DNA of 64,000 bases, from the NCBI RefSeq assembly GCF_029717145.1, contig NZ_CP099222.1:4092001-4156000 (forward strand). The letters are read 5' to 3'. Source of the stretch: Citrobacter freundii (GTDB lineage: Bacteria > Pseudomonadota > Gammaproteobacteria > Enterobacterales > Enterobacteriaceae). Every line of letters begins with the position of its first letter. Position 1 is the first letter of the stretch. Below, in pieces: positions 1 through 64,000 of this stretch. Position numbers and translations under genes: made by a program. Under the pieces are notes generated by a model. The model was not told where the DNA came from. It saw only the letters and a program-made list of their open reading frames with translations, and made no database searches.

Positions 1-598
1 CGCCATTTTCTTCGGCGATCACGCAGCTGGAGAGAGAATGACGCGTGGAGCAGTAGCCCTGCAGCATACCGTGACTGTTACCAAACACTTTGATGCCGTA
101 GTGGCTGTTAAAGCTGCCACCTTCGGTGTTAGTAATTCGCTTATCGGCCTGCAACGCCGCTTGTTCAGCACGTGCCGCCAGTTCGATAGCTTCGTCAGGC
201 GAGACTTCCGCCGGGTGGAACAAGTCTAAATCTGGCGCATCAAAGGCCAGCAGTTCTTTATCCGCCACGCCTGCGCACGGGTCCGGCGAGGTGTAACGAG
301 CAATATCCAGCGCAGCCTGCACGGTACGCGCAATCGCCTGTGGACTTAAATCGGTGGACGACGCACTACCTTTACGGTTCTGGTGATACACCGTAATGCC
401 CAGCGCCCCGTCGCTGTTGAATTCTACGTTCTCCACTTCACCATAACGGGTGCTGACGCTAATACCCGTCGTCTTGCTTACGGCGACTTCTGCACCGTCC
501 GACTGAGCTGATGCTAATTCCAGTGCTGTCGAGACTGCTTCTTCCAGAATCTTACGCTGCGCTTCAACTTGTGAGATTACTTTCATCGCAAATGCCAT
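1..598 (-). CDS. pmbA: PmbA/TldE metalloprotease subunit, N-terminal part (runs off the left edge)
   Basis: Only about the first 199 codons lie in the window. The reading frame starts at an ATG at 598 (protein start [16 protein letters not shown]) and stays open to base 1. The sequence matches the E. coli PmbA (TldE) N-terminal domain. The known role is one half of the TldD/TldE heterodimeric zinc protease, which trims the microcin B17 leader and degrades the unfolded CcdA antitoxin. The metal site is mainly on TldD, so no catalytic motif is expected here. It is divergent from yjgA, as in E. coli. Identity is secure; the C-terminal half cannot be checked. Confidence 0.95.
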
Positions 599-693
599 AA
601 TGTAGAGAGAGTTTCTCTGAAGTCTAACAGAGAACCGTTTTTCAGTGCGCATCTTAACTGGTAACATTAGCCTCTTTTTTTAAGGAGCCTGAC

Positions 694-1245
694 ATGACTA
701 AGCAGCCCGAAGACTGGCTCGACGACGTTCCCGGTGATGACATCGAAGACGAAGACGATGAAATTATCTGGGTCAGTAAAAGTGAAATAAAACGTGACGC
801 CGAGGAGTTAAAGCACCTGGGCGTGGAACTGGTAAAACTGGGGAAAAACGCGCTGGATAAAATCCCGCTCGATGCGGATTTACGTGCCGCCATTGAGCTG
901 GCTCAGCGTATTAAGATGGAAGGCCGTCGCCGCCAGCTGCAGCTGATTGGCAAGATGCTGCGTCAGCGCGATGTCGATCCTATCCGTCAGGCGCTGGATA
1001 AGCTGAAGAACCGTCACAACCAACAGGTTGTAATGTTTCATAAGCTGGAGCAGCTGCGCGATCGTTTGATCGTTGAAGGTGATGATGCGGTAGCGGAAGT
1101 CCTCAGACTGTGGCCGCACGCCGATCGCCAACAGCTTCGTTCTCTGGTTCGCAATGCGAAGAAAGAGCAGGAAGGCAATAAGCCGCCGAAATCAGCACGT
1201 CAGATTTTTCAGTATTTGCGTGAGTTGGCAGAAAACGAAGTCTAA
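694..1245 (+). CDS. yjgA: Ribosome-associated protein DarP/YjgA
   Basis: The 183-residue protein matches E. coli YjgA, now called DarP, a late 50S subunit assembly factor found on pre-50S particles. The N-terminus is strongly acidic (residues 10-30 carry long Asp/Glu runs). The rest is basic and helical with many Arg/Lys residues, as expected of an rRNA-binding protein. A good ribosome-binding site (TAAGGAG) sits 7 bases before the ATG. It is divergent from pmbA and followed by a long palindrome that may end its transcript. Confidence 0.95.
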
Positions 1246-1260
1246 TTCGTCGGCAATGAC

Positions 1261-1292
1261 TCTTATAAGGGTAATTTATTACCCTTATAAGA
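1261..1292. repeat. Perfect 14-bp inverted repeat behind yjgA
   Basis: TCTTATAAGGGTAA and its exact complement are separated by TTTA, giving a 14-bp stem with a 4-base loop, 15 bases after the yjgA stop. It is AT-rich and lacks a clear U-tract, so it could be a weak terminator, an RNA-stabilising hairpin or a protein-binding palindrome. Confidence 0.7.
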
Positions 1293-1450
1293 CATTTATA
1301 TTGTTAATATAATAATCAATACTATTCCTACCAGATATTTTTATAGTGATCAAATATTGTTGCAGTCAGCACCTGAAAGTGATTGAATCTGAATTCTGAG
1401 TTCTGAACGGAAGCGCTTCGGATAATATTTATATTCACAAGAATTATAAA

Positions 1451-1894
1451 ATGGAGAAGGAATCAATTAATGAAAAATGGCGAGAGCGTTTTGACTTTCT
1501 GAGTACGCATGGATTGCCAGGAACACCCTCTTATACGAAAACGTATAGAACAATGACGTTTGGACAGAGGATAAGTATAGGAGCCAACTTATATGCTTTT
1601 TTCTTCGGCTTTGTCTACTTCTGCATCCTGGGCTTATGGAAAAAGGGACTGGTATTATTTTTGGGCGTAGCGGCCATACAGGCCGCACTGATCGCAATAG
1701 AAACTGTGGCAGATATTGATATGAATGCCTTTGCCAAAATCATAAATATTGGATACGCCTGTGTATGCTCTTATTTAGTCAATACCGCCTACTACCTGCG
1801 CATGGTGAAGGGTGTTGAAAGCTGGAATCCGTTCCAGGGGTTAACCCGTAAAAGCGCAGAAGCGGTGTCAAACCTGCCATCACGTCAGTATTAA
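1451..1894 (+). CDS. DUF2628-type small membrane protein (YigF-like)
   Basis: This is a 147-residue protein. A soluble N-terminal stretch of about 50 residues begins with a helix of the type SEKWRERF. A membrane part follows, with hydrophobic spans near residues 49-66, 70-90 and 95-116. The pattern NLYAFFFGFVYFCILGLWKK is typical of DUF2628 proteins such as E. coli YigF, whose function is not known. It sits alone in an AT-rich islet between yjgA and mpl, which are neighbours in E. coli K-12, so it was probably acquired. The ribosome-binding site before the ATG is weak. The family call is good; the role is unknown. Confidence 0.7.
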   Translation: MEKESINEKWRERFDFLSTHGLPGTPSYTKTYRTMTFGQRISIGANLYAFFFGFVYFCILGLWKKGLVLFLGVAAIQAALIAIETVADIDMNAFAKIINIGYACVCSYLVNTAYYLRMVKGVESWNPFQGLTRKSAEAVSNLPSRQY

Positions 1895-1928
1895 TCTCAC
1901 AGGGAGCATATTTGGCTCCCTGCTATTA

Positions 1929-2252
1929 TTAAAAAGCAATTAATAATGTGGTCGATACGTACATCGCAGCTGATAAGCAGGTGATAATGAAAGCACAAAA
2001 CGCCTTTAAACGATAATTCGACGATATCATTCCGGCAATACTCATCGAAAAACCAACAACAAAAAAAAGTATTCCAGCCATGACGAGAAATATAGCTATA
2101 CCATCATCATCATCAATACTTGCAGTTATGAGATACAAGAAAAAGCAAATTGCCAGAGCTAATCCAATGAAACTTACCCAAAGAGAAACCGTTACCATTT
2201 CTCTGTTACCATCACTTGAAGAGACTATACTCGCTGTCATATTAAGGAGCAC
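1929..2252 (-). CDS. Hypothetical three-span membrane protein
   Basis: I do not recognise this protein. It has up to 107 residues with three clear hydrophobic segments (about residues 22-45, 51-72 and 83-105) joined by short loops, one of them acidic (IDDDDG). The longest frame uses a GTG at 2252; an ATG at 2240 is the alternative, and neither has a well-spaced ribosome-binding site. It converges on the DUF2628 gene and shares its low GC content, so the two may have arrived together. Coding status is supported by the membrane pattern and the uninterrupted frame only. Confidence 0.5.
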   Translation of the reverse strand: MLLNMTASIVSSSDGNREMVTVSLWVSFIGLALAICFFLYLITASIDDDDGIAIFLVMAGILFFVVGFSMSIAGMISSNYRLKAFCAFIITCLSAAMYVSTTLLIAF

Positions 2253-2397
2253 CGATCCTTGTGTAAAATATTAAAATAATGTTTTCAATATGCAGCAAAA
2301 TTATATTTATTGCAATAACCAATCAGAACAGGAAAAAGAAATCTGACGACATCAGTTTTCTTTTTTATTTAGAGAAACAATGTTTAGCAAAACGAGC

Positions 2398-2520
2398 TTG
2401 CCGGATGGCGGCGTAAACGCCTTATCCGGCCTACAGTCGATCGTAGGCCCGGTAAGCATTGCGCCGCCATCCGGCCTACAGTCGATCGTAGGCCCGGTAA
2501 GCATTGCGCCACCGGGCATT
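2398..2520. repeat. REP/BIME cluster with a 45-bp tandem duplication
   Basis: The region starts with a typical REP unit (GCCGGATGGCGGCGTAAACG... TTATCCGGC). A 40-bp block beginning CCGGCCTACAGTCGATCGTA then appears twice, at 2426-2465 and 2471-2510, identical and with a 45-bp period. It lies just after the mpl stop codon, where REP units often stabilise or end transcripts. Confidence 0.9.
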
Positions 2521-2523
2521 TTT

Positions 2524-3903
2524 TTACTCTTCGGCTTGTGCCTGTGCTTTCTTCGCTAGGCCGTCCAGCAGTTTTTGATGAATACCGCCAAACCCGCCGT
2601 TGCTCATCACCAGGATGTGATCGCCAGGCTGCGCGGTTTTCACCACCATGTCCGCCAGCGCGTCAACATCACCGTTCCAGTGAGCAGGCTGCACGCAGGC
2701 TTCCGCGACTTCCGATACCAGCCACGGAATGTGCGGCGGTTGCAGCAGGAACACTTCATCTGCACGACCTAACGACGGCGCCAGATCGTCTTTGCACAGT
2801 CCCATTTTCATGGTGTTAGAACGTGGTTCCAGCACGGCAATAATGCGCGCCGTGCCACCGACTTTTCCGCGCAGCGCGGCGAGCGTTGCCAGAATCGCCG
2901 TCGGGTGATGGGCGAAATCGTCATACACCGTCACGCCATGGGCTTCGCCGCGCAGTTCAAGACGTCGACGTGCGTTAATGAACGAGCCCAGCGCATTGGC
3001 GGCATCCGCAGGCTGAACGCCAACGTGGCGAGCGGCAGCAATGGCCATCAGGCCGTTGTGCATGTTGTGTTCGCCGACCAGGCCCCACTTCACTTCGCCC
3101 ACTTTTTCACCGTCTAACAACACTTCCCATTCGGAGGCATCGGTCGTCAGTTTCTTCGCCTGCCAGTGACCTTGCTCACCAACCAGTTCCTGTTCGCTCC
3201 AGCAGCCCATCGCCATCGTCTGTTTCAGATTGATGTCGTTTTCCGGGTAGATGATGCGTCCCTGACCCGGCACGATACGTACCAGATGGTGGAACTGTTT
3301 CTGAATGGCTTTCAGATCGTCAAAGATATCCGCGTGATCGAACTCAAGGTTGTTGAGGATCAGCGTACGCGGGCAGTAATGTACGAATTTGGAACGCTTA
3401 TCGAAGAATGCGCAGTCGTACTCGTCCGCTTCAATAACGAAAAAGTCGCTTTCACCCAAACGCGCAGAAACCTCGAAGTTCCCCGGCACACCGCCGATGA
3501 CAAAGCCTGGCTTATAGCCGCAGACTTCGAGGATCCAGGTCGCCATTCCAGCCGTGGTGGTTTTGCCATGAGTTCCCGCCACTGCCAGCACCCAGCGATC
3601 GCGCAGCACAAAGTCATGCAGCCACTGCGGGCCAGACATGTACGGAATGTTCTTCTCCAGCACAGCTTCCACGCACGGATTACCGCGTGTCATGGCATTG
3701 CCGATGATCACCAGGTCCGGTTGCGGGTCGAGCTGGCTGGCATCGTAACCCTGAATCAGTGAGATGCCCTGCTTCTCAAGTAAGGTGCTCATCGGCGGAT
3801 ACACATTGGCGTCCGAACCCGTTACTTCATGACCGAGCGAGCGAGCCAGCATCGCCAGACCGCCCATGAAGGTGCCACAAATTCCCAAAATATGAATGCG
3901 CAT
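2524..3903 (-). CDS. mpl: UDP-N-acetylmuramate:L-alanyl-gamma-D-glutamyl-meso-diaminopimelate ligase
   Basis: The 459-residue protein closely matches E. coli Mpl. In murein recycling it joins the recovered tripeptide L-Ala-gamma-D-Glu-meso-Dap to UDP-MurNAc in an ATP-dependent step in the cytoplasm. It shows the Mur ligase layout: an N-terminal nucleotide-sugar domain starting [12 protein letters not shown], the ATP loop GTHGKTT at residues 110-116, a central domain with the [11 protein letters not shown] segment, and a C-terminal domain with the [10 protein letters not shown] motif. It is transcribed away from fbp and followed by a REP cluster. Confidence 0.97.
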
Positions 3904-4078
3904 ACGTCACTATCCTTTTTTAATCTGGGGGTCATTTTACGCACATGTCAGGCAACTGAGAAACGCATTTCAGGATAATCCGCAGTTTGCTGGCGCGATT
4001 CACCTAAGCGCGAGGGCTGAAATATTTGTTAAGATTATGGCGGTCGCTTTACTCCATACAATTTGCAGGGAAAGTGTT

Positions 4079-5077
4079 ATGAAAACGTTAGGTGAATTTA
4101 TTGTCGAAAAGCAGCACGAGTTCTCTCATGCTACCGGTGAGCTGACTGCTTTGTTATCGGCAATAAAGCTGGGCGCCAAGATCATCCACCGCGATATCAA
4201 CAAGGCCGGCCTGGTCGATATCCTGGGTGCCAGCGGTGCTGAGAACGTGCAGGGAGAGGTTCAGCAGAAGCTCGATCTGTTCGCGAACGAAAAACTTAAA
4301 GCTGCACTGAAGGCACGCGATATTGTGGCGGGCATTGCCTCTGAAGAAGAAGATGAAATCGTCGTCTTCGAAGGCTGTGAACACGCAAAATACGTTGTAC
4401 TCATGGATCCACTGGATGGTTCATCGAACATCGATGTTAACGTCTCTGTCGGCACGATCTTCTCGATTTATCGTCGTGTCACCCCTGTCGGTACGCCGGT
4501 AACGGAAGAGGATTTCCTGCAACCGGGCAACAAGCAGGTGGCGGCGGGCTACGTCGTTTACGGTTCATCCACCATGCTGGTGTATACCACCGGTTGTGGC
4601 GTACATGCGTTCACCTACGATCCTTCTCTGGGCGTATTTTGCCTCAGCCAGGAGCGCATGCGTTTCCCGGCCAAAGGCAGCACCTACTCCATTAACGAAG
4701 GCAACTACATCAAATTCCCGAATGGCGTGAAGAAGTACATTAAGTTCTGCCAGGAAGAAGATAAAGCCACCCAGCGCCCGTATACCTCGCGCTACATTGG
4801 CTCTTTGGTGGCGGATTTCCACCGCAATCTGCTGAAAGGCGGGATCTATCTGTACCCGAGCACCGCCAGCCATCCGGATGGAAAACTGCGCCTGCTGTAC
4901 GAATGCAACCCAATGGCGCTGCTGGCCGAGCAAGCGGGCGGCAAAGCAAGTGACGGTAAAAACCGTATTCTGGATATCATCCCGGAGAGCCTGCACCAGC
5001 GTCGTTCATTCTTCGTCGGTAACGACCATATGGTTGAAGACGTTGAACGTTTAATCCGTGAGTTCCCGGACGCGTAA
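4079..5077 (+). CDS. fbp: Fructose-1,6-bisphosphatase class I
   Basis: The 332-residue protein (start [12 protein letters not shown]) is the size of E. coli Fbp. It removes the 1-phosphate of fructose-1,6-bisphosphate in gluconeogenesis. The metal-binding motif DPLDGSSN is at about residues 117-124, and an acidic loop EEEDE precedes it. The frame is open further upstream to 3896, but the ATG at 4079 follows AGGGAAAGTGTT and gives the conserved N-terminus, so the longer form is rejected. It is divergent from mpl. Confidence 0.97.
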
Positions 5078-5083
5078 GACTCA

Positions 5084-5105
5084 GACGCCGGAGCAATCCG
5101 GCGTC
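5084..5105 (+). terminator. Hairpin after fbp
   Basis: GACGCCGGA and TCCGGCGTC flank a GCAA tetraloop, seven bases behind the fbp stop. The U-tract is weak (CTTTA). It lies between two convergent genes and could serve both. Confidence 0.7.
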
Positions 5106-5115
5106 CTTTACGTGC

Positions 5116-5628
5116 TTAGTTGACGAAGGTCAGTTTGACCCGTTTTGATACGCGGAAATACGGTATCCATATAAGGATCTGGGCCGCGCAGGAGACAAAC
5201 GCTTTTATATCGTCAGTGCTCAGCCCCACGCCATAGAACATGGCACCCAACCAGCTGTCCATCGCGTAGTAAAGCGTGGTGCCTAAAATGAAGGCAGTAT
5301 AAAACTTGGGTAGCTGACGTTTCTTTTTGAAAAACAAAAACGTCGTGTAAACCAGCAGCATTAAGAGAACGGCCATACAGACGAGTTCAAAAATAACCAG
5401 CGCACTCACGTCCGTTTCAGTGTGCAAAACAAACATCGCCACACCGAAAAAGCCAATGACCCCAGAAATGACGGACATCACCAGCGTCACCGCCGGTAAA
5501 TAAAGCCAGCCGCCAATTCCCGTATATTTTTTATTCTCACAACGCGTGCAATGGGTATCCGGAGGCAGTACGTTCTCCCCACAGCTGGCGCATGCTGTCG
5601 GTAGCCCTTCGCCTTCGATTCCTTTCAT
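5116..5628 (-). CDS. Zinc-ribbon DUF2569 membrane protein (YdgK-like)
   Basis: This 170-residue protein carries a small N-terminal zinc ribbon (CASC at about residues 13-16 and CTRC at 27-30). The segment GIGGWLYLPAV and four hydrophobic spans follow, which is the DUF2569 architecture of E. coli YdgK. The function of the family is not known. It lies between fbp and the galactofuranose importer genes, where K-12 has no gene as I recall, and is transcribed in the same direction as the importer but about 80 bases beyond its own start. The fold assignment is good; no role is proposed. Confidence 0.7.
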   Translation of the reverse strand: MKGIEGEGLPTACASCGENVLPPDTHCTRCENKKYTGIGGWLYLPAVTLVMSVISGVIGFFGVAMFVLHTETDVSALVIFELVCMAVLLMLLVYTTFLFFKKKRQLPKFYTAFILGTTLYYAMDSWLGAMFYGVGLSTDDIKAFVSCAAQILIWIPYFRVSKRVKLTFVN

Positions 5629-5706
5629 GCTTTTGATTCCATTAAGTAAGTGTAGCCTCCTAGTGTATACGCATTACCCGCTATACGCGAAAAACAGCCC
5701 ACGACA

Positions 5707-6708
5707 TCATTTTGACGCGCTCGTGGTATTCACCCGTGTGACCGGTGAACTTTGGCGGTTTTCCCATAGCACCGTCAGACCGCGCTGTAAGGCGATAAAA
5801 ACAAACAGCAGAATACCGATGGCGATCTTCGTCCACCATGAGCTTAATGTGCCGTCAAAGTTAATGTAGGTCTGAATCAATCCCTGGATTGCCACGCCAA
5901 ACAGGGTGCCCAGCACCGTGCCCACGCCACCGCTCAGCAACGTACCGCCGATCACCACCGAGGCAATGGCATCCAGCTCGACGCCGACGCCTGCCAGCGC
6001 ATAACCGGCCTGGGTATAAATGGAGAAGACAATCCCGGCCAGCGTCGCCAGCCCAGTAGAAAGCATATAGATGCGGATTGTCGTGCTGCGGGTCGAGATC
6101 CCCATCAGGTTAGCTGACGTCGCGCTACCGCCAATGGCGTACACCTGATTGCCAAAGCGTGTACGGTGCGCAAGGAAGATACCGATCACCACTACGCCCA
6201 GCATCAACAGTCCCATAGCGCTCAGACGACCACCGCCGGGGATCTTCCAGGCAAGGCTGGAGAGCGTGTCATAAATCGGGTGGTTGATCGGGATAGACTC
6301 TTCGGAGACCAGATAGCTGACGCCACGCAGAAAGAACATTCCCGCCAGCGTAATAATAAACGCCGGTATCTTCAGGGCATCAATCAGTAACCCCATAAAG
6401 GCGCCAAACGCGCAGCCCATCGCCAGAACCAACGGGAACGCCAGCAGCGGGGAAATCCCCCAGTAACCAATGGCTTTTGCCAGAAATACGCCGGTAAAGG
6501 CAATCACCGAACCGACGGAAAGATCGATGCCGCCGGAGAGGATCACGAAGGTCATACCCACGGCGATAATGCCTAAAAAGGCGTTGTCGGTCAGGATATT
6601 GCAGATCACGCGCGTCGAGGCAAAGGCCGGGAACTGCGTCAGGCAGTAGAGGTAGCCCAGCACAAAGACGCCAAGGGTGATCATCAGCGGTAAGTTACGT
6701 TTTATCAT
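5707..6708 (-). CDS. yjfF: Galactofuranose ABC transporter permease YjfF
   Basis: This 333-residue inner-membrane permease belongs to the ribose/RbsC type and has about 8-10 hydrophobic spans. It carries the family motif GGIDLSVGS in an early loop and the ELDAIASVVIGGT segment near the C-terminus. It pairs with YtfT as the second permease of the importer. The start MIKRNLP at 6708 matches E. coli; an upstream GTG at 6714 is less likely. The start overlaps the end of ytfT, which points to coupled translation. Last gene of ytfQ-ytfR-ytfT-yjfF. Confidence 0.95.
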   Translation of the reverse strand: MIKRNLPLMITLGVFVLGYLYCLTQFPAFASTRVICNILTDNAFLGIIAVGMTFVILSGGIDLSVGSVIAFTGVFLAKAIGYWGISPLLAFPLVLAMGCAFGAFMGLLIDALKIPAFIITLAGMFFLRGVSYLVSEESIPINHPIYDTLSSLAWKIPGGGRLSAMGLLMLGVVVIGIFLAHRTRFGNQVYAIGGSATSANLMGISTRSTTIRIYMLSTGLATLAGIVFSIYTQAGYALAGVGVELDAIASVVIGGTLLSGGVGTVLGTLFGVAIQGLIQTYINFDGTLSSWWTKIAIGILLFVFIALQRGLTVLWENRQSSPVTRVNTTSASK

Positions 6709-7717
6709 GACCACGCACTCCTTTTATCAGGCTGATAAAGCGTTGCGACTGAACGACCAGCACGCACAGCACCACAATGGCTTTAACCACCTGGTTGAGC
6801 TCCGGCTGGAAGCCGGACAGTAAAATCCCGGTGTTCATGCCCTGAATTATCAACGCCCCCACCACCGACAGCAGCAGGTTAAATCGCCCGCCCATCAGCG
6901 AACCGCCGCCGATCACTACCGCCAGAATGGCATCTAATTCCAGCCATAACCCGGCGTTGTTGGCATCGGCTCCGCGAATATCCGCCGTGACGATAATCCC
7001 GGCAATGGCCGCGCACAGACCGCTCAGCACATAGGTGAGCATCACAATAACGCGGGTATTCACACCGGCATTTTTCGCAGCCCGAATGTTGATGCCGACC
7101 GCCTCAATAAACATACCCAGCGCCGTTTTACGCGTCAGCAGCCAAAAAGCGACCAGCGTTAGCAGCGCGATGATCACCGGCGTCGGGAACAGCAACAGCG
7201 ATCCGCTACCGAACCATGACAGATCGGGCGAGTTAAACGTGACGATCTGCCCGGAGGTGATCAACTGCGCTACCCCGCGCCCGGCCACCATCAGAATCAG
7301 CGTGGCAACAAACGGTTGGATCTTAAGGATGGCCACCAGAATCCCGTTCCACAATCCCGCCAGGATACCGGAGCCTAACGCCGCAAGCAGGACCACCGGG
7401 AGGCTGTGCCCGGCAACCGTCATCGCGGCGGTGGTTGCCCCCGCAATGGCCATCACCGCGCCAACGGAAAGATCGATACCGCCGGTAGCAATCACTAGCG
7501 TCATGCCAATCGCCAGCAGCGCCACGGGCGCGGCGCGGTTGAGAATATCAATCGGGCTGCCGAACAGACGGCCATCCTGCAAAATCACCTGATAAAAGTG
7601 CGGGGCAACCAGGCTGTCAACCAGCAGCACCAGCAGCAGCGCCACCAGTTGCGGCATGCCCTTCGGCCAGCGAAATCGTCGTTTCGCGGTGTTGGATTGA
7701 GGGAGAGATTGAGGCAT
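6695..7717 (-). CDS. ytfT: Galactofuranose ABC transporter permease YtfT
   Basis: This 340-residue permease is homologous to RbsC. It has the motif GGIDLSVGAV near residue 79 and LELDAILAVVIGGG in the C-terminal part, with multiple membrane spans. In E. coli the importer takes up D-galactofuranose. The start is set at the ATG at 7717 (MPQSLP), preceded by GGAGACTGTTGTG; a GTG directly before it, or a start further upstream at 7741, would overlap ytfR and lacks support. The gap to ytfR is 13 bases, and the 3' end overlaps yjfF. Confidence 0.95.
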   Translation of the reverse strand: MPQSLPQSNTAKRRFRWPKGMPQLVALLLVLLVDSLVAPHFYQVILQDGRLFGSPIDILNRAAPVALLAIGMTLVIATGGIDLSVGAVMAIAGATTAAMTVAGHSLPVVLLAALGSGILAGLWNGILVAILKIQPFVATLILMVAGRGVAQLITSGQIVTFNSPDLSWFGSGSLLLFPTPVIIALLTLVAFWLLTRKTALGMFIEAVGINIRAAKNAGVNTRVIVMLTYVLSGLCAAIAGIIVTADIRGADANNAGLWLELDAILAVVIGGGSLMGGRFNLLLSVVGALIIQGMNTGILLSGFQPELNQVVKAIVVLCVLVVQSQRFISLIKGVRGHDKT

Positions 7718-7730
7718 CACAACAGTCTCC

Positions 7731-9233
7731 TTAGGCCGCAATGGCGTTCATGATTGCCGGTACGGACAGTTCAGCCAGCGGGATCTCGGCCACCTGTTTG
7801 CGATCGCGCATGATAATGACCCGATCGGCGTAACCCACCAGTTCTTCCAGTTCAGAAGAGATCACCAGCAGCGCCAGACCGTCGGCGCACAGTGTCTCGA
7901 TCAGGCGAATGATCTCGGCGTGCGCCCCAACGTCGATCCCACGCGTGGGTTCATCGAGGATCAAAAACTGCGGTTTAGTCAGCAGCCAGCGCGACAGCAG
8001 AACTTTTTGCTGATTACCGCCGGAGAGAAACTCGATCGGCTGTTCGGCGTTGGGGGTGCGGATACCCAACTGGCGGATAAAACGCTCGGCAATGTCATTT
8101 TGCTCTTTGCGCGGAATCGGCCGCAGCCAGCCGCGCTGTGCCTGCAGGGCCAGGATGATATTTTCCCGCACCGAGGCGGCAGCAATAATGCCGTCCGTTT
8201 TCCTGTCTTCCGGGCAGAAGCCGATCCCCAGACACGAGGCCTGATGCGGCGATCGCAGGGTCTGCGGTTTGCCTTTGATCAGCGCACTGCCGCTGTCGGC
8301 AGGTTTAATGCCAAAGATCACTTCTGCGGTTTCTGTACGTCCCGATCCCAGCAACCCCGCCAGGCCGACGATCTCGCCGGGACGGACCTGCAGATCGAAC
8401 GGTGCGATCGTGCCTTTTTTGCCAAAACCACTGAAGGCAGCCACCGGTTTGTCACTCAGCAACGTGCGGCCCGCACGCTGCAACGCGTGGGTATCCAGTT
8501 CCCGACCGAGCATCATCTTCACCAGTTCGATCTGCGGCAGTTCGCGGGTTTCGCGACAGCCGACAAAGCCGCCGTTACGCAGAACGGTGATCCGATCGCT
8601 GACTTGATAGACCTGATCGAGAAAATGGGTAACGAAGATCAGGCTGACGCCGCGATCGCGCAGATGCCGCATCAGACCGAATAGCATGTCGACTTCCTGG
8701 GTATCCAGGCTGGCGGTGGGTTCGTCGAGGATCAATACTTTCGCCGACAGATCGATAGCCCGGCAAATGGCGACAATCTGCTGCATCGCCACCGAAAAAC
8801 GGTTTAACGGCTCGCGCACATCAAGGGAAAAACCGTAGGAGGCCATCAGCTCCGTAGCACGCTTTTCCATTTGCTTGCGCTGCAGCAGGCCAAAGCGTCG
8901 CGGCTCGCGGCCAATAAACAGGTTATCTGCCACTGACATATTGGGCAGCAGGTTCACTTCCTGATACACGGTGCCAATCCCCAGTTGCTGGGCATGGGCG
9001 GTATTCTTGGGTGAGATAGCCTGGCCTTCAAGCCAGATGGTGCCGCGATCGGCGTGGTAAACGCCGGTCAGCGCTTTGATCAGCGTCGATTTACCGGCTC
9101 CGTTTTCACCGAGCAACGCCATAATCTCGCCACGCCGCAGGCTGAAATCCACGTTATCCAGCGCTTTGACGCCAGGAAAAAATTTACTTAACCCTTCGGT
9201 GCGAAGGATTTCCTGATGTTGGTCGGTGGTCAT
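7731..9233 (-). CDS. ytfR: Galactofuranose ABC transporter ATP-binding protein YtfR
   Basis: This 500-residue protein has two fused ABC domains, as in RbsA and XylG. The first has Walker A GENGAGKST (about residues 42-50) and LDEPTASLD as Walker B, with a signature region FSVAMQQ that departs from LSGGQ. The second has a degenerate P-loop (GLLGSGRTE), a canonical LSGGNQQK signature and LDEPTRGID. This split between one intact and one degenerate site is normal in sugar importers of this class. It energises uptake through YtfT/YjfF at the inner membrane. Confidence 0.96.
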   Translation of the reverse strand: MTTDQHQEILRTEGLSKFFPGVKALDNVDFSLRRGEIMALLGENGAGKSTLIKALTGVYHADRGTIWLEGQAISPKNTAHAQQLGIGTVYQEVNLLPNMSVADNLFIGREPRRFGLLQRKQMEKRATELMASYGFSLDVREPLNRFSVAMQQIVAICRAIDLSAKVLILDEPTASLDTQEVDMLFGLMRHLRDRGVSLIFVTHFLDQVYQVSDRITVLRNGGFVGCRETRELPQIELVKMMLGRELDTHALQRAGRTLLSDKPVAAFSGFGKKGTIAPFDLQVRPGEIVGLAGLLGSGRTETAEVIFGIKPADSGSALIKGKPQTLRSPHQASCLGIGFCPEDRKTDGIIAAASVRENIILALQAQRGWLRPIPRKEQNDIAERFIRQLGIRTPNAEQPIEFLSGGNQQKVLLSRWLLTKPQFLILDEPTRGIDVGAHAEIIRLIETLCADGLALLVISSELEELVGYADRVIIMRDRKQVAEIPLAELSVPAIMNAIAA

Positions 9234-9243
9234 GGTATTCCTC

Positions 9244-9327
9244 CGGCATTACGCCGGATGGCGCTACGCTTATCCGGCCTACAAAAGCGCTTAATGTAGG
9301 CCGGGCAAGCGCAGCGCCCCCGGCATT
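9244..9327. repeat. REP pair between ytfQ and ytfR
   Basis: Two REP units in opposite orientation (ACGCCGGATGGCGCTACGC... and the GTAGGCCGGGCAAGCGCAGCG half) fill the gap between the binding-protein gene and the ATPase gene. Such elements can form a stem-loop that protects the upstream mRNA and lowers downstream expression. Confidence 0.9.
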
Positions 9328-9338
9328 TTCATGAAGGC

Positions 9339-10295
9339 TTAGTAGCCCATGTTTTTCTTCTTCTCTAGCTCTTCTTTCGCGGTATCCGGCAGATAGAGGA
9401 TAGATTTGGTAATGGTCAGCTTCTCAGGCATGGTGCCGTCTTTTTTGAATTTCTCCAGCGCGTCAAAGGCTGGACCGGCCATGTTTGGCGTCAACTCGAC
9501 GCTGGCGTTGGCTTCCCCGTCAATCATCGCTTTATAAATATCCGGCACGCCGTCGATAGAGCCGGTCAGAATATCTTTGCCCGGTTTCAGACCCGCTTCT
9601 TTGATTGCCTGAATCGCCCCGATCACCATGTCATCGTTGTGGGCGTAAACCATACAGATGTTCTTGCCGTTGTTTTCCGCTTTGATAAAGCTCTCCATGA
9701 CTTCTTTGCCTTTACTGCGGGTAAAGTCGCCGGACTGAGAGCGGATAATTTTGATGTTTGGTGCCTTGGCAATGGCTTCAGCAAAGCCTTTTTTACGGTC
9801 AATCGCCACGCTGGCACCGACGGTTCCTTGTAGCTCCACAACGTTACACGGCTTGCCGTTCACTTCTTTAATCAGCCAGTCGCCAATCAATTTGCCTTCC
9901 AGCACGTTGTCGGCCGTCACGGTGGTCATATAGAGAGATTTGTCTTTAACATCGATGGAACGATCGAGCAAAAAGACCGGGATCTCGGCATCTTTCGCTT
10001 CTTTTAATACCGGCTCCCAGCCAGTTGCTACCACTGGCGCAATGAAAATAGCATCCACGCCCTGCGCCACGAATGAACGTACCGCTTTAATCTGGTTTTC
10101 CTGTTTTTGCTGGCCGTCGGCAATTTTCAGCGTAATGCCGCGCTTCTCGGCCTCGCTTTTCGCTACGTTGGTTTCTGCTGCACGCCAGCCGGATTCAGAC
10201 CCGACCTGCGAAAATCCTACGGTTAAAGGGGCGGCCATCGCCATAGATGACATGGCTGCCGAAACTGCTGTGACTAAAAGTAAGCGCTTCCACAT
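9339..10295 (-). CDS. ytfQ: Galactofuranose-binding periplasmic protein YtfQ
   Basis: This is a 318-residue pentose/hexose-type binding protein. A signal peptide (positive MWKR, hydrophobic core, cleavage after AMA at about residue 21) precedes the mature TVGFSQVGSESGWR start, a sequence that lines the sugar site in this family. The FIAPVVATGWEPVLKEAKDAEIPVFLLDR segment is typical of the periplasmic-binding-protein fold. It is the first gene of the importer operon and is separated from ytfR by REP units, which would suit the usual excess of binding protein. Operator-like sites lie upstream at 10365-10385 and 10425-10438. Confidence 0.96.
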   Translation of the reverse strand: MWKRLLLVTAVSAAMSSMAMAAPLTVGFSQVGSESGWRAAETNVAKSEAEKRGITLKIADGQQKQENQIKAVRSFVAQGVDAIFIAPVVATGWEPVLKEAKDAEIPVFLLDRSIDVKDKSLYMTTVTADNVLEGKLIGDWLIKEVNGKPCNVVELQGTVGASVAIDRKKGFAEAIAKAPNIKIIRSQSGDFTRSKGKEVMESFIKAENNGKNICMVYAHNDDMVIGAIQAIKEAGLKPGKDILTGSIDGVPDIYKAMIDGEANASVELTPNMAGPAFDALEKFKKDGTMPEKLTITKSILYLPDTAKEELEKKKNMGY

Positions 10296-10364
10296 AAGTG
10301 CGTCCTCGTAGGGTGATTATTGTTGATTAATAAACCGTCGCGAAAAAACTATAGACAATCGAGC

Positions 10365-10385
10365 ATGTAACGGATTGCGTTACAT
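10365..10385. promoter_or_regulatory. Perfect 8-5-8 palindrome upstream of ytfQ
   Basis: ATGTAACG-N5-CGTTACAT lies 70-90 bases before the ytfQ start, next to a possible -10 (TATAGT on the minus strand, about 10350). The symmetry and position suit a repressor or activator site; the protein is not identified. Confidence 0.5.
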
Positions 10386-10424
10386 CACACTTCAAAAAAG
10401 TAAATAAAACGTTAATCACAAGTT

Positions 10425-10438
10425 TGTAATCGCTTTCA
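10425..10438. promoter_or_regulatory. GalR/GalS-like operator upstream of ytfQ
   Basis: TGTAATCGCTTTCA fits the GalR/GalS core pattern (TGTAA-N-CG-N-TT-N-CA). It lies about 130 bases upstream of ytfQ, a galactose-related transporter, so control by GalR/GalS is plausible. This is inference from a motif match. Confidence 0.5.
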
Positions 10439-10556
10439 TTACCCTATGAAAAATGCAGCTGAAGTTATGGATTTTTCTGTCATCAAGACAGGGAGAAAAA
10501 GCGAAAATCCGAGGTGGCAAATCGAAAACAAGCGGAGACATTCAGCGCGAGTTGGC

Positions 10557-10562
10557 TATAAT
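10557..10562 (+). promoter_or_regulatory. -10 box of the ppa promoter
   Basis: A consensus TATAAT follows GTTGGC, 42 bases before the ppa start codon. The -35 region at the matching distance is weak. Confidence 0.6.
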
Positions 10563-10604
10563 ACCCGCCACTTGTTTGCCATAGCATATTTAAAGGAAAC
10601 AGAC

Positions 10605-11132
10605 ATGAGCTTACTCAACGTCCCTGCCGGTAAAGATCTGCCGGAAGATATCTACGTTGTTATCGAGATCCCTGCGAACGCAGATCCGATCAAATACGAA
10701 GTTGACAAAGAGAGCGGCGCCCTGTTCGTTGACCGCTTCATGTCCACTGCGATGTTCTATCCGTGCAACTACGGTTACATCAACCACACCCTGTCTCTGG
10801 ATGGCGACCCGGTCGACGTTCTGGTCCCGACACCGTACCCGCTGGAGCCAGGTTCAGTGATCCGCTGCCGTCCGGTTGGCGTACTGAAAATGACCGACGA
10901 ATCCGGTGAAGATGCGAAACTGGTTGCGGTACCGCACACCAAGCTGAGCAAAGAATACGATCACATCAAAGATGTGAACGACCTGCCGGACCTGCTGAAA
11001 GCGCAGATCACTCACTTCTTCGAGCATTACAAAGATCTCGAAGCAGGCAAATGGGTGAAAGTTGACGGTTGGGACAACGCTGAAGCCGCTAAAGCTGAAA
11101 TCGTTGCATCCTTCGAGCGTGCGAAGAAATAA
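10605..11132 (+). CDS. ppa: Inorganic pyrophosphatase
   Basis: This 175-residue protein begins [19 protein letters not shown]. It hydrolyses pyrophosphate to drive biosynthetic reactions and is a cytoplasmic hexamer. The family I signature is present, with DGDPVDVLV at about residues 66-74 coordinating magnesium, along with [11 protein letters not shown] and the YPCNYGYI segment. The frame is open to 10446, but the ATG at 10605 after AAAGGAAACAGAC gives the conserved N-terminus. The C-terminus (RAKK) is one residue shorter than the E. coli protein as I remember it. Confidence 0.98.
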
Positions 11133-11146
11133 GTTCGCCTGAGCTC

Positions 11147-11186
11147 AAAACCCTGAACGCCAGCGTCTGGTTAGTAAGGGTTTTTT
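11147..11186 (+). terminator. Intrinsic terminator of ppa
   Basis: AAAACCCT pairs with AGGGTTTT around an inner stem (GCCAG/CTGG) and runs into TTTTTT, 15 bases after the ppa stop. Confidence 0.85.
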
Positions 11187-11284
11187 ACTTCTCATTTTCC
11201 CTCTCTTCGTTTTTCCTTTCTCCGCTGTTTTCTTTTTGACCTACCAGATTGGGTAGTCACATTTTGCTCATCTTATTTGCGAAT

Positions 11285-11303
11285 GAGACTAGATCTCATT
11301 ATC
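11285..11303. promoter_or_regulatory. Fur-box-like site
   Basis: GAGACTAGATCTCATTATC matches 12 of 19 positions of the Fur consensus (GATAATGATAATCATTATC) and lies 36 bases before the YncE-like gene. E. coli yncE is Fur-regulated, so iron control is a reasonable inference. Confidence 0.6.
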
Positions 11304-11338
11304 ATTCGCAACACGTAAATAAATGTGAATAAACGTCA

Positions 11339-12409
11339 ATGAACCTCCACACTGTGAAGTCCCTGAAACACTATTCCGCCGTGGCCCTCGCCACAACATT
11401 GTTATTTACCAGCCTGCCCAGCGTGGCAGAGACGCTGTCTGAGAAAGATTTCCTGACCCGCGACGTCGGTAACGGGGTGTATGAGTTGGCGGTTGATGGC
11501 CAGCAGAAGGCGCTTTTTGCCGCCTCTTCACCGTCGTTTGATAAAGACAAAACCCGCGGGGTTATCTACAAACTCGATCTGGAGAAACTCACCACCACCG
11601 AAGTCATCGAAACCAGCCGCCGGGCGTTTGCTACCGCGCTGGATGAAGAAAATCAGGTGCTGTATGTCGGTAATACGCTGGAAGGTTCGGTGACGATTAT
11701 CGATACCCGCAGCGGTAAAGAACGGGCAATACTGCAACTGAGCGATACCAGCAACCCGAAGGAAATCATCCATACGCGTGAAATGGTGCTGGATAAGCAA
11801 CATCACCGCCTGTACGTTTCCGGCGTGGCTGAAAAAGGCGTTGTCTGGGTGGTGGATACGCAAAAGCGTGAAAAAATAGCCACCCTTGAAAATATGGGCG
11901 AATACCCGACCGGCATGGCGATTGATGCTACAAACGATCGTCTGTACGTGGTGAACGGCAGAAACGAGCTGATTACGCTGGATACCACCCGCCACAAAAT
12001 AATTAACCGTTTTTCCGTTGAACCCGCTAAAAAGCATTTCTTCCTGAATATCGCCCTTGATAGCAAAAATAATCGCGCGTTCCTGACCGATCCTGATTTA
12101 GCCGATGTTCTGGTTGTCGATATTCATACCGGAAAAGTCATTACCCCAATCAAAGTCATTAATTCACTGGCTGTTCTCTATAACGAGACGCGTCAGGAAG
12201 TTTATATTACACACCGCAATGCCAAGCAGGTCAGCATTGTCGATAGCAACACCTATCAGGTAAAACACAGCATTGAAACCAATGCGTTACCTAACAGTCT
12301 GGCGCTTTCACCGGACGCTAACACCTTGTATGTCAGCGTAAAACAGCCGGAAAAAATGATTGGCGTCAAGCCCGACTACGTGCTGAAAATCGATTTATCT
12401 CAATACTAA
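11339..12409 (+). CDS. YncE-like seven-bladed beta-propeller, periplasmic
   Basis: This 356-residue protein has a signal peptide ending near residue 30 (SLPSVAE). The rest is made of repeated YVTN-type units such as LYVGNTLEGSVTIIDTRSG, LYVSGVAEKGVVWVVDT, LYVVNGRNELITLDT and LYVSVKQPE. It aligns along its length with E. coli YncE, an iron-repressed periplasmic protein of uncertain role reported to bind DNA in vitro. Here it precedes a TonB-dependent receptor gene on the same strand, as E. coli yncE neighbours the receptor yncD. The pair replaces the chpSB region found next to ppa in K-12. It probably assists the receptor, but its ligand is unknown. Confidence 0.8.
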   Translation: MNLHTVKSLKHYSAVALATTLLFTSLPSVAETLSEKDFLTRDVGNGVYELAVDGQQKALFAASSPSFDKDKTRGVIYKLDLEKLTTTEVIETSRRAFATALDEENQVLYVGNTLEGSVTIIDTRSGKERAILQLSDTSNPKEIIHTREMVLDKQHHRLYVSGVAEKGVVWVVDTQKREKIATLENMGEYPTGMAIDATNDRLYVVNGRNELITLDTTRHKIINRFSVEPAKKHFFLNIALDSKNNRAFLTDPDLADVLVVDIHTGKVITPIKVINSLAVLYNETRQEVYITHRNAKQVSIVDSNTYQVKHSIETNALPNSLALSPDANTLYVSVKQPEKMIGVKPDYVLKIDLSQY

Positions 12410-12427
12410 TAATCAAAAACTATTTTG

Positions 12428-12473
12428 CACCTTGTCGCCATGTTGCGCGGCAAGGTGGCGCTTTTATTTTTTT
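12428..12473 (+). terminator. Terminator or attenuator between the propeller and receptor genes
   Basis: CACCTTG (12428-12434) pairs with CAAGGTG (12451-12457) around a smaller CGC/GCG stem. A T-rich run (TTTTATTTTTTT) follows at once. It sits in the 85-base gap between the two genes and could reduce receptor transcription relative to the propeller. Confidence 0.65.
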
Positions 12474-12494
12474 ACTTTTCAGGTGTCTTATATT

Positions 12495-14504
12495 ATGAAA
12501 ACGCGTCAACTTATTACGCTGACAGGGATCGTTGCATTCTCAGGCGGGGTTATTTTTCCCGCGCAGGCCGAAGAATTAACGGAAACCTCACGCAATAGCG
12601 AAGATGAAATGGTGATTACGGCGTCCGGTTTCTCGCAGCAAAAGCGTGAAGCCCCGGCGACTATTTCAGTTATCGACCGTAAAACGCTGGATATTCAGCC
12701 GGACCGCAACGTGGGGGAAGCCATTAAAAATATTCCCGGCGTCTCGGTGTCGAACAGCAGCGGCATGAATGCTGGCAGCATTATGATCCGCGGCATGGAC
12801 CCGTCCTATACCGCCTTCATGGTGAACAGCGTCAAACAAAATACCGGCCAGTCACGCCCCTATGGGCACGACATAGGCACCGAAGCCAACTTCTTACCGC
12901 CAATGGAAGCCATTGAGCGCATCGAGGTTATTCGTGGGCCGATGTCATCATTGTACGGTTCCGATGCCATCGGCGGCGTGGTTAACGTCATCACCAAAAA
13001 GCCGTATGGGGCGAAAGACTGGACGACGGCAATTGCCGCGAATACCTGGCTTCAGGAACACCAGTATCTCGGCAATACCAGTCAGATGAATCTTTTCACC
13101 ATGGGGCCAATTATTCCCGATGTTCTCGGCTTAAGCGTGGCTGCCGACTGGCTCGACCGTCGCGACGACGATCGGAATAATTACTTCGGCAAACATAACC
13201 GCAAATCCGTGGATATGACGCTGGGTCTGGCCGCCAGCGAAAATAACCTCTTCGATCTCAACGTTGTCACCGGCGAGCAGGAAAAAAACCGCACCCAGAA
13301 ACGTGGTGCGCCGTGGTCATGGTTATATGATCGTAACGCCGCCACCCTGACCCATACCGGCTGGTATGCCGACGATACTATCGCGACAACTAACTACATT
13401 AACTACGAAAAAGGCCGCTCAAAATACGTTTATGACGGGCAGTCACCGCAGTATGTGCAGATGGAAAACTACGTCGCCAATTCACAAACCACCTTCACGC
13501 TCGACACCCATAAGCTGACCGTCGGGGCGAACTTCACCCGCGAAGAGTTAAACGACCGGTTTGATGTCGCCAACAAAACGCTGCCAGGCTCGGAGCCTGT
13601 TACCAAAATCAGCCGCAACGGTTGGGCGTTGTTCGTGGAAGACGGCTGGAGCATCAACGATTTCATCCTGACGACCTCCGCACGTATGGATCAGGACGAT
13701 AACTTTGGTACGCACATTACGCCGAAAATGTACGGCAACTGGGCATTCAACGATGCCTGGGCGCTGAAAGGCGGCGTCTCCGCCGGATATAAAAAGCCGG
13801 AACTGCGAGCCACCTCCAGTAACTTCGTCACCCCTTACGGTTCAACCGTGCCCTATCCCTTCCTGACGGTCGGCAATGACGACTTAAAACCGGAGAAAAG
13901 CGTTAACTCTGAGCTGGGTCTGTACTGGACGGGCGATGTGCTGTCGCTCGATGGCACCGTGTTCTATACGCAATTCAAAGACAAGATTGCGGAACAAACC
14001 ATTTGTGAAACCACGGCGACCAACCAGTGCTCAGTCAATGGCTACAACGCCGACTCGGTGAGTAAATACTTTAACGTCAGCGAAGCCGATGTGTACGGCG
14101 TCGAGCTCAACGCCGACTGGCAAATTAGCACCGACGTCAAAGCCAATGCCAACTACACCTACAACCACAGCGAGCAGAAAAGTGGCGTCAACAAAGGCTA
14201 CGCGCTGAACGACTACCCACGCCATATGGCGAACTTGTCGCTGAACTGGACGGCGACGCAAAGCCTCGACGTGTGGAGTACGGTGAACTACCGCAGCAGC
14301 AACCGCAACAGCGGTAATAACAACAAGTACGATGATTACACGATGGTGGATGTGGGCGTACGCTACCAGTTGAATAAGCACACACAGCTGATGGCGGGGG
14401 TCTACAACGTGCTGGATGAGGATCCGAAACTCACGACCGCATGGAGTGAGTCCGCTCAGGTGGAAGGACGCCGCTATAACCTTGGCGCGCGCGTGGAGTT
14501 CTAA
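12495..14504 (+). CDS. TonB-dependent outer-membrane receptor
   Basis: This is a 669-residue receptor. The signal peptide ends near residue 26 (FPAQAEE), followed by a TonB-box-like DEMVITAS. The plug domain has GEAIKNIPGVSV, IMIRGMDPSYTAFMVNS and IEVIRGPMSSLYGSDAIGGVVNVITKKP. A 22-strand-type barrel follows and ends ...NLGARVEF with the terminal Phe needed for BAM assembly. The plug resembles FepA/CirA/IrgA-type catecholate siderophore receptors more than cobalamin receptors, but substrate cannot be read from sequence. The start at 12495 gives the signal peptide directly; the open frame to 12432 lies over the terminator hairpin. Likely iron-controlled through the upstream Fur-like site. Confidence 0.85.
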   Translation: MKTRQLITLTGIVAFSGGVIFPAQAEELTETSRNSEDEMVITASGFSQQKREAPATISVIDRKTLDIQPDRNVGEAIKNIPGVSVSNSSGMNAGSIMIRGMDPSYTAFMVNSVKQNTGQSRPYGHDIGTEANFLPPMEAIERIEVIRGPMSSLYGSDAIGGVVNVITKKPYGAKDWTTAIAANTWLQEHQYLGNTSQMNLFTMGPIIPDVLGLSVAADWLDRRDDDRNNYFGKHNRKSVDMTLGLAASENNLFDLNVVTGEQEKNRTQKRGAPWSWLYDRNAATLTHTGWYADDTIATTNYINYEKGRSKYVYDGQSPQYVQMENYVANSQTTFTLDTHKLTVGANFTREELNDRFDVANKTLPGSEPVTKISRNGWALFVEDGWSINDFILTTSARMDQDDNFGTHITPKMYGNWAFNDAWALKGGVSAGYKKPELRATSSNFVTPYGSTVPYPFLTVGNDDLKPEKSVNSELGLYWTGDVLSLDGTVFYTQFKDKIAEQTICETTATNQCSVNGYNADSVSKYFNVSEADVYGVELNADWQISTDVKANANYTYNHSEQKSGVNKGYALNDYPRHMANLSLNWTATQSLDVWSTVNYRSSNRNSGNNNKYDDYTMVDVGVRYQLNKHTQLMAGVYNVLDEDPKLTTAWSESAQVEGRRYNLGARVEF

Positions 14505-14517
14505 ATCCTAAAAAACA

Positions 14518-14537
14518 ACGCCACCCGAGGGTGGCGT
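14518..14537 (+). terminator. Hairpin after the TonB receptor gene
   Basis: ACGCCACCC and GGGTGGCGT flank GA, 13 bases past the stop. It is a strong stem followed by GTTATA rather than a long U-run. Confidence 0.75.
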
Positions 14538-14539
14538 GT

Positions 14540-14665
14540 TATACCTGTCGTCTTTCAAACTGCCTCTGCGTTGGCTTTCCTCGCTTACCCCAGTCACGTA
14601 CTGATGTACGTGACTGGGGATTCCTGCGTCGCCGCCTTGATGCAACTCGAAATCCATCAGGTATA
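14540..14665. repeat. ERIC/IRU element
   Basis: This 126-bp element is bounded by TATACCT and AGGTATA. It has the central ERIC palindrome (CCCCAGTCACGTAC... GTACGTGACTGGGG) and the flanking blocks CTGCCTCTGCGTTGGCT and GCCGCCTTGATGCAACTCGA. It lies between the receptor terminator and the last codon of ytfP, touching both. Confidence 0.9.
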
Positions 14666-14667
14666 TG

Positions 14668-15012
14668 TTAGTACTTGTCGCGGTCTAACCAGTTACCGCT
14701 TTCTATCAGCGTTAACCCATCTACCGGACGTTGATATACATACATCCATGCACTTCCGTAAGGCGTCTGAATTAACTGGCGTGCGTACTCTCCGCCACGC
14801 GAGCGCAGCGCATCAAGCTCTGCCAGCGTGGCGTTATCAATACGATAAACTTCCCCGTGTACCGTTCCGTTTCCCGGAACCGCGCCTGGATAGTGGCCCA
14901 GACTGTACAACTGGTAGTTATCGATGCTGAAATTACCCAGCAACTGGGCGTTGGTCATCCAGTGGCTGTTACCTTGCTTGGTACGTAAACTACCATAAAC
15001 AAATATTCGCAT
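14668..15012 (-). CDS. ytfP: Gamma-glutamylcyclotransferase-like protein YtfP
   Basis: This 114-residue protein matches E. coli YtfP. It has the GGCT-fold motif YGSLR (residues 5-9) and the acidic catalytic-type residue in the RGGEYAR segment. The cellular function is not established. It is the third gene of tamA-tamB-ytfP, two bases behind tamB. The last residue (Tyr after LDRDK) and the stop lie at the border of the ERIC element. The E. coli protein ends at LDRDK as I recall, so the repeat seems to have inserted at the very end of the gene. Confidence 0.93.
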   Translation of the reverse strand: MRIFVYGSLRTKQGNSHWMTNAQLLGNFSIDNYQLYSLGHYPGAVPGNGTVHGEVYRIDNATLAELDALRSRGGEYARQLIQTPYGSAWMYVYQRPVDGLTLIESGNWLDRDKY

Positions 15013-15014
15013 TG

Positions 15015-20593
<5,579 letters not shown>

Positions 20594-20733
20594 TCAACAA
20601 TAAGAGTTGAAAAACAGACGGCAACCCAAATATTTCTTATGTTTAACTCTAGACGTATTCACGCCAGTTATTGTGGGCAAAGACGCGTCTTGTTACAACC
20701 TTAACCCAAATGACTGATTTCGGGAGAACGGCC

Positions 20734-21372
20734 ATGAGTTTATTTGATAAAAAGCATCTTGTTTCTCAAGCAGATGCTCTACCTGGACGCAACACCCCGA
20801 TGCCCGTGGCAACGCTGCATGCGGTGAACCAACATTCGATGACCCACGTACCCGAAGGGATGGAAATCGCCCTGTTCGCGATGGGCTGTTTCTGGGGCGT
20901 GGAGCGTTTGTTCTGGTCTTTACCCGGCGTTTACAGCACGGCTGCCGGGTATACCGGCGGCTACACGCCTAACCCAACCTATCGGGAAGTCTGTTCTGGC
21001 GAAACGGGCCATGCCGAAGCGGTGCGTATCGTTTATGACCCGCATGTTATCAGCTACGAGCAACTGCTGCAGGTGTTCTGGGAGAATCACGACCCGGCGC
21101 AGGGCATGCGTCAGGGCAATGACCAGGGCACGCAGTATCGTTCGGCCATTTATCCGCTCACGCCGGAGCAAAAGAGTGCAGCAGATGCCAGCCTCGCGCG
21201 TTTTCAGGCGGCGATGACCGCTGCGGGCGATGACCGCCACATCACGACAGAGATTAATACCGCCACGCCGTTCTATTATGCCGAGGACGATCACCAACAA
21301 TATCTGCATAAAAACCCTTATGGATATTGTGGTATTGGCGGCATTGGCGTGTGCCTGCCGCCGCAGAACTAA
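20734..21372 (+). CDS. msrA: Peptide methionine (S)-S-oxide reductase
   Basis: This 212-residue protein has catalytic Cys52 in GCFWG and resolving cysteines near the C-terminus ([11 protein letters not shown]). It reduces Met-S-sulfoxide in oxidised proteins, using thioredoxin for recycling. The start at 20734 follows CGGGAGAACGGCC and gives [11 protein letters not shown], as in E. coli; the frame is open to 20671 without a better start. It is divergent from tamA. Downstream lies a REP unit and the accessory catabolic island. Confidence 0.97.
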
Positions 21373-21380
21373 TCTGCTGC

Positions 21381-21408
21381 TGCCCGATGGCGCTACGCTT
21401 ATCGGGCC
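21381..21408. repeat. Single REP unit
   Basis: TGCCCGATGGCGCTACGC with its complement TTATCGGGC forms a REP stem-loop between the convergent msrA and LacI-family genes. It also marks the junction of the conserved backbone with the accessory island. Confidence 0.8.
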
Positions 21409-21419
21409 AGTCGGGTCAA

Positions 21420-22472
21420 CTATTGTTCCCGCGCCAGCGCGGCATGGCGCGTGGCATTGGCGACGGTTCCCCTTTCCGTCACTTTGCCCTTGAGCAGCAG
21501 ATTAAACACCGGCGCAGCCGGGCGATTGAGGCGGTTTTGCAGCAAATGCACCGCTTCTACGCCTAATGCCCGACAGGGAATGGTAATGCTGGTGACCGCA
21601 GAAACCACATGGCCATCCAGTTCTTTGACGTCCGTGGTCATCAGCGAGATATCATCGGGAATGCGTACCCCCAACGCTTCCAGCACGCGACGAACGCCGC
21701 TGGACATTGACGCCCCAGCACAGAAAATCACTTCCGGCCATTCGCTCTGCGGCAGTTCACGTAGCCGGTCGCTAATCGCCTGTATCGCCTCTGGTTCAGA
21801 AAATCCTTCCGTCACCAACAGATCGCGCCGGGCATCAAACGGCACCTGATACTGCCGATAGATCTCCTTTATGCCTTCCAGACGCCAGTACAGGGTTTCA
21901 CGTCGTAGGCTGGTGACGTGGAGAATGCGCCGATGCCCCTGCTCAAAAAGATACTGCACCGCCTGGTTGCCAATCGATCGGTGATCGGGCGAGACCGCGT
22001 CCAATACCCCTTCTTTATCCTGTGAGTTGATCAGCACGCAGGGTTTTCCCAGCGACTGCGCCAGCTTATGCACGGTGGGGTCATCAATGCCGATGAGAAT
22101 AATGGCGTTGATATTCTTACTGTTGGCCTTTTGCAGAAAGAGCTTGATGTCGGCTCGCTGCTCATCTAACCCGCAGTAGCTCAGATAGACATCATGCGGC
22201 GCAATAGCTTCAGCAATACCGCGCGTCACTTCGAGGTAAAACACATCGCCCTGCGCAATGAATGTGCGCTGTGGAGCGAAGACCGCAATCCCGTTGATCA
22301 GCAGCCGCCCGCAGGCCAGCGTATCAAGCACCCCTAGCTGGCGCGCGCATTTCACGATGGCTTCCCGAGCTTTATCGCTGGTACAGGACTTCCCGCTCAG
22401 TACCCTCGACACGGTACTCACGGAGAACCCGGTTAAGGCAGCGATTTCATCCATTTTTAGCTTGCCTGACAT
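21420..22472 (-). CDS. LacI-family transcriptional regulator of the accessory catabolic island
   Basis: This is a 350-residue repressor. The N-terminal helix-turn-helix (MDEIAALTGFSVSTVSRVLSG, about residues 7-27) is the LacI signature. A periplasmic-binding-like effector domain follows (FYLEVTRGIAEAI, NAIILIGIDDP, VSPDHRSIGNQAVQYLFEQGHRRI). Start MSGKLKMDE at 22472 follows GAGGTCACAGA; the frame continues upstream to 22571, but that adds 33 residues before the DNA-binding domain, which is unusual. It is divergent from the first oxidoreductase gene, with LacI-type operator sequences between. It most likely represses the 22.6-29.9 kb operon, with an unknown sugar as inducer. Confidence 0.85.
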   Translation of the reverse strand: MSGKLKMDEIAALTGFSVSTVSRVLSGKSCTSDKAREAIVKCARQLGVLDTLACGRLLINGIAVFAPQRTFIAQGDVFYLEVTRGIAEAIAPHDVYLSYCGLDEQRADIKLFLQKANSKNINAIILIGIDDPTVHKLAQSLGKPCVLINSQDKEGVLDAVSPDHRSIGNQAVQYLFEQGHRRILHVTSLRRETLYWRLEGIKEIYRQYQVPFDARRDLLVTEGFSEPEAIQAISDRLRELPQSEWPEVIFCAGASMSSGVRRVLEALGVRIPDDISLMTTDVKELDGHVVSAVTSITIPCRALGVEAVHLLQNRLNRPAAPVFNLLLKGKVTERGTVANATRHAALAREQ

Positions 22473-22495
22473 TCTGTGACCTCGCTCGCAATCTA

Positions 22496-22514
22496 TTTTT
22501 GCAAGTTTTTGCAA
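22496..22514. promoter_or_regulatory. TTTTTGCAA direct repeat upstream of the LacI-family gene
   Basis: TTTTTGCAA occurs twice with a 10-base period, one helical turn, 24-42 bases before the regulator start. The core TTGCAA is palindromic. It may be an autoregulatory site; inference only. Confidence 0.4.
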
Positions 22515-22573
22515 ACCTAGTTCATTGACTCTAAAACACTTTTTTAATATCTGTGCGAACTTCTTCCTCATCC

Positions 22574-22587
22574 TGCAACCGCTCTCA
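22574..22587. promoter_or_regulatory. LacI-family operator candidate
   Basis: TGCAACCGCTCTCA fits the general LacI-family half-site pattern TG-NN-A-N-CG-N-T-NN-CA. It lies in the divergent region between the regulator and the first oxidoreductase gene, 75 bases upstream of the latter. Confidence 0.5.
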
Positions 22588-22661
22588 CAAAATCACATTG
22601 TCGATATTCCAGGCGTTTCTTATGGTCCGCTTATCCCTTATTTCTGATGAAAAGGCCTGAC

Positions 22662-23822
22662 ATGAAAAAATTACGCTTTGGCATTATTGGCGTGGGAAAT
22701 ATTGGCACCGTCCACGCCCGCTATCTGCTGGCTGGGACCGTAAAGGACGCCTGCCTGACGGCGGTCTGCGATAATAACGCCGACAAGCATGCCGCTATTC
22801 GCCAGTTGGTAGGCGATGCGGTTGCACTGTTTATCAGCGCTGAGGAGATGCTGAACAGTGGGCTTGTCGACGCGGTTATCGTCGCTACGCCGCACTATGC
22901 GCATCCGGGTTTATCGATGATGGCGATGCGTCTTGGCATTCATACGTTGTGCGAAAAACCGGCCGGGGTCTGTACCGCGCAGGTCCACGAGATGAACACC
23001 TGCGCCCGTGAATGCGATGTGGTGTTCGGCATGATGTACAACCAGCGCCCGAACCCGCTGTATCAGAAGGTGAAAGATCTGATCGACAGCGGCGAGCTGG
23101 GCGAATTGCGCCGCTCCAACTGGATAATCACCAACTGGTATCGCTCACAGAGTTACTACAACTCCGGCGGCTGGCGCGCGACATGGAAAGGCGAAGGCGG
23201 CGGCGTGCTGCTCAATCAGGACCCGCACCAGCTTGATTTGTGGCAATGGCTGGTCGGTATGCCCATACGCTTGCGCGCGTTTTGCCAGTTTGGCAAACAC
23301 CGCCAGATTGAAGTAGAAGATGAGGTCACCGCCTACGCGGAATACGCCAACGGTGCAACCGGCGTGTTCATCACCACCGTCGCCGAAACCCCCGGCACCA
23401 ACCGCCTCGAGATCGTCGGCGATCGCGGAAAAGTGGTGGTGGAAGAAGGCCGCCTGCGCTTCTGGCGACTGCGTGAATCCGAAACCGACTTCAACGCCCG
23501 CTGGCAAAACGGCTTTGGCGAGCCGGAGTGCTGGGAAGTGACTATCCCTACCGCACCAGAATGCAGTGAGCATCATGTCATCACCGCCAATTTCACCGCC
23601 GCGGTCCTGCACGGCGAACCGCTCATCGCCCCTGGTCTGGAAGGCATTCGCGGCCTGACGCTGTCCAACGCCATGCACCTCTCCACCTGGACCGATGACT
23701 GGGTTGAGCTGCCAATTGACGAGCAGCGCTACGCCCGGTTGTTGCAGGCGCGTATCGACTCATCGGTCGAGAAAACCACCGCCAGCCGCACGCTGGACGC
23801 CTCCGCAAGCTGGCAGCGTTAA
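22662..23822 (+). CDS. Gfo/Idh/MocA oxidoreductase 1
   Basis: This 386-residue NAD(P)-dependent dehydrogenase starts MKKLRFGIIGVGNIG. It has a Rossmann loop (GVGNIG, residues 10-15), the family EKP motif at 98-100 with its catalytic-type Lys, and the active-site region YYNSGGWRATW followed by EGGGVLLNQDPH (Asn185, His189). Members oxidise or reduce sugars, inositols or glycosides, often at C3. The substrate is unknown. It is the first gene of the operon, and the next start is 10 bases after its stop. It shares the YY...W...EGG...N-x3-H block with oxidoreductases 2 and 4, which suggests paralogy. Confidence 0.85.
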   Translation: MKKLRFGIIGVGNIGTVHARYLLAGTVKDACLTAVCDNNADKHAAIRQLVGDAVALFISAEEMLNSGLVDAVIVATPHYAHPGLSMMAMRLGIHTLCEKPAGVCTAQVHEMNTCARECDVVFGMMYNQRPNPLYQKVKDLIDSGELGELRRSNWIITNWYRSQSYYNSGGWRATWKGEGGGVLLNQDPHQLDLWQWLVGMPIRLRAFCQFGKHRQIEVEDEVTAYAEYANGATGVFITTVAETPGTNRLEIVGDRGKVVVEEGRLRFWRLRESETDFNARWQNGFGEPECWEVTIPTAPECSEHHVITANFTAAVLHGEPLIAPGLEGIRGLTLSNAMHLSTWTDDWVELPIDEQRYARLLQARIDSSVEKTTASRTLDASASWQR

Positions 23823-23832
23823 GGGGATGACC

Positions 23833-25014
23833 ATGCTGAATATTGCCATTGTCGGCACCGGAAACATCTCCCATAACCACATTCAAAGCTATTTACAGTT
23901 TGCGGATCGCTGCCGGATCGTCGCGCTGGTCGACATCTGGCCGGAAAAAGCCGAAGAGAAGAAAACGCGCTACGGCCTAAGCGAAGCACGGGTCTACAAC
24001 AGCCATCAGGCCATGCTGGACGCGGGTATTAATGTGGACGTTGTCGACGTCTGTACTCCGCCGTACGTCCACGCCGACATCAGCATTGATGCTCTGCACG
24101 CGGGCAAACACGTGCTGTGCGAAAAACCGATGGCCGCCTCGCTCGCAGAGTGTGATGCGATGATTGCCGCGCAGAAAGCCAGCGGAAAAATGTTATCGGT
24201 CATCGCACAAAACCGCTTTACCGATGCCTTCTGGCGCTTAAAAGCCGCCGTTGATTCCGGCCTTGCGGGCAAAATTTGCCACGCACAGGTGGACTCGTTC
24301 TGGTGGCGCGGGCATTGCTATTACGATCTGTGGTGGCGCGGCACCTGGCAGAAAGAAGGCGGCGGCTGCACGCTGAATCATGCGGTACACCACATCGATG
24401 CAATTCAGTGGATGCTCGGCTTCCCGAGCGAAGTGGTAGCGATGATGAGCAATGTCGCCCATGACAACGCGGAAGTGGAAGATCTCAGTGCGGCCATTTT
24501 CAAATATTCAGACGGGGCGCTGGCTCAGCTCACCGCATCCGTTGTGCATCATGGTGAAGATCAGAAAATCGTTATTCAGGGCGAAAAGGCGCGGATCTCC
24601 GCCCCGTGGAAGGTGTATGCCAGCCAGTCGGCGGATAACGGCTTTCCACAAGCGGACAATAATCGCGAACTGGAAGAGCAACTGGACGCGCTGTTTCATG
24701 CCATGCCTGCGCTTCAATGGACGTTGCATAGCGGACAAATCGACAACCTGCTCAGCGCTATCGAACAACAGACGCCCCCACTGGTCGACGGGGAACAGGG
24801 TAAACGTTCGCTGGAGCTGATTACCGCTATCTACAAATCCGCCATTACCCGCACGGTGGTAACGCTGCCCATCCCCAGCCACGACGATTTTTATCGTACC
24901 GGCGGCCTGATGGCAAAAGCCCCGTATTTTTATGAGAAATCCGCCTCCGTGAGCAATTTCACGGAAGTCGGTGCTATCCCTCTGGGTAAAGACTTAGATT
25001 CAGGAGCAGAGTAA
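23833..25014 (+). CDS. Gfo/Idh/MocA oxidoreductase 2
   Basis: This is a 393-residue member of the same family: Rossmann loop GTGNIS (8-13), EKP at 97-99, and the active-site block YYDLWWRGTW followed by EGGGCTLNHAVHH (Asn182, His186). The start at 23833 follows AAGGGG with normal spacing. The frame extends up to 23695 inside the previous gene, which is not used. Its stop overlaps the next start in TAATG. The C-terminal tail (about residues 345-393) includes DDFYRTGGLMAKAPYFYEKSA. Role inferred as one redox step of a sugar or glycoside pathway. Confidence 0.85.
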   Translation: MLNIAIVGTGNISHNHIQSYLQFADRCRIVALVDIWPEKAEEKKTRYGLSEARVYNSHQAMLDAGINVDVVDVCTPPYVHADISIDALHAGKHVLCEKPMAASLAECDAMIAAQKASGKMLSVIAQNRFTDAFWRLKAAVDSGLAGKICHAQVDSFWWRGHCYYDLWWRGTWQKEGGGCTLNHAVHHIDAIQWMLGFPSEVVAMMSNVAHDNAEVEDLSAAIFKYSDGALAQLTASVVHHGEDQKIVIQGEKARISAPWKVYASQSADNGFPQADNNRELEEQLDALFHAMPALQWTLHSGQIDNLLSAIEQQTPPLVDGEQGKRSLELITAIYKSAITRTVVTLPIPSHDDFYRTGGLMAKAPYFYEKSASVSNFTEVGAIPLGKDLDSGAE

Positions 25015-26081
25015 TGAACAAGACAGATGGAATGAACTACGCCCCGACCGGCAAACCGCAGCCGGTGGTAAAACCTGGTGAGTTTGTGATTGCCGCTGCC
25101 ACGCTCGACCACGGTCATATCTACGGGATGTGCAACGGGCTGATCGAAGCCGGAGCCACCCTGAAGTGGGTGTACGACCCGGACCCGGCGAAAGTGGAGA
25201 AATTCCTGCAACAGTACCCGCAGGCGCAGGTGGCTGACTCACTGGAGACCATTCTCAACGACCGCGATGTCAGGCTGGTCGCCGGGGCGGCAATCCCCTC
25301 TGAACGCTGCCCGCTGGGACTAAAGGTGATGGCGGCGGGTAAAGATTATTTCACCGACAAAGCACCGCTGACTACTCTCGAACAGCTGGAAGACGCCAAA
25401 GCTATGGTGGCCAGGACCGGGCGCAAGTACGCGGTTTACTACAGCGAGCGCCTGCACGTTGAAAGCGCAGTTTTTGCGGGCGATCTGGTCAAGCGGGGGG
25501 CAATTGGCCGGGTGATCCAGACCCTGGGCACCGGCCCGCATCGTGAAGGCAGCGGACGTCCGGACTGGTTCTACGATCGACGCTATTTCGGCGGCATTCT
25601 GTGTGATATCGGCAGCCATCAGATTGAGCAGTTCCTGTTTTACACCGACAACCTCGAGGCGCGTGTGGTCGCAAGCCAGGTGCGCAACGTTAATCATCCA
25701 CAGTATCCACAGTTTGAAGACTTTGGCGATGCGATGCTGGCGGGCGAGAACGGCGCAACGGGCTATTTCCGCTGCGACTGGTTCACGCCGGACGGCCTCA
25801 GCACCTGGGGGGACGGACGCCTGACGCTGCTGGGCACCGAGGGCTATATCGAGATCCGCAAGTATGTCGATATTACCCAAGGTGAACAGGATGTAGTGTA
25901 TCTGGTTAATAAAGAGGGGGAATTCCGCTATCCGGTCGCCGGTAAGGTAGGGTTCCCGTTCTTCGGCGAGTTTATTCTCGACTGCCTGAACCGTACCGAA
26001 AACGCCATGACCCAGGCCCACGCGTTTAAAGCCGCCGAGCTGTGCGTGAAGGCGCAAATGCTCGCCAATGCGCATGCATAA
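25014..26081 (+). CDS. Divergent Gfo/Idh/MocA-like protein 3
   Basis: This 355-residue protein is clearly related but altered. The usual GxGxxG loop is replaced by AAATLDHGHIYG (residues 27-38), and the EKP motif reads DKA (115-117), keeping the Lys but not the Glu or Pro. The D-x3-H pair is kept (CDIGSH, Asp198 and His202). A short N-terminal extension (MNKTDGMNYAPTGKPQPV) precedes the first strand. Such HGHIYG-type members occur beside normal Gfo/Idh enzymes; whether they bind NAD or serve as a lyase or epimerase is open. Start coupled to oxidoreductase 2 by TAATG overlap, with a good GGAG upstream. Confidence 0.75.
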   Translation: MNKTDGMNYAPTGKPQPVVKPGEFVIAAATLDHGHIYGMCNGLIEAGATLKWVYDPDPAKVEKFLQQYPQAQVADSLETILNDRDVRLVAGAAIPSERCPLGLKVMAAGKDYFTDKAPLTTLEQLEDAKAMVARTGRKYAVYYSERLHVESAVFAGDLVKRGAIGRVIQTLGTGPHREGSGRPDWFYDRRYFGGILCDIGSHQIEQFLFYTDNLEARVVASQVRNVNHPQYPQFEDFGDAMLAGENGATGYFRCDWFTPDGLSTWGDGRLTLLGTEGYIEIRKYVDITQGEQDVVYLVNKEGEFRYPVAGKVGFPFFGEFILDCLNRTENAMTQAHAFKAAELCVKAQMLANAHA

Positions 26082-26091
26082 TGGGGGCAGC

Positions 26092-27114
26092 ATGAAAACG
26101 TTAAATGCCGCCATTATTGGTGCCGGTGCCATCCACCGTAGTCACGTCAACGCCCTACGGCTCTTGCCGGGGGTGACGCTACGCGCGCTGCTCGACACCG
26201 ACAGCGTCAACGGGCTACAGCAGGCGATGACCTATAACTGCCGCTTTTATCCCAATTACCGGGAAATGCTGCTGGATAACGACATTGACGTCGTGCATAT
26301 CTGTACGCCGCATTTTGAGCATAAAAATATGATTCTCGCCGCCCTTGCTGCCGGGAAGCATGTGTTTTGCGAAAAACCGGTAGGCATGAATGGAGGGGAA
26401 GTTGCCGACATCGCTGACGCCGCAGCCTCGGCGCCGGGACTACTGGGCGTGTGTTACCAAAACCGACTGAATCCCACCAGCCTACGCATACGCGATGAAC
26501 TGGCGAAAAATACGCTTGGCAAAATGCTCAGCATGAAAGCCGTGCTGACCTGGTCACGCTCCGGGGCGTACTACAGCGACAGTCCGTGGCGCGGGCGTTT
26601 TGCCCGCGAAGGCGGCAGTTTGCTGATTAATCAGGCCATTCATACTCTCGATCTGATGCAGTGGTTCGCCGGGGGCGTCACACGCTTAAAAGGCGTGGTG
26701 GATAGCAGCGAACTGGCAGCGGTGACGGAAGCAGAAGACAGCGCGATGGCAACGCTGCATTTTGCCAACGGTGCACGTGGCCTGTTTTACGCCAGCAACT
26801 GCAATACGCTCGATTCGCCGCTGCTGCTGGAGATCCACTGTGAAAACGGCATGCTTCAGCTAACTGACAACGCGCTATGGCGCGTCACAAAGGACCAGCG
26901 CCTGAAGCTGGAAAGCGATGGTTCACCAGACGGCAGCGCCAAAAGCTACTGGGGTCTTGGTCACCAACTGGCCATTCGCCAGTTCTATCATGCTATTACC
27001 CATCGCGGTCAGACAGAATATATCGATATCCATCAAGCCCAAAAATCGCTGTTGATGGTGGACGCTATTTATCGTTCATCTCTGACGCGACAATGGATAA
27101 ATATTAATAACTAA
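26092..27114 (+). CDS. Gfo/Idh/MocA oxidoreductase 4
   Basis: This is a 340-residue enzyme: Rossmann loop GAGAIH (10-15), EKP at 94-96, and the active-site block YYSDSPWRGRF followed by EGGSLLINQAIH (Asn180, His184). The start follows GGGGGCAGC, 10 bases after the stop of gene 3. It is most like oxidoreductases 1 and 2 in the catalytic block. The ERIC element lies between it and the permease gene, the only large gap in the operon (206 bases). Confidence 0.85.
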   Translation: MKTLNAAIIGAGAIHRSHVNALRLLPGVTLRALLDTDSVNGLQQAMTYNCRFYPNYREMLLDNDIDVVHICTPHFEHKNMILAALAAGKHVFCEKPVGMNGGEVADIADAAASAPGLLGVCYQNRLNPTSLRIRDELAKNTLGKMLSMKAVLTWSRSGAYYSDSPWRGRFAREGGSLLINQAIHTLDLMQWFAGGVTRLKGVVDSSELAAVTEAEDSAMATLHFANGARGLFYASNCNTLDSPLLLEIHCENGMLQLTDNALWRVTKDQRLKLESDGSPDGSAKSYWGLGHQLAIRQFYHAITHRGQTEYIDIHQAQKSLLMVDAIYRSSLTRQWININN

Positions 27115-27175
27115 AATTCATTAAGCATTCCATAAGTAAATAAATAAGCCGGGTAATACCGGCATACAGATACCC

Positions 27176-27300
27176 TATACACAAAATCATTCAAGATACT
27201 TCAAGGCGGTAAGTCTGGTAACGCCCAGGCGCTTACATAAGTAAGTGACTGGGGTGAGCAGGCGTAGCCAACAAAGAGGCTGCTTGAAGGATGACGTATA
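27176..27300. repeat. ERIC/IRU element inside the oxidoreductase-permease operon
   Basis: This 125-bp element is bounded by TATAC and GTATA. It contains AAGTAAGTGACTGGGGTGAG, the well-known conserved ERIC core, the block AACAAAGAGGCTGCTTGAAG, and the facing half with CTTACATAAGTAAG. It lies 20 bases before the permease start codon, so the mRNA would carry a long hairpin just upstream of that gene. Confidence 0.92.
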
Positions 27301-27320
27301 TATACACTGGAAAAATAATT

Positions 27321-28865
27321 ATGGTTAAACCAACTGAACGCAGAGTCGGTTATGGTGTAGCAATTGGCTACGGCATCACTGATTTATTTGGCGGCGGGGC
27401 TTTCGCTATTATCGGCACCTGGCTGTTATTTTTTTACACTACCTATTGCGGTTTAAGCGTCCTGGAGGCAGGTTCCATATTTGCTATTGCCCGCGTGATT
27501 GATGCTTTACTCAGCCCGATTATGGGCTACGTCACCGATAATTTTGGCAATACCTGGCTTGGGCGGAAATTTGGCCGTCGCCGCTTCTTTTTATTACTCA
27601 GTTCACCGCTCATGTTTCTCTATGCCCTGCTGTGGCTGACCGATATGGGTTACTGGTATTACCTGGGAACCTATTTGTCGATTGAATTGCTGTCGGCCAT
27701 GGTACTGGTACCGTGGGAAACCCTGGCAGCAGAGATGACTAACCGTTACGAAGAGCGCAGCCGCCTTTCCGGCGTGCGCATGATCTGCTCGCAGCTCGGC
27801 GGCTTTCTGGCCGTCTCGGTTCCCGGCATTCTGATGCAGTTTACGGGCAAAGATAATCCGTTTACCTACACCCTGACCGGGATTATCTTTTCCGTCGTTT
27901 TCTGTATCGCCGTGTTTATTACCTGGCGCTGCACATGGGAGGCCAAAGATGTGCAAGAGGAGACATTTAAAACGGACCTTCAGCGCAGTAGCGGATTGTT
28001 CAATCATCTGAAGTACCTGGTACTCGATCTCTTCTCCTCGTTCAAAATTCGCACCTTTCGTTTGCATATTATTATTTATATTTTCTCTTTCACCGCGATG
28101 GATGTATTCGGTTCAGTATTTACCTTTTACGTTATCTATTGTTTGAATCAGGATGCCGCATCGGTTTCCGGCTGGTTAAGCATTGCCGCGTTTGCGTCGG
28201 TGTTTGGCACCTATGGTTTTATGCTATTACTGAATAAACTCAATATTACGCCGTCCGCGGCGCTACGACTCTCTTATAGTTGTATATTTGCGGTGCTGGC
28301 ATTTTTATTTATTATCTATTACACCCAAACTCAGGTCTCCAACGTGTTGTTCTCCGCCGTCTTTATTCTGCTCGGCATGGCGCGCTCGGGTCTCTATTAT
28401 ATTCCGTGGAATATTTACAGTTTTATCCCCGATATCGACGAGATGGTGACCCAACAGCGGCGCGAAGGCATTTTTGCGGGCGTAATGGTACTCACCCGCA
28501 AGAGTACCGTGGCTATCGCTATCCTGCTGATCGGCATGGTGCTGGAGGAGTCGGGTTTTGTGAAAGGCAGCGGCGCCCAGCCTGCAATGGCGCTGCACGC
28601 CATTATCGGCTTGATGATCTTTGCTACCACCGCGCTGCTGGCAGTCAGTTTCTACACCACCTACAAATTCAAGCTCACGCGTGAGACGCATAAATTGCTG
28701 CTCAAAGAGATAGCCCGCCGCAAGCTGGGAGGCATCTATCGCGACTGCGATGAGGAAACACGGGTGGTGATAAAGCAGCTCACCGGCTACGAGTACGATG
28801 AAGTCTGGGGTGGCAGTGCAACGCAGCGGGCCACGGGGCGCGTCAGTCTTTCAGAAGCAGAATAA
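27321..28865 (+). CDS. GPH-family glycoside/sugar:cation symporter
   Basis: This 514-residue permease has about 12 spans. The MelB-like features include [13 protein letters not shown] at the start, an early acidic motif [18 protein letters not shown], and the Arg/Lys-rich loop RKFGRRRFF, all marks of the glycoside-pentoside-hexuronide:cation symporter family. It probably imports the substrate of the neighbouring enzymes with Na+ or H+. The start MVKPTERR at 27321 is preferred; the longer frame starts inside the ERIC. The soluble C-terminal tail (about 50 residues) is typical. The next gene starts 10 bases after the stop. Confidence 0.85.
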
Positions 28866-28875
28866 GGAGCGCATC

Positions 28876-29946
28876 ATGTATAAACCCTGGAGCAAAACGC
28901 AGGCACAGCGCTGGCATCAGCAGCAACCCTGGGGCTGTGGTTTTAACTATTTACCACGTACAGCGGTCAACTGGCTCGACATGTGGCAAGCCGAGAGTTT
29001 CGATATCCACACCATCGAACAGGAACTTCGCTGGGCCAGCCAGTACGGCTATAACCAGTTGCGAACGAACTTACCGTTTACCGTCTGGCAGCATGACCGC
29101 GATGGCCTGATTGGCCGTATCGACACCTTTCTAAGCATTGCACACGCCCACGGTATCAAGGTGATGTTGACGCTGCTCGACGACTGCGCCTTTTCCGGCG
29201 ATGAACCGTTTATCGGCCTGCAAAAAGCCCCGGTTCCCGGCGTGCATAATAGCCAGGCGGCGGGCAGTCCGGGACGGGCCTGCGTAATGGACAGAACCTG
29301 CTGGCCGCACATTGAAGCCTACGTTCGCGATATCATTCGATACTATCGTCATGACTCGCGCATCTGCGTCTGGGATCTCTACAATGAGCCCGGCAATGGC
29401 GGGATTTTCTGTAGCACAGGTGAATTTGCCCGTTACGACGACCGGCTGGAAATTTACGCCTTGACCCTGCTAACCCACCTGTTTAGCTGGGCGCGACAGG
29501 AGTCGCCGTCTCAGCCCCTAACCGTCGCCGCCTGGCATATTGACGATCGCGCAGCATGCGGGAACGCCTTTACCCATCCGATAGATGTTGCCGCACTGCG
29601 ACTTTCAGATGTCATTAGCTACCATGCGTATGTTGATACCCCAGGCCAACTGTCTCTTTTGTCACAGCTCGCTGAGTTTGGCAGACCGGTTTTCTGTACC
29701 GAATGGCTGGCCCGCCACGTTGGTAGCCGAATAGAAGAACAGCTGCCGCTGTTTAACGCGCAGCGCGTTTCCAGCTATCACTGGGGGCTGGTGCAGGGAA
29801 AAACGCAAACCTGGCTACCGTGGCCGGATATCAAGCTCAACGACAAGACCGCACAGCTATGGTTTCATGATGTCCTGAAGCCAGACGGTTCACCCTATTG
29901 CGAACAAGAGATGCAGACCGTACGCCGGATTAACGCCGTTGGATAA
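28876..29946 (+). CDS. Cytoplasmic clan GH-A (GH5-like) glycoside hydrolase
   Basis: This 356-residue protein has no signal peptide. Clan GH-A features: LRTNLPF early in the barrel, the acid/base in DLYNEP (Asn170, Glu171), a conserved His in ISYHAY (His250), and the likely nucleophile in FCTEWLAR (Glu276), giving a retaining (beta/alpha)8 enzyme. GH5 or a close relative is the best guess; the linkage it cuts is unknown. It lies directly after the symporter gene with AAGGAGCGCATC before the ATG. With an importer and no export signal, it should act on short imported glycosides rather than polymers. Confidence 0.75.
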
Positions 29947-29988
29947 GCCGCAATAATCCCCCTCTGGCGACTTTACAGTACCTTACGC

Positions 29989-29994
29989 TATACT
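29989..29994 (+). promoter_or_regulatory. -10-like TATACT before paeA
   Basis: TATACT lies about 120 bases before the paeA start, with a weak -35. If used, the transcript would begin near 30001 and carry the hairpin at 30008-30031 in its leader. Confidence 0.35.
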
Positions 29995-30007
29995 AGCTTC
30001 TGAATTT

Positions 30008-30031
30008 ACCGGCTCACTTCCACGAGCCGGT
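30008..30031 (+). terminator. Hairpin between the catabolic island and paeA
   Basis: ACCGGCTC and GAGCCGGT flank an 8-base loop and are followed by CTTTAGTTT. It may end the island transcript or form part of the paeA leader; the U-tract is imperfect. Confidence 0.5.
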
Positions 30032-30112
30032 CTTTAGTTTGAATTCAATATAGATTCATACGGATTTATCCATTTCCCTTCCGAGGATCTGGCCTTAACG
30101 GCTGGATAAGAT

Positions 30113-31450
30113 ATGTTAAACAGTATTTTAGTCATTCTCTGCCTGATCGCCGTGAGTGCGTTTTTCTCGATATCCGAGATCTCGCTTGCCGCATCACGCA
30201 AAATTAAACTTAAGCTGCTTGCCGATGAAGGCAACATTAATGCGCAACGCGTAATGAAGATGCAGGAAAACCCCGGCATGTTCTTCACGGTGGTGCAAAT
30301 TGGCCTTAACGCCGTCGCCATTCTTGGCGGTATCGTGGGTGATGCGGCATTTTCCCCGGTCTTTTACGGCCTTTTCTCAAAGTACTTTGCTCCAGAACTG
30401 TCCGAACAACTGAGCTTTATTTTGTCGTTCTCGCTAGTAACGGGTCTGTTCATCCTGTTCGCGGATTTAACCCCGAAACGCATCGGTATGATTGCGCCAG
30501 AAACTGTGGCTTTGCGCATCATCAACCCGATGCGCTTCTGTTTAATGGTGTTCCGTCCGCTGGTGTGGTTCTTCAATGGGCTGGCAAACAGTATTTTCCG
30601 GCTGTTCAAGATCCCAATGGTGCGTAAAGATGACATCACCTCCGATGATATCTATGCCGTATTTGAAGCCGGTGCGCTGGCGGGTGTCTTGCGTAAGCAG
30701 GAGCATGAGCTGATCGAAAACGTGTTCGAACTGGAATCCCGTACCGTACCGTCGTCCATGACCTCACGTGAGAACGTCATCTGGTTCGATCTGCACGAAG
30801 ATGAGCAGAGCCTGAAGAACAAAGTGGCGGAACATCCACATTCCAAGTTTCTGGTGTGTAACGAAGATATCGATCACATCATCGGCTACGTGGACTCCAA
30901 AGATCTGCTGAATCGCGTGCTGGCCAACCAAAGCATGGCGCTGAACAGCGGCGTGCAGATCCGCAATACGCTGATCGTCCCGGATACCCTGACGCTGTCT
31001 GAGGCGCTGGAAAGCTTTAAAGCCGCAGGCGAAGACTTTGCCGTTATCATGAACGAGTACGCGCTGGTGGTGGGCATTATCACACTGAACGACGTAATGA
31101 CCACGCTGATGGGTGACTTAGTCGGTCAGGGTCTGGAAGAACAGATTGTGGCGCGTGACGAGAACTCCTGGCTTATCGACGGCGGTACGCCCATTGATGA
31201 CGTGATGCGCGTACTGGATATCGACGAGTTTCCGCAGTCCGGCAACTATGAAACCATCGGTGGTTTTATGATGTTTATGCTGCGTAAAATCCCGAAACGT
31301 ACCGACTCAGTGAAGTACTCAGGCTATAAATTCGAAGTGGTGGACATCGATAACTACAAGATCGATCAGCTGCTGGTGACGCGTCTGGACAGCAAACCCA
31401 CCGTTCTGGTGCCAAAGCTGCCGGATGCGAAAGAAGACGGCGCGGCATAA
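30113..31450 (+). CDS. paeA: CNNM/CBS membrane protein PaeA (YtfL), polyamine exporter
   Basis: This 445-residue protein matches E. coli YtfL. It has an N-terminal DUF21/CNNM domain with four hydrophobic spans (about residues 1-150), a CBS pair (about 200-330) and a C-terminal CorC/HlyC domain (about 345-430). In Salmonella the protein, named PaeA, exports cadaverine and putrescine and supports stationary-phase survival. The other family view is magnesium-related transport. It returns to the conserved gene order after the accessory island: in K-12 ytfL is next to msrA. Confidence 0.92.
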   Translation: MLNSILVILCLIAVSAFFSISEISLAASRKIKLKLLADEGNINAQRVMKMQENPGMFFTVVQIGLNAVAILGGIVGDAAFSPVFYGLFSKYFAPELSEQLSFILSFSLVTGLFILFADLTPKRIGMIAPETVALRIINPMRFCLMVFRPLVWFFNGLANSIFRLFKIPMVRKDDITSDDIYAVFEAGALAGVLRKQEHELIENVFELESRTVPSSMTSRENVIWFDLHEDEQSLKNKVAEHPHSKFLVCNEDIDHIIGYVDSKDLLNRVLANQSMALNSGVQIRNTLIVPDTLTLSEALESFKAAGEDFAVIMNEYALVVGIITLNDVMTTLMGDLVGQGLEEQIVARDENSWLIDGGTPIDDVMRVLDIDEFPQSGNYETIGGFMMFMLRKIPKRTDSVKYSGYKFEVVDIDNYKIDQLLVTRLDSKPTVLVPKLPDAKEDGAA

Positions 31451-31471
31451 GTTTGCCGACCTGAAAACATC

Positions 31472-31501
31472 AACGGCTCCTGTTACAGGAGCCGTTTTTT
31501 T
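31472..31501 (+). terminator. Intrinsic terminator of paeA
   Basis: AACGGCTCCTG and CAGGAGCCGTT form an 11-bp stem with a TTA loop, followed by TTTTT. Confidence 0.95.
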
Positions 31502-31534
31502 ATAGACTACTTAAACTACCGCATAGCACTTTGA

Positions 31535-31741
31535 TCAAGCCATCTCAGTTTGCAGACGCAAGACCTGACGGTTAACTTCGGACATAACAGAAAAATGCAG
31601 TTTGTCCTTCACTTTTGGGATAAGAATCTTACCCTTATCAAATTCAAAAGCGCCTACGTCCTTGATATATAACCGTCCACGAAACAGGATCTTCACGTAC
31701 TTCGCCACCTGCAGCGGGTTGTACCGTTGGAAAATTTTCAT
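31535..31741 (-). CDS. ytfK: Stringent-response modulator YtfK (DUF1107)
   Basis: This 68-residue protein starts [30 protein letters not shown] and is nearly identical to E. coli YtfK. It binds the hydrolase SpoT and tips its balance towards (p)ppGpp synthesis during phosphate and fatty-acid starvation. The frame is open to 31807, but the ATG at 31741 follows GGAGACAACA and gives the conserved start, so the 90-residue form is rejected. It faces the paeA terminator and is divergent from ytfJ. Confidence 0.95.
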
Positions 31742-32067
31742 TGTTGTCTCCTGCTGAGCATTACGCCTTTGCGGTACCACAATCGGTCCGACAATCCTCA
31801 GGCGCAAATTTTAATGCCATATGACTATAGACTATCTCTACGTTGTTTCCAGCGTGTATAAGTTTATTTACCTTCAGGTTACAATTATTCAGAATTATCT
31901 TTTCAACGTTTCGCTGTCCTCAGTATAAGCCTTCATTTTTCACAGGATTTGTGCGCTCGTCCGCAAACTGGCATTGCGCTTGCGGGAAAAAGCATCAATC
32001 GCACATATGCTTAAACTCCACACCCAAGTGGTCGGATCACCTGCAAAATAAGAAAGAAGGAAACACC
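31742..32067. other. Divergent control region between ytfK and ytfJ
   Basis: This is 326 bases without a gene. It must hold both promoters. A TATAGT on the minus strand near 31826 could be the ytfK -10. No operator or riboswitch is clear to me; the open frame crossing it is an upstream extension of ytfJ without protein-like features. Confidence 0.5.
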
Positions 32068-32625
32068 ATGACCTTACAAAAACTGCTGGCACTGTCGTGC
32101 CTGTTGCTGCCGATGATGGCCTCTGCCCATAAATTTGAAACCAACCAGCGCGTGCCGCCGGTCGGGATCGCCGATCGCGGCGAACTGATTCTTGATAACG
32201 ATAAGTTTAGCTACAAAAGCTGGAATAGCGCGCAGTTTCCGGGGAAAGTTCGCATTGTGCAACACATCGCCGGACGCACCTCGGCAAAAGAGAAAAACGC
32301 CACATTGATTGAGGCCATCAAAGCGGCGAACTTGCCGCACGACCGCTATCAGACCACCACCATCGTTAACACGGATGATGCCATTCCCGGCTCCGGCATG
32401 TTTGTACGCAGCAGCCTTGAGAGCAACAAGAAGCTTTACCCGTGGTCACAGTTTATTGTCGACAGCAATGGCATCGCGCGTAAAACTTGGCAACTGGACG
32501 AAGAGAGCTCAGCCATCGCGGTCCTCGACAAAGACGGTCGCGTTCAGTGGGCGAAAGACGGGGCGTTAACGCAGGAAGAGGTGCAGCAGGTTATCGCCCT
32601 GCTGCACAAGTTGCTCAGTAAATAG
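32068..32625 (+). CDS. ytfJ: Periplasmic thioredoxin-fold protein YtfJ
   Basis: This 185-residue protein has a signal peptide ([20 protein letters not shown], cleavage at about residue 20) and a TlpA/thioredoxin-like body ([17 protein letters not shown]... [17 protein letters not shown]). No CxxC motif is present, so it is not a classic thiol-disulfide oxidoreductase. The function is unknown in E. coli. The start at 32068 follows AGAAGGAAACACC. Its last 11 bases overlap the end of the convergent cysQ gene. Confidence 0.93.
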
Positions 32626-33355
32626 AGACCCGGAAGCCGGGGTTGAGGAACGATTCACGCGGGGTGTAATCCAGAGGCTTACCCTGCCAGTCGTGAACGT
32701 GCGCTCCGGCTGCCGCGGCAACGGCGTGGCCTGCTGCGGTGTCCCAGACGTTGGTCGGCCCAAAGCGCGGGTACAGCTGCGCCTGCCCTTCTGCCACCAG
32801 GCAGAACTTCAGCGATGAGCCAATCGACGTGGTCTGATGCTCACCGAGCTGTTGCAGATACTCTTTTAGCTCGTTGTCGGCATGTGAACGGCTTATCACC
32901 ACCAGCGGTGGACGCGCATCGCGCACCTGGATTTGTTTGCGCACACCGCACTCTTCTTTCCAGGCTTTACCTTCGGCCGCGCTGTACATCACCTTCATTA
33001 CCGGGGCATATACCACGCCCAGCACCGGTTTGCCTTTCTCGATCAGCGCGATATTAACGGTAAATTCACCGTTACGTTTGATGAACTCCTTGGTGCCATC
33101 CAACGGATCAACCAGCCAGTAACGCTGCCAGTGCTGGCGGATATCCCAGCCCGGCGGGTCCTCTTCTGACAACACCGGAATATCCGGCGTCAGCGCCTGT
33201 AATCCTGCAAGGATCACCGTGTGCGCGGCAATATCCGCCGCCGTGACCGGAGAATCATCCTGCTTGCTGGTGATTTCTATCGGTTTGATTCCATCGTAGA
33301 CCTGCATAATGGCATCGCCCGCGTTCCGTGCAAGCTGGCATACATGTTCTAGCAT
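32615..33355 (-). CDS. cysQ: 3'(2'),5'-bisphosphate nucleotidase CysQ
   Basis: This is a 246-residue inositol-monophosphatase-fold enzyme. It removes the 3' phosphate from PAP/PAPS, protecting sulfate assimilation and RNA turnover from PAP build-up. Metal-site motifs are present: LSEEDPPG (about 64-71), [12 protein letters not shown] (about 81-92) and the C-terminal [15 protein letters not shown]. The start [15 protein letters not shown] at 33355 matches E. coli; four extra residues are possible but unsupported. Convergent overlap with ytfJ. Confidence 0.97.
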
Positions 33356-33544
33356 TCTCCACCTCATTTATAGCAGCGGTGTTAACTCGTTGTTTTACTT
33401 ATACCCGATCGTCAGAGGATCCGCCAACTGTGATAGCGCCTGCGGTTTTAAACGCTCTATTCATGGCATGATTCACACTTCTGTAAGCAATAAGCTGTAT
33501 ATACATTTTCTTTTGTGGCCTGGTTCTAAAAAGGATGCCCTCTG

Positions 33545-35488
33545 ATGATTAAGTTTAGTGCAACGCTTCTGGCCACGCTGATAGCGGCCAGCGTGAATGC
33601 CTCAACCGTCGATCTGCGCATAATGGAAACCACTGATTTGCATAGCAATATGATGGATTTCGATTATTACAAAGATACGCCAACTGAAAAATTCGGCCTG
33701 GTACGTACGGCAAGTCTGATCAATGCCGCCAGAAATGAAGTCAAAAACAGCGTACTGGTCGATAACGGCGATCTGATTCAGGGCAGCCCGCTCGGGGATT
33801 ACATGGCGGCGAAAGGGCTGAAAGCCGGCGAAACGCACCCGGTTTATAAGGCGCTGAATACGCTGGATTACGCGGTCGGCAACCTCGGCAACCATGAATT
33901 TAACTACGGTCTGGACTATCTGCATAAGGCGCTCGCAGGCGCGAAGTTCCCTTACGTTAACGCCAATATCATCGACGTTAAAACCAAAAAACCGCTTTTT
34001 ACCCCCTATTTGATTAAAGACACCGAGGTGGTCGACAAAGAGGGTCACAAGCAGACGCTGAAAATTGGCTACATCGGTTTTGTGCCACCGCAAATCATGA
34101 CCTGGGATAAAGCCAATCTCAGCGGCAAAGTGACAGTGAATGACATCACCGAAACCGCACGTCAATACGTACCGGAAATGCGGGCCAAGGGCGCGGATGT
34201 GGTCGTCGTGGTGGCTCACTCGGGCCTTTCTGCCGACCCGTATCAGGCTATGGCGGAGAACTCGGTTTATTACCTCAGCGAAGTACCGGGTGTTGATGCC
34301 ATCATGTTTGGTCATGCTCACGCCGTGTTCCCGGGGAAAGACTTTGCCAACATCAAAGGCGCAGATATCGCTAAAGGTACCCTGAACGGCGTTCCGGCAG
34401 TAATGCCAGGCATGTGGGGCGATCATCTGGGCGTGGTGGATTTGGTGCTGAATAACGACAGCGGGAAATGGCAGGTCACCCAGGCGAAAGCTGAAGCCCG
34501 CCCGATTTATGATGCGGCGGCAAAAAAATCCCTGGCCGCTGAAGACACGAAAATCGTTGAGATCCTGAAAGCCGACCATGACGCCACGCGCGAATTCGTC
34601 AGCAAACCAATCGGTAAATCGGCCGATAACATGTACAGCTATCTGGCGCTGGTGCAGGACGATCCGACCGTGCAGGTGGTGAACAACGCGCAAAAAGCTT
34701 ACGTTGAACGCTTTATTCAGGGCGATCCGGATCTGGCGAAACTGCCGGTACTTTCCGCCGCCGCACCGTTTAAAGTGGGCGGCCGTAAGAACGATCCGGC
34801 CAGCTTTGTTGAAGTGGAAAAAGGCCAGCTCACCTTCCGCAACGCCGCCGATCTGTACCTCTATCCCAACACGCTGGTAGTGGTAAAAGCCAGCGGTAAA
34901 GAGGTGAAAGAGTGGCTGGAATGTTCCGCAGGACAGTTTAATCAGATTGATATTCACAGCAGCAAACCGCAGTCGCTGATCAACTGGGATGGCTTTCGTA
35001 CCTATAACTTCGACGTGATCGACGGCGTAGACTATCAGATTGATGTGTCACAACCCGCCCGCTACGACGGCGAATGCCAGACGGTCACCCCGCAGGCAGA
35101 GCGTATTAAGCATCTGACCTTTAACGGTAAACCTATCGACCCGGACGCTACCTTCCTGGTAGCAACCAATAACTATCGCGCCTACGGCGGTAAGTTTGCC
35201 GGTACCGGCGACAGCCATATCGCCTTTGCCTCACCGGATGAAAACCGCTCGGTGCTGGCCGCGTGGATAGGGGCCGAGACGAAGCGTGCCGGTGAAATTC
35301 ACCCGGCGGCGGATAATAACTGGCGTCTGGCGCCGATCCACAGCGAGACGAAGCTGGATATTCGTTTTGAAACCTCGCCGTCCGATAAAGCCGCCGCGTT
35401 TATCAAAGAAAAAGGACAGTATCCGCTGCAAAAAGTCGCCACCGACGATATCGGTTTTGCGATTTATCAGCTGGATTTGAGTAAGTAA
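33545..35488 (+). CDS. cpdB: 2',3'-cyclic-nucleotide 2'-phosphodiesterase / 3'-nucleotidase
   Basis: This 647-residue periplasmic enzyme is the same length as E. coli CpdB. Signal peptide ends near residue 19 (AASVNAS). The metallophosphatase motifs appear in order: [32 protein letters not shown] and MFGHAH. The 5'-nucleotidase C-terminal domain follows from about residue 360. It releases nucleosides from 2',3'-cyclic nucleotides for salvage. Divergent from cysQ; REP unit downstream. Confidence 0.97.
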
Positions 35489-35493
35489 TTTTA

Positions 35494-35529
35494 GTGCCGG
35501 ATGCGACGCAATAGCGTCTTATCCGGCAC
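35494..35529. repeat. REP unit between cpdB and ytfH
   Basis: GTGCCGGATGCGACGC and its complement GCGTCTTATCCGGCAC flank AATA, between two convergent genes. Confidence 0.85.
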
Positions 35530-35534
35530 ATCGT

Positions 35535-35915
35535 TCACCCCGGGATCCGCTGCGCCAAAACCTGCGGTAAATTCATTTCGATCCAGTCCGCCAGTGCGGC
35601 AACTTTATCACTCACCTGCTCACCCAACGGCGTCAAACTGTATTCCACGTGCGGCGGTACCACCGGATACGACACCCGGTTGATAAACCCGTCTTGCTCC
35701 AACGCCTGTAAGGATTGCGCCAGCATCTTTTCACTGACACCGCCCATCTTACGGCGCAGATCGCTAAAACGGTGCGTGCCGTCGCGCAGCGCCACCAGAA
35801 TCAATACTCCCCAACGGCTGGTAACGTGTTTTAACACCTCGCGGGAAGGACACTGTTCAGCAAATAAGTTGCCGTCGCGCAGTTGCTGAGAAAGCGTCGA
35901 ATCTGTCATTTTCAT
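35535..35915 (-). CDS. ytfH: HxlR-family regulator YtfH
   Basis: This 126-residue winged-helix protein closely matches E. coli YtfH. It has a conserved N-terminal cysteine (EQCPSREVLKHV, about Cys22) followed by the winged helix (RWGVLILVALRDGTHRFSDLRRKM) and wing (VPPHVEYSLTPLGEQV). HxlR proteins often sense oxidants or electrophiles through that Cys. It is divergent from the quinone reductase gene qorB, with a perfect palindrome between, so it very likely represses qorB and itself. The start uses AAGGTAAGT. Confidence 0.93.
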   Translation of the reverse strand: MKMTDSTLSQQLRDGNLFAEQCPSREVLKHVTSRWGVLILVALRDGTHRFSDLRRKMGGVSEKMLAQSLQALEQDGFINRVSYPVVPPHVEYSLTPLGEQVSDKVAALADWIEMNLPQVLAQRIPG

Positions 35916-35933
35916 ACTTACCTTTTTGTGCGT

Positions 35934-35950
35934 ACTTACTAAAAGTAAGT
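35934..35950. promoter_or_regulatory. Operator palindrome in the ytfH-qorB intergenic region
   Basis: ACTTACTAAAAGTAAGT is a perfect 7-3-7 palindrome centred between the divergent genes. A second ACTTAC half-site lies at 35916-35921, beside the ytfH start. HxlR sites are typically of this GTA-N-TAC type. Confidence 0.7.
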
Positions 35951-35997
35951 TTAGGTGTTAGCGTGAGTCAACACAAGACAAAAACCTGGAGTTCCTC

Positions 35998-36852
35998 ATG
36001 ATTGCGATTACCGGCGCCACTGGCCAACTGGGCCAACACGTTATTGAAAACCTGCTGAAAACCGTTCCCGCCAGCCAGATTGTGGCGATTGTGCGTAACC
36101 CAGCGAAAGCCGCTACCCTCAGCCTGCAGGGTATTACCGTCCGCCAGGCGGATTACACCGACGAAGCCGCCTTTACCACCGCGTTGCAAGGCATCGACAA
36201 ACTGCTGCTGATCTCCTCAAGCGAAGTCGGACAGCGTACCCCACAGCACCGCAACGTGATCAATGCGGCGAAATCTGCACGTGTGAAATTCATCGCCTAC
36301 ACCAGCCTGCTGCATGCCGACACCTCCCCGCTGGGGCTGGCAGATGAACACGTGGCAACCGAGAAGATGCTGGCAGAATCCGGCCTCGATGTCGCGCTGC
36401 TGCGTAACGGCTGGTACAGCGAAAACTATCTCGCCAGCGTCCCCGCAGCCCTCGAGCACGGCGTGTTTATTGGTGCCGCCGGAGACGGCAAAATCGCCGC
36501 CGCCACCCGCGCGGACTACGCTGCTGCCGCCGCGCGCGTCATCAGTGAAGAAGGCCATGCCGGGAAAATCTACGAGCTGGCGGGAGATGAAGGCTGGACG
36601 CTGAGCCAGTTGGCCGCCGAACTGGCTCAACAGAGCGGCAAAAAAGTGGTGTATCAGAACCTTAGCGAGGCCGATTTTGCCGCCGCGCTGAAAGGGTTTG
36701 GCCTGCCTGCCGGACTGGCAGAGATGTTGGCCGACTCTGATATCGGTGCCTCAAAAGGCGGGCTGTTTGACGACAGCCATACGCTGAGCACACTGATTAA
36801 ACGCCCGACCACATCGCTGGCGGAGAGCGTCAGCGGCATCGTAAACTGTTAA
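35998..36852 (+). CDS. qorB: NAD(P)H:quinone oxidoreductase QorB (NmrA-like)
   Basis: This is a 284-residue short-chain-dehydrogenase-type protein. The glycine-rich loop ITGATGQLGQHV (residues 4-15) and RNPAKAAT define the NADPH site, and KFIAYTSLLHADTSPLGLADEH matches E. coli QorB (YtfG). It reduces quinones with NADPH. Under likely control of the divergent YtfH. TGGAGTTCCTC precedes the ATG. Confidence 0.94.
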   Translation: MIAITGATGQLGQHVIENLLKTVPASQIVAIVRNPAKAATLSLQGITVRQADYTDEAAFTTALQGIDKLLLISSSEVGQRTPQHRNVINAAKSARVKFIAYTSLLHADTSPLGLADEHVATEKMLAESGLDVALLRNGWYSENYLASVPAALEHGVFIGAAGDGKIAAATRADYAAAAARVISEEGHAGKIYELAGDEGWTLSQLAAELAQQSGKKVVYQNLSEADFAAALKGFGLPAGLAEMLADSDIGASKGGLFDDSHTLSTLIKRPTTSLAESVSGIVNC

Positions 36853-36926
36853 AATTTGGTTAATTACGGTGGCATCCCCGCGCATCCTCTCTGATAATGA
36901 TAAGACGATGTGTGGGGAGAGATAAC

Positions 36927-37751
36927 GTGCAGGGTGTACCTGAGCAGTTTATTGATGAGAAAGACAGCGCCCGTTTTCGCCATCTGGCGCAGATACCGGG
37001 CGTTGAGCTGTATCATGCGCATATCTCGCGTTACGCGTTTGAGCCTCATACCCACGAAGCGTTTGGCATTGGCGCGATCGAAGCCGGCGCCGAGCGTTTT
37101 CGCTATCGTGGTACCCAGTACGTGGCACCGGCCCATTCCGTCGTGACCATGAATCCCGATGAGCTGCACACCGGCGAGGCTGAAACCGCCGACGGCTGGC
37201 GCTACCGGATGATTTATCTCGACCCCTCTCTTCTGCAAGAGGTCACCGGGATCCGCCACTGGTGGTTCCATGATGTGACGCGCCACGATCCCCACCGTTC
37301 ACGCCAGATCTGTTCGCTGATCCACGGGATGTGGAACACCGAGGATCCGCTGGCACAAAAAGGATTGCTGCTCGATCTGATCGACACCTTCCAGCCACTG
37401 GCTCGTCATGCGCCGGTGTCGCGGGAAGGCGCGCATCGCTTTGATCGCGTGCGCGAATATCTGCATGATAACTACATGCACCCGGTTACGCTCGACGAAC
37501 TGGCTCGCGTGGCTGCGCTCAGCCCCTGGCATTTTCAGCGCCAGTTCAAACTGCACTTTCACGTCACCCCGCATCAGATGCTCATGGCTGTTCGCCTGTG
37601 GCGCGCCAAAGATTTTCTCACGCGCGGTATGCCCGCCGCCGACGTTGCTGCGGCAACCGGCCTGACCGACCAGTCTCACCTCACCCGCGCGTTTACCCAT
37701 CGCTACGGTATTACGCCTGTGCGTTATCAGAAGCAGGTTTATTCGCGCTAA
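36927..37751 (+). CDS. AraC-family transcriptional regulator
   Basis: This 274-residue regulator has an N-terminal cupin-type AraC sensing domain (YHAHISRYAFEPHTHEAFGIGAIEAG). The C-terminal double helix-turn-helix occupies about residues 175-272 (HPVTLDELARVAALSPWHFQRQFK and ADVAAATGLTDQSHLTRAF). A GTG at 36927 with GGGGAG seven bases before it is the best start; the upstream ATG at 36897 has no ribosome-binding site. It precedes ytfF on the same strand by 75 bases. In K-12 no AraC gene lies here as I remember, and AraC proteins of this type often control an adjacent exporter, so YtfF is the likely target. Confidence 0.8.
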   Translation: MQGVPEQFIDEKDSARFRHLAQIPGVELYHAHISRYAFEPHTHEAFGIGAIEAGAERFRYRGTQYVAPAHSVVTMNPDELHTGEAETADGWRYRMIYLDPSLLQEVTGIRHWWFHDVTRHDPHRSRQICSLIHGMWNTEDPLAQKGLLLDLIDTFQPLARHAPVSREGAHRFDRVREYLHDNYMHPVTLDELARVAALSPWHFQRQFKLHFHVTPHQMLMAVRLWRAKDFLTRGMPAADVAAATGLTDQSHLTRAFTHRYGITPVRYQKQVYSR

Positions 37752-37826
37752 TGCGCAATCTCATACAATACAGCGGCATTTTCCCTGCCTACACTCGGCG
37801 CAATGTTCAATGATGTGGATGTCAAA

Positions 37827-38792
37827 ATGATTAGCGGTGTGTTGTACGCCCTGCTGGCGGGGTTGATGTGGGGGCTGATTTTTGTCGGGCCGTTGATCGT
37901 GCCGGAATACCCGGCGGTATTACAGTCGATGGGACGCTACCTGGCGCTGGGGCTGATTGCCCTGCCGCTGGCCTGGCTGGGTCGCGGACGTCTGCGTCAG
38001 CTATCGCGCAAGGACTGGAGAACCGCGCTGGCTCTGACGATGATGGGCAACCTGATTTATTATGTTTGTCTGGCCAGCGCCATTCAGCGCACCGGTGCGC
38101 CGGTCTCGACGATGATCATCGGCACGCTACCGGTAGTGATCCCGGTCTTCGCCAATCTGCTCTATAGCCAGCGTGACGGTAAATTATCCTGGTGGCGTTT
38201 GGCCCCGGCGCTGGTGCTGATCGGCATTGGCCTGCTGTGCGTGAATATTTCTGAGTTGAATCAGGGGTTACCTGATTTTAGCGGCTGGCGCTACGGGTCG
38301 GGTATCGCCCTGGCACTGGTTTCCGTGGTGTGCTGGGCATGGTATGCGCTGCGTAATGCCCGCTGGCTGCGTGAAAACCCCGATAAGCATCCGATGATGT
38401 GGGCCACCGCCCAGGCACTGGTGACGCTGCCCGTTTCTCTGCTCGGTTACATTGCGGCCTGCCTGTGGCTGAACGGGCAAACGCCGGACTTCTCCCTACC
38501 CTTCGGCCCGCGTCCAGGCGTATTTATCGGCCTGATGGTCGCCATTGCGGTGCTGTGTTCGTGGGTGGGGGCATTGTGCTGGAACATCGCCAGCCAAAAG
38601 CTGCCAACGGTGATCCTCGGGCCGTTGATTGTATTCGAGACGCTGGCGGGACTGCTGTATACCTTTATCTTGCGCCATGAAATGCCGTCGGCGCTGACGA
38701 TTAGCGGTATCGCGTTATTGGTTATCGGTGTGGTGGTGGCCGTCAAAGCCAAGCCGGAGAAACCGAGCGTCGTCGTGGTTCCACAATCATAA
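37827..38792 (+). CDS. ytfF: DMT-superfamily permease YtfF
   Basis: This 321-residue EamA-type protein matches E. coli YtfF. It has ten hydrophobic spans in two repeats (MISGVLYALLAGLMWGLIFVG opens the first; the second starts near RYGSGIALALVSVVCWAWYALRNA). The substrate is not known. The start MISGV at 37827 is the E. coli start; an ATG eight codons earlier is possible. A REP pair follows the stop. Confidence 0.9.
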   Translation: MISGVLYALLAGLMWGLIFVGPLIVPEYPAVLQSMGRYLALGLIALPLAWLGRGRLRQLSRKDWRTALALTMMGNLIYYVCLASAIQRTGAPVSTMIIGTLPVVIPVFANLLYSQRDGKLSWWRLAPALVLIGIGLLCVNISELNQGLPDFSGWRYGSGIALALVSVVCWAWYALRNARWLRENPDKHPMMWATAQALVTLPVSLLGYIAACLWLNGQTPDFSLPFGPRPGVFIGLMVAIAVLCSWVGALCWNIASQKLPTVILGPLIVFETLAGLLYTFILRHEMPSALTISGIALLVIGVVVAVKAKPEKPSVVVVPQS

Positions 38793-38794
38793 TG

Positions 38795-38867
38795 TGCCGA
38801 ATGGCGCTGCGCTTATCCGGCCTACGCGATAATAGGCCGGATAAGGCGTTTACGCCGCCATTCGGCG
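38795..38867. repeat. REP pair overlapping the chemoreceptor stop
   Basis: Two facing REP units (GCCGAATGGCGCTGCGC...TTATCCGGC and GCCGGATAAGGCG...CGCCATTCGGC) lie between ytfF and the convergent chemoreceptor gene. The second unit covers the last six codons and stop of the receptor. Confidence 0.9.
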
Positions 38868-40421
38868 CGACACTTTAAATACCGCAACGGTCTGATTCAG
38901 GCGTGCCGCCTGTTCTTCGAGCGCCGCCGCCGCTGACGCGGATTCTTCCACCAGCGAGGCGTTTTGCTGCGTCACGCGATCCATCTCGGCAACGGCCTGA
39001 CCAACCTGATCGATTCCCCGACTCTGTTCATCAGAGGCCGAAGCAATCTCACCCATGATATCGGTCACGCGGGTGACGGCGCTGACGATCTCCGCCATTG
39101 TTTCACCCGCCTCATGCACCAGTGCGGTACCGGCGTTGACCCGATGACCAGAATCATCAATCAGGGCCTTAATCTCTTTAGCCGCCTGCGCGCTGCGCTG
39201 CGCCAGAGTGCGCACTTCTCCTGCTACTACCGCAAAACCACGCCCCTGTTCACCGGCACGTGCGGCTTCTACCGCCGCGTTCAGCGCCAGAATATTGGTC
39301 TGGAAGGCAATACCGTCAATAACAGTGGTAATTTGCGCGATTTTGCTGGAACTGGTGGCAATTTCATCCATGGTACGCACCACGCCATCAACCACCGTGC
39401 CGCCTTTTTGCGCCGTCTGCGAGGCATTTTTTGCCAGGCTAGTCGCCTGTCGTGCATTATCCGCATTCTGTCTCACGGTAGCGGTGAGCTGTTCCATGCT
39501 GGCTGCCGTTTCCTCCAGCGATGCGGCCTGCTGTTCGGTACGCGAGGAGAGATCGTTACTGCCCGCGGCGATTTCACCCGCCCCGGTGTAAATGGTATCG
39601 GCCCCGTCACGCACCACGCTAACCGTGTTCGCCAGCGACTGCTGCATATCGCGGACGTTACGTGCCAGCAGCGCCATTTCATTGCTGCCGTCAGCACTGA
39701 TGCTGTGGGTCAGGTCACCTGCGGCAATATGGCGAATATGTTCCATCACCTCGCGCAGTGGCTTCAACAGTACGCGCTGCATGGCTATCCAGCTAACGAC
39801 AATCACCGTGACCACAATCAGCATGACGGCAGACAGCAACCAGATAATTTTCTGGTAGTCATTCTCGTTATCTTGCACGCCCGCATTTGCCAGCGCGGAT
39901 TGTGCCGCACGCCATTCCTGATACACACCCTGCATTGCCGTCTGCTTTTGTTCAGCATTCTGTTTGAACATCTCTTCCAGTTTGCCTTCCGCCAGCAGCG
40001 CGTTCATTTTGGCAAGCGTGGTCGAATAAATGCCGTACTGCTCTTCCAGTCGATCAGCCAGATGTTCATCCAGACCCGGCGTTTCCGGCAACGCATAGTA
40101 TTTATCGTAATGCTCTTTCGCTTCTGCCAGCAGGCGATTTGCCGTGCTTACCAGCGCTGTTAGCTGCCCGCCGTTCACCTCGCTGGCCATCGTGCCCTGC
40201 AGACGCAGCATGCCCCGGTTGAGCGTGACGCGCGCCTGGTTCAGGCTAATCCACGCATCGGTAAACTCGGCCACGTTCTGGCTGGAAAGCTGAGACACGT
40301 TAAAATTTTGCTTATCGTTGTTGAGTGCGCCAATAAAGACGCCTGCGGAGATGAGCTGCATCGCGCCCAGGGAAAGTAACACGGTGATAAGTAAGGTTAT
40401 CACTTTGATTCGTTTGAACAT
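38850..40421 (-). CDS. Methyl-accepting chemotaxis protein with a REP-derived C-terminus
   Basis: This is a 523-residue transducer. TM1 is at about 8-30 and a periplasmic four-helix ligand domain at about 31-190. TM2 is at about 191-214 and HAMP at about 214-266. The cytoplasmic helical hairpin carries the conserved tip [41 protein letters not shown]. Methylation-type helices ([24 protein letters not shown]) are present. It has no NWETF pentapeptide for CheR/CheB. After AVFKV the protein ends VSRRMAA, encoded by a REP unit. The attractant is unknown; the gene is not at this place in K-12 as I recall. Confidence 0.88.
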
Positions 40422-40617
40422 CTGTTGCCTTTTTATTATGCAGGTATTGTCTGAGGTCTAACTATCGGCAGCCGCGCCCGCTTATTTAATCTTCTGACGC
40501 GGCTTTTTTCGCCGTTTTACGCCTTTTCAATAAGATTCAGCAGGTTAACGGTATAAGAAATTTTCGTGACAGCCATCACAAATCCCACCACCCCGAAAGG
40601 GGTATATCCTTCGCTAT

Positions 40618-40640
40618 AAGTTGCATTTAAAATACATCTT
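40618..40640. promoter_or_regulatory. NsrR operator upstream of ytfE
   Basis: The sequence starts AAGTTGCATTT and ends AAATACATCTT, the two arms of the NsrR site (AAGATGCATTT / AAATGCATCTT type), 27 bases before the ytfE start. E. coli ytfE is the strongest known NsrR target. Confidence 0.8.
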
Positions 40641-40666
40641 ATATTATTGAGAATGAGGTAACGGCT

Positions 40667-41329
40667 ATGTCTTATCGCGATCAACCTTTAGGTGAACTGG
40701 CGCTCTCTATTCCTCGCGCTTCGGCACTGTTTCGTAAGTACGATATGGATTACTGCTGCGGCGGTAAGCAAACGCTGGCACGCGCTGCCGCACGTAAAGA
40801 GCTGGATGTCGAGGCTATCGAAGCCGAACTGGCGAAACTGGCTGAGCAACCGTTGGAAAAAGACTGGCGCAGCGTGGCACTGGCAGAAATTATCGACCAT
40901 ATCGTCGTTCGTTATCATGACCGCCACCGCGAACAGCTGCCGGAACTGATCCTGCAGGCCACCAAAGTTGAACGCGTGCACGCAGACAAGCCAAACGTAC
41001 CACGCGGTCTGGCGAAAAACCTGACCATGCTGCATGACGAGCTGTCCAGCCACATGATGAAAGAAGAGCAGATCCTGTTCCCGATGATCAAACAGGGAAT
41101 GGGTAGCCAGGCGATGGGGCCAATCAGCGTGATGGAAAGCGAGCATGACGACGCCGGTGAGCTGGTCGAAGTGATCAAGCACATCACCCAAAACGTGACG
41201 CCGCCGCCGGAAGCCTGCACCACCTGGAAAGCCATGTATAACGGCATTAACGAACTGATCGACGACCTGATGGAACACATCAGTCTGGAAAACAATGTGT
41301 TGTTCCCGCGTGCCCTCGCTGGTGAATAA
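40667..41329 (+). CDS. ytfE: Iron-sulfur cluster repair di-iron protein YtfE (RIC)
   Basis: This 220-residue protein has an N-terminal ScdA-type domain with the CC pair ([15 protein letters not shown], about residues 25-39). A hemerythrin-like four-helix bundle follows, with iron-binding His and Glu residues ([62 protein letters not shown]). It repairs Fe-S clusters damaged by nitric oxide or oxidants. The NsrR site upstream explains NO induction. Confidence 0.97.
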
Positions 41330-41351
41330 AAAGGGCGCCTGAGAGCGCCCT
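41328..41351 (-). terminator. Terminator for cycA (leftward)
   Basis: AGGGCGC and GCGCCCT form a stem that on the minus strand runs into TTTTT. It begins beside the ytfE stop. Confidence 0.8.
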
Positions 41352-41366
41352 GATTGATGAAGCATT

Positions 41367-41391
41367 AGAGCCGCGTCGCGGCTCTTTTTTT
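41367..41391 (+). terminator. Terminator for ytfE (rightward)
   Basis: AGAGCCGCG and CGCGGCTCT form a stem followed by TTTTTTT on the plus strand, just before the cycA stop. The two convergent genes thus have separate one-way terminators in 65 bases. Confidence 0.9.
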
Positions 41392-41392
41392 A

Positions 41393-42802
41393 TTAACGTA
41401 CACCTGCCATACGTTTCTTACCGATAAACAACCAGCCCAGCCCCAGCGCAATGAACCACAGCGGCGTGACGATCAGCGCCTGACGGGTATCTTCTTCCAG
41501 CGTCAGCAGTACCAGCACGAACACGAAGAACGCCATGCACACCCAGCACATCACCTTCCCCCACGGCATTTTGTAAATCGACTTCTCATGCAGCTGTGGA
41601 CGCTGTTTGCGGTACACCAGGTACGAGCAAAGAATGATGGTCCAGACAAACATGAACAGAATCGCCGATACGGTGGTGATCATGGTGAACGCACCGATCA
41701 CGCTCGGATTAACGTACAGCATCACCACACCGCCCAGCAGGCAGATACAGGAGAAGGTTAAGCCTTTCGCCGGAACAGCACGTTTGGACAGCTTGGCGAA
41801 CGCTTTCGGTGCCACGCCTTCCTGCGCCAGACCGAACAACATACGGCTAGTCGAGAACACACCGCTGTTCGCAGAAGACGCCGCAGACGTCAGAACCACA
41901 AAGTTAATCAGGCTCGCCGCCGCCGGCAAGCCGACCAGCACGAACAGTTCGACAAACGGGCTCTTGGTTGGAACCACCGAGCCCCACGGGGTGACGGACA
42001 TAATCACAATCAGCGCGAACACGTAGAACATGATGATACGGATTGGAATCGAGTTAATCGCACGCGGCAGGGATTTCTCCGGATCTTTGGTTTCCGCCGC
42101 TGTCGTCCCGACCAATTCAATACCCACGAACGCAAACACCGCAATCTGGAAGCCCGCAAAGAAGCCGCTCAGGCCTTTCGGGAACCAGCCACCGTCATTC
42201 CACAGGTGGGTGAACGATGCCTGAACACCAGTAGGTGACTGGAAGTGCGTCAGTACCATCACCAGACCAACCACGATCAGGCCGACGATGGCGACAATTT
42301 TGATCATCGCAAACCAGAATTCCATCTCACCAAACATTTTCACCGTGGCGAGGTTGAGGACCAGCAGCAGAATGATTACCGCCAGCGATGCCACCCAGTC
42401 GGATAGCCCAGGGAACCAGAATTGCGCATACGCGGTAATGGCAACGACGTCCGCCATCCCGGTCACGACCCAGCAAAACCAGTAGGTCCAGCCGGTAAAA
42501 TACCCAGCCCACGGCCCGAGCAGGTCAGAGGCGAAATCACTAAAAGATTTGTATTCGAGATTCGAGAGCAGCAATTCTCCCATTGCGCGCATCACGAAAA
42601 ACAGCATAAAACCGATGATCATATAAACAAAGATGATCGACGGCCCGGCGAGGCTGATGGTTTTCCCGGAGCCCATAAACAGGCCGGTACCGATAGCGCC
42701 ACCAATGGCAATAAGTTGAATATGACGGTTTGTGAGATTGCGCCGCAGCGACTGTTCAGACGAAGCCTCTTCGTCGGCAACGACTTTTACCTGATCTACC
42801 AT
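41393..42802 (-). CDS. cycA: D-serine/D-alanine/glycine transporter CycA
   Basis: This 469-residue APC-superfamily permease has 12 spans. The first span region NRHIQLIAIGGAIGTGLFMGSGKTI contains the GxGxxxG amino-acid binding motif of the family, and the whole length matches E. coli CycA. It imports glycine, D-alanine, D-serine and the antibiotic D-cycloserine by proton symport. In E. coli its mRNA is repressed by the GcvB small RNA; the 5' region here was not analysed for that pairing. The C-terminus (RMAGVR) differs from E. coli. Confidence 0.97.
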   Translation of the reverse strand: MVDQVKVVADEEASSEQSLRRNLTNRHIQLIAIGGAIGTGLFMGSGKTISLAGPSIIFVYMIIGFMLFFVMRAMGELLLSNLEYKSFSDFASDLLGPWAGYFTGWTYWFCWVVTGMADVVAITAYAQFWFPGLSDWVASLAVIILLLVLNLATVKMFGEMEFWFAMIKIVAIVGLIVVGLVMVLTHFQSPTGVQASFTHLWNDGGWFPKGLSGFFAGFQIAVFAFVGIELVGTTAAETKDPEKSLPRAINSIPIRIIMFYVFALIVIMSVTPWGSVVPTKSPFVELFVLVGLPAAASLINFVVLTSAASSANSGVFSTSRMLFGLAQEGVAPKAFAKLSKRAVPAKGLTFSCICLLGGVVMLYVNPSVIGAFTMITTVSAILFMFVWTIILCSYLVYRKQRPQLHEKSIYKMPWGKVMCWVCMAFFVFVLVLLTLEEDTRQALIVTPLWFIALGLGWLFIGKKRMAGVR

Positions 42803-43111
42803 GTTTTTTTCTTCCTGTACCTGTCTGTGTTGTTCAGGCTCTACGGCCTTTGGTGTGTCTATGATACGACGATCCCGTTATCAGGACTCATCGATATTAG
42901 GTAAGAATTGGCGGGATGAATACTAAGATTTAGATATAATGTTAATTTTATGTTTAAAGTGAGTGTCATATCACTCTGATAGCGCGAATCAGCTCACAAA
43001 AATACGCGCAAGCGCGCTATTTGCAAGATAAAATATCGACATCGGTATAACTATAGCTTTTCACGCTATTTTTCTGCTCCCCCCAAGGCTGAGGGGAACA
43101 GAAGTCACTGC
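42803..43111. other. Gene-free stretch between cycA and fklB
   Basis: This is 309 bases holding the cycA promoter and leader. Near the fklB end, CTGCTCCCC (43074-43082) and GGGGAACAG (43093-43101) form a strong hairpin 10 bases after the fklB stop, a likely 3' end for fklB although no U-tract follows. Nothing else coding is seen. Confidence 0.5.
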
Positions 43112-43732
43112 TTACAGGATTTCAAGCAGCTCAACGTCGAATACCAGCGTGCTGAACGGAGGAATGGACGCACCCGCGCCACGCTCACCGTAGGCCAGTT
43201 CCTGAGGGATAGTCAGCTCCCATTTGGAACCCACCGGCATCAGGGTCAGCGCTTCAATCCAGCCAGGGATAACGCCGTTAACCGGGAATTCAGCCGGTTC
43301 ACCACGGGCAACGGAGCTGTCAAACACGGTACCGTCGATCAGCTTACCGGTGTAGTGCACGCGTACACGGTCGGTACGTGCCGGAATAGCCCCTTCGCCC
43401 TGCGTCAGAACGCGGAACTGCAGACCGGATTCAGTGCTGTTTACACCGTCTTTCTCACGGTTTTCTTCCAGATATTTGACGCCATCAGCAGCCATAGACT
43501 GGAAACGCTCACGACGGACCGCATCAGCACGTTCGTGGATTTCACGCAGCGCACGGTGAACAACGTCAACCGGCACAGCTGGATGTTTGCCTTCCAGCGC
43601 GTCAGCAATACCCGCAACCAGCGCTTCAGGCAACAGCCCTTCCAGACCGGATTCGCTCAGCTGCTGTCCTACCTGCAAACCAATGCCGTAGCTTGCTTGC
43701 GCTTCGATAGTGTCAAAAGTCGGGGTGGCCAT
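43112..43732 (-). CDS. fklB: FKBP-type peptidyl-prolyl isomerase FklB (FKBP22)
   Basis: This 206-residue protein has an N-terminal dimerisation domain ([28 protein letters not shown]) and a C-terminal FKBP domain (about residues 95-206: [39 protein letters not shown]). It accelerates proline cis-trans isomerisation; it is cytoplasmic, as there is no signal peptide. The start MATPTFD at 43732 follows AGGAAATATG; the 16-residue extension in the frame is not conserved. Divergent from ytfB. Confidence 0.96.
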
Positions 43733-43951
43733 CATATTTCCTTTCATCGGAGGTAAAGTAGCGGGCAGCATAGCAGCCATGCCGCATCCGGTAAAACTTT
43801 GTCTCGGGAACAGATGACAAATCGCGAGGAAACATAAACAATAGGAATATCCCGCGTTGACGTCACGAAAGCGGGCATGAAGGCAAATATCATAGAATCA
43901 GGCATCTATACTCTATGATTCAGGAACGAGACGCGGAGCAGGAGGAAAGCC

Positions 43952-44602
43952 ATGCCCGGGCGCTTTGAATTAAAACCAACCCTGGCGAAAATCTGGCATG
44001 CACCGGACAATTTTCGCATTATGGACCCGCTACCGCCTATGCATCGCCGCGGCATTATTGCTGCCGCTATCGTGCTGGTGATAGGTTTCCTGCTCCCTTC
44101 CAACGATACCAGCGATACTCCTGCGGTCACACGTGATGCCCAGTTGGATCTCCAGTCGCAATCTCAGCCACCCACTGAAGCTCAGCTGCAGGCGCAGCTG
44201 GTCGCCCCGCAAAACGATCCGGGTCAGATGGCACCGGTCGCACCGGAACCCATCCAGGAAGGCGATCCCGATGCGCAGCCGCAAGCCCAGCAGTCCCAGC
44301 CTCAGACGCAGCCTTTTCAGCCCGATAGCGGGATTGACCAACAATGGCGTACCTACCGTGTAGACTCCGGAAAAACGCTCGCCCAGGTGTTCCGTGACCA
44401 TAATCTTCCACCGACCGATGTGTATGCCATGGCGCAGGTTGAAGGTACCGGAAAACCGCTGAGCAACCTGAAAGACGGTCAGATGATACAAATCAGGCAG
44501 AATGCCAATGGCGTGGTCACGGGGTTAACCATCGATACCGGCAACGGCCAGCAGGTGCTGTTTACCCGCCAGCCTAACGGCAGCTTTATTCGCGCACGTT
44601 AA
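43952..44602 (+). CDS. ytfB: OapA-related cell-division-associated protein YtfB
   Basis: This is a 216-residue single-span membrane protein. A cytoplasmic N-terminus (MPGRFELKPTLAKIWHAPDNFR) leads to one hydrophobic span (about 33-50). A long Gln/Pro-rich linker follows, then a C-terminal OapA/LysM-like domain (about 130-216; WRTYRVDSGKTLAQVFRDHNLPPTDVYAM). E. coli YtfB localises to the septum and binds glycan. Divergent from fklB. Confidence 0.94.
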   Translation: MPGRFELKPTLAKIWHAPDNFRIMDPLPPMHRRGIIAAAIVLVIGFLLPSNDTSDTPAVTRDAQLDLQSQSQPPTEAQLQAQLVAPQNDPGQMAPVAPEPIQEGDPDAQPQAQQSQPQTQPFQPDSGIDQQWRTYRVDSGKTLAQVFRDHNLPPTDVYAMAQVEGTGKPLSNLKDGQMIQIRQNANGVVTGLTIDTGNGQQVLFTRQPNGSFIRAR

Positions 44603-44610
44603 ATGTACTG

Positions 44611-44690
44611 ATTGCCGGGTGGCGACTTCGCCTTACCCGGCCTACGGCTCCCGCGATTGTAGGCCTGATAAGCGGTAGTGCCATCAGGCG
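44611..44690. repeat. REP pair between ytfB and the DMT permease gene
   Basis: Two REP-type units (TTGCCGGGTGGCGACTTCGC... and GTAGGCCTGATAAGCG...CCATCAGGC) fill the gap. The second ends on the base before the permease stop codon. Confidence 0.85.
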
Positions 44691-45617
44691 TTACCGCTTC
44701 ACCTTATTCACCCACCAAATCCCCGAACAGACCAGCACCAGCGCCACTGCGTATTTCCATTCGAGAATGTTCTCACCAAGAAAAATCGACGACAGCACCG
44801 CACCAGAGACCGGGATCAGGAAGTTAAACGGCGCGATCATTCCCACGCGGTTGTATTTGAGCAGAATACTCCACAGTGCGAACGCCACTGAGGAGAGCAG
44901 CGTCAGGTAGCCCAGAATCGCCACCGATGCAGAGCCGTGGACGGTAAGTGTTCCGCCAAAAGCGTAGCCACCGATAACCAGAGCCAGACCGCCCATCCCC
45001 AGCTGATACCCCGTCATTACCGTCGGGTCAACCGTCTGCGAAATACGTTTTCCGTACAGCGTAGCGGCAGAGAGAATAAAGGCCGCCAATACCACTGAAC
45101 CGTCTCCTAACAGGGTAAAGCTAAAATCCATCAGCCCACTGTTAAAATTCACCACCATCACGCCAGCAAAGCCCAGAATGCAGCCCAACGCTTTGTTGTA
45201 GCTCAGCTTGTCGTTCTGATAGATAAAGTGGGCCAGCAGCACACTAAAGAACGTTCCGGTGGCGTTCATGATTGAGCCTTTCACACCCGTGGTGAAGGCC
45301 AGACCAATATAGAAGAAGATGTATTGCAGCGAGGTTTGCGTCAGCCCCAGCAGCGTAAGCTGACCAAATTGACGCGGACTTAACCTGCCAATGGGTTTGC
45401 GCTGCGCCATCGCCAGCAGTAGCAGCAATAACCCCGCAAACAAAAATCGGTATCCGGCAAAAACAATCTTTGACGGAATATCATCGGTGGCAATCTGGAA
45501 AATCTCATATCCGCTTTTAATCGCCGGATAGGCGCTCCCCCACAGCAGGCAGCAAAATGCCGCGCTCAGGTAGACCACGTTTTTACGCGCGAACAGAGGT
45601 TGGTGCGTTGTGTCCAT
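44691..45617 (-). CDS. EamA/DMT-superfamily permease
   Basis: This 308-residue protein has ten predicted spans in two EamA repeats (VVYLSAAFCCLLWGSAYPAIKSGYEIF opens the first; GDGSVVLAAFILSAATLYGKRIS the second). The start MDTTHQPLF at 45617 is preferred over the frame start at 45722, which adds a non-conserved hydrophobic stretch. The substrate is unknown. It is not YtfF, which lies at 37827-38792. It sits downstream of rplI, where K-12 carries other genes, so it may be an accessory insertion. Confidence 0.8.
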   Translation of the reverse strand: MDTTHQPLFARKNVVYLSAAFCCLLWGSAYPAIKSGYEIFQIATDDIPSKIVFAGYRFLFAGLLLLLLAMAQRKPIGRLSPRQFGQLTLLGLTQTSLQYIFFYIGLAFTTGVKGSIMNATGTFFSVLLAHFIYQNDKLSYNKALGCILGFAGVMVVNFNSGLMDFSFTLLGDGSVVLAAFILSAATLYGKRISQTVDPTVMTGYQLGMGGLALVIGGYAFGGTLTVHGSASVAILGYLTLLSSVAFALWSILLKYNRVGMIAPFNFLIPVSGAVLSSIFLGENILEWKYAVALVLVCSGIWWVNKVKR

Positions 45618-45709
45618 GCCATCACCACTTTGAAATTGTGTTTTATTTTTATGATTATCGCGAAAAGGATAAAGAATAGCCAGAGCGAAAAACAGGAGGG
45701 CAGAAAAGC

Positions 45710-45732
45710 AAAACGCCGGCACAAGGCCGGCG
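45710..45732 (-). terminator. Terminator of the rpsF-priB-rpsR-rplI operon
   Basis: CGCCGGC and GCCGGCG flank a 5-base loop; on the minus strand the stem is followed by TTTTGCTTTT. It begins 28 bases after the rplI stop. Confidence 0.85.
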
Positions 45733-45759
45733 CTTTTACGCGGTTTTTAGAATAAAAAC

Positions 45760-46221
<462 letters not shown>

Positions 46222-46248
46222 TTAAAGTCGTTAATAGACAGCGGCCGA

Positions 46249-46795
<547 letters not shown>

Positions 46796-46801
46796 CAGAA
46801 A

Positions 46802-47215
<414 letters not shown>

Positions 47216-47236
47216 TTATTCAGCCTCCTGTCTGGG

Positions 47237-47282
47237 TCAGCCGAGGCCCATGGAGGCAAGGAACGTGTTAAAGGTCGGCTGA
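47237..47282 (-). promoter_or_regulatory. S6:S18-binding leader of the rpsF operon
   Basis: On the transcribed strand TCAGCCGA (47282-47275) pairs with TCGGCTGA (47244-47237), enclosing a loop with CCGACC and TGCCTCC sequences, 40-85 bases before rpsF. This is the position and CCG-type stem of the S6:S18 autoregulatory RNA, where the S6-S18 dimer blocks translation of its own operon. Confidence 0.7.
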
Positions 47283-47355
47283 AAAATGACGCGTCATAAT
47301 ACTGGCGGTAGCAGGTAAACTCAAGGTGATTGTATGAATATTTATCAAACCGTCA

Positions 47356-48120
47356 TTAATACATATCCACCAGCATTTTGACACTGATGCAAATCGAGAC
47401 AATCACAATCATCGGTCGGATGACTTTCTTCCCACGCGTCAGCACCACCGAGGCTCCAAGACGCGCACCGAGAGATTGCCCAACGAACATCACCAGTCCC
47501 AGCGACCAGATCATTTTACCGCCGAAAATGAAGAACAGAATCGAGGCGATGTTCGACGCCAGGTTAATAAAGTTGGAGTGAATTTGCGCCTTATCGATGC
47601 CGTATCCCCATAACGTGATATAGCAGAGCGTATACAAGGAACCGGCCCCTGCGCCGAGAAAACCGTCATAAAAACCTACGCACCCACCGCCGATAAGTGA
47701 AAAGAGAAACAGCGATACCTGCTGCTTTCTTTTTGGTTCGCTCAGGTTAGGGGCAAAAATAAAGTAGATGGCGACGGTAATTATCAGCACCGGCAGCAGC
47801 TTTTTTAGCAGGTCCGGCTCAATGAACTGAATCAGTGTGGTACCCAGCGCGGAACCGATAAAGGCAGATAAGAACACATACTTGTGTTCCTGCACGTTGA
47901 TCTGCCCCCGGCGCAAAAAGTAAATCCCAGAGGTGAGTGAACTACCCAAGGCCTGAATTTTATTGGTCGCCAGCGCATTGGCCGGCGGTAAACCGGAGAT
48001 CAACAATGCGCCAATTGAAAGAAACCCACCGCCCCCTGAAACCACATTAATAAAACCCGCCACCAGCGCAACCATAAACATAATCACGAAGTAGCTGAAA
48101 TCCATGAATGAAGTATCCAT
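47356..48120 (-). CDS. TSUP-family (TauE/SafE) permease
   Basis: This 254-residue protein has about eight spans and two copies of the family glycine-rich motif: FINVVSGGGGFLSIGALL near residue 25 and VGFYDGFLGAGAGSLYTL near residue 150. TSUP proteins move sulfite, sulfonates or other organic anions; the substrate here is unknown. The start MDTSFMDFSY at 48120 with AAGGCAAAAGCTT before it is preferred; an ATG at 48141 has no ribosome-binding site. It is transcribed towards the rpsF leader and lies between rpsF and yjfY. Confidence 0.85.
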   Translation of the reverse strand: MDTSFMDFSYFVIMFMVALVAGFINVVSGGGGFLSIGALLISGLPPANALATNKIQALGSSLTSGIYFLRRGQINVQEHKYVFLSAFIGSALGTTLIQFIEPDLLKKLLPVLIITVAIYFIFAPNLSEPKRKQQVSLFLFSLIGGGCVGFYDGFLGAGAGSLYTLCYITLWGYGIDKAQIHSNFINLASNIASILFFIFGGKMIWSLGLVMFVGQSLGARLGASVVLTRGKKVIRPMIVIVSICISVKMLVDMY

Positions 48121-48418
48121 AAGCTTTTGCCTTATAATCATGAAGTTATATTCTTTTTCAGCTCACTATAAACGGCGTACCCTTCCGGTTAAATTGACCA
48201 TTTGGTAAGAGCTTATGCCGGGGAAACAGGAATTTTTTAACCGTAGCGGAAGGTATCAGTTGATTGTTAATTAAAGAAAAGACGGCTATGCGGTAATTTT
48301 TTGAACAACTGCATCAGAAATGGTCGCTATCGACTCTGTCGGTTGTGGTTAAAATTAAATCAGAAGTTATCCACTCACAGGAGAGCGCTAACCAGAGACC
48401 GCGGTCGAGGAGGTACCT

Positions 48419-48694
48419 ATGCGAACCCGTGTGTTGACCCTTTTGGCCGTGCTATTGCTTAGTGCAAATGCAATGGCAGCCATTGAAATTACCCACCGTC
48501 AGGCCAGGAATATGGATGATGTGCAGAGCTTAGGCGTGATTTACATAAACCATAACTTCGCCACTGAAAGTGAAGCAAATCAGGCCCTGAATGAAGAAAC
48601 AGATGCGCAAGGCGCCACCTACTACCACGTGATCCTCACCAGGGAACCCGGAAGTAACGGAAATATGCACACCAGCGCGGATATTTATCGCTAG
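48419..48694 (+). CDS. yjfY: DUF1471 (YhcN-like) small periplasmic protein YjfY
   Basis: This 91-residue protein has a signal peptide (cleavage near residue 21, ANAMAA). The DUF1471 body ends GATYYHVILTREPGSNGNMHTSADIYR. It matches E. coli YjfY almost throughout. Members of the family are often induced by stress and affect biofilm or cell-surface traits; no specific role is known for this one. GGAGGTACCT precedes the ATG. Its terminator hairpin is interrupted by the IS element 44 bases downstream. Confidence 0.92.
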   Translation: MRTRVLTLLAVLLLSANAMAAIEITHRQARNMDDVQSLGVIYINHNFATESEANQALNEETDAQGATYYHVILTREPGSNGNMHTSADIYR

Positions 48695-48737
48695 CTACCC
48701 AGAAATAACCAACGAGAACATTGCCACAGTTTGACTT

Positions 48738-48752
48738 GCCCCCTTGATTGGG
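48738..48752 (+). terminator. Left half of the split yjfY terminator, including the left target repeat
   Basis: GCC followed by the 12-base target copy CCCTTGATTGGG (48741-48752). Joined to the right side without the IS, it makes GCCCCC-TTGATT-GGGGGC plus TTTTTTT, a textbook intrinsic terminator. After insertion only GCCC...GGGC remains on this side, without a U-tract. Confidence 0.85.
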
Positions 48753-48767
48753 CAATGCCGATCAGTT

Positions 48768-48793
48768 AAGGATCGGTTGACCGATCCTTAATC
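48768..48793. repeat. Inverted repeat near the left end of the IS
   Basis: TTAAGGATCGG and CCGATCCTTAA flank TTGA, an 11-bp perfect stem inside the element before the transposase gene. In IS4 and relatives such stems at the outer end block outside transcription from driving transposase. Confidence 0.8.
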
Positions 48794-48806
48794 TGCGGCA
48801 CTATAA

Positions 48807-48834
48807 CGGCTTCCACAACAGGGAGCCGTTTTCT
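48807..48834. repeat. Second hairpin directly before the transposase start
   Basis: AACGGCT and AGCCGTT are separated by about 13 bases, with TTTTC after the stem and the ATG at 48837. It could act as a terminator for read-through RNA or cover the ribosome-binding site (CAGGGAGCC lies inside the loop and stem). Confidence 0.6.
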
Positions 48835-48836
48835 TT

Positions 48837-50174
48837 ATGCCACTTCTCAATGACCTGCTCGATTTCAGCGACCATCCGCTGATGCCGCCCCCTTCTGCAC
48901 AACTTTTTGCTGAGCACCTTCCCGTCGAATGGATACAACACTGCCTGACGCTTTCTGCACATGCGACTGTTCGCCGCCGTCGTTTACCGGGTGACATGGT
49001 TATCTGGATGGTGGTGGCTATGGCCTTCTTCCGCAATGAGCCGATTACCGATGTGGTTCGTCGTCTGAACCTGAGCGCTGATGGCGAAGCAGGGATGAAC
49101 CTGCTGGCTCGCAGCGCTGTTACCCAGGCGCGTCAGCGTGTGGGTGCCGCCCCTGTGAAATGGCTCTTCCGCCAGACCGCACAGACATGGGGCGCAGAAC
49201 GTTACCTGAAGGATGGCTGGCATGGCCTGCAACTTTTCGCCATCGATGGCGCGCAGTTCAGGACACCTGATGAACCTGAGCTGCGTGAACATTATGGTTC
49301 TGCCAATACATCCACTGAGCGGCAGAGCGCATATCCGGTTATGCGTCTGGTGGCGTTAATGAACCTGAGCAGTCACATTCTGCTGGATGCCGCGACCGCG
49401 CCTTACCGGCGGAGCGAAACACTGCTGGCCCACTCAATGCTCACTACCATCCCGGATAACTCCATTACGCTGTTTGACAAGTTGTTCTACAGCGCAGACC
49501 TGCTGCTGACGCTGAACCGGCAGGGGAGTAACCGTCACTGGCTGTTGCCCGCCCGTAAGGATATGGCGGCAGAAACGGAAACCAGTTATGACGCAGGAGA
49601 CAGACTGCTGAAGCTGAAAGTGTCGCAACAGGCACGGAAAAAGAATCCTTCACTGCCGGAGTACTGGTATGCCCGTGCGGTGACTTATGGGGTGAACGGT
49701 GTGGAGAAAACGGTGCTGACATCGCTTCCGGCGGACTGCTATAAAGCGAAGGAGGTAGCGGAGCTTTACCACTCGCGATGGGAAATCGAAGTCGGGTTCA
49801 GAAACCTGAAAAGCAGCCTGCTGAACAATGCCCTGGTACTGAGAAGCCGTAAGGTTGAGCTACTGGAACAGGAAGTCTGGGGCATGTTGCTGGCCTATAA
49901 TCTGATACGGCGTGAGGCAACAAAAGCAGCGGAGAAACACAAAAAAGCGGCGTCAGAAATCAGCTTTAAGTTCGCGTTCCAGTTTATCGCGACGGAAATG
50001 ATAGTGCTGGGAAATACAGCGTCGCCAGGGACCATCCCGAAAAGGCTGGAACATCTGCGTGGGAATTTGGAAGCGTTGTTCATAACAAAACGCCCCCGAC
50101 CAGCAAGGCCGAGGGCGGTTAAGATATCAAAAACCCGTTATCCGGTGAAACGCAGTGCAGCTCCGCTTAAGTGA
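48837..50174 (+). CDS. IS4-family DDE transposase
   Basis: This 445-residue enzyme has the DDE catalytic set: Asp137 in AIDGAQFRTPD, Asp214 in LFDKLFYS and Glu318 within the Y-(2)-R-(3)-E-(6)-K signature (Tyr311, Arg314, Glu318, Lys325). It is homologous to IS4 transposase along its length, ending in a basic tail. No frameshift or internal stop was seen, so it should be active. Cut-and-paste transposition is expected. Confidence 0.95.
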   Translation: MPLLNDLLDFSDHPLMPPPSAQLFAEHLPVEWIQHCLTLSAHATVRRRRLPGDMVIWMVVAMAFFRNEPITDVVRRLNLSADGEAGMNLLARSAVTQARQRVGAAPVKWLFRQTAQTWGAERYLKDGWHGLQLFAIDGAQFRTPDEPELREHYGSANTSTERQSAYPVMRLVALMNLSSHILLDAATAPYRRSETLLAHSMLTTIPDNSITLFDKLFYSADLLLTLNRQGSNRHWLLPARKDMAAETETSYDAGDRLLKLKVSQQARKKNPSLPEYWYARAVTYGVNGVEKTVLTSLPADCYKAKEVAELYHSRWEIEVGFRNLKSSLLNNALVLRSRKVELLEQEVWGMLLAYNLIRREATKAAEKHKKAASEISFKFAFQFIATEMIVLGNTASPGTIPKRLEHLRGNLEALFITKRPRPARPRAVKISKTRYPVKRSAAPLK

Positions 50175-50183
50175 ACGGCATTG

Positions 50184-50205
50184 CCCTTGATTGGGGGCTT
50201 TTTTT
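50184..50205 (+). terminator. Right target repeat and remaining terminator half
   Basis: The right target copy CCCTTGATTGGG (50184-50195) continues into GGC and TTTTTTT. With the terminal G of the IS it gives GCCC-TTGATTGG-GGGC plus a U-run, so a weaker terminator survives for transcripts leaving the IS. Confidence 0.7.
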
Positions 50206-50272
50206 ACAGTAAAACGCCGCCGAAGCCAGACCGATAACATCCCCTTAAAGATTTAGCTCCGGGGCATTTTTC

Positions 50273-50959
50273 TTACTTCTGCCCGTAATAGGCGTTCGGA
50301 CCGTGCTTACGCATGAAGTGTTTATTCATCAGGTAATCATCGATGGGATTAAGCCCGGGGTTAATGCCGCGCGCAATCCACGCCATCTTTGCCACCTCCT
50401 CCATCACCACCGCATTATGCACCGCATCCTCGGCATCTTTACCCCAGGCAAACGGGCCATGCTGATAGACCACAATGCCCGGCGTATGTAACGGCTCAAC
50501 GTCGGCTAGCGTTTCTATGATCACCTTTCCTGTGTTCAGCTCATATTCGCCCTGCACTTCTTCTTCCGTTAATGCCCTGGTGCAGGGAATATCGCCAAAA
50601 AAGTAATCCGCATGGGTGGTTCCCAGCGCCGGGATCGCCTGCCCCGCCTGCGCCCATGCTGTGGCGTGGGTAGAGTGGGTATGCACTACGCCGCCAAGCG
50701 ATGGATAACGCTGATACAGCGCCAGATGAGTCGCGGTATCAGAGGAAGGGCGATAGCCACCCTCCACCACTTTCCCTGACATATCCACCACCACCATATC
50801 GTCTACTGTCATATGCGTATAGGCGACACCGCTGGGCTTGATTACCACCTGCCCGCGTTCACGGTCGATAGCGCTGACGTTGCCCCAAGTAAAGGTCACG
50901 AGGCCATAGCGCGGTAGATCCATATTGGCTTCGAACACCTGCTGTTTGAGTTTTTGCAT
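50273..50959 (-). CDS. ulaF: L-ribulose-5-phosphate 4-epimerase UlaF
   Basis: This 228-residue class II aldolase-fold epimerase matches E. coli UlaF. It has zinc ligands in [14 protein letters not shown] and the region [19 protein letters not shown]. It converts L-ribulose-5-phosphate to D-xylulose-5-phosphate, the last step of anaerobic ascorbate breakdown. Last gene of ulaABCDEF; its ATG overlaps the ulaE stop by one base. Confidence 0.98.
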
Positions 50960-51813
50960 TACGCCGCCTCCACCAGACCTGCGCTTGCCATTCGGGCCTT
51001 CACCCAGTCACGCGCTTTCGCCACTTCCGCCGCCGGGTCGTCAGTGGTTTCACTCCACATCTCAATCAGATAGGGTCCGCAATAGCCACTCTGCTTGAGC
51101 GTCTCAAAACAACGCTCGAAATCGACAACGCCCTCGCCAAACGGTACGTTCTTGAATACGCCGGGTTTAGTGTCTTTCACGTGTACGGCGACGATGTGTC
51201 CGATTCCGGCCTGTAGCTCCATCTGTACGTCGTTATCCCACGCCGACAGGTTGCCGATGTCTGGGTAGAGCTGGAACCACGGGTTATTCAGGTAGTGCGC
51301 GTAGCCTAGCGCCTTGCTGATCGAGTTCATCAGCGGGTAATCCATGATCTCCATCGCCAGCGTCACCTGTGCGCGGCTCGCCATCTCGACGCTCTCTTTC
51401 AGCCCGTCGCGAAAACGCCGACGCGTCTCGTTGTTGGCTTCTTGATAGTAAACGTCATAGCCCGCCAATTGGATGACTCGAATACCGACGTCCTGGGCGA
51501 ACTGGATCGCTTTACGCATGATCTCCAGCCCCTGCGCACGTACCACGTCATCTTCACTGCCGAGCGGGAAGCGACGATGGGCGCTCAGGCACATCGACGG
51601 TACCCGCACGCCGGTTTCGGCAACGGCGTTAACCAACGTCAGACGCTGCTCACGGCTCCAGTCGAGACGCGCCAGGCGAGCGTCGGTTTCATCTACTGAC
51701 ATCTCAACGAAGTCAAAACCCAGCGTTTTCGCAAGCTGTAGCCGCTCCATCCAGCACTCTCCGGCGGGGAGTGCTTTCTCGTAGATGCCGAGCGGAATTT
51801 GTTTCGACAGCAT
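50959..51813 (-). CDS. ulaE: L-xylulose-5-phosphate 3-epimerase UlaE
   Basis: This is a 284-residue TIM-barrel epimerase of the AP-endonuclease-2 superfamily. It matches E. coli UlaE ([25 protein letters not shown]). Metal-binding residues lie in [29 protein letters not shown] and LIEMWSE. It converts L-xylulose-5-P to L-ribulose-5-P. Confidence 0.98.
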
Positions 51814-51822
51814 AATTGCTCC

Positions 51823-52473
51823 TTAGCCCCACAGCTGGGCAATAGAGCGTTTAAACTGACGCGCGGCTTCAACCGGGGAAGCGGCATCGCGAATGCTGCG
51901 ACCCGCGATAAAGACGTGAATCGGAATGCCTTTGAACAGCGGCAGATCTTCCAGCGCCAGGCCACCAGTCACCGTGACCTTAAAGCCCATATCAGACAGA
52001 CGTTTGATCGCACTGATATCCGCGTCACCCCACGCCACACCTGCAGCCTGCGCATCGCGACTGCGGTGATACACCACCTGTTGAATGCCCGCTTCACGCC
52101 ACTCCTGCGCTTGCTCCCAGGTCCAGTAGCCGGTCAGTTCAATCTGCACGTCGCCATTGAACTCTTTCGCCACGTCCAGCGCACCTTTGGTGGTATTGAT
52201 ATCTGCACAGCAGATAACTGTCACCCAATCCGCGTTGGCTTCAAAACACATGCGGGAGAGAATTTTTCCCGCGTCGGCGATTTTGGCGTCTGCCAGCACG
52301 ATTTTATGCGGATACAGCGCTTTCAGGTCGCGAACCGCACGCACGCCTTCGGCAACACAAAGAATGGTACCCACTTCAATAATGTCTACTTCATCGGCAA
52401 TCAGGCGTGTCGTTTCATACGCGGAAGACATGGATTGGTTATCCAGCGCAACCTGCAACATAGGTAATGACAT
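51823..52473 (-). CDS. ulaD: 3-keto-L-gulonate-6-phosphate decarboxylase UlaD
   Basis: This 216-residue barrel of the OMP-decarboxylase suprafamily starts [24 protein letters not shown]. The catalytic [10 protein letters not shown] (about residues 62-71) is present. It decarboxylates 3-keto-L-gulonate-6-P to L-xylulose-5-P with magnesium. The frame extends to 52515, but 52473 gives the E. coli start after AAAGGAACACCAAA. Between ulaC and ulaE. Confidence 0.98.
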
Positions 52474-52486
52474 TTTGGTGTTCCTT

Positions 52487-52954
52487 TTAAACAGCCGCCG
52501 CGGTGGCGTTATCAATTAAATCCAGCACTTCCTGCGCGGTGCGGCAGGCACGTAAACGGTCAAAGTTAGCTTCATCGTCAAACAGGTTAACGATCTGCAT
52601 GATGCCCACTTCTTGATGGGTGTTGGCGTCAACAGCCGCCATCGTTATCAGGATATCGACAGGGTCGTTATCTTCATGGTTGAAGACCAGCGGCGTTTTC
52701 AGGGTCACCAGCGCAAAACCGGTTTTCTTCACACCTTCTTCTGGGCGCCCGTGCGGCATCGCCAGACCCGGCGCTATAACAAAATAGGGACCATGTTGGG
52801 CAACGCCATCCAGAATGGCCTGGTAGTAGCGCGGCTCAACCACATCAGCCTTAACCAGCAGATCAACGCCCAGCTTGACCGCCTCCTGCCAGGTGCTGGC
52901 CTCGGCCTGTAATAGGATCGCGTTATTGTCCGCCAATGAATCTCGTAATTTCAT
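52487..52954 (-). CDS. ulaC: Ascorbate PTS EIIA component UlaC
   Basis: This 155-residue EIIA protein has the phospho-accepting His in [12 protein letters not shown] (about His68). It receives phosphate from HPr and passes it to UlaB. It matches E. coli UlaC and is one residue longer as I recall (ATAAAV tail). Confidence 0.97.
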
Positions 52955-52963
52955 ATGGCGTCC

Positions 52964-53269
52964 TTACTTCACATCTTGTGGGAAATGCGCGTTGATCACT
53001 TCCAGCAGCTTTGGACCAAAGTCAGCGGGCGACAGCATGTTACGTACACCCACCACGTATTTATTGCCGGTAACGGTAATCTCACCGGCGATGTGGGTGG
53101 AGGCGATGATGATATCCGCGCCGCTCAGTTCACTTTTGTATTCACCCACCGCGCAGCTGTTCACCGTGTGGTCGATATTTGACTGGGTTAAAAACTGGTC
53201 CACTTTCATTTTCATAATCATGGAGCTGCCTTGCCCATTACCACATACAGCCAGAATACGTACGGTCAT
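52964..53269 (-). CDS. ulaB: Ascorbate PTS EIIB component UlaB
   Basis: This 101-residue protein has the phospho-cysteine at residue 9 in [17 protein letters not shown]. It passes phosphate from UlaC to ascorbate during transport by UlaA. It matches E. coli UlaB. Confidence 0.97.
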
Positions 53270-53284
53270 AATCGGAACTCCTTA

Positions 53285-55048
<1,764 letters not shown>

Positions 55049-56113
55049 ATGAGTAAAGTAAAAAGTATCACGCGTGAATCATGGATCCTGAGCACATTCC
55101 CGGAGTGGGGCAGCTGGCTAAACGAAGAGATCGAACAAGAACAGGTTGCACCAGGCACCTTTGCGATGTGGTGGCTGGGCTGTACCGGAATTTGGCTGAA
55201 ATCGGAAGGCGGGACTAACGTCTGCGTTGATTTTTGGTGCGGAACAGGCAAGCAGAGCCACGGTAATCCACTGATGAAAACAGGCCATCAGATGCAGCGT
55301 ATGGCAGGCGTGAAGAAACTCCAGCCAAACCTGCGCACCACGCCGTTTGTTCTCGATCCTTTCGCTATTCGCCAGATCGATGCCGTTCTCGCCACGCACG
55401 ATCATAACGATCATATCGACGTGAACGTTGCTGCCGCCGTCATGCAGAACTGTGCCGACGATGTGCCGTTTATCGGACCACAAACCTGTGTGGATCTGTG
55501 GGTGGGTTGGGGCGTGCCAAAAGAACGCTGCATCGTGGTGAAGCCAGGCGACGTCGTTAAAGTAAAAGATATTGAAATCCATGCGCTCGACGCGTTTGAT
55601 CGTACGGCATTAATCACCTTGCCTGCGGATCAAAAAGCGGCAGGTATCCTGCCTGACGGCATGGATGCACGTGCGGTTAACTACCTGTTCAAAACGCCGG
55701 GCGGTACGCTATATCACAGCGGTGATTCTCACTACTCCAACTATTATGCAAAGCACGGCAACGAGCATCACATCGACGTCGCACTTGGCTCCTACGGTGA
55801 GAACCCGCGCGGTATCACCGACAAAATGACCAGTTCCGATATGCTGCGTATGGCAGAAGCGCTGAACACCCAGGTGGTTATCCCCTTCCACCATGATATC
55901 TGGTCAAACTTCCAGGCCGATCCACAGGAGATCCGTGTTCTTTGGGAGATGAAAAAAGACCGGCTGAAGTATGGCTTCAAACCGTTTATCTGGCAGGTTG
56001 GCGGCAAGTTCACCTGGCCGCTGGACAAAGATAATTTTGAGTATCACTACCCGCGCGGCTTTGAAGACTGCTTTACCATTGAACCGGATTTACCGTTTAA
56101 ATCCTTCCTGTGA
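55049..56113 (+). CDS. ulaG: L-ascorbate-6-phosphate lactonase UlaG
   Basis: This is a 354-residue metallo-beta-lactamase-fold enzyme. The metal motif [10 protein letters not shown] (about residues 113-122) is clear, with further ligands in [12 protein letters not shown] and IPFHHDIW. It opens the lactone of ascorbate-6-phosphate to 3-keto-L-gulonate-6-phosphate. Divergent from ulaA; ulaR follows about 107 bases downstream. It matches E. coli UlaG in length and sequence. Confidence 0.98.
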
Positions 56114-56220
56114 TTGCAGTTAAAATGCCGGGTCTTCCCGGCATTTTTACCCATTTATCTTAGTATTTTCAGGCTATTTCAAATATCATCTTTTCAAATC
56201 AATTTGTATCGGAATAGCTC

Positions 56221-56976
56221 ATGACTGAAGCACAAAGACATCAAATATTGCTGGATATGCTGGCGCAATTGGGCTTTGTTACCGTTGAGAACGTGATTGA
56301 ACGTCTGGGAATCTCACCCGCCACAGCGCGCCGGGATATCAATAAACTCGACGAAAGCGGCAAGCTCAAGAAAGTCCGTAACGGTGCAGAAGCCATTACC
56401 CAGCAGCGCCCACGCTGGACCCCAATGAATCTGCATCAGGCGCAAAACCACGACGAAAAAGTGCGGATTGCCAAAGCCGCTTCCCAGTTAGTGAACGCGG
56501 GTGAAAGTGTCGTGATCAACTGTGGATCAACGGCGTTCCTGCTTGGCCGCGAAATGTGTGGCAAACCGGTGCAAATCATCACCAACTACCTGCCGCTGGC
56601 GAATTTTCTGATCGACCAGGAGCATGAAAGCGTGATCATCATGGGGGGGCAGTACAACAAAAGTCAGTCCATCACGCTGAGCCCACAAGGCAGCGAGAAT
56701 AGCCTGTATGCCGGACACTGGATGTTTACCAGCGGTAAAGGACTGACCGCTGACGGACTGTATAAAACCGATATGCTCACCGCGATGGCTGAACAAAAGA
56801 TGCTTAACGTGGTCGGCAAACTGGTGGTGCTGGTTGATAGCAGCAAGGTCGGTGAGCGCGCGGGCATGCTGTTCAGCCGTGCCGATCAAATCGACATGCT
56901 GATTACCGGCAAAAATGCGAACCCTGAGATCCTGCAACAGCTGGAAGCACAGGGCGTGACTATTCTGCGCGTTTAG
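56221..56976 (+). CDS. ulaR: DeoR-family repressor UlaR
   Basis: This 251-residue repressor has a DeoR helix-turn-helix near the N-terminus ([25 protein letters not shown]). The effector-binding domain contains [13 protein letters not shown], a sugar-phosphate loop typical of the family. It represses ulaG and ulaABCDEF; ascorbate-6-phosphate relieves repression in E. coli. The stop overlaps the convergent yjfP stop by four bases. Confidence 0.97.
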
Positions 56977-57722
56977 AGGTGTTGGCGGAAAAACGCGACT
57001 GTCGCCGCCAGCGCTTCTGGCGTGATGCGATGCCGTACGCCTGCTTCCCACAGGCAGGTCAGAGAGTTGTCCAGACCTGCCTGGATTAGCGCCTGTTGTA
57101 AGCGGAAGGTTTCCACTGCCGGCACCACGTCGTCATCCTGGCCATGCCACAACAGCAGCGGTCTGTCGGCAAGGCGCTCTAGTTGATGCGTTACCTCCCA
57201 GTCAGCCAGTGGCGCGACAATCGCATCAAATTCCGCCTGCTGCTCCGTCGTCTGTACCAATACTGGCGGAAAAAGCGTATGGGCAAGTCGGGTAAAATAG
57301 CCCGATCCCATCAGGCAGGCTGCACATTTCACCTCGGGATGGCGCGCCATAATGCCCAGCGTTGTCATACCCCCCATAGATGCCCCTGCCACGGCAAGAC
57401 GTTCATCCAACAGCCAATTTTCAGCCACCAGCGCCGCACGTAACGCCGTAAATTCCTGCATGTTTTGCTGCAATATCTGCCAGAAGCGGTGCATTCTTTC
57501 CTGCGCATTACCGTGGAAGCGCGTGCCATGATCGGGCGCATCGGGCATGATGACCCGAAACCCGGCCTGTGCCAGTGCAACGGCAAAATAGCTGTAGACC
57601 AGACTGGAAGAGGTAAACCCGTGATAGACGATAACGCAGGGGAGTGAAAGGTCGTGTTTATTCGTGGGAAATGCGTGCAGGACAGGGATCCCCGCCAACT
57701 GTCGTGTTTCAATTTCTATCAT
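56973..57722 (-). CDS. yjfP: Esterase YjfP (alpha/beta hydrolase)
   Basis: This 249-residue serine hydrolase has the nucleophile in [14 protein letters not shown] (about Ser117), the oxyanion-type segment VYHGFTSSS and a catalytic Asp/His region [10 protein letters not shown] and [11 protein letters not shown]. coli YjfP hydrolyses short acyl esters and has been linked to deacetylation of sugars for export. It is cytoplasmic, without a signal peptide. Convergent with ulaR. Confidence 0.94.
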
Positions 57723-57862
57723 ATGTCGCCTCTTTTTTTCTGGTATGCCATGGCGAAATACTTAACGCAAGTGAATGTGTGCGGCAATGATTCATAATGT
57801 TGAGAACTGGGTTACGCTTTCGCAACATTTTCATTCGAAAATCGCGTGAGAGATAACAATTC

Positions 57863-57886
57863 GGGAACATTCCCCCTAAAGGGAAA
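57863..57886. repeat. Alternating GGGAA/TTCCC inverted repeats before bsmA
   Basis: GGGAA-CA-TTCCC overlaps TTCCC-CCTAAA-GGGAA, so one central arm can pair with either side. It lies 19-42 bases before the bsmA start. It may be an operator or an RNA switch; no regulator is named. Confidence 0.5.
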
Positions 57887-57904
57887 TTAATAAGGCACTA
57901 CACT

Positions 57905-58234
57905 ATGGCTATCAGGAAACGAGATAGAGTTATGCGTCGGTTTGCCTCTTTGATGCTGGTGATGTTGTTAAGCGCCTGTAGCGTGCTGCAGGGCACGCCA
58001 CAACCGGCACCGCCCGTCGCCGATCACCCACAAGAAATCCGCCGTGACCAGAGTAATGGGTTACAGCGATTGGGGGTTGTGAGCGCGTTGGTAAGAGGTT
58101 CTCCAGATGATGCGCTGGCAGAGATCCGCGCCAAAGCCGCTGCGGCTAAAGCTGATTATTACGTTGTCTTATTAGTCGATGAGACCATCGTAACAGGCCA
58201 ATGGTATTCACAAGCCATTTTGTATCGTAAATAA
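57905..58234 (+). CDS. bsmA: DUF1471 lipoprotein BsmA (YjfO)
   Basis: This 109-residue lipoprotein has the lipobox LLSAC (Cys at about residue 25) and a DUF1471 domain ending KADYYVVLLVDETIVTGQWYSQAILYRK, as in E. coli BsmA, a stress-induced protein that affects biofilm formation and peroxide or acid tolerance. Start MAIRKRDR; an internal ATG (MRRFASL) nine codons later is an alternative with its own hydrophobic signal. Confidence 0.92.
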   Translation: MAIRKRDRVMRRFASLMLVMLLSACSVLQGTPQPAPPVADHPQEIRRDQSNGLQRLGVVSALVRGSPDDALAEIRAKAAAAKADYYVVLLVDETIVTGQWYSQAILYRK

Positions 58235-58381
58235 CATTGGGTTGAAATTTAGTCAGTTTTACATTGCTTTGCGCCCCTATGCGTTTTCCTGTGCACAATA
58301 AACCAACAGCAGGGAGCTGGAGGTTTATTCTCGCGATGGAATGCCCTGCCACGTGTAGGGGTACGAATAATGGAGCTGACG

Positions 58382-58657
58382 ATGAAACAATCACTAGCCT
58401 TATCCTCACTGCTGCTTTCTGCTGGAATGGTGGATACCACGGCACAGTCTGCCGAGTTCGCCAGCGCTGACTGCGTAACGGGTCTCAACGAAATTGGCCA
58501 GATATCTGTCAGTAACATTGCGGGAAATCCGCAGGATGTGGAGCGTGTTGTGGCGTTAAAAGCGGATGAGCAAGGTGCCTCATGGTACCGGATTATTCAG
58601 ATGTACGAAGAACAGCAGCCCGATAACTGGCGCGTACAGGCCATACTTTATGCATAA
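58382..58657 (+). CDS. yjfN: DUF1471 small periplasmic protein YjfN
   Basis: This 91-residue protein has a signal peptide (cleavage near AQSAEF, about residue 24) and a DUF1471 body (CVTGLNEIGQISVSNIAG ... GASWYRIIQMYEEQQPDNWRVQAILYA). E. coli YjfN has been reported to activate the protease DegP. The start MKQSLALS at 58382 matches E. coli; an ATG four codons earlier is less likely. A REP pair follows. Confidence 0.9.
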   Translation: MKQSLALSSLLLSAGMVDTTAQSAEFASADCVTGLNEIGQISVSNIAGNPQDVERVVALKADEQGASWYRIIQMYEEQQPDNWRVQAILYA

Positions 58658-58660
58658 CAG

Positions 58661-58738
58661 ATTGCCGGATGGCGTAAACTTATCCTGGCTACAACGAACG
58701 TAGGCAGGATAAGACGCGCCAGCGTCGCCATCAGGCAT
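58661..58738. repeat. REP pair between yjfN and aidB
   Basis: Units TTGCCGGATGGCGTAAAC and GTAGGCAGGATAAGACGCG...CGTCGCCATCAGGC face each other between two convergent genes. Confidence 0.85.
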
Positions 58739-58742
58739 ATTA

Positions 58743-60365
58743 TTACCGTAATCCCCCCGTTGCCCGCAGTAGCAAATCATTCTGTACCTGTTCAGACAAC
58801 TTCATCCCGCCGCGCGTATCCAGCATCATCTGACACCAGGCCTGCGCCACGGGCGGAGACGCATAACGCAACATCTGCGTCCCGCAGCCGAGCAGGAACA
58901 GCTGCTGGGTAATTTCCCGTCCCAGCGCTTCACTGGGTTTGTGTAAATGCGGCTGTAGCTTACGCACCATTCGATCGTAATGCCTGTCTTGCCCTTTGAC
59001 CTCGGCAAAGGCCTCGCTGAGCATGTCGACCATACCTGGTTGTTTCGCCAACACCCGCAACACATCAAGGCACATGATGTTGCCAGACCCTTCCCAGATG
59101 CTGTTGACCGGCATTTCACGGTATAAACGCGGCAGCTCACTCTCTTCGCAATAGCCTGCACCGCCGAGCACCTCCATGGCCTCTGCAACAAATGGCATAC
59201 CGCCTTTGCAGATGGAAAACTTGGCCGCCGGGGTGAACAACCGGGCCCACAACGCTTCTTTCGCATCCGTTCGACGATCCCAGGCCCGCGCCAGGCGAAA
59301 CAGTAGCGCGGTTTGACCTTCCAGTTGAAGCGCCATGCGGCTTAATACCTGTCGCATCATCGGTTGCTCAATCAACGGCTTGCTAAATACCTGGCGTTGA
59401 TGCGCATGATAAATGGCGACAGAAAAAGCGCGTCGCATCATACTGTGGCTCCCCAGCGCACAGTCAAAACGCGTCATGCCGCCCATTTTCAGAATATGGC
59501 GAATACCTTCACCTTCTTCTCCCAGCAGCCAGCCCATCGCGTCCTGAAACTCAACCTCACAGCTGGCATTAGAGCGATTGCCTAGCTTATCTTTCAGGCG
59601 CTCAAGACGGATGGAGTTACGCTGGCCATCAGGTAAAAATCGCGGCACAAAAAAGCAGGATAAGCCGCCCCTGGCCTGCGCCAGCACCAGATGGGCGTCA
59701 CTTTGCGGTACCGAGAAGAACCATTTATGCCCCACCAGCCGATACGCACCATCCGCCAACCGTTCTGCCTGAGTGGTATTGCTCAGCACATCCGAGCCAC
59801 CCTGCTTTTCCGTCATCCCCATACCAATCAGCAGGCCGCGTTTTTGCCCGCCGGGCAGAAGATGAGAATCGTAGCGATCGCTACGCAGCGGCGTCAGCCA
59901 GTCATGAAATTGCGAAGGTAACATCTGGAGTAACAACGGCGTAGCGGCAAAGGTCATGGTCACCGGGCATAAGGTTCCCGCTTCCACCTGTGCATGCAGC
60001 ATAAAACGTGCAGCTCGGGCAACAAACGTTCCCTGCCGCGCATCCTCTTCCCAGGCAAGATTATGCACGCGGTTGGCGCACAATCCCTGCATCAGTAAAT
60101 GCCAGGCGGGATGAAAGCGCACATCATCCAACCGCTGCCCCTGCGGATCGTATCGCAGCAGTTCAGGCGGATACGCGTTAGCCAACCTACCCAGTTCAAG
60201 CGATTCTGCAGTGCCTAATTGCTGACCAATACTGGCGAGGAGATCGCTATCCCAGGCAGCGCCTTCGCGGTTGACTGCTTCACACAGTGCTCCATCCGAT
60301 AGGTATAAGTTGCTGTTATTGAGTGGTACTGGTTGGTTAAAAACGGTATGCGTTTGCCAATGCAT
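58743..60365 (-). CDS. aidB: Acyl-CoA-dehydrogenase-like DNA alkylation response protein AidB
   Basis: This 540-residue flavoprotein starts MHWQTHTVFNQPVPLNNSNLYL, preceded by GGAGGGAGACA. It has the acyl-CoA dehydrogenase FAD-binding set (GMGMTEKQGGSDV, LVGHKWFFSVPQSDA) and the segment YREMPVNSIWEGSGNIMCLDVLR. The C-terminal region binds DNA in E. coli, where AidB is Ada-induced and shields promoters from alkylation. It ends GGLR, one or two residues shorter than E. coli. Confidence 0.97.
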   Translation of the reverse strand: MHWQTHTVFNQPVPLNNSNLYLSDGALCEAVNREGAAWDSDLLASIGQQLGTAESLELGRLANAYPPELLRYDPQGQRLDDVRFHPAWHLLMQGLCANRVHNLAWEEDARQGTFVARAARFMLHAQVEAGTLCPVTMTFAATPLLLQMLPSQFHDWLTPLRSDRYDSHLLPGGQKRGLLIGMGMTEKQGGSDVLSNTTQAERLADGAYRLVGHKWFFSVPQSDAHLVLAQARGGLSCFFVPRFLPDGQRNSIRLERLKDKLGNRSNASCEVEFQDAMGWLLGEEGEGIRHILKMGGMTRFDCALGSHSMMRRAFSVAIYHAHQRQVFSKPLIEQPMMRQVLSRMALQLEGQTALLFRLARAWDRRTDAKEALWARLFTPAAKFSICKGGMPFVAEAMEVLGGAGYCEESELPRLYREMPVNSIWEGSGNIMCLDVLRVLAKQPGMVDMLSEAFAEVKGQDRHYDRMVRKLQPHLHKPSEALGREITQQLFLLGCGTQMLRYASPPVAQAWCQMMLDTRGGMKLSEQVQNDLLLRATGGLR

Positions 60366-60449
60366 TGTGTCTCCCTCCATCAATGGCCATCGCCTTAAGT
60401 ATGGTCAGAACCACACTCTCTGCGAAGGAGGGAGATCACAAAAGTACGT

Positions 60450-61616
60450 TTAGCCAGCAATGTAATGAGGAATAAAACGAGAAGTATCTTTCGTAATCAA
60501 CGTATTGTCTTCACGGATCCCCATGCCGCAGGCTTCATCGTCGACGATCCAACTACCAATCAGCGTGTAGCTATCGCCAAAACGCGGCAGCGGCTGAAAC
60601 GCCTGATAGATCATCGGTTCTTCTGCGTAGTCGCCATCAGCATGTTCAACAATCTGCTGCTGACCATTAAAAATGGTGACGTTGCCCCCCTCACGGGAAA
60701 ATATCGGTTTGCGTACATAGCTTTCGCCGGGTGCAATTTTTGACGTTTCACCTTCGAACCAGGCTGGCAGGAGGTTTGGATGGTTGGGGAAGTATCGCCA
60801 CAGCAGAGGCATCAACCCTTTGTTACTGAGCACGCTCTTCCACAGTGGTTCGACCCACTGTTCCCGGCGATGACGTAGCAACGGACCGTTATCGTCACGC
60901 ATCATCCACTCCAGAGGATAGAGCTTAAAGGCGCGACGAATGACGTTGTCATCAAGATCCGTCAGCACACCGCCGACGCCAAGCCCCAGATCCTCAACAT
61001 AAATAAACCGCGACGCTTGACCTGCCTGCTGCGCACAATCCTGCAAATACAGCACGGTGGTGCGATCTTCGTCGGAATCTTCACAGCAGCAGAAGTAAAA
61101 CGGCTCCGGACTGTAAAGCTCACTAAAACGGGCGATCAGACGTTCCTGGATAGCGTTGTACTGGTCAGTGTCCCGCGGGATCGCCCCGCTGCGGCGAGCA
61201 TCTTCCAGCCATAGCCACTGGAAATACGCCGACTCGTACAACGACGTTGGTGTATCAGCGTTGTATTCCAGCAGCTTGACCGGCGCATTGTTGCCACACC
61301 AGACAAAATCCATTCGCCCATACAGCGAAGGATCGCGATTGCGCCAGCTCTCAGCAATAACATCCCAGTACAGTGGGGGAATGGCCAATTGCTGAAGAAT
61401 CTGCTCGTCCTTAACTGCTCGCTCAACGACGTCCAGACACATTTGATGCAACTCAGCAGTAGGCTTTTCGATCTGCTCTTCAATTTGCCGTAGCGTAAAG
61501 CGATAAGCCCGGCTTTCATCCCAGTAGATTTCGTTGTCGATAATGTGAAAATCAAAACCATGATCGTAGGCGATCTGGTCCAGATCCTGGCGAACAGGAA
61601 TATCATGTCGTAACAT
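60450..61616 (-). CDS. yjfC: ATP-grasp ligase YjfC, glutathionylspermidine-synthase-like
   Basis: This 388-residue protein resembles the synthetase half of glutathionylspermidine synthase and E. coli YjfC. It has ATP-grasp motifs WCGNNAPVKLLEYNADTPTSLYES, ESYVRKPIFSREGGNVTIF (nucleotide-binding Lys and Gly-rich loop) and YTLIGSWIVDDEACGMGIRED. It should form an amide between a carboxylate and an amine with ATP; the substrate is not known. It is two bases behind yjfM. Confidence 0.92.
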   Translation of the reverse strand: MLRHDIPVRQDLDQIAYDHGFDFHIIDNEIYWDESRAYRFTLRQIEEQIEKPTAELHQMCLDVVERAVKDEQILQQLAIPPLYWDVIAESWRNRDPSLYGRMDFVWCGNNAPVKLLEYNADTPTSLYESAYFQWLWLEDARRSGAIPRDTDQYNAIQERLIARFSELYSPEPFYFCCCEDSDEDRTTVLYLQDCAQQAGQASRFIYVEDLGLGVGGVLTDLDDNVIRRAFKLYPLEWMMRDDNGPLLRHRREQWVEPLWKSVLSNKGLMPLLWRYFPNHPNLLPAWFEGETSKIAPGESYVRKPIFSREGGNVTIFNGQQQIVEHADGDYAEEPMIYQAFQPLPRFGDSYTLIGSWIVDDEACGMGIREDNTLITKDTSRFIPHYIAG

Positions 61617-61618
61617 CG

Positions 61619-62260
61619 TTAGCCTCCCCAGTGCCCGCGCGCGCTGGACGAACGCCCGTAACCCCCGCGAGAAACCGTCGAGACTTTCTTCGTCGTGTAG
61701 GCATGCGTCGTGGCGGTATCGTTTTTTCCGCTACCGGAACGCCAGGCATAGTCGCCTGAGGTCGTACGCCAGACGGGGCGGGAAACGTATGATGAGCCGC
61801 CACTGCTGTAAACATACTGCTCGTCACGATCTTTGCGAATCACCCGACTGAGCAAAAAACCGGTAAACACCGGCACCCAACTCTGATCGGTGCTATCGAG
61901 GTAGCAATCGCCAAACTGGGTCTGACAACTCGCCTTACTTAATTGCGTTGGCACTTTGCCATAGAACTCTGTCTTGGCATTGTTCCAGCCGTCCGCACAC
62001 ACGGTAGCGGTATTACCGTCATCAATACATTCGCTCACCGTGGAGTAAAACCGGCCGTCGCCGTCGTTGTCCGAGCCTGTATCATCCCCGCATCCCTTGA
62101 GGATAAAAAATGCTGCGCCGCCCATAATCGCCAGCGTCAGATACTTTCCACTGTAGCGACTGCGTTTTTTCTCAAAGGGATTCACCGGGCGATTCATTCG
62201 GGCGATCGCCGAATGACCTGTTCCCAATTTCTTTTGTCCGGATTTACGTTTTCTAGCCAT
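61619..62260 (-). CDS. yjfM: DUF1190 membrane-anchored protein YjfM
   Basis: This is a 213-residue protein. A basic N-terminus is followed by a hydrophobic span (about residues 40-55) and Cys57. An EF-hand-like acidic loop DNDGDG (64-69) comes next. Four further cysteines lie in the next 60 residues (ECIDDGNTATVC, SCQTQFGDC). The C-terminal tail is low-complexity, rich in Gly, Ser, Arg and Tyr, and ends RGGYGRSSSARGHWGG. It matches E. coli YjfM (DUF1190). The function is unknown. It sits directly before the ATP-grasp gene yjfC. Confidence 0.9.
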   Translation of the reverse strand: MARKRKSGQKKLGTGHSAIARMNRPVNPFEKKRSRYSGKYLTLAIMGGAAFFILKGCGDDTGSDNDGDGRFYSTVSECIDDGNTATVCADGWNNAKTEFYGKVPTQLSKASCQTQFGDCYLDSTDQSWVPVFTGFLLSRVIRKDRDEQYVYSSGGSSYVSRPVWRTTSGDYAWRSGSGKNDTATTHAYTTKKVSTVSRGGYGRSSSARGHWGG

Positions 62261-62269
62261 GATCGTCCA

Positions 62270-62668
62270 TTACCATGTCATACAGGCGGCATTAAAAATC
62301 CCGCCAGCCAGCGCAGCGGTTCCCATAAACAGTCCCGCAGCGGTGTTGTGGTTAATAATTTTTTCACTCAATGCTGGCATATATAAGCGTACACCACCGT
62401 AGATAATAAGCTGTATCACCAACGCAATACCGCCCCAGGCAAAATAATCAGGAATACTGACCGCGTTGATTGCTGCGCTGGATAAAGGAATAACGTAGCC
62501 CAGCAGCGTGCCGCTAAATGCCAGCGAGGCTGCCGTATTGTTATTTTTAATCAACTGCCATTCATTGTGCGGTGTTATCTTTGAATAGATAATAAGAAAA
62601 ATTATCACCATGGCCACACCAATAAAAAAATAGGCACAAAAGGCCAGTAATGATTCCAGGATATGCAT
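62270..62668 (-). CDS. yjfL: DUF350 membrane protein YjfL
   Basis: This 132-residue protein has four spans (about 6-28, 47-66, 75-95 and 107-130). The pattern LAFSGTLLGYVIPLSSAAINA and ITPHNEWQLIKNNNTAASLAF belong to the DUF350 family and match E. coli YjfL. Function unknown. Between yjfK and yjfM in the same operon. Confidence 0.9.
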   Translation of the reverse strand: MHILESLLAFCAYFFIGVAMVIIFLIIYSKITPHNEWQLIKNNNTAASLAFSGTLLGYVIPLSSAAINAVSIPDYFAWGGIALVIQLIIYGGVRLYMPALSEKIINHNTAAGLFMGTAALAGGIFNAACMTW

Positions 62669-62685
62669 TGTTTTCGTCCCTGACG

Positions 62686-63345
62686 TTAACCAATAATATT
62701 AAGAGATGTTAATGGGATATCGACACCCAGCGCCCGTGAGAATATCCACTCTGGCTCGCCTTGTTCATTGAACGACTCTTCGCCGTTCAACAGCAGATAT
62801 TCCCAGGTATCTGCTGTTACCTGTCGTTGGTAGCCCATGGTAAAGTTATGCACTTCCCACTTTGCATGCTGCTGATTCTCGACCTTTTCCAGCATGTAAA
62901 CTGGCTCAATATTCCCCGGTTCTTCGTCATTAAAAAAACGCTGCCAGTGCTGACCCTGCCAGAAAAGCGCTGGCATGCCGATCTCTGCCGGGCTAATGGC
63001 GGACTGCCAGTGTTTTTTCTGAGTTAAGCCATAGCTTTCTTCATACACAAACAGTTTGATATCGTCGATATCATCCATATCTGACCCGCCGGTAGTATTG
63101 ATTTGCAGAAATTCCTCGCCCGAGGTGTAGTAGCGGAAAATCTGGCTTCCACCGCCCAAATTAATATGGCTGATTGCCGCAACGGTATACTCCTCGCCGG
63201 GCAACACCACCAACAAATCCTCTTCTAACAGGCGAAACGCCAGTGTGTCGAGCGTAAACCCTGCGCTCAAATGTAGGCCCAATGGGCCACGAACGGGCGT
63301 AGCGGCCTCTGCAGTGCCAAATATACGCTGTAAAAAAGTCGACAT
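62686..63345 (-). CDS. yjfK: DUF2491 protein YjfK
   Basis: This 219-residue soluble protein starts MSTFLQRIFGTAEAATPVRGPLGL. It matches E. coli YjfK (DUF2491) and has no signal peptide or catalytic motif that I recognise. It follows yjfJ by about 58 bases. DUF2491 genes generally accompany DUF350, DUF1190 and PspA-like genes, as here. Confidence 0.9.
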   Translation of the reverse strand: MSTFLQRIFGTAEAATPVRGPLGLHLSAGFTLDTLAFRLLEEDLLVVLPGEEYTVAAISHINLGGGSQIFRYYTSGEEFLQINTTGGSDMDDIDDIKLFVYEESYGLTQKKHWQSAISPAEIGMPALFWQGQHWQRFFNDEEPGNIEPVYMLEKVENQQHAKWEVHNFTMGYQRQVTADTWEYLLLNGEESFNEQGEPEWIFSRALGVDIPLTSLNIIG

Positions 63346-63403
63346 CGTTATCCCTTACTAACCTGCCAGCTAGCAATCTTTGCGGGCAGGCTTTGCCGTA
63401 TAA

Positions 63404-64000
63404 TTACTCGCCTTGCTGGCGTTGTAGTCGCGCCAGCACATCATGGGCAGAACTTTTGTTGGCAGCGCCAATGCCGACTTCAGCCAGTTTCTCGTCCAGA
63501 TTACGTCCGTCAGCCACTTTCTCCAGCTGTGTTGCCGCATCCAGCCGGGCCTGTCTCTCTGCCTGACGTGTTTGCAGACGTTTTAGTGACTCTGCTGCCG
63601 TCGATACGCTGGAAGAAGCCCCGACTGTAGATGTTGTCACGGCCTGTTGAGCGCGCTGCATCGCTTCCGTTGCCTTAACCACCTCAAGCTGCTGTTCAAA
63701 CTGGGCAATCCGCTGGCCCGTTGCGGTAACGGCCTTTTCAACGCCATCACGTGAGATTTCTAAGTTAGTAAGCACTTGCTGTTCAGCCGCAATCACATTC
63801 TCCAGACGCGCGATCTCTTCGGCGACTTCGTTAATTAACGACGGATTGACGTTTTTACTTAGCGCTTCCAGCGCCCGCGCTTCAAGAGTGGACTGACGTT
63901 CGCGCAGATCTTTCAGTTTGTCATTGCTCAGTTTCACGCGTGCCAACAGGTCAACTCGCGATTTCCCGGCTTTTTCCAGTTCATTTCTTGCGTCACGAAT
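63404..64000 (-). CDS. yjfJ: PspA/IM30-family protein YjfJ (5' end beyond the window)
   Basis: The frame is open from the right edge (IRDARNELEKAGKSRVDLLARVKLSNDK) and ends at 63404; the first 30-odd codons are outside. The protein is a long coiled coil (SLINEVAEEIARLENVIAAEQQVLTNLEISRDGVEKAVTATGQRIAQFEQQ) with an Ala/Ser/Thr-rich stretch and the tail VLARLQRQQGE, as in E. coli YjfJ. PspA proteins polymerise on membranes and repair or stabilise them. The internal TTG at 63946 seen as a start is not a real start because upstream codons are conserved. First gene of yjfJKLMC. Confidence 0.93.
   Translation of the reverse strand: MRDARNELEKAGKSRVDLLARVKLSNDKLKDLRERQSTLEARALEALSKNVNPSLINEVAEEIARLENVIAAEQQVLTNLEISRDGVEKAVTATGQRIAQFEQQLEVVKATEAMQRAQQAVTTSTVGASSSVSTAAESLKRLQTRQAERQARLDAATQLEKVADGRNLDEKLAEVGIGAANKSSAHDVLARLQRQQGE

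Follow-up and report, generated by a model that had tools for sequence, protein, structure and literature searches.

The window analysed here, a 64,000-nucleotide stretch of Citrobacter freundii DNA, contains a minus-strand LacI-family gene that faces six plus-strand genes encoding four Gfo/Idh/MocA oxidoreductases (OR1 to OR4), a GPH-type symporter (GPH) and a glycosidase (GH), in that order. This locus is a widely kept operon and no special island. Our leading, still tentative, interpretation is that it is a catabolic operon working by C3 redox chemistry, from a lyase-less branch acting on a small glycoside, most likely one with a uronic acid, whose bond would be cut by GH. We know of no established activity for any of these proteins, and no description of the operon was found in the literature among the matches listed. 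The features of the locus are:

21420..22571, minus strand: ORF of the LacI-family regulator (Pfam LacI and Peripla_BP_3), probable true start 22472
22475..22490, plus strand: CRP-like site TGTGA-N6-TCGCA, function putative; found once in the window (0.20 expected)
22498..22515, no strand: near-palindrome TTTGCAAGTTTTTGCAAA, candidate LacI operator
22662..23822, plus strand: OR1, Gfo/Idh/MocA, glucuronide-3-dehydrogenase-like (Pfam, PDB 8tdi, context of homologues)
23833..25014, alternative start 23827, plus strand: OR2, Gfo/Idh/MocA (Pfam; nearest solved structures 3q2k/3q2i)
25014..26081, plus strand: OR3, divergent Gfo/Idh/MocA of the 2p2s/3u3x type (structure matches, alignment, neighbourhoods)
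26092..27114, plus strand: OR4, Gfo/Idh/MocA, candidate 3-keto reductase (Pfam; best solved relative 8tdi)
27176..27306, no strand: presumed ERIC-type repeat between OR4 and GPH
27321..28865, plus strand: GPH-type (MFS_2) symporter (Pfam PF13347)
28876..29946, plus strand: GH, unclassified clan GH-A glycosidase with a GH5-like fold (PF00150 matches of relatives, predicted model)

The operon and its distribution

The gene arrangement given in an earlier note on this DNA is borne out by the ORFs and by Pfam, in which the LacI protein, the four GFO_IDH_MocA proteins and the MFS_2 symporter all score above the cut-offs. For GPH, the PF13347 score is 143.9 bits against a cut-off of 27, and its score with TIGR00792 (138.1 bits) lies under the NCBIfam cut-off of 231.35. 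The uniform spacing of 10-base gaps or a one-base overlap described in that note holds at four of the five junctions: 10 bases (or 4) between OR1 and OR2, −1 between OR2 and OR3, 10 between OR3 and OR4, and 10 between GPH and GH. It fails between OR4 and GPH, where 206 bases accommodate a repeat of approximately 120–130 bp that we take to be of the ERIC type. The repeat is dispersed in many copies through this genome and its relatives, and is absent from the corresponding gap in four genomes of the same genus (G001, G002, G006 and G011). The later methionine of the LacI ORF coincides with the start of a 351-residue LacI ORF at five orthologous loci, which supports a start at 22472.

The core pair OR3 and OR4, accompanied by OR1, OR2 or both, is present in 24 of 246 family genomes, so the search for the same gene set proposed in the earlier note returns a recurrent cluster. 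LacI, OR3 and OR4 are found in all 24 clusters, OR1 in 21, OR2 in 19 and GPH in 20. Clusters lacking OR1 retain OR2, and vice versa. OR3 and OR4 form the invariant part of the cluster, and OR1 and OR2 seem able to stand in for each other to some extent. GPH is missing only where GH adjoins a solute-binding protein gene (4 of 7 such genomes versus 0 of 16). Gene order is maintained across many genera, and this conservation exceeds chance. The term “island” does not survive these comparisons: 18 of the 24 clusters occupy the same place, between msrA and ytfL, and the G+C content of the gene set (0.52–0.57) lies inside the range of the flanks, so that a horizontal island finds no support in composition.

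Conservation extends to the region upstream of OR1. In an alignment of 14 of 17 intergenic regions (the other three were not located by our script), both half-sites of the CRP-like element are kept, as are the TGCAA and TTGCA halves of the candidate operator. The former element was recognized by the CRP consensus. The operator pattern has its sole exact match in the genome at this position, and two further places match with one mismatch. A promoter scan of the DNA was uninformative, yielding 6 candidates versus 5.9 expected.

Oxidoreductases and their relatives elsewhere

OR1 matches PDB entry 8tdi over residues 1–367 of 386 (E = 7.7e-98). This near full-length match makes it clearly homologous to a Gfo/Idh/MocA 3-dehydrogenase that its depositors label “P2B11 Glucuronide-3-dehydrogenase”. 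This enzyme is reportedly connected with a 2024 study in Nature on oxidation/elimination enzymes; none of the papers returned by our literature search was relevant to P2B11 or to a 3-keto-glucuronide route. Unlike the P2B11 system, the C. freundii locus has no AP-endonuclease-type (AP-type) genes, and has OR2, OR3 and a GH5-like glycosidase alongside. The nearest solved structures to OR2 are 3q2k and 3q2i (E = 1.4e-42 and 3.3e-42), and 8tdi is also the best solved relative of OR4 (E = 2.3e-27). OR3 matches 2p2s and 3u3x (E = 6.3e-138 and 3.2e-77), both labelled only “oxidoreductase”, and as judged by alignment it keeps the family lysine and histidine and lacks the GxGxxG motif. A role for OR3 in this operon would give a testable function to a subfamily with two solved structures and no stated function. 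All four proteins fall under every listed NCBIfam Gfo cut-off, including that for IolG (best score 121.5 bits; the TIGR04380 cut-off is 355). Pfam and NCBIfam named no GH109 or GH188 family for them, in searches that used no profile for either family.

The neighbourhoods of homologues provide hints about the substrate. Elsewhere, OR1 homologues are grouped with a second Gfo protein and AP-type genes, and several lie near genes for uronate isomerase, beta-glucuronidase, pectate lyase or GH51. Seven plasmid records carry OR1 homologues (E up to 1e-40); among the six examined (Lachnospira eligens was left out), uronate genes lie near OR1 in four, namely uidA in Cetobacterium and UxaC in Niallia, Arthrobacter and Subdoligranulum. 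Of 23 Bacillota OR1 places, 21 are held by the 20 regions that we retrieved from 19 genomes (G678 and G683 were left out, and a second place in G556 was not counted separately). OR1 and OR3 occur together in 10 of these 20 regions, and in two of the 20 the OR3–OR1 pair adjoins pectate lyase and GH95 genes. OR3 homologues adjoin KdgM porins and pectate lyase in two genomes of one genus (G190 and G279), and sugar-acid-type genes in Qingshengfaniella. Against a uronide, GH51 with an FGGY kinase at four Bacillota loci (L139, L142, L147 and L149) points to pentosides. In rhizobia, OR3 is paired with another Gfo protein and its remaining neighbours vary, so that they give no substrate hint. The evidence leans toward uronic-acid glycosides over inositols or amino sugars. 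If the substrate is a glucuronide, the operon would constitute another enterobacterial route for uronide use.

AP-type genes, candidates for the lyase or hydratase, were detected at 18 of the 20 Bacillota OR1 loci (E up to 1e-8). With the same two profiles (AP1 and AP2), none was found at E up to 1e-3 among 838 ORFs of 28 enterobacterial loci, of which 26 are distinct because two pairs (L014/L057 and L015/L053) are apparently identical records. Both profiles derive from OR1 loci on plasmids, and hence they are tested by no counts other than those for Bacillota and enterobacteria. In the E. eligens record, a gene annotated as deoxyribonuclease IV lies near OR1 and has no match to the AP profiles. 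As the earlier note had noticed, neither AP_endonuc_2 (PF01261) nor DUF1080 is found by Pfam among the seven proteins of the C. freundii locus. This absence does not extend to the genome: outside the locus, seven proteins exceed the Pfam cut-off for AP_endonuc_2, and the gene for one of these lies later in the window.

A clan GH-A glycosidase associated with OR3

GH itself has no PF00150 match, its only Pfam hit being DUF2196 at E = 0.13 (limit 10). Nevertheless, its assignment to clan GH-A, made in the earlier note, is upheld by its relatives and its predicted structure. PF00150 is matched at E up to 0.01 (best 5.6e-11) by 22 of 38 aligned relatives, which were drawn from 48 candidates by leaving out near-copies, partial or multi-domain sequences, and L072 and L075. 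The AlphaFold model (pLDDT 94.7) has its best structural alignments with GH-A enzymes, led by GH5, and predicts a (beta/alpha)8 fold with acid/base and nucleophile glutamates, as in retaining enzymes of the clan. These putative catalytic residues, E171 and E276 respectively (numbered from 28876), are both kept. A phmmer search of the PDB with GH returned nothing, and a profile search gave weak matches, mostly to GH5/GH10-type enzymes and a GH42M-type protein. Because mannosidases, mannanases, beta-galactosidases and beta-glucosidases score near-equal Z values in the fold search, with exo-mannosidases about as good, no substrate is assigned to GH.

The link between glycosidase and oxidoreductases drawn in the earlier note is backed at the genome level. 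GH occurs in 29 and OR3 in 27 of 246 genomes, and 23 have both (p = 6e-23, Fisher's test, which ignores shared descent). Counted by genus, the figures are 20, 18 and 15 of 154 (p = 5e-14), and the association persists when the suitable genomes are taken to number no more than 60 (p = 3e-7). The two genes are unlinked in 15 of the 23 sharing genomes. On the GH tree, from which two further sequences (L021 and L022) were left out, linkage requires two changes, such that GH joined the cluster twice. An unclassified GH-A family that tracks the oxidoreductases thereby acquires a testable role. However, GH occurs without OR3 in 6 of its 29 genomes. It can also lie at a distance from the oxidoreductase genes and have a regulator of its own, so that, of the native and the oxidised sugar suggested in the earlier note, the oxidised form need not be its substrate. 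Nor is GH always needed, since it is absent from G016, which has OR1–OR4 and GPH, and from three genomes with OR3 alone.

Proposed pathway and alternatives

In the pathway we favour, LacI, probably with CRP, would control the operon, and GPH would import the glycoside. OR1 or OR2, singly or together, may oxidise the sugar at C3 with NAD+, as homology and context suggest, and OR3 and OR4 would process and re-reduce the 3-keto product. GH, a presumably cytoplasmic GH5-like retaining exo-glycosidase, would most likely split the glycosidic bond, with the sugar edited by the oxidoreductases before or after hydrolysis and oxidation balanced by reduction. The earlier note envisaged import of a small glycoside and its handling by paired oxidation and reduction; such a scheme, acting at C3, fits the match of OR1 to 8tdi and the homologue sets that contain a second Gfo protein and AP-type genes. 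That note also considered a different pathway likely; the operon is better described as a branch of a known pathway.

The E. coli 3-keto-glucoside epimerase YcjR is an AP-type protein, and no AP_endonuc_2 match occurs among the seven proteins of our locus. The YcjQRS cluster interconverts gulosides and glucosides and resembles the present gene set in having a LacI-type regulator and C3 dehydrogenases with glycoside-splitting enzymes; the epimerase, phosphorylases and ABC transporter described there have no counterpart in our set (PMC11543891). In the LgdA-LgdB1-LgdB2-LgdC levoglucosan pathway of Bacillus smithii, C3 oxidation comes first and C3 reduction last, with net hydrolysis, and Gfo/Idh/MocA proteins likewise share one cluster (PMC7676230). 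OR4, present in 24 of 24 family clusters, is a candidate for the second, 3-keto-reducing Gfo protein of such a four-enzyme pathway. Unlike the Lgd system, the enterobacterial loci have no AP-type lyase/hydratase match, four Gfo proteins, an added GH-A glycosidase and GPH, and probably a uronide substrate. Glycoside handling by C3 oxidation, reported from several other bacteria, may have a widespread enterobacterial branch without AP-type genes.

The presence of AP-type genes beside OR1 homologues outside the enterobacteria raises the prospect that elimination, and not hydrolysis, is the native chemistry. Elimination might occur within the Gfo set, with OR3 replacing the lyase or one oxidoreductase acting as an all-in-one NAD+-dependent glycosidase, and with GH serving longer or other substrates. 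We consider this possible but less probable than our preferred reading, in that cleavage by GH seems likelier than cleavage by a Gfo protein. The families GH4, GH109 and GH188 are NAD+-dependent glycosidases with transient C3 oxidation; GH109 and GH188 resemble Gfo oxidoreductases, and one GH188 enzyme can perform all steps, although these are single-enzyme systems, unlike the four-oxidoreductase operon (PMC10755693). In favour of such a role, OR3 accompanies OR4 and OR1 or OR2 in every family cluster, shares the OR1 locus in half of the Bacillota regions, retains the family lysine and histidine without GxGxxG, and persists in G016, where GH is missing. Strong AP1-type matches, moreover, occur at 0 of 10 loci with OR3 versus 12 of 16 without it.

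However, this contrast weakens on inspection. Just upstream of OR1, four of the 10 loci with OR3 show a weak AP-type match (32–40 bits), and an AP2-type gene is found at another four, so that 8 of 10 contain an AP-type gene; with weak matches counted, the AP1 comparison becomes 4 of 10 versus 12 of 16 (p = 0.11). The profile itself was built with four of the 12 strongly matching AP1 proteins, and leaving out the plasmid loci gives 7 of 10. Two of the taxa counted as lacking OR3 also possess a homologue, Paenibacillus 42 kb away and Subdoligranulum on a different plasmid record from that species. With only two independent pairs on the starred branches, there is no phylogenetic support, and we do not claim mutual exclusion of OR3 and the AP1 lyase as significant. 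That the OR3 family (2p2s, 3u3x) replaces the AP-type eliminating lyase is doubtful. If it did, each step on a uronide, from oxidation through elimination and hydration to reduction, would fall to Gfo/Idh/MocA proteins alone, acting as separate enzymes that are interchangeable.

An ordinary four-enzyme pathway whose lyase and hydratase are encoded elsewhere in the genome is unlikely. Among the seven AP-type proteins noted above, that in L118 matches AP1 (2.4e-10) and that in L116 matches AP2 (2.3e-15), but with 32 and 48 bits, compared to 460–507 for the four proteins that built AP1 and 402–509 for the three behind AP2. The L118 protein, moreover, presumably resembles E. coli YihM, and no place in 5,426 E. 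coli genomes covers 80% of the operon at megablast sensitivity. Least probable is that the oxidoreductases have unconnected functions and share no more than their regulation. Clusters can lose OR1 or OR2 individually, and the Paenibacillus OR2–OR3 pair lies ∼42 kb from OR1, but OR3 and OR4 are constant in the family clusters, a cluster that lacks either OR1 or OR2 retains the other, and OR1 and OR3 recur together in Bacillota.

A nickel-pincer (LarA) enzyme was rejected as a regular partner, being seen only in the G016 and Niallia contexts. The other five plasmid OR1 loci and the 20 Bacillota loci yielded no Lar match, and the genome of the window has no Lar_N match. Lar-type genes lie near OR1 in Niallia. 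The G016 cluster, whose OR4 is only 43% identical, contains larA, glycerate kinase, larC, larB, a HupE/UreJ gene and a mannitol-dehydrogenase-type gene, together with a further gene, without a Pfam match, that we take for larE.

Gene order and intergenic signals

In the 4.74 Mb genome that holds the window, a LacI-type gene is divergent from genes for four Gfo/Idh/MocA proteins (OR1, OR2, OR3 and OR4), a GPH/MFS_2 symporter (GPH) and a GH-A glycosidase (GH), in that order. Of the named genomes in the collection, that of Citrobacter gillenii UMG736 is closest to this one, its GH being 100% (tblastn) or 99.7% (blastp) identical. Successive junctions from OR1 to GH measure 10 (or 4), -1, 10, 206 and 10 bases. 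The features noted between genes are as follows.

22475-22490, CRP-like site between LacI and OR1, kept in 14 aligned loci
22498-22515, near-palindrome between LacI and OR1, halves kept in 14 aligned loci
27176-27306, repeat, presumably ERIC-type, within the 206-base OR4-GPH gap
29986-30042, STnc450 sRNA (RF02051), Rfam match between GH and ytfL

The LacI-OR1 alignment comprises 14 loci, three further loci having been missed by the script. Genome-wide, the palindrome pattern has its sole exact match in this region, with two other places matching at one mismatch. The STnc450 match encloses the region's terminator-like site richest in G-C pairs. An ERIC-type repeat also occupies the OR4-GPH position in genome G008, and is absent there from four same-genus genomes (G001, G002, G006 and G011). 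Because these four lack it at this position, the gene order probably predates the repeat, whose insertion is probably the younger event. The repeat may alter how GPH and GH are expressed.

Distribution of the cluster and association of GH with the oxidoreductases

Long matches occur in six of the 16 same-genus genomes searched, own genome counted. Among 246 genomes of the family, 27 carry OR3 (E up to 1e-40) and 29 carry GH (E up to 1e-5); the two counts derive from separate 246-genome draws, apparently identical sets by their handles. Three OR3 genomes (G190, G206 and G279) carry no other cluster genes. LacI, OR3 and OR4 are present in all 24 remaining clusters, with the OR4 of G016 only 43% identical, while OR1 is absent from three (G034, G074, G211), OR2 from five (G024, G100, G179, G197, G251) and GPH from four (G024, G100, G179, G197). 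The G062 cluster was read via L009, a fetched locus at the same contig position. The msrA-ytfL interval is the site of 18 of the 24 clusters, across 12 genera and in some cases with one extra gene; six are located elsewhere. The solitary OR3 genes of G190 and G279 (loci L111 and L112, about 8800-15200) adjoin KdgM-type porins and a periplasmic pectate lyase. That of G206 (L110, 9361-10389) is split into two ORFs by an internal TGA and appears to have decayed.

The presence of GH goes with that of the oxidoreductases. GH and OR3 co-occur in 23 genomes (p 6e-23) and in 15 genera (20 with GH and 18 with OR3 in 154; p 5e-14), and were suitable hosts limited to 60 genomes the two values would be 3e-7 and 2e-7. 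Six genomes carry GH but lack OR3 and four show the reverse, which speaks against a strict link. In 15 of the 23 genomes with both, the two do not lie within the stretches read, and the linked GH forms require two changes on a quick GH tree carrying SH-aLRT support only. Oxidoreductase clusters without GPH occur only where GH has a solute-binding protein (4 of 7 vs 0 of 16, two of the four being one genus), as if the transport function could be handed over.

Relatives of the oxidoreductases and OR1 contexts elsewhere

The best solved relative of OR1 is 8tdi, named glucuronide-3-dehydrogenase. OR2 lies nearest to 3q2k and 3q2i, labelled just "oxidoreductase" and "dehydrogenase", which we take to be WlbA-type UDP-uronate 3-dehydrogenases; the nearest structures for OR4 are 8tdi and 3q2k. 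OR3 matches 2p2s (6.3e-138) and 3u3x (3.2e-77), both labelled oxidoreductases only, and in alignment lacks GxGxxG and keeps the active-site Lys and His. None of OR1-OR4 reached the cut-off of any listed NCBIfam model.

OR1 homologues were found on seven plasmid records, and contexts were read in six. AP1 and AP2 denote profiles of AP-endonuclease-type genes (candidate lyase/hydratase) built from these plasmid loci.

Cetobacterium: TIM barrel, OR1, Gfo, epimerase, MFS, uidA
Niallia: UxaC, AP1, OR1, Gfo, AP2, Lar-type genes
Subdoligranulum: AP1, OR1, Gfo, AP2, UxaC
Arthrobacter: AP2, OR1, UxaC, mannitol-dehydrogenase-type gene
Paenibacillus: AP1, OR1, MFS
E. eligens: second Gfo, gene annotated deoxyribonuclease IV, iolB 9 kb off

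The AP profiles had no match in the E. eligens record. A Paenibacillus OR2-OR3 pair (L083, 10809-17020) adjoins a 510 aa protein without a Pfam match and a YcaO protein.

Within Bacillota, the phylum of genome G284, an OR1 homologue (E up to 1e-70) is present in 21 of 398 genomes, and 20 regions from 19 genomes were fetched. Eighteen contain an AP1/AP2-type match and ten contain OR3. Four regions (L139, L142, L147 and L149) share GH51 with an FGGY kinase, contexts that suggest a pentoside or arabinosyl-uronide pathway; the GH51 there is an arabinofuranosidase, and an old-yellow-enzyme-type gene is also present. Pectate lyase and GH95 occur in two regions (L143 and L150), the same two that have no over-threshold AP-type match.

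Candidates for bond cleavage

The Lgd pathway employs a lyase and a hydratase, both annotated as sugar phosphate isomerase/epimerase (PMC7676230). None of 28 enterobacterial loci (26 distinct) matched the AP-type profiles from OR1 loci; the bond must be broken there by something else. We prefer GH as the enzyme that would break the glycosidic bond, because it tracks the oxidoreductases and keeps putative catalytic residues. Counting against GH, however, G016 has all four oxidoreductases and no GH.

Alternatively, a candidate AP-type enzyme encoded at an unlinked place could act in trans. Among AP-type proteins of the window's genome, the one at locus L118, which we take to be YihM-like, is the best AP1-profile match (2.4e-10). 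A Gfo protein such as OR3 is another candidate, and the boldest reading would give OR3 the lyase role: strong AP1 matches are confined to loci without OR3 (12 of 16, four of the 12 being profile members, vs 0 of 10 OR3 loci). Nonetheless, this contrast comprises only two independent pairs, weak AP1-type genes occupy the AP1 position in four of the ten OR3 loci, and an AP2-type gene is present in four others of the same ten. Spontaneous elimination is a further candidate for loss of the bond.

The G016 cluster (L027, 4063-19052) is rearranged, with nickel-pincer (Lar) type genes, a glycerate kinase, a HupE/UreJ gene and a mannitol-dehydrogenase-type gene. This would fit a LarA-type epimerase whose substrate is glycerate or a hydroxy acid derived from a uronate. 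The Niallia OR1 also lies near Lar-type genes (L086, 15274-21183).
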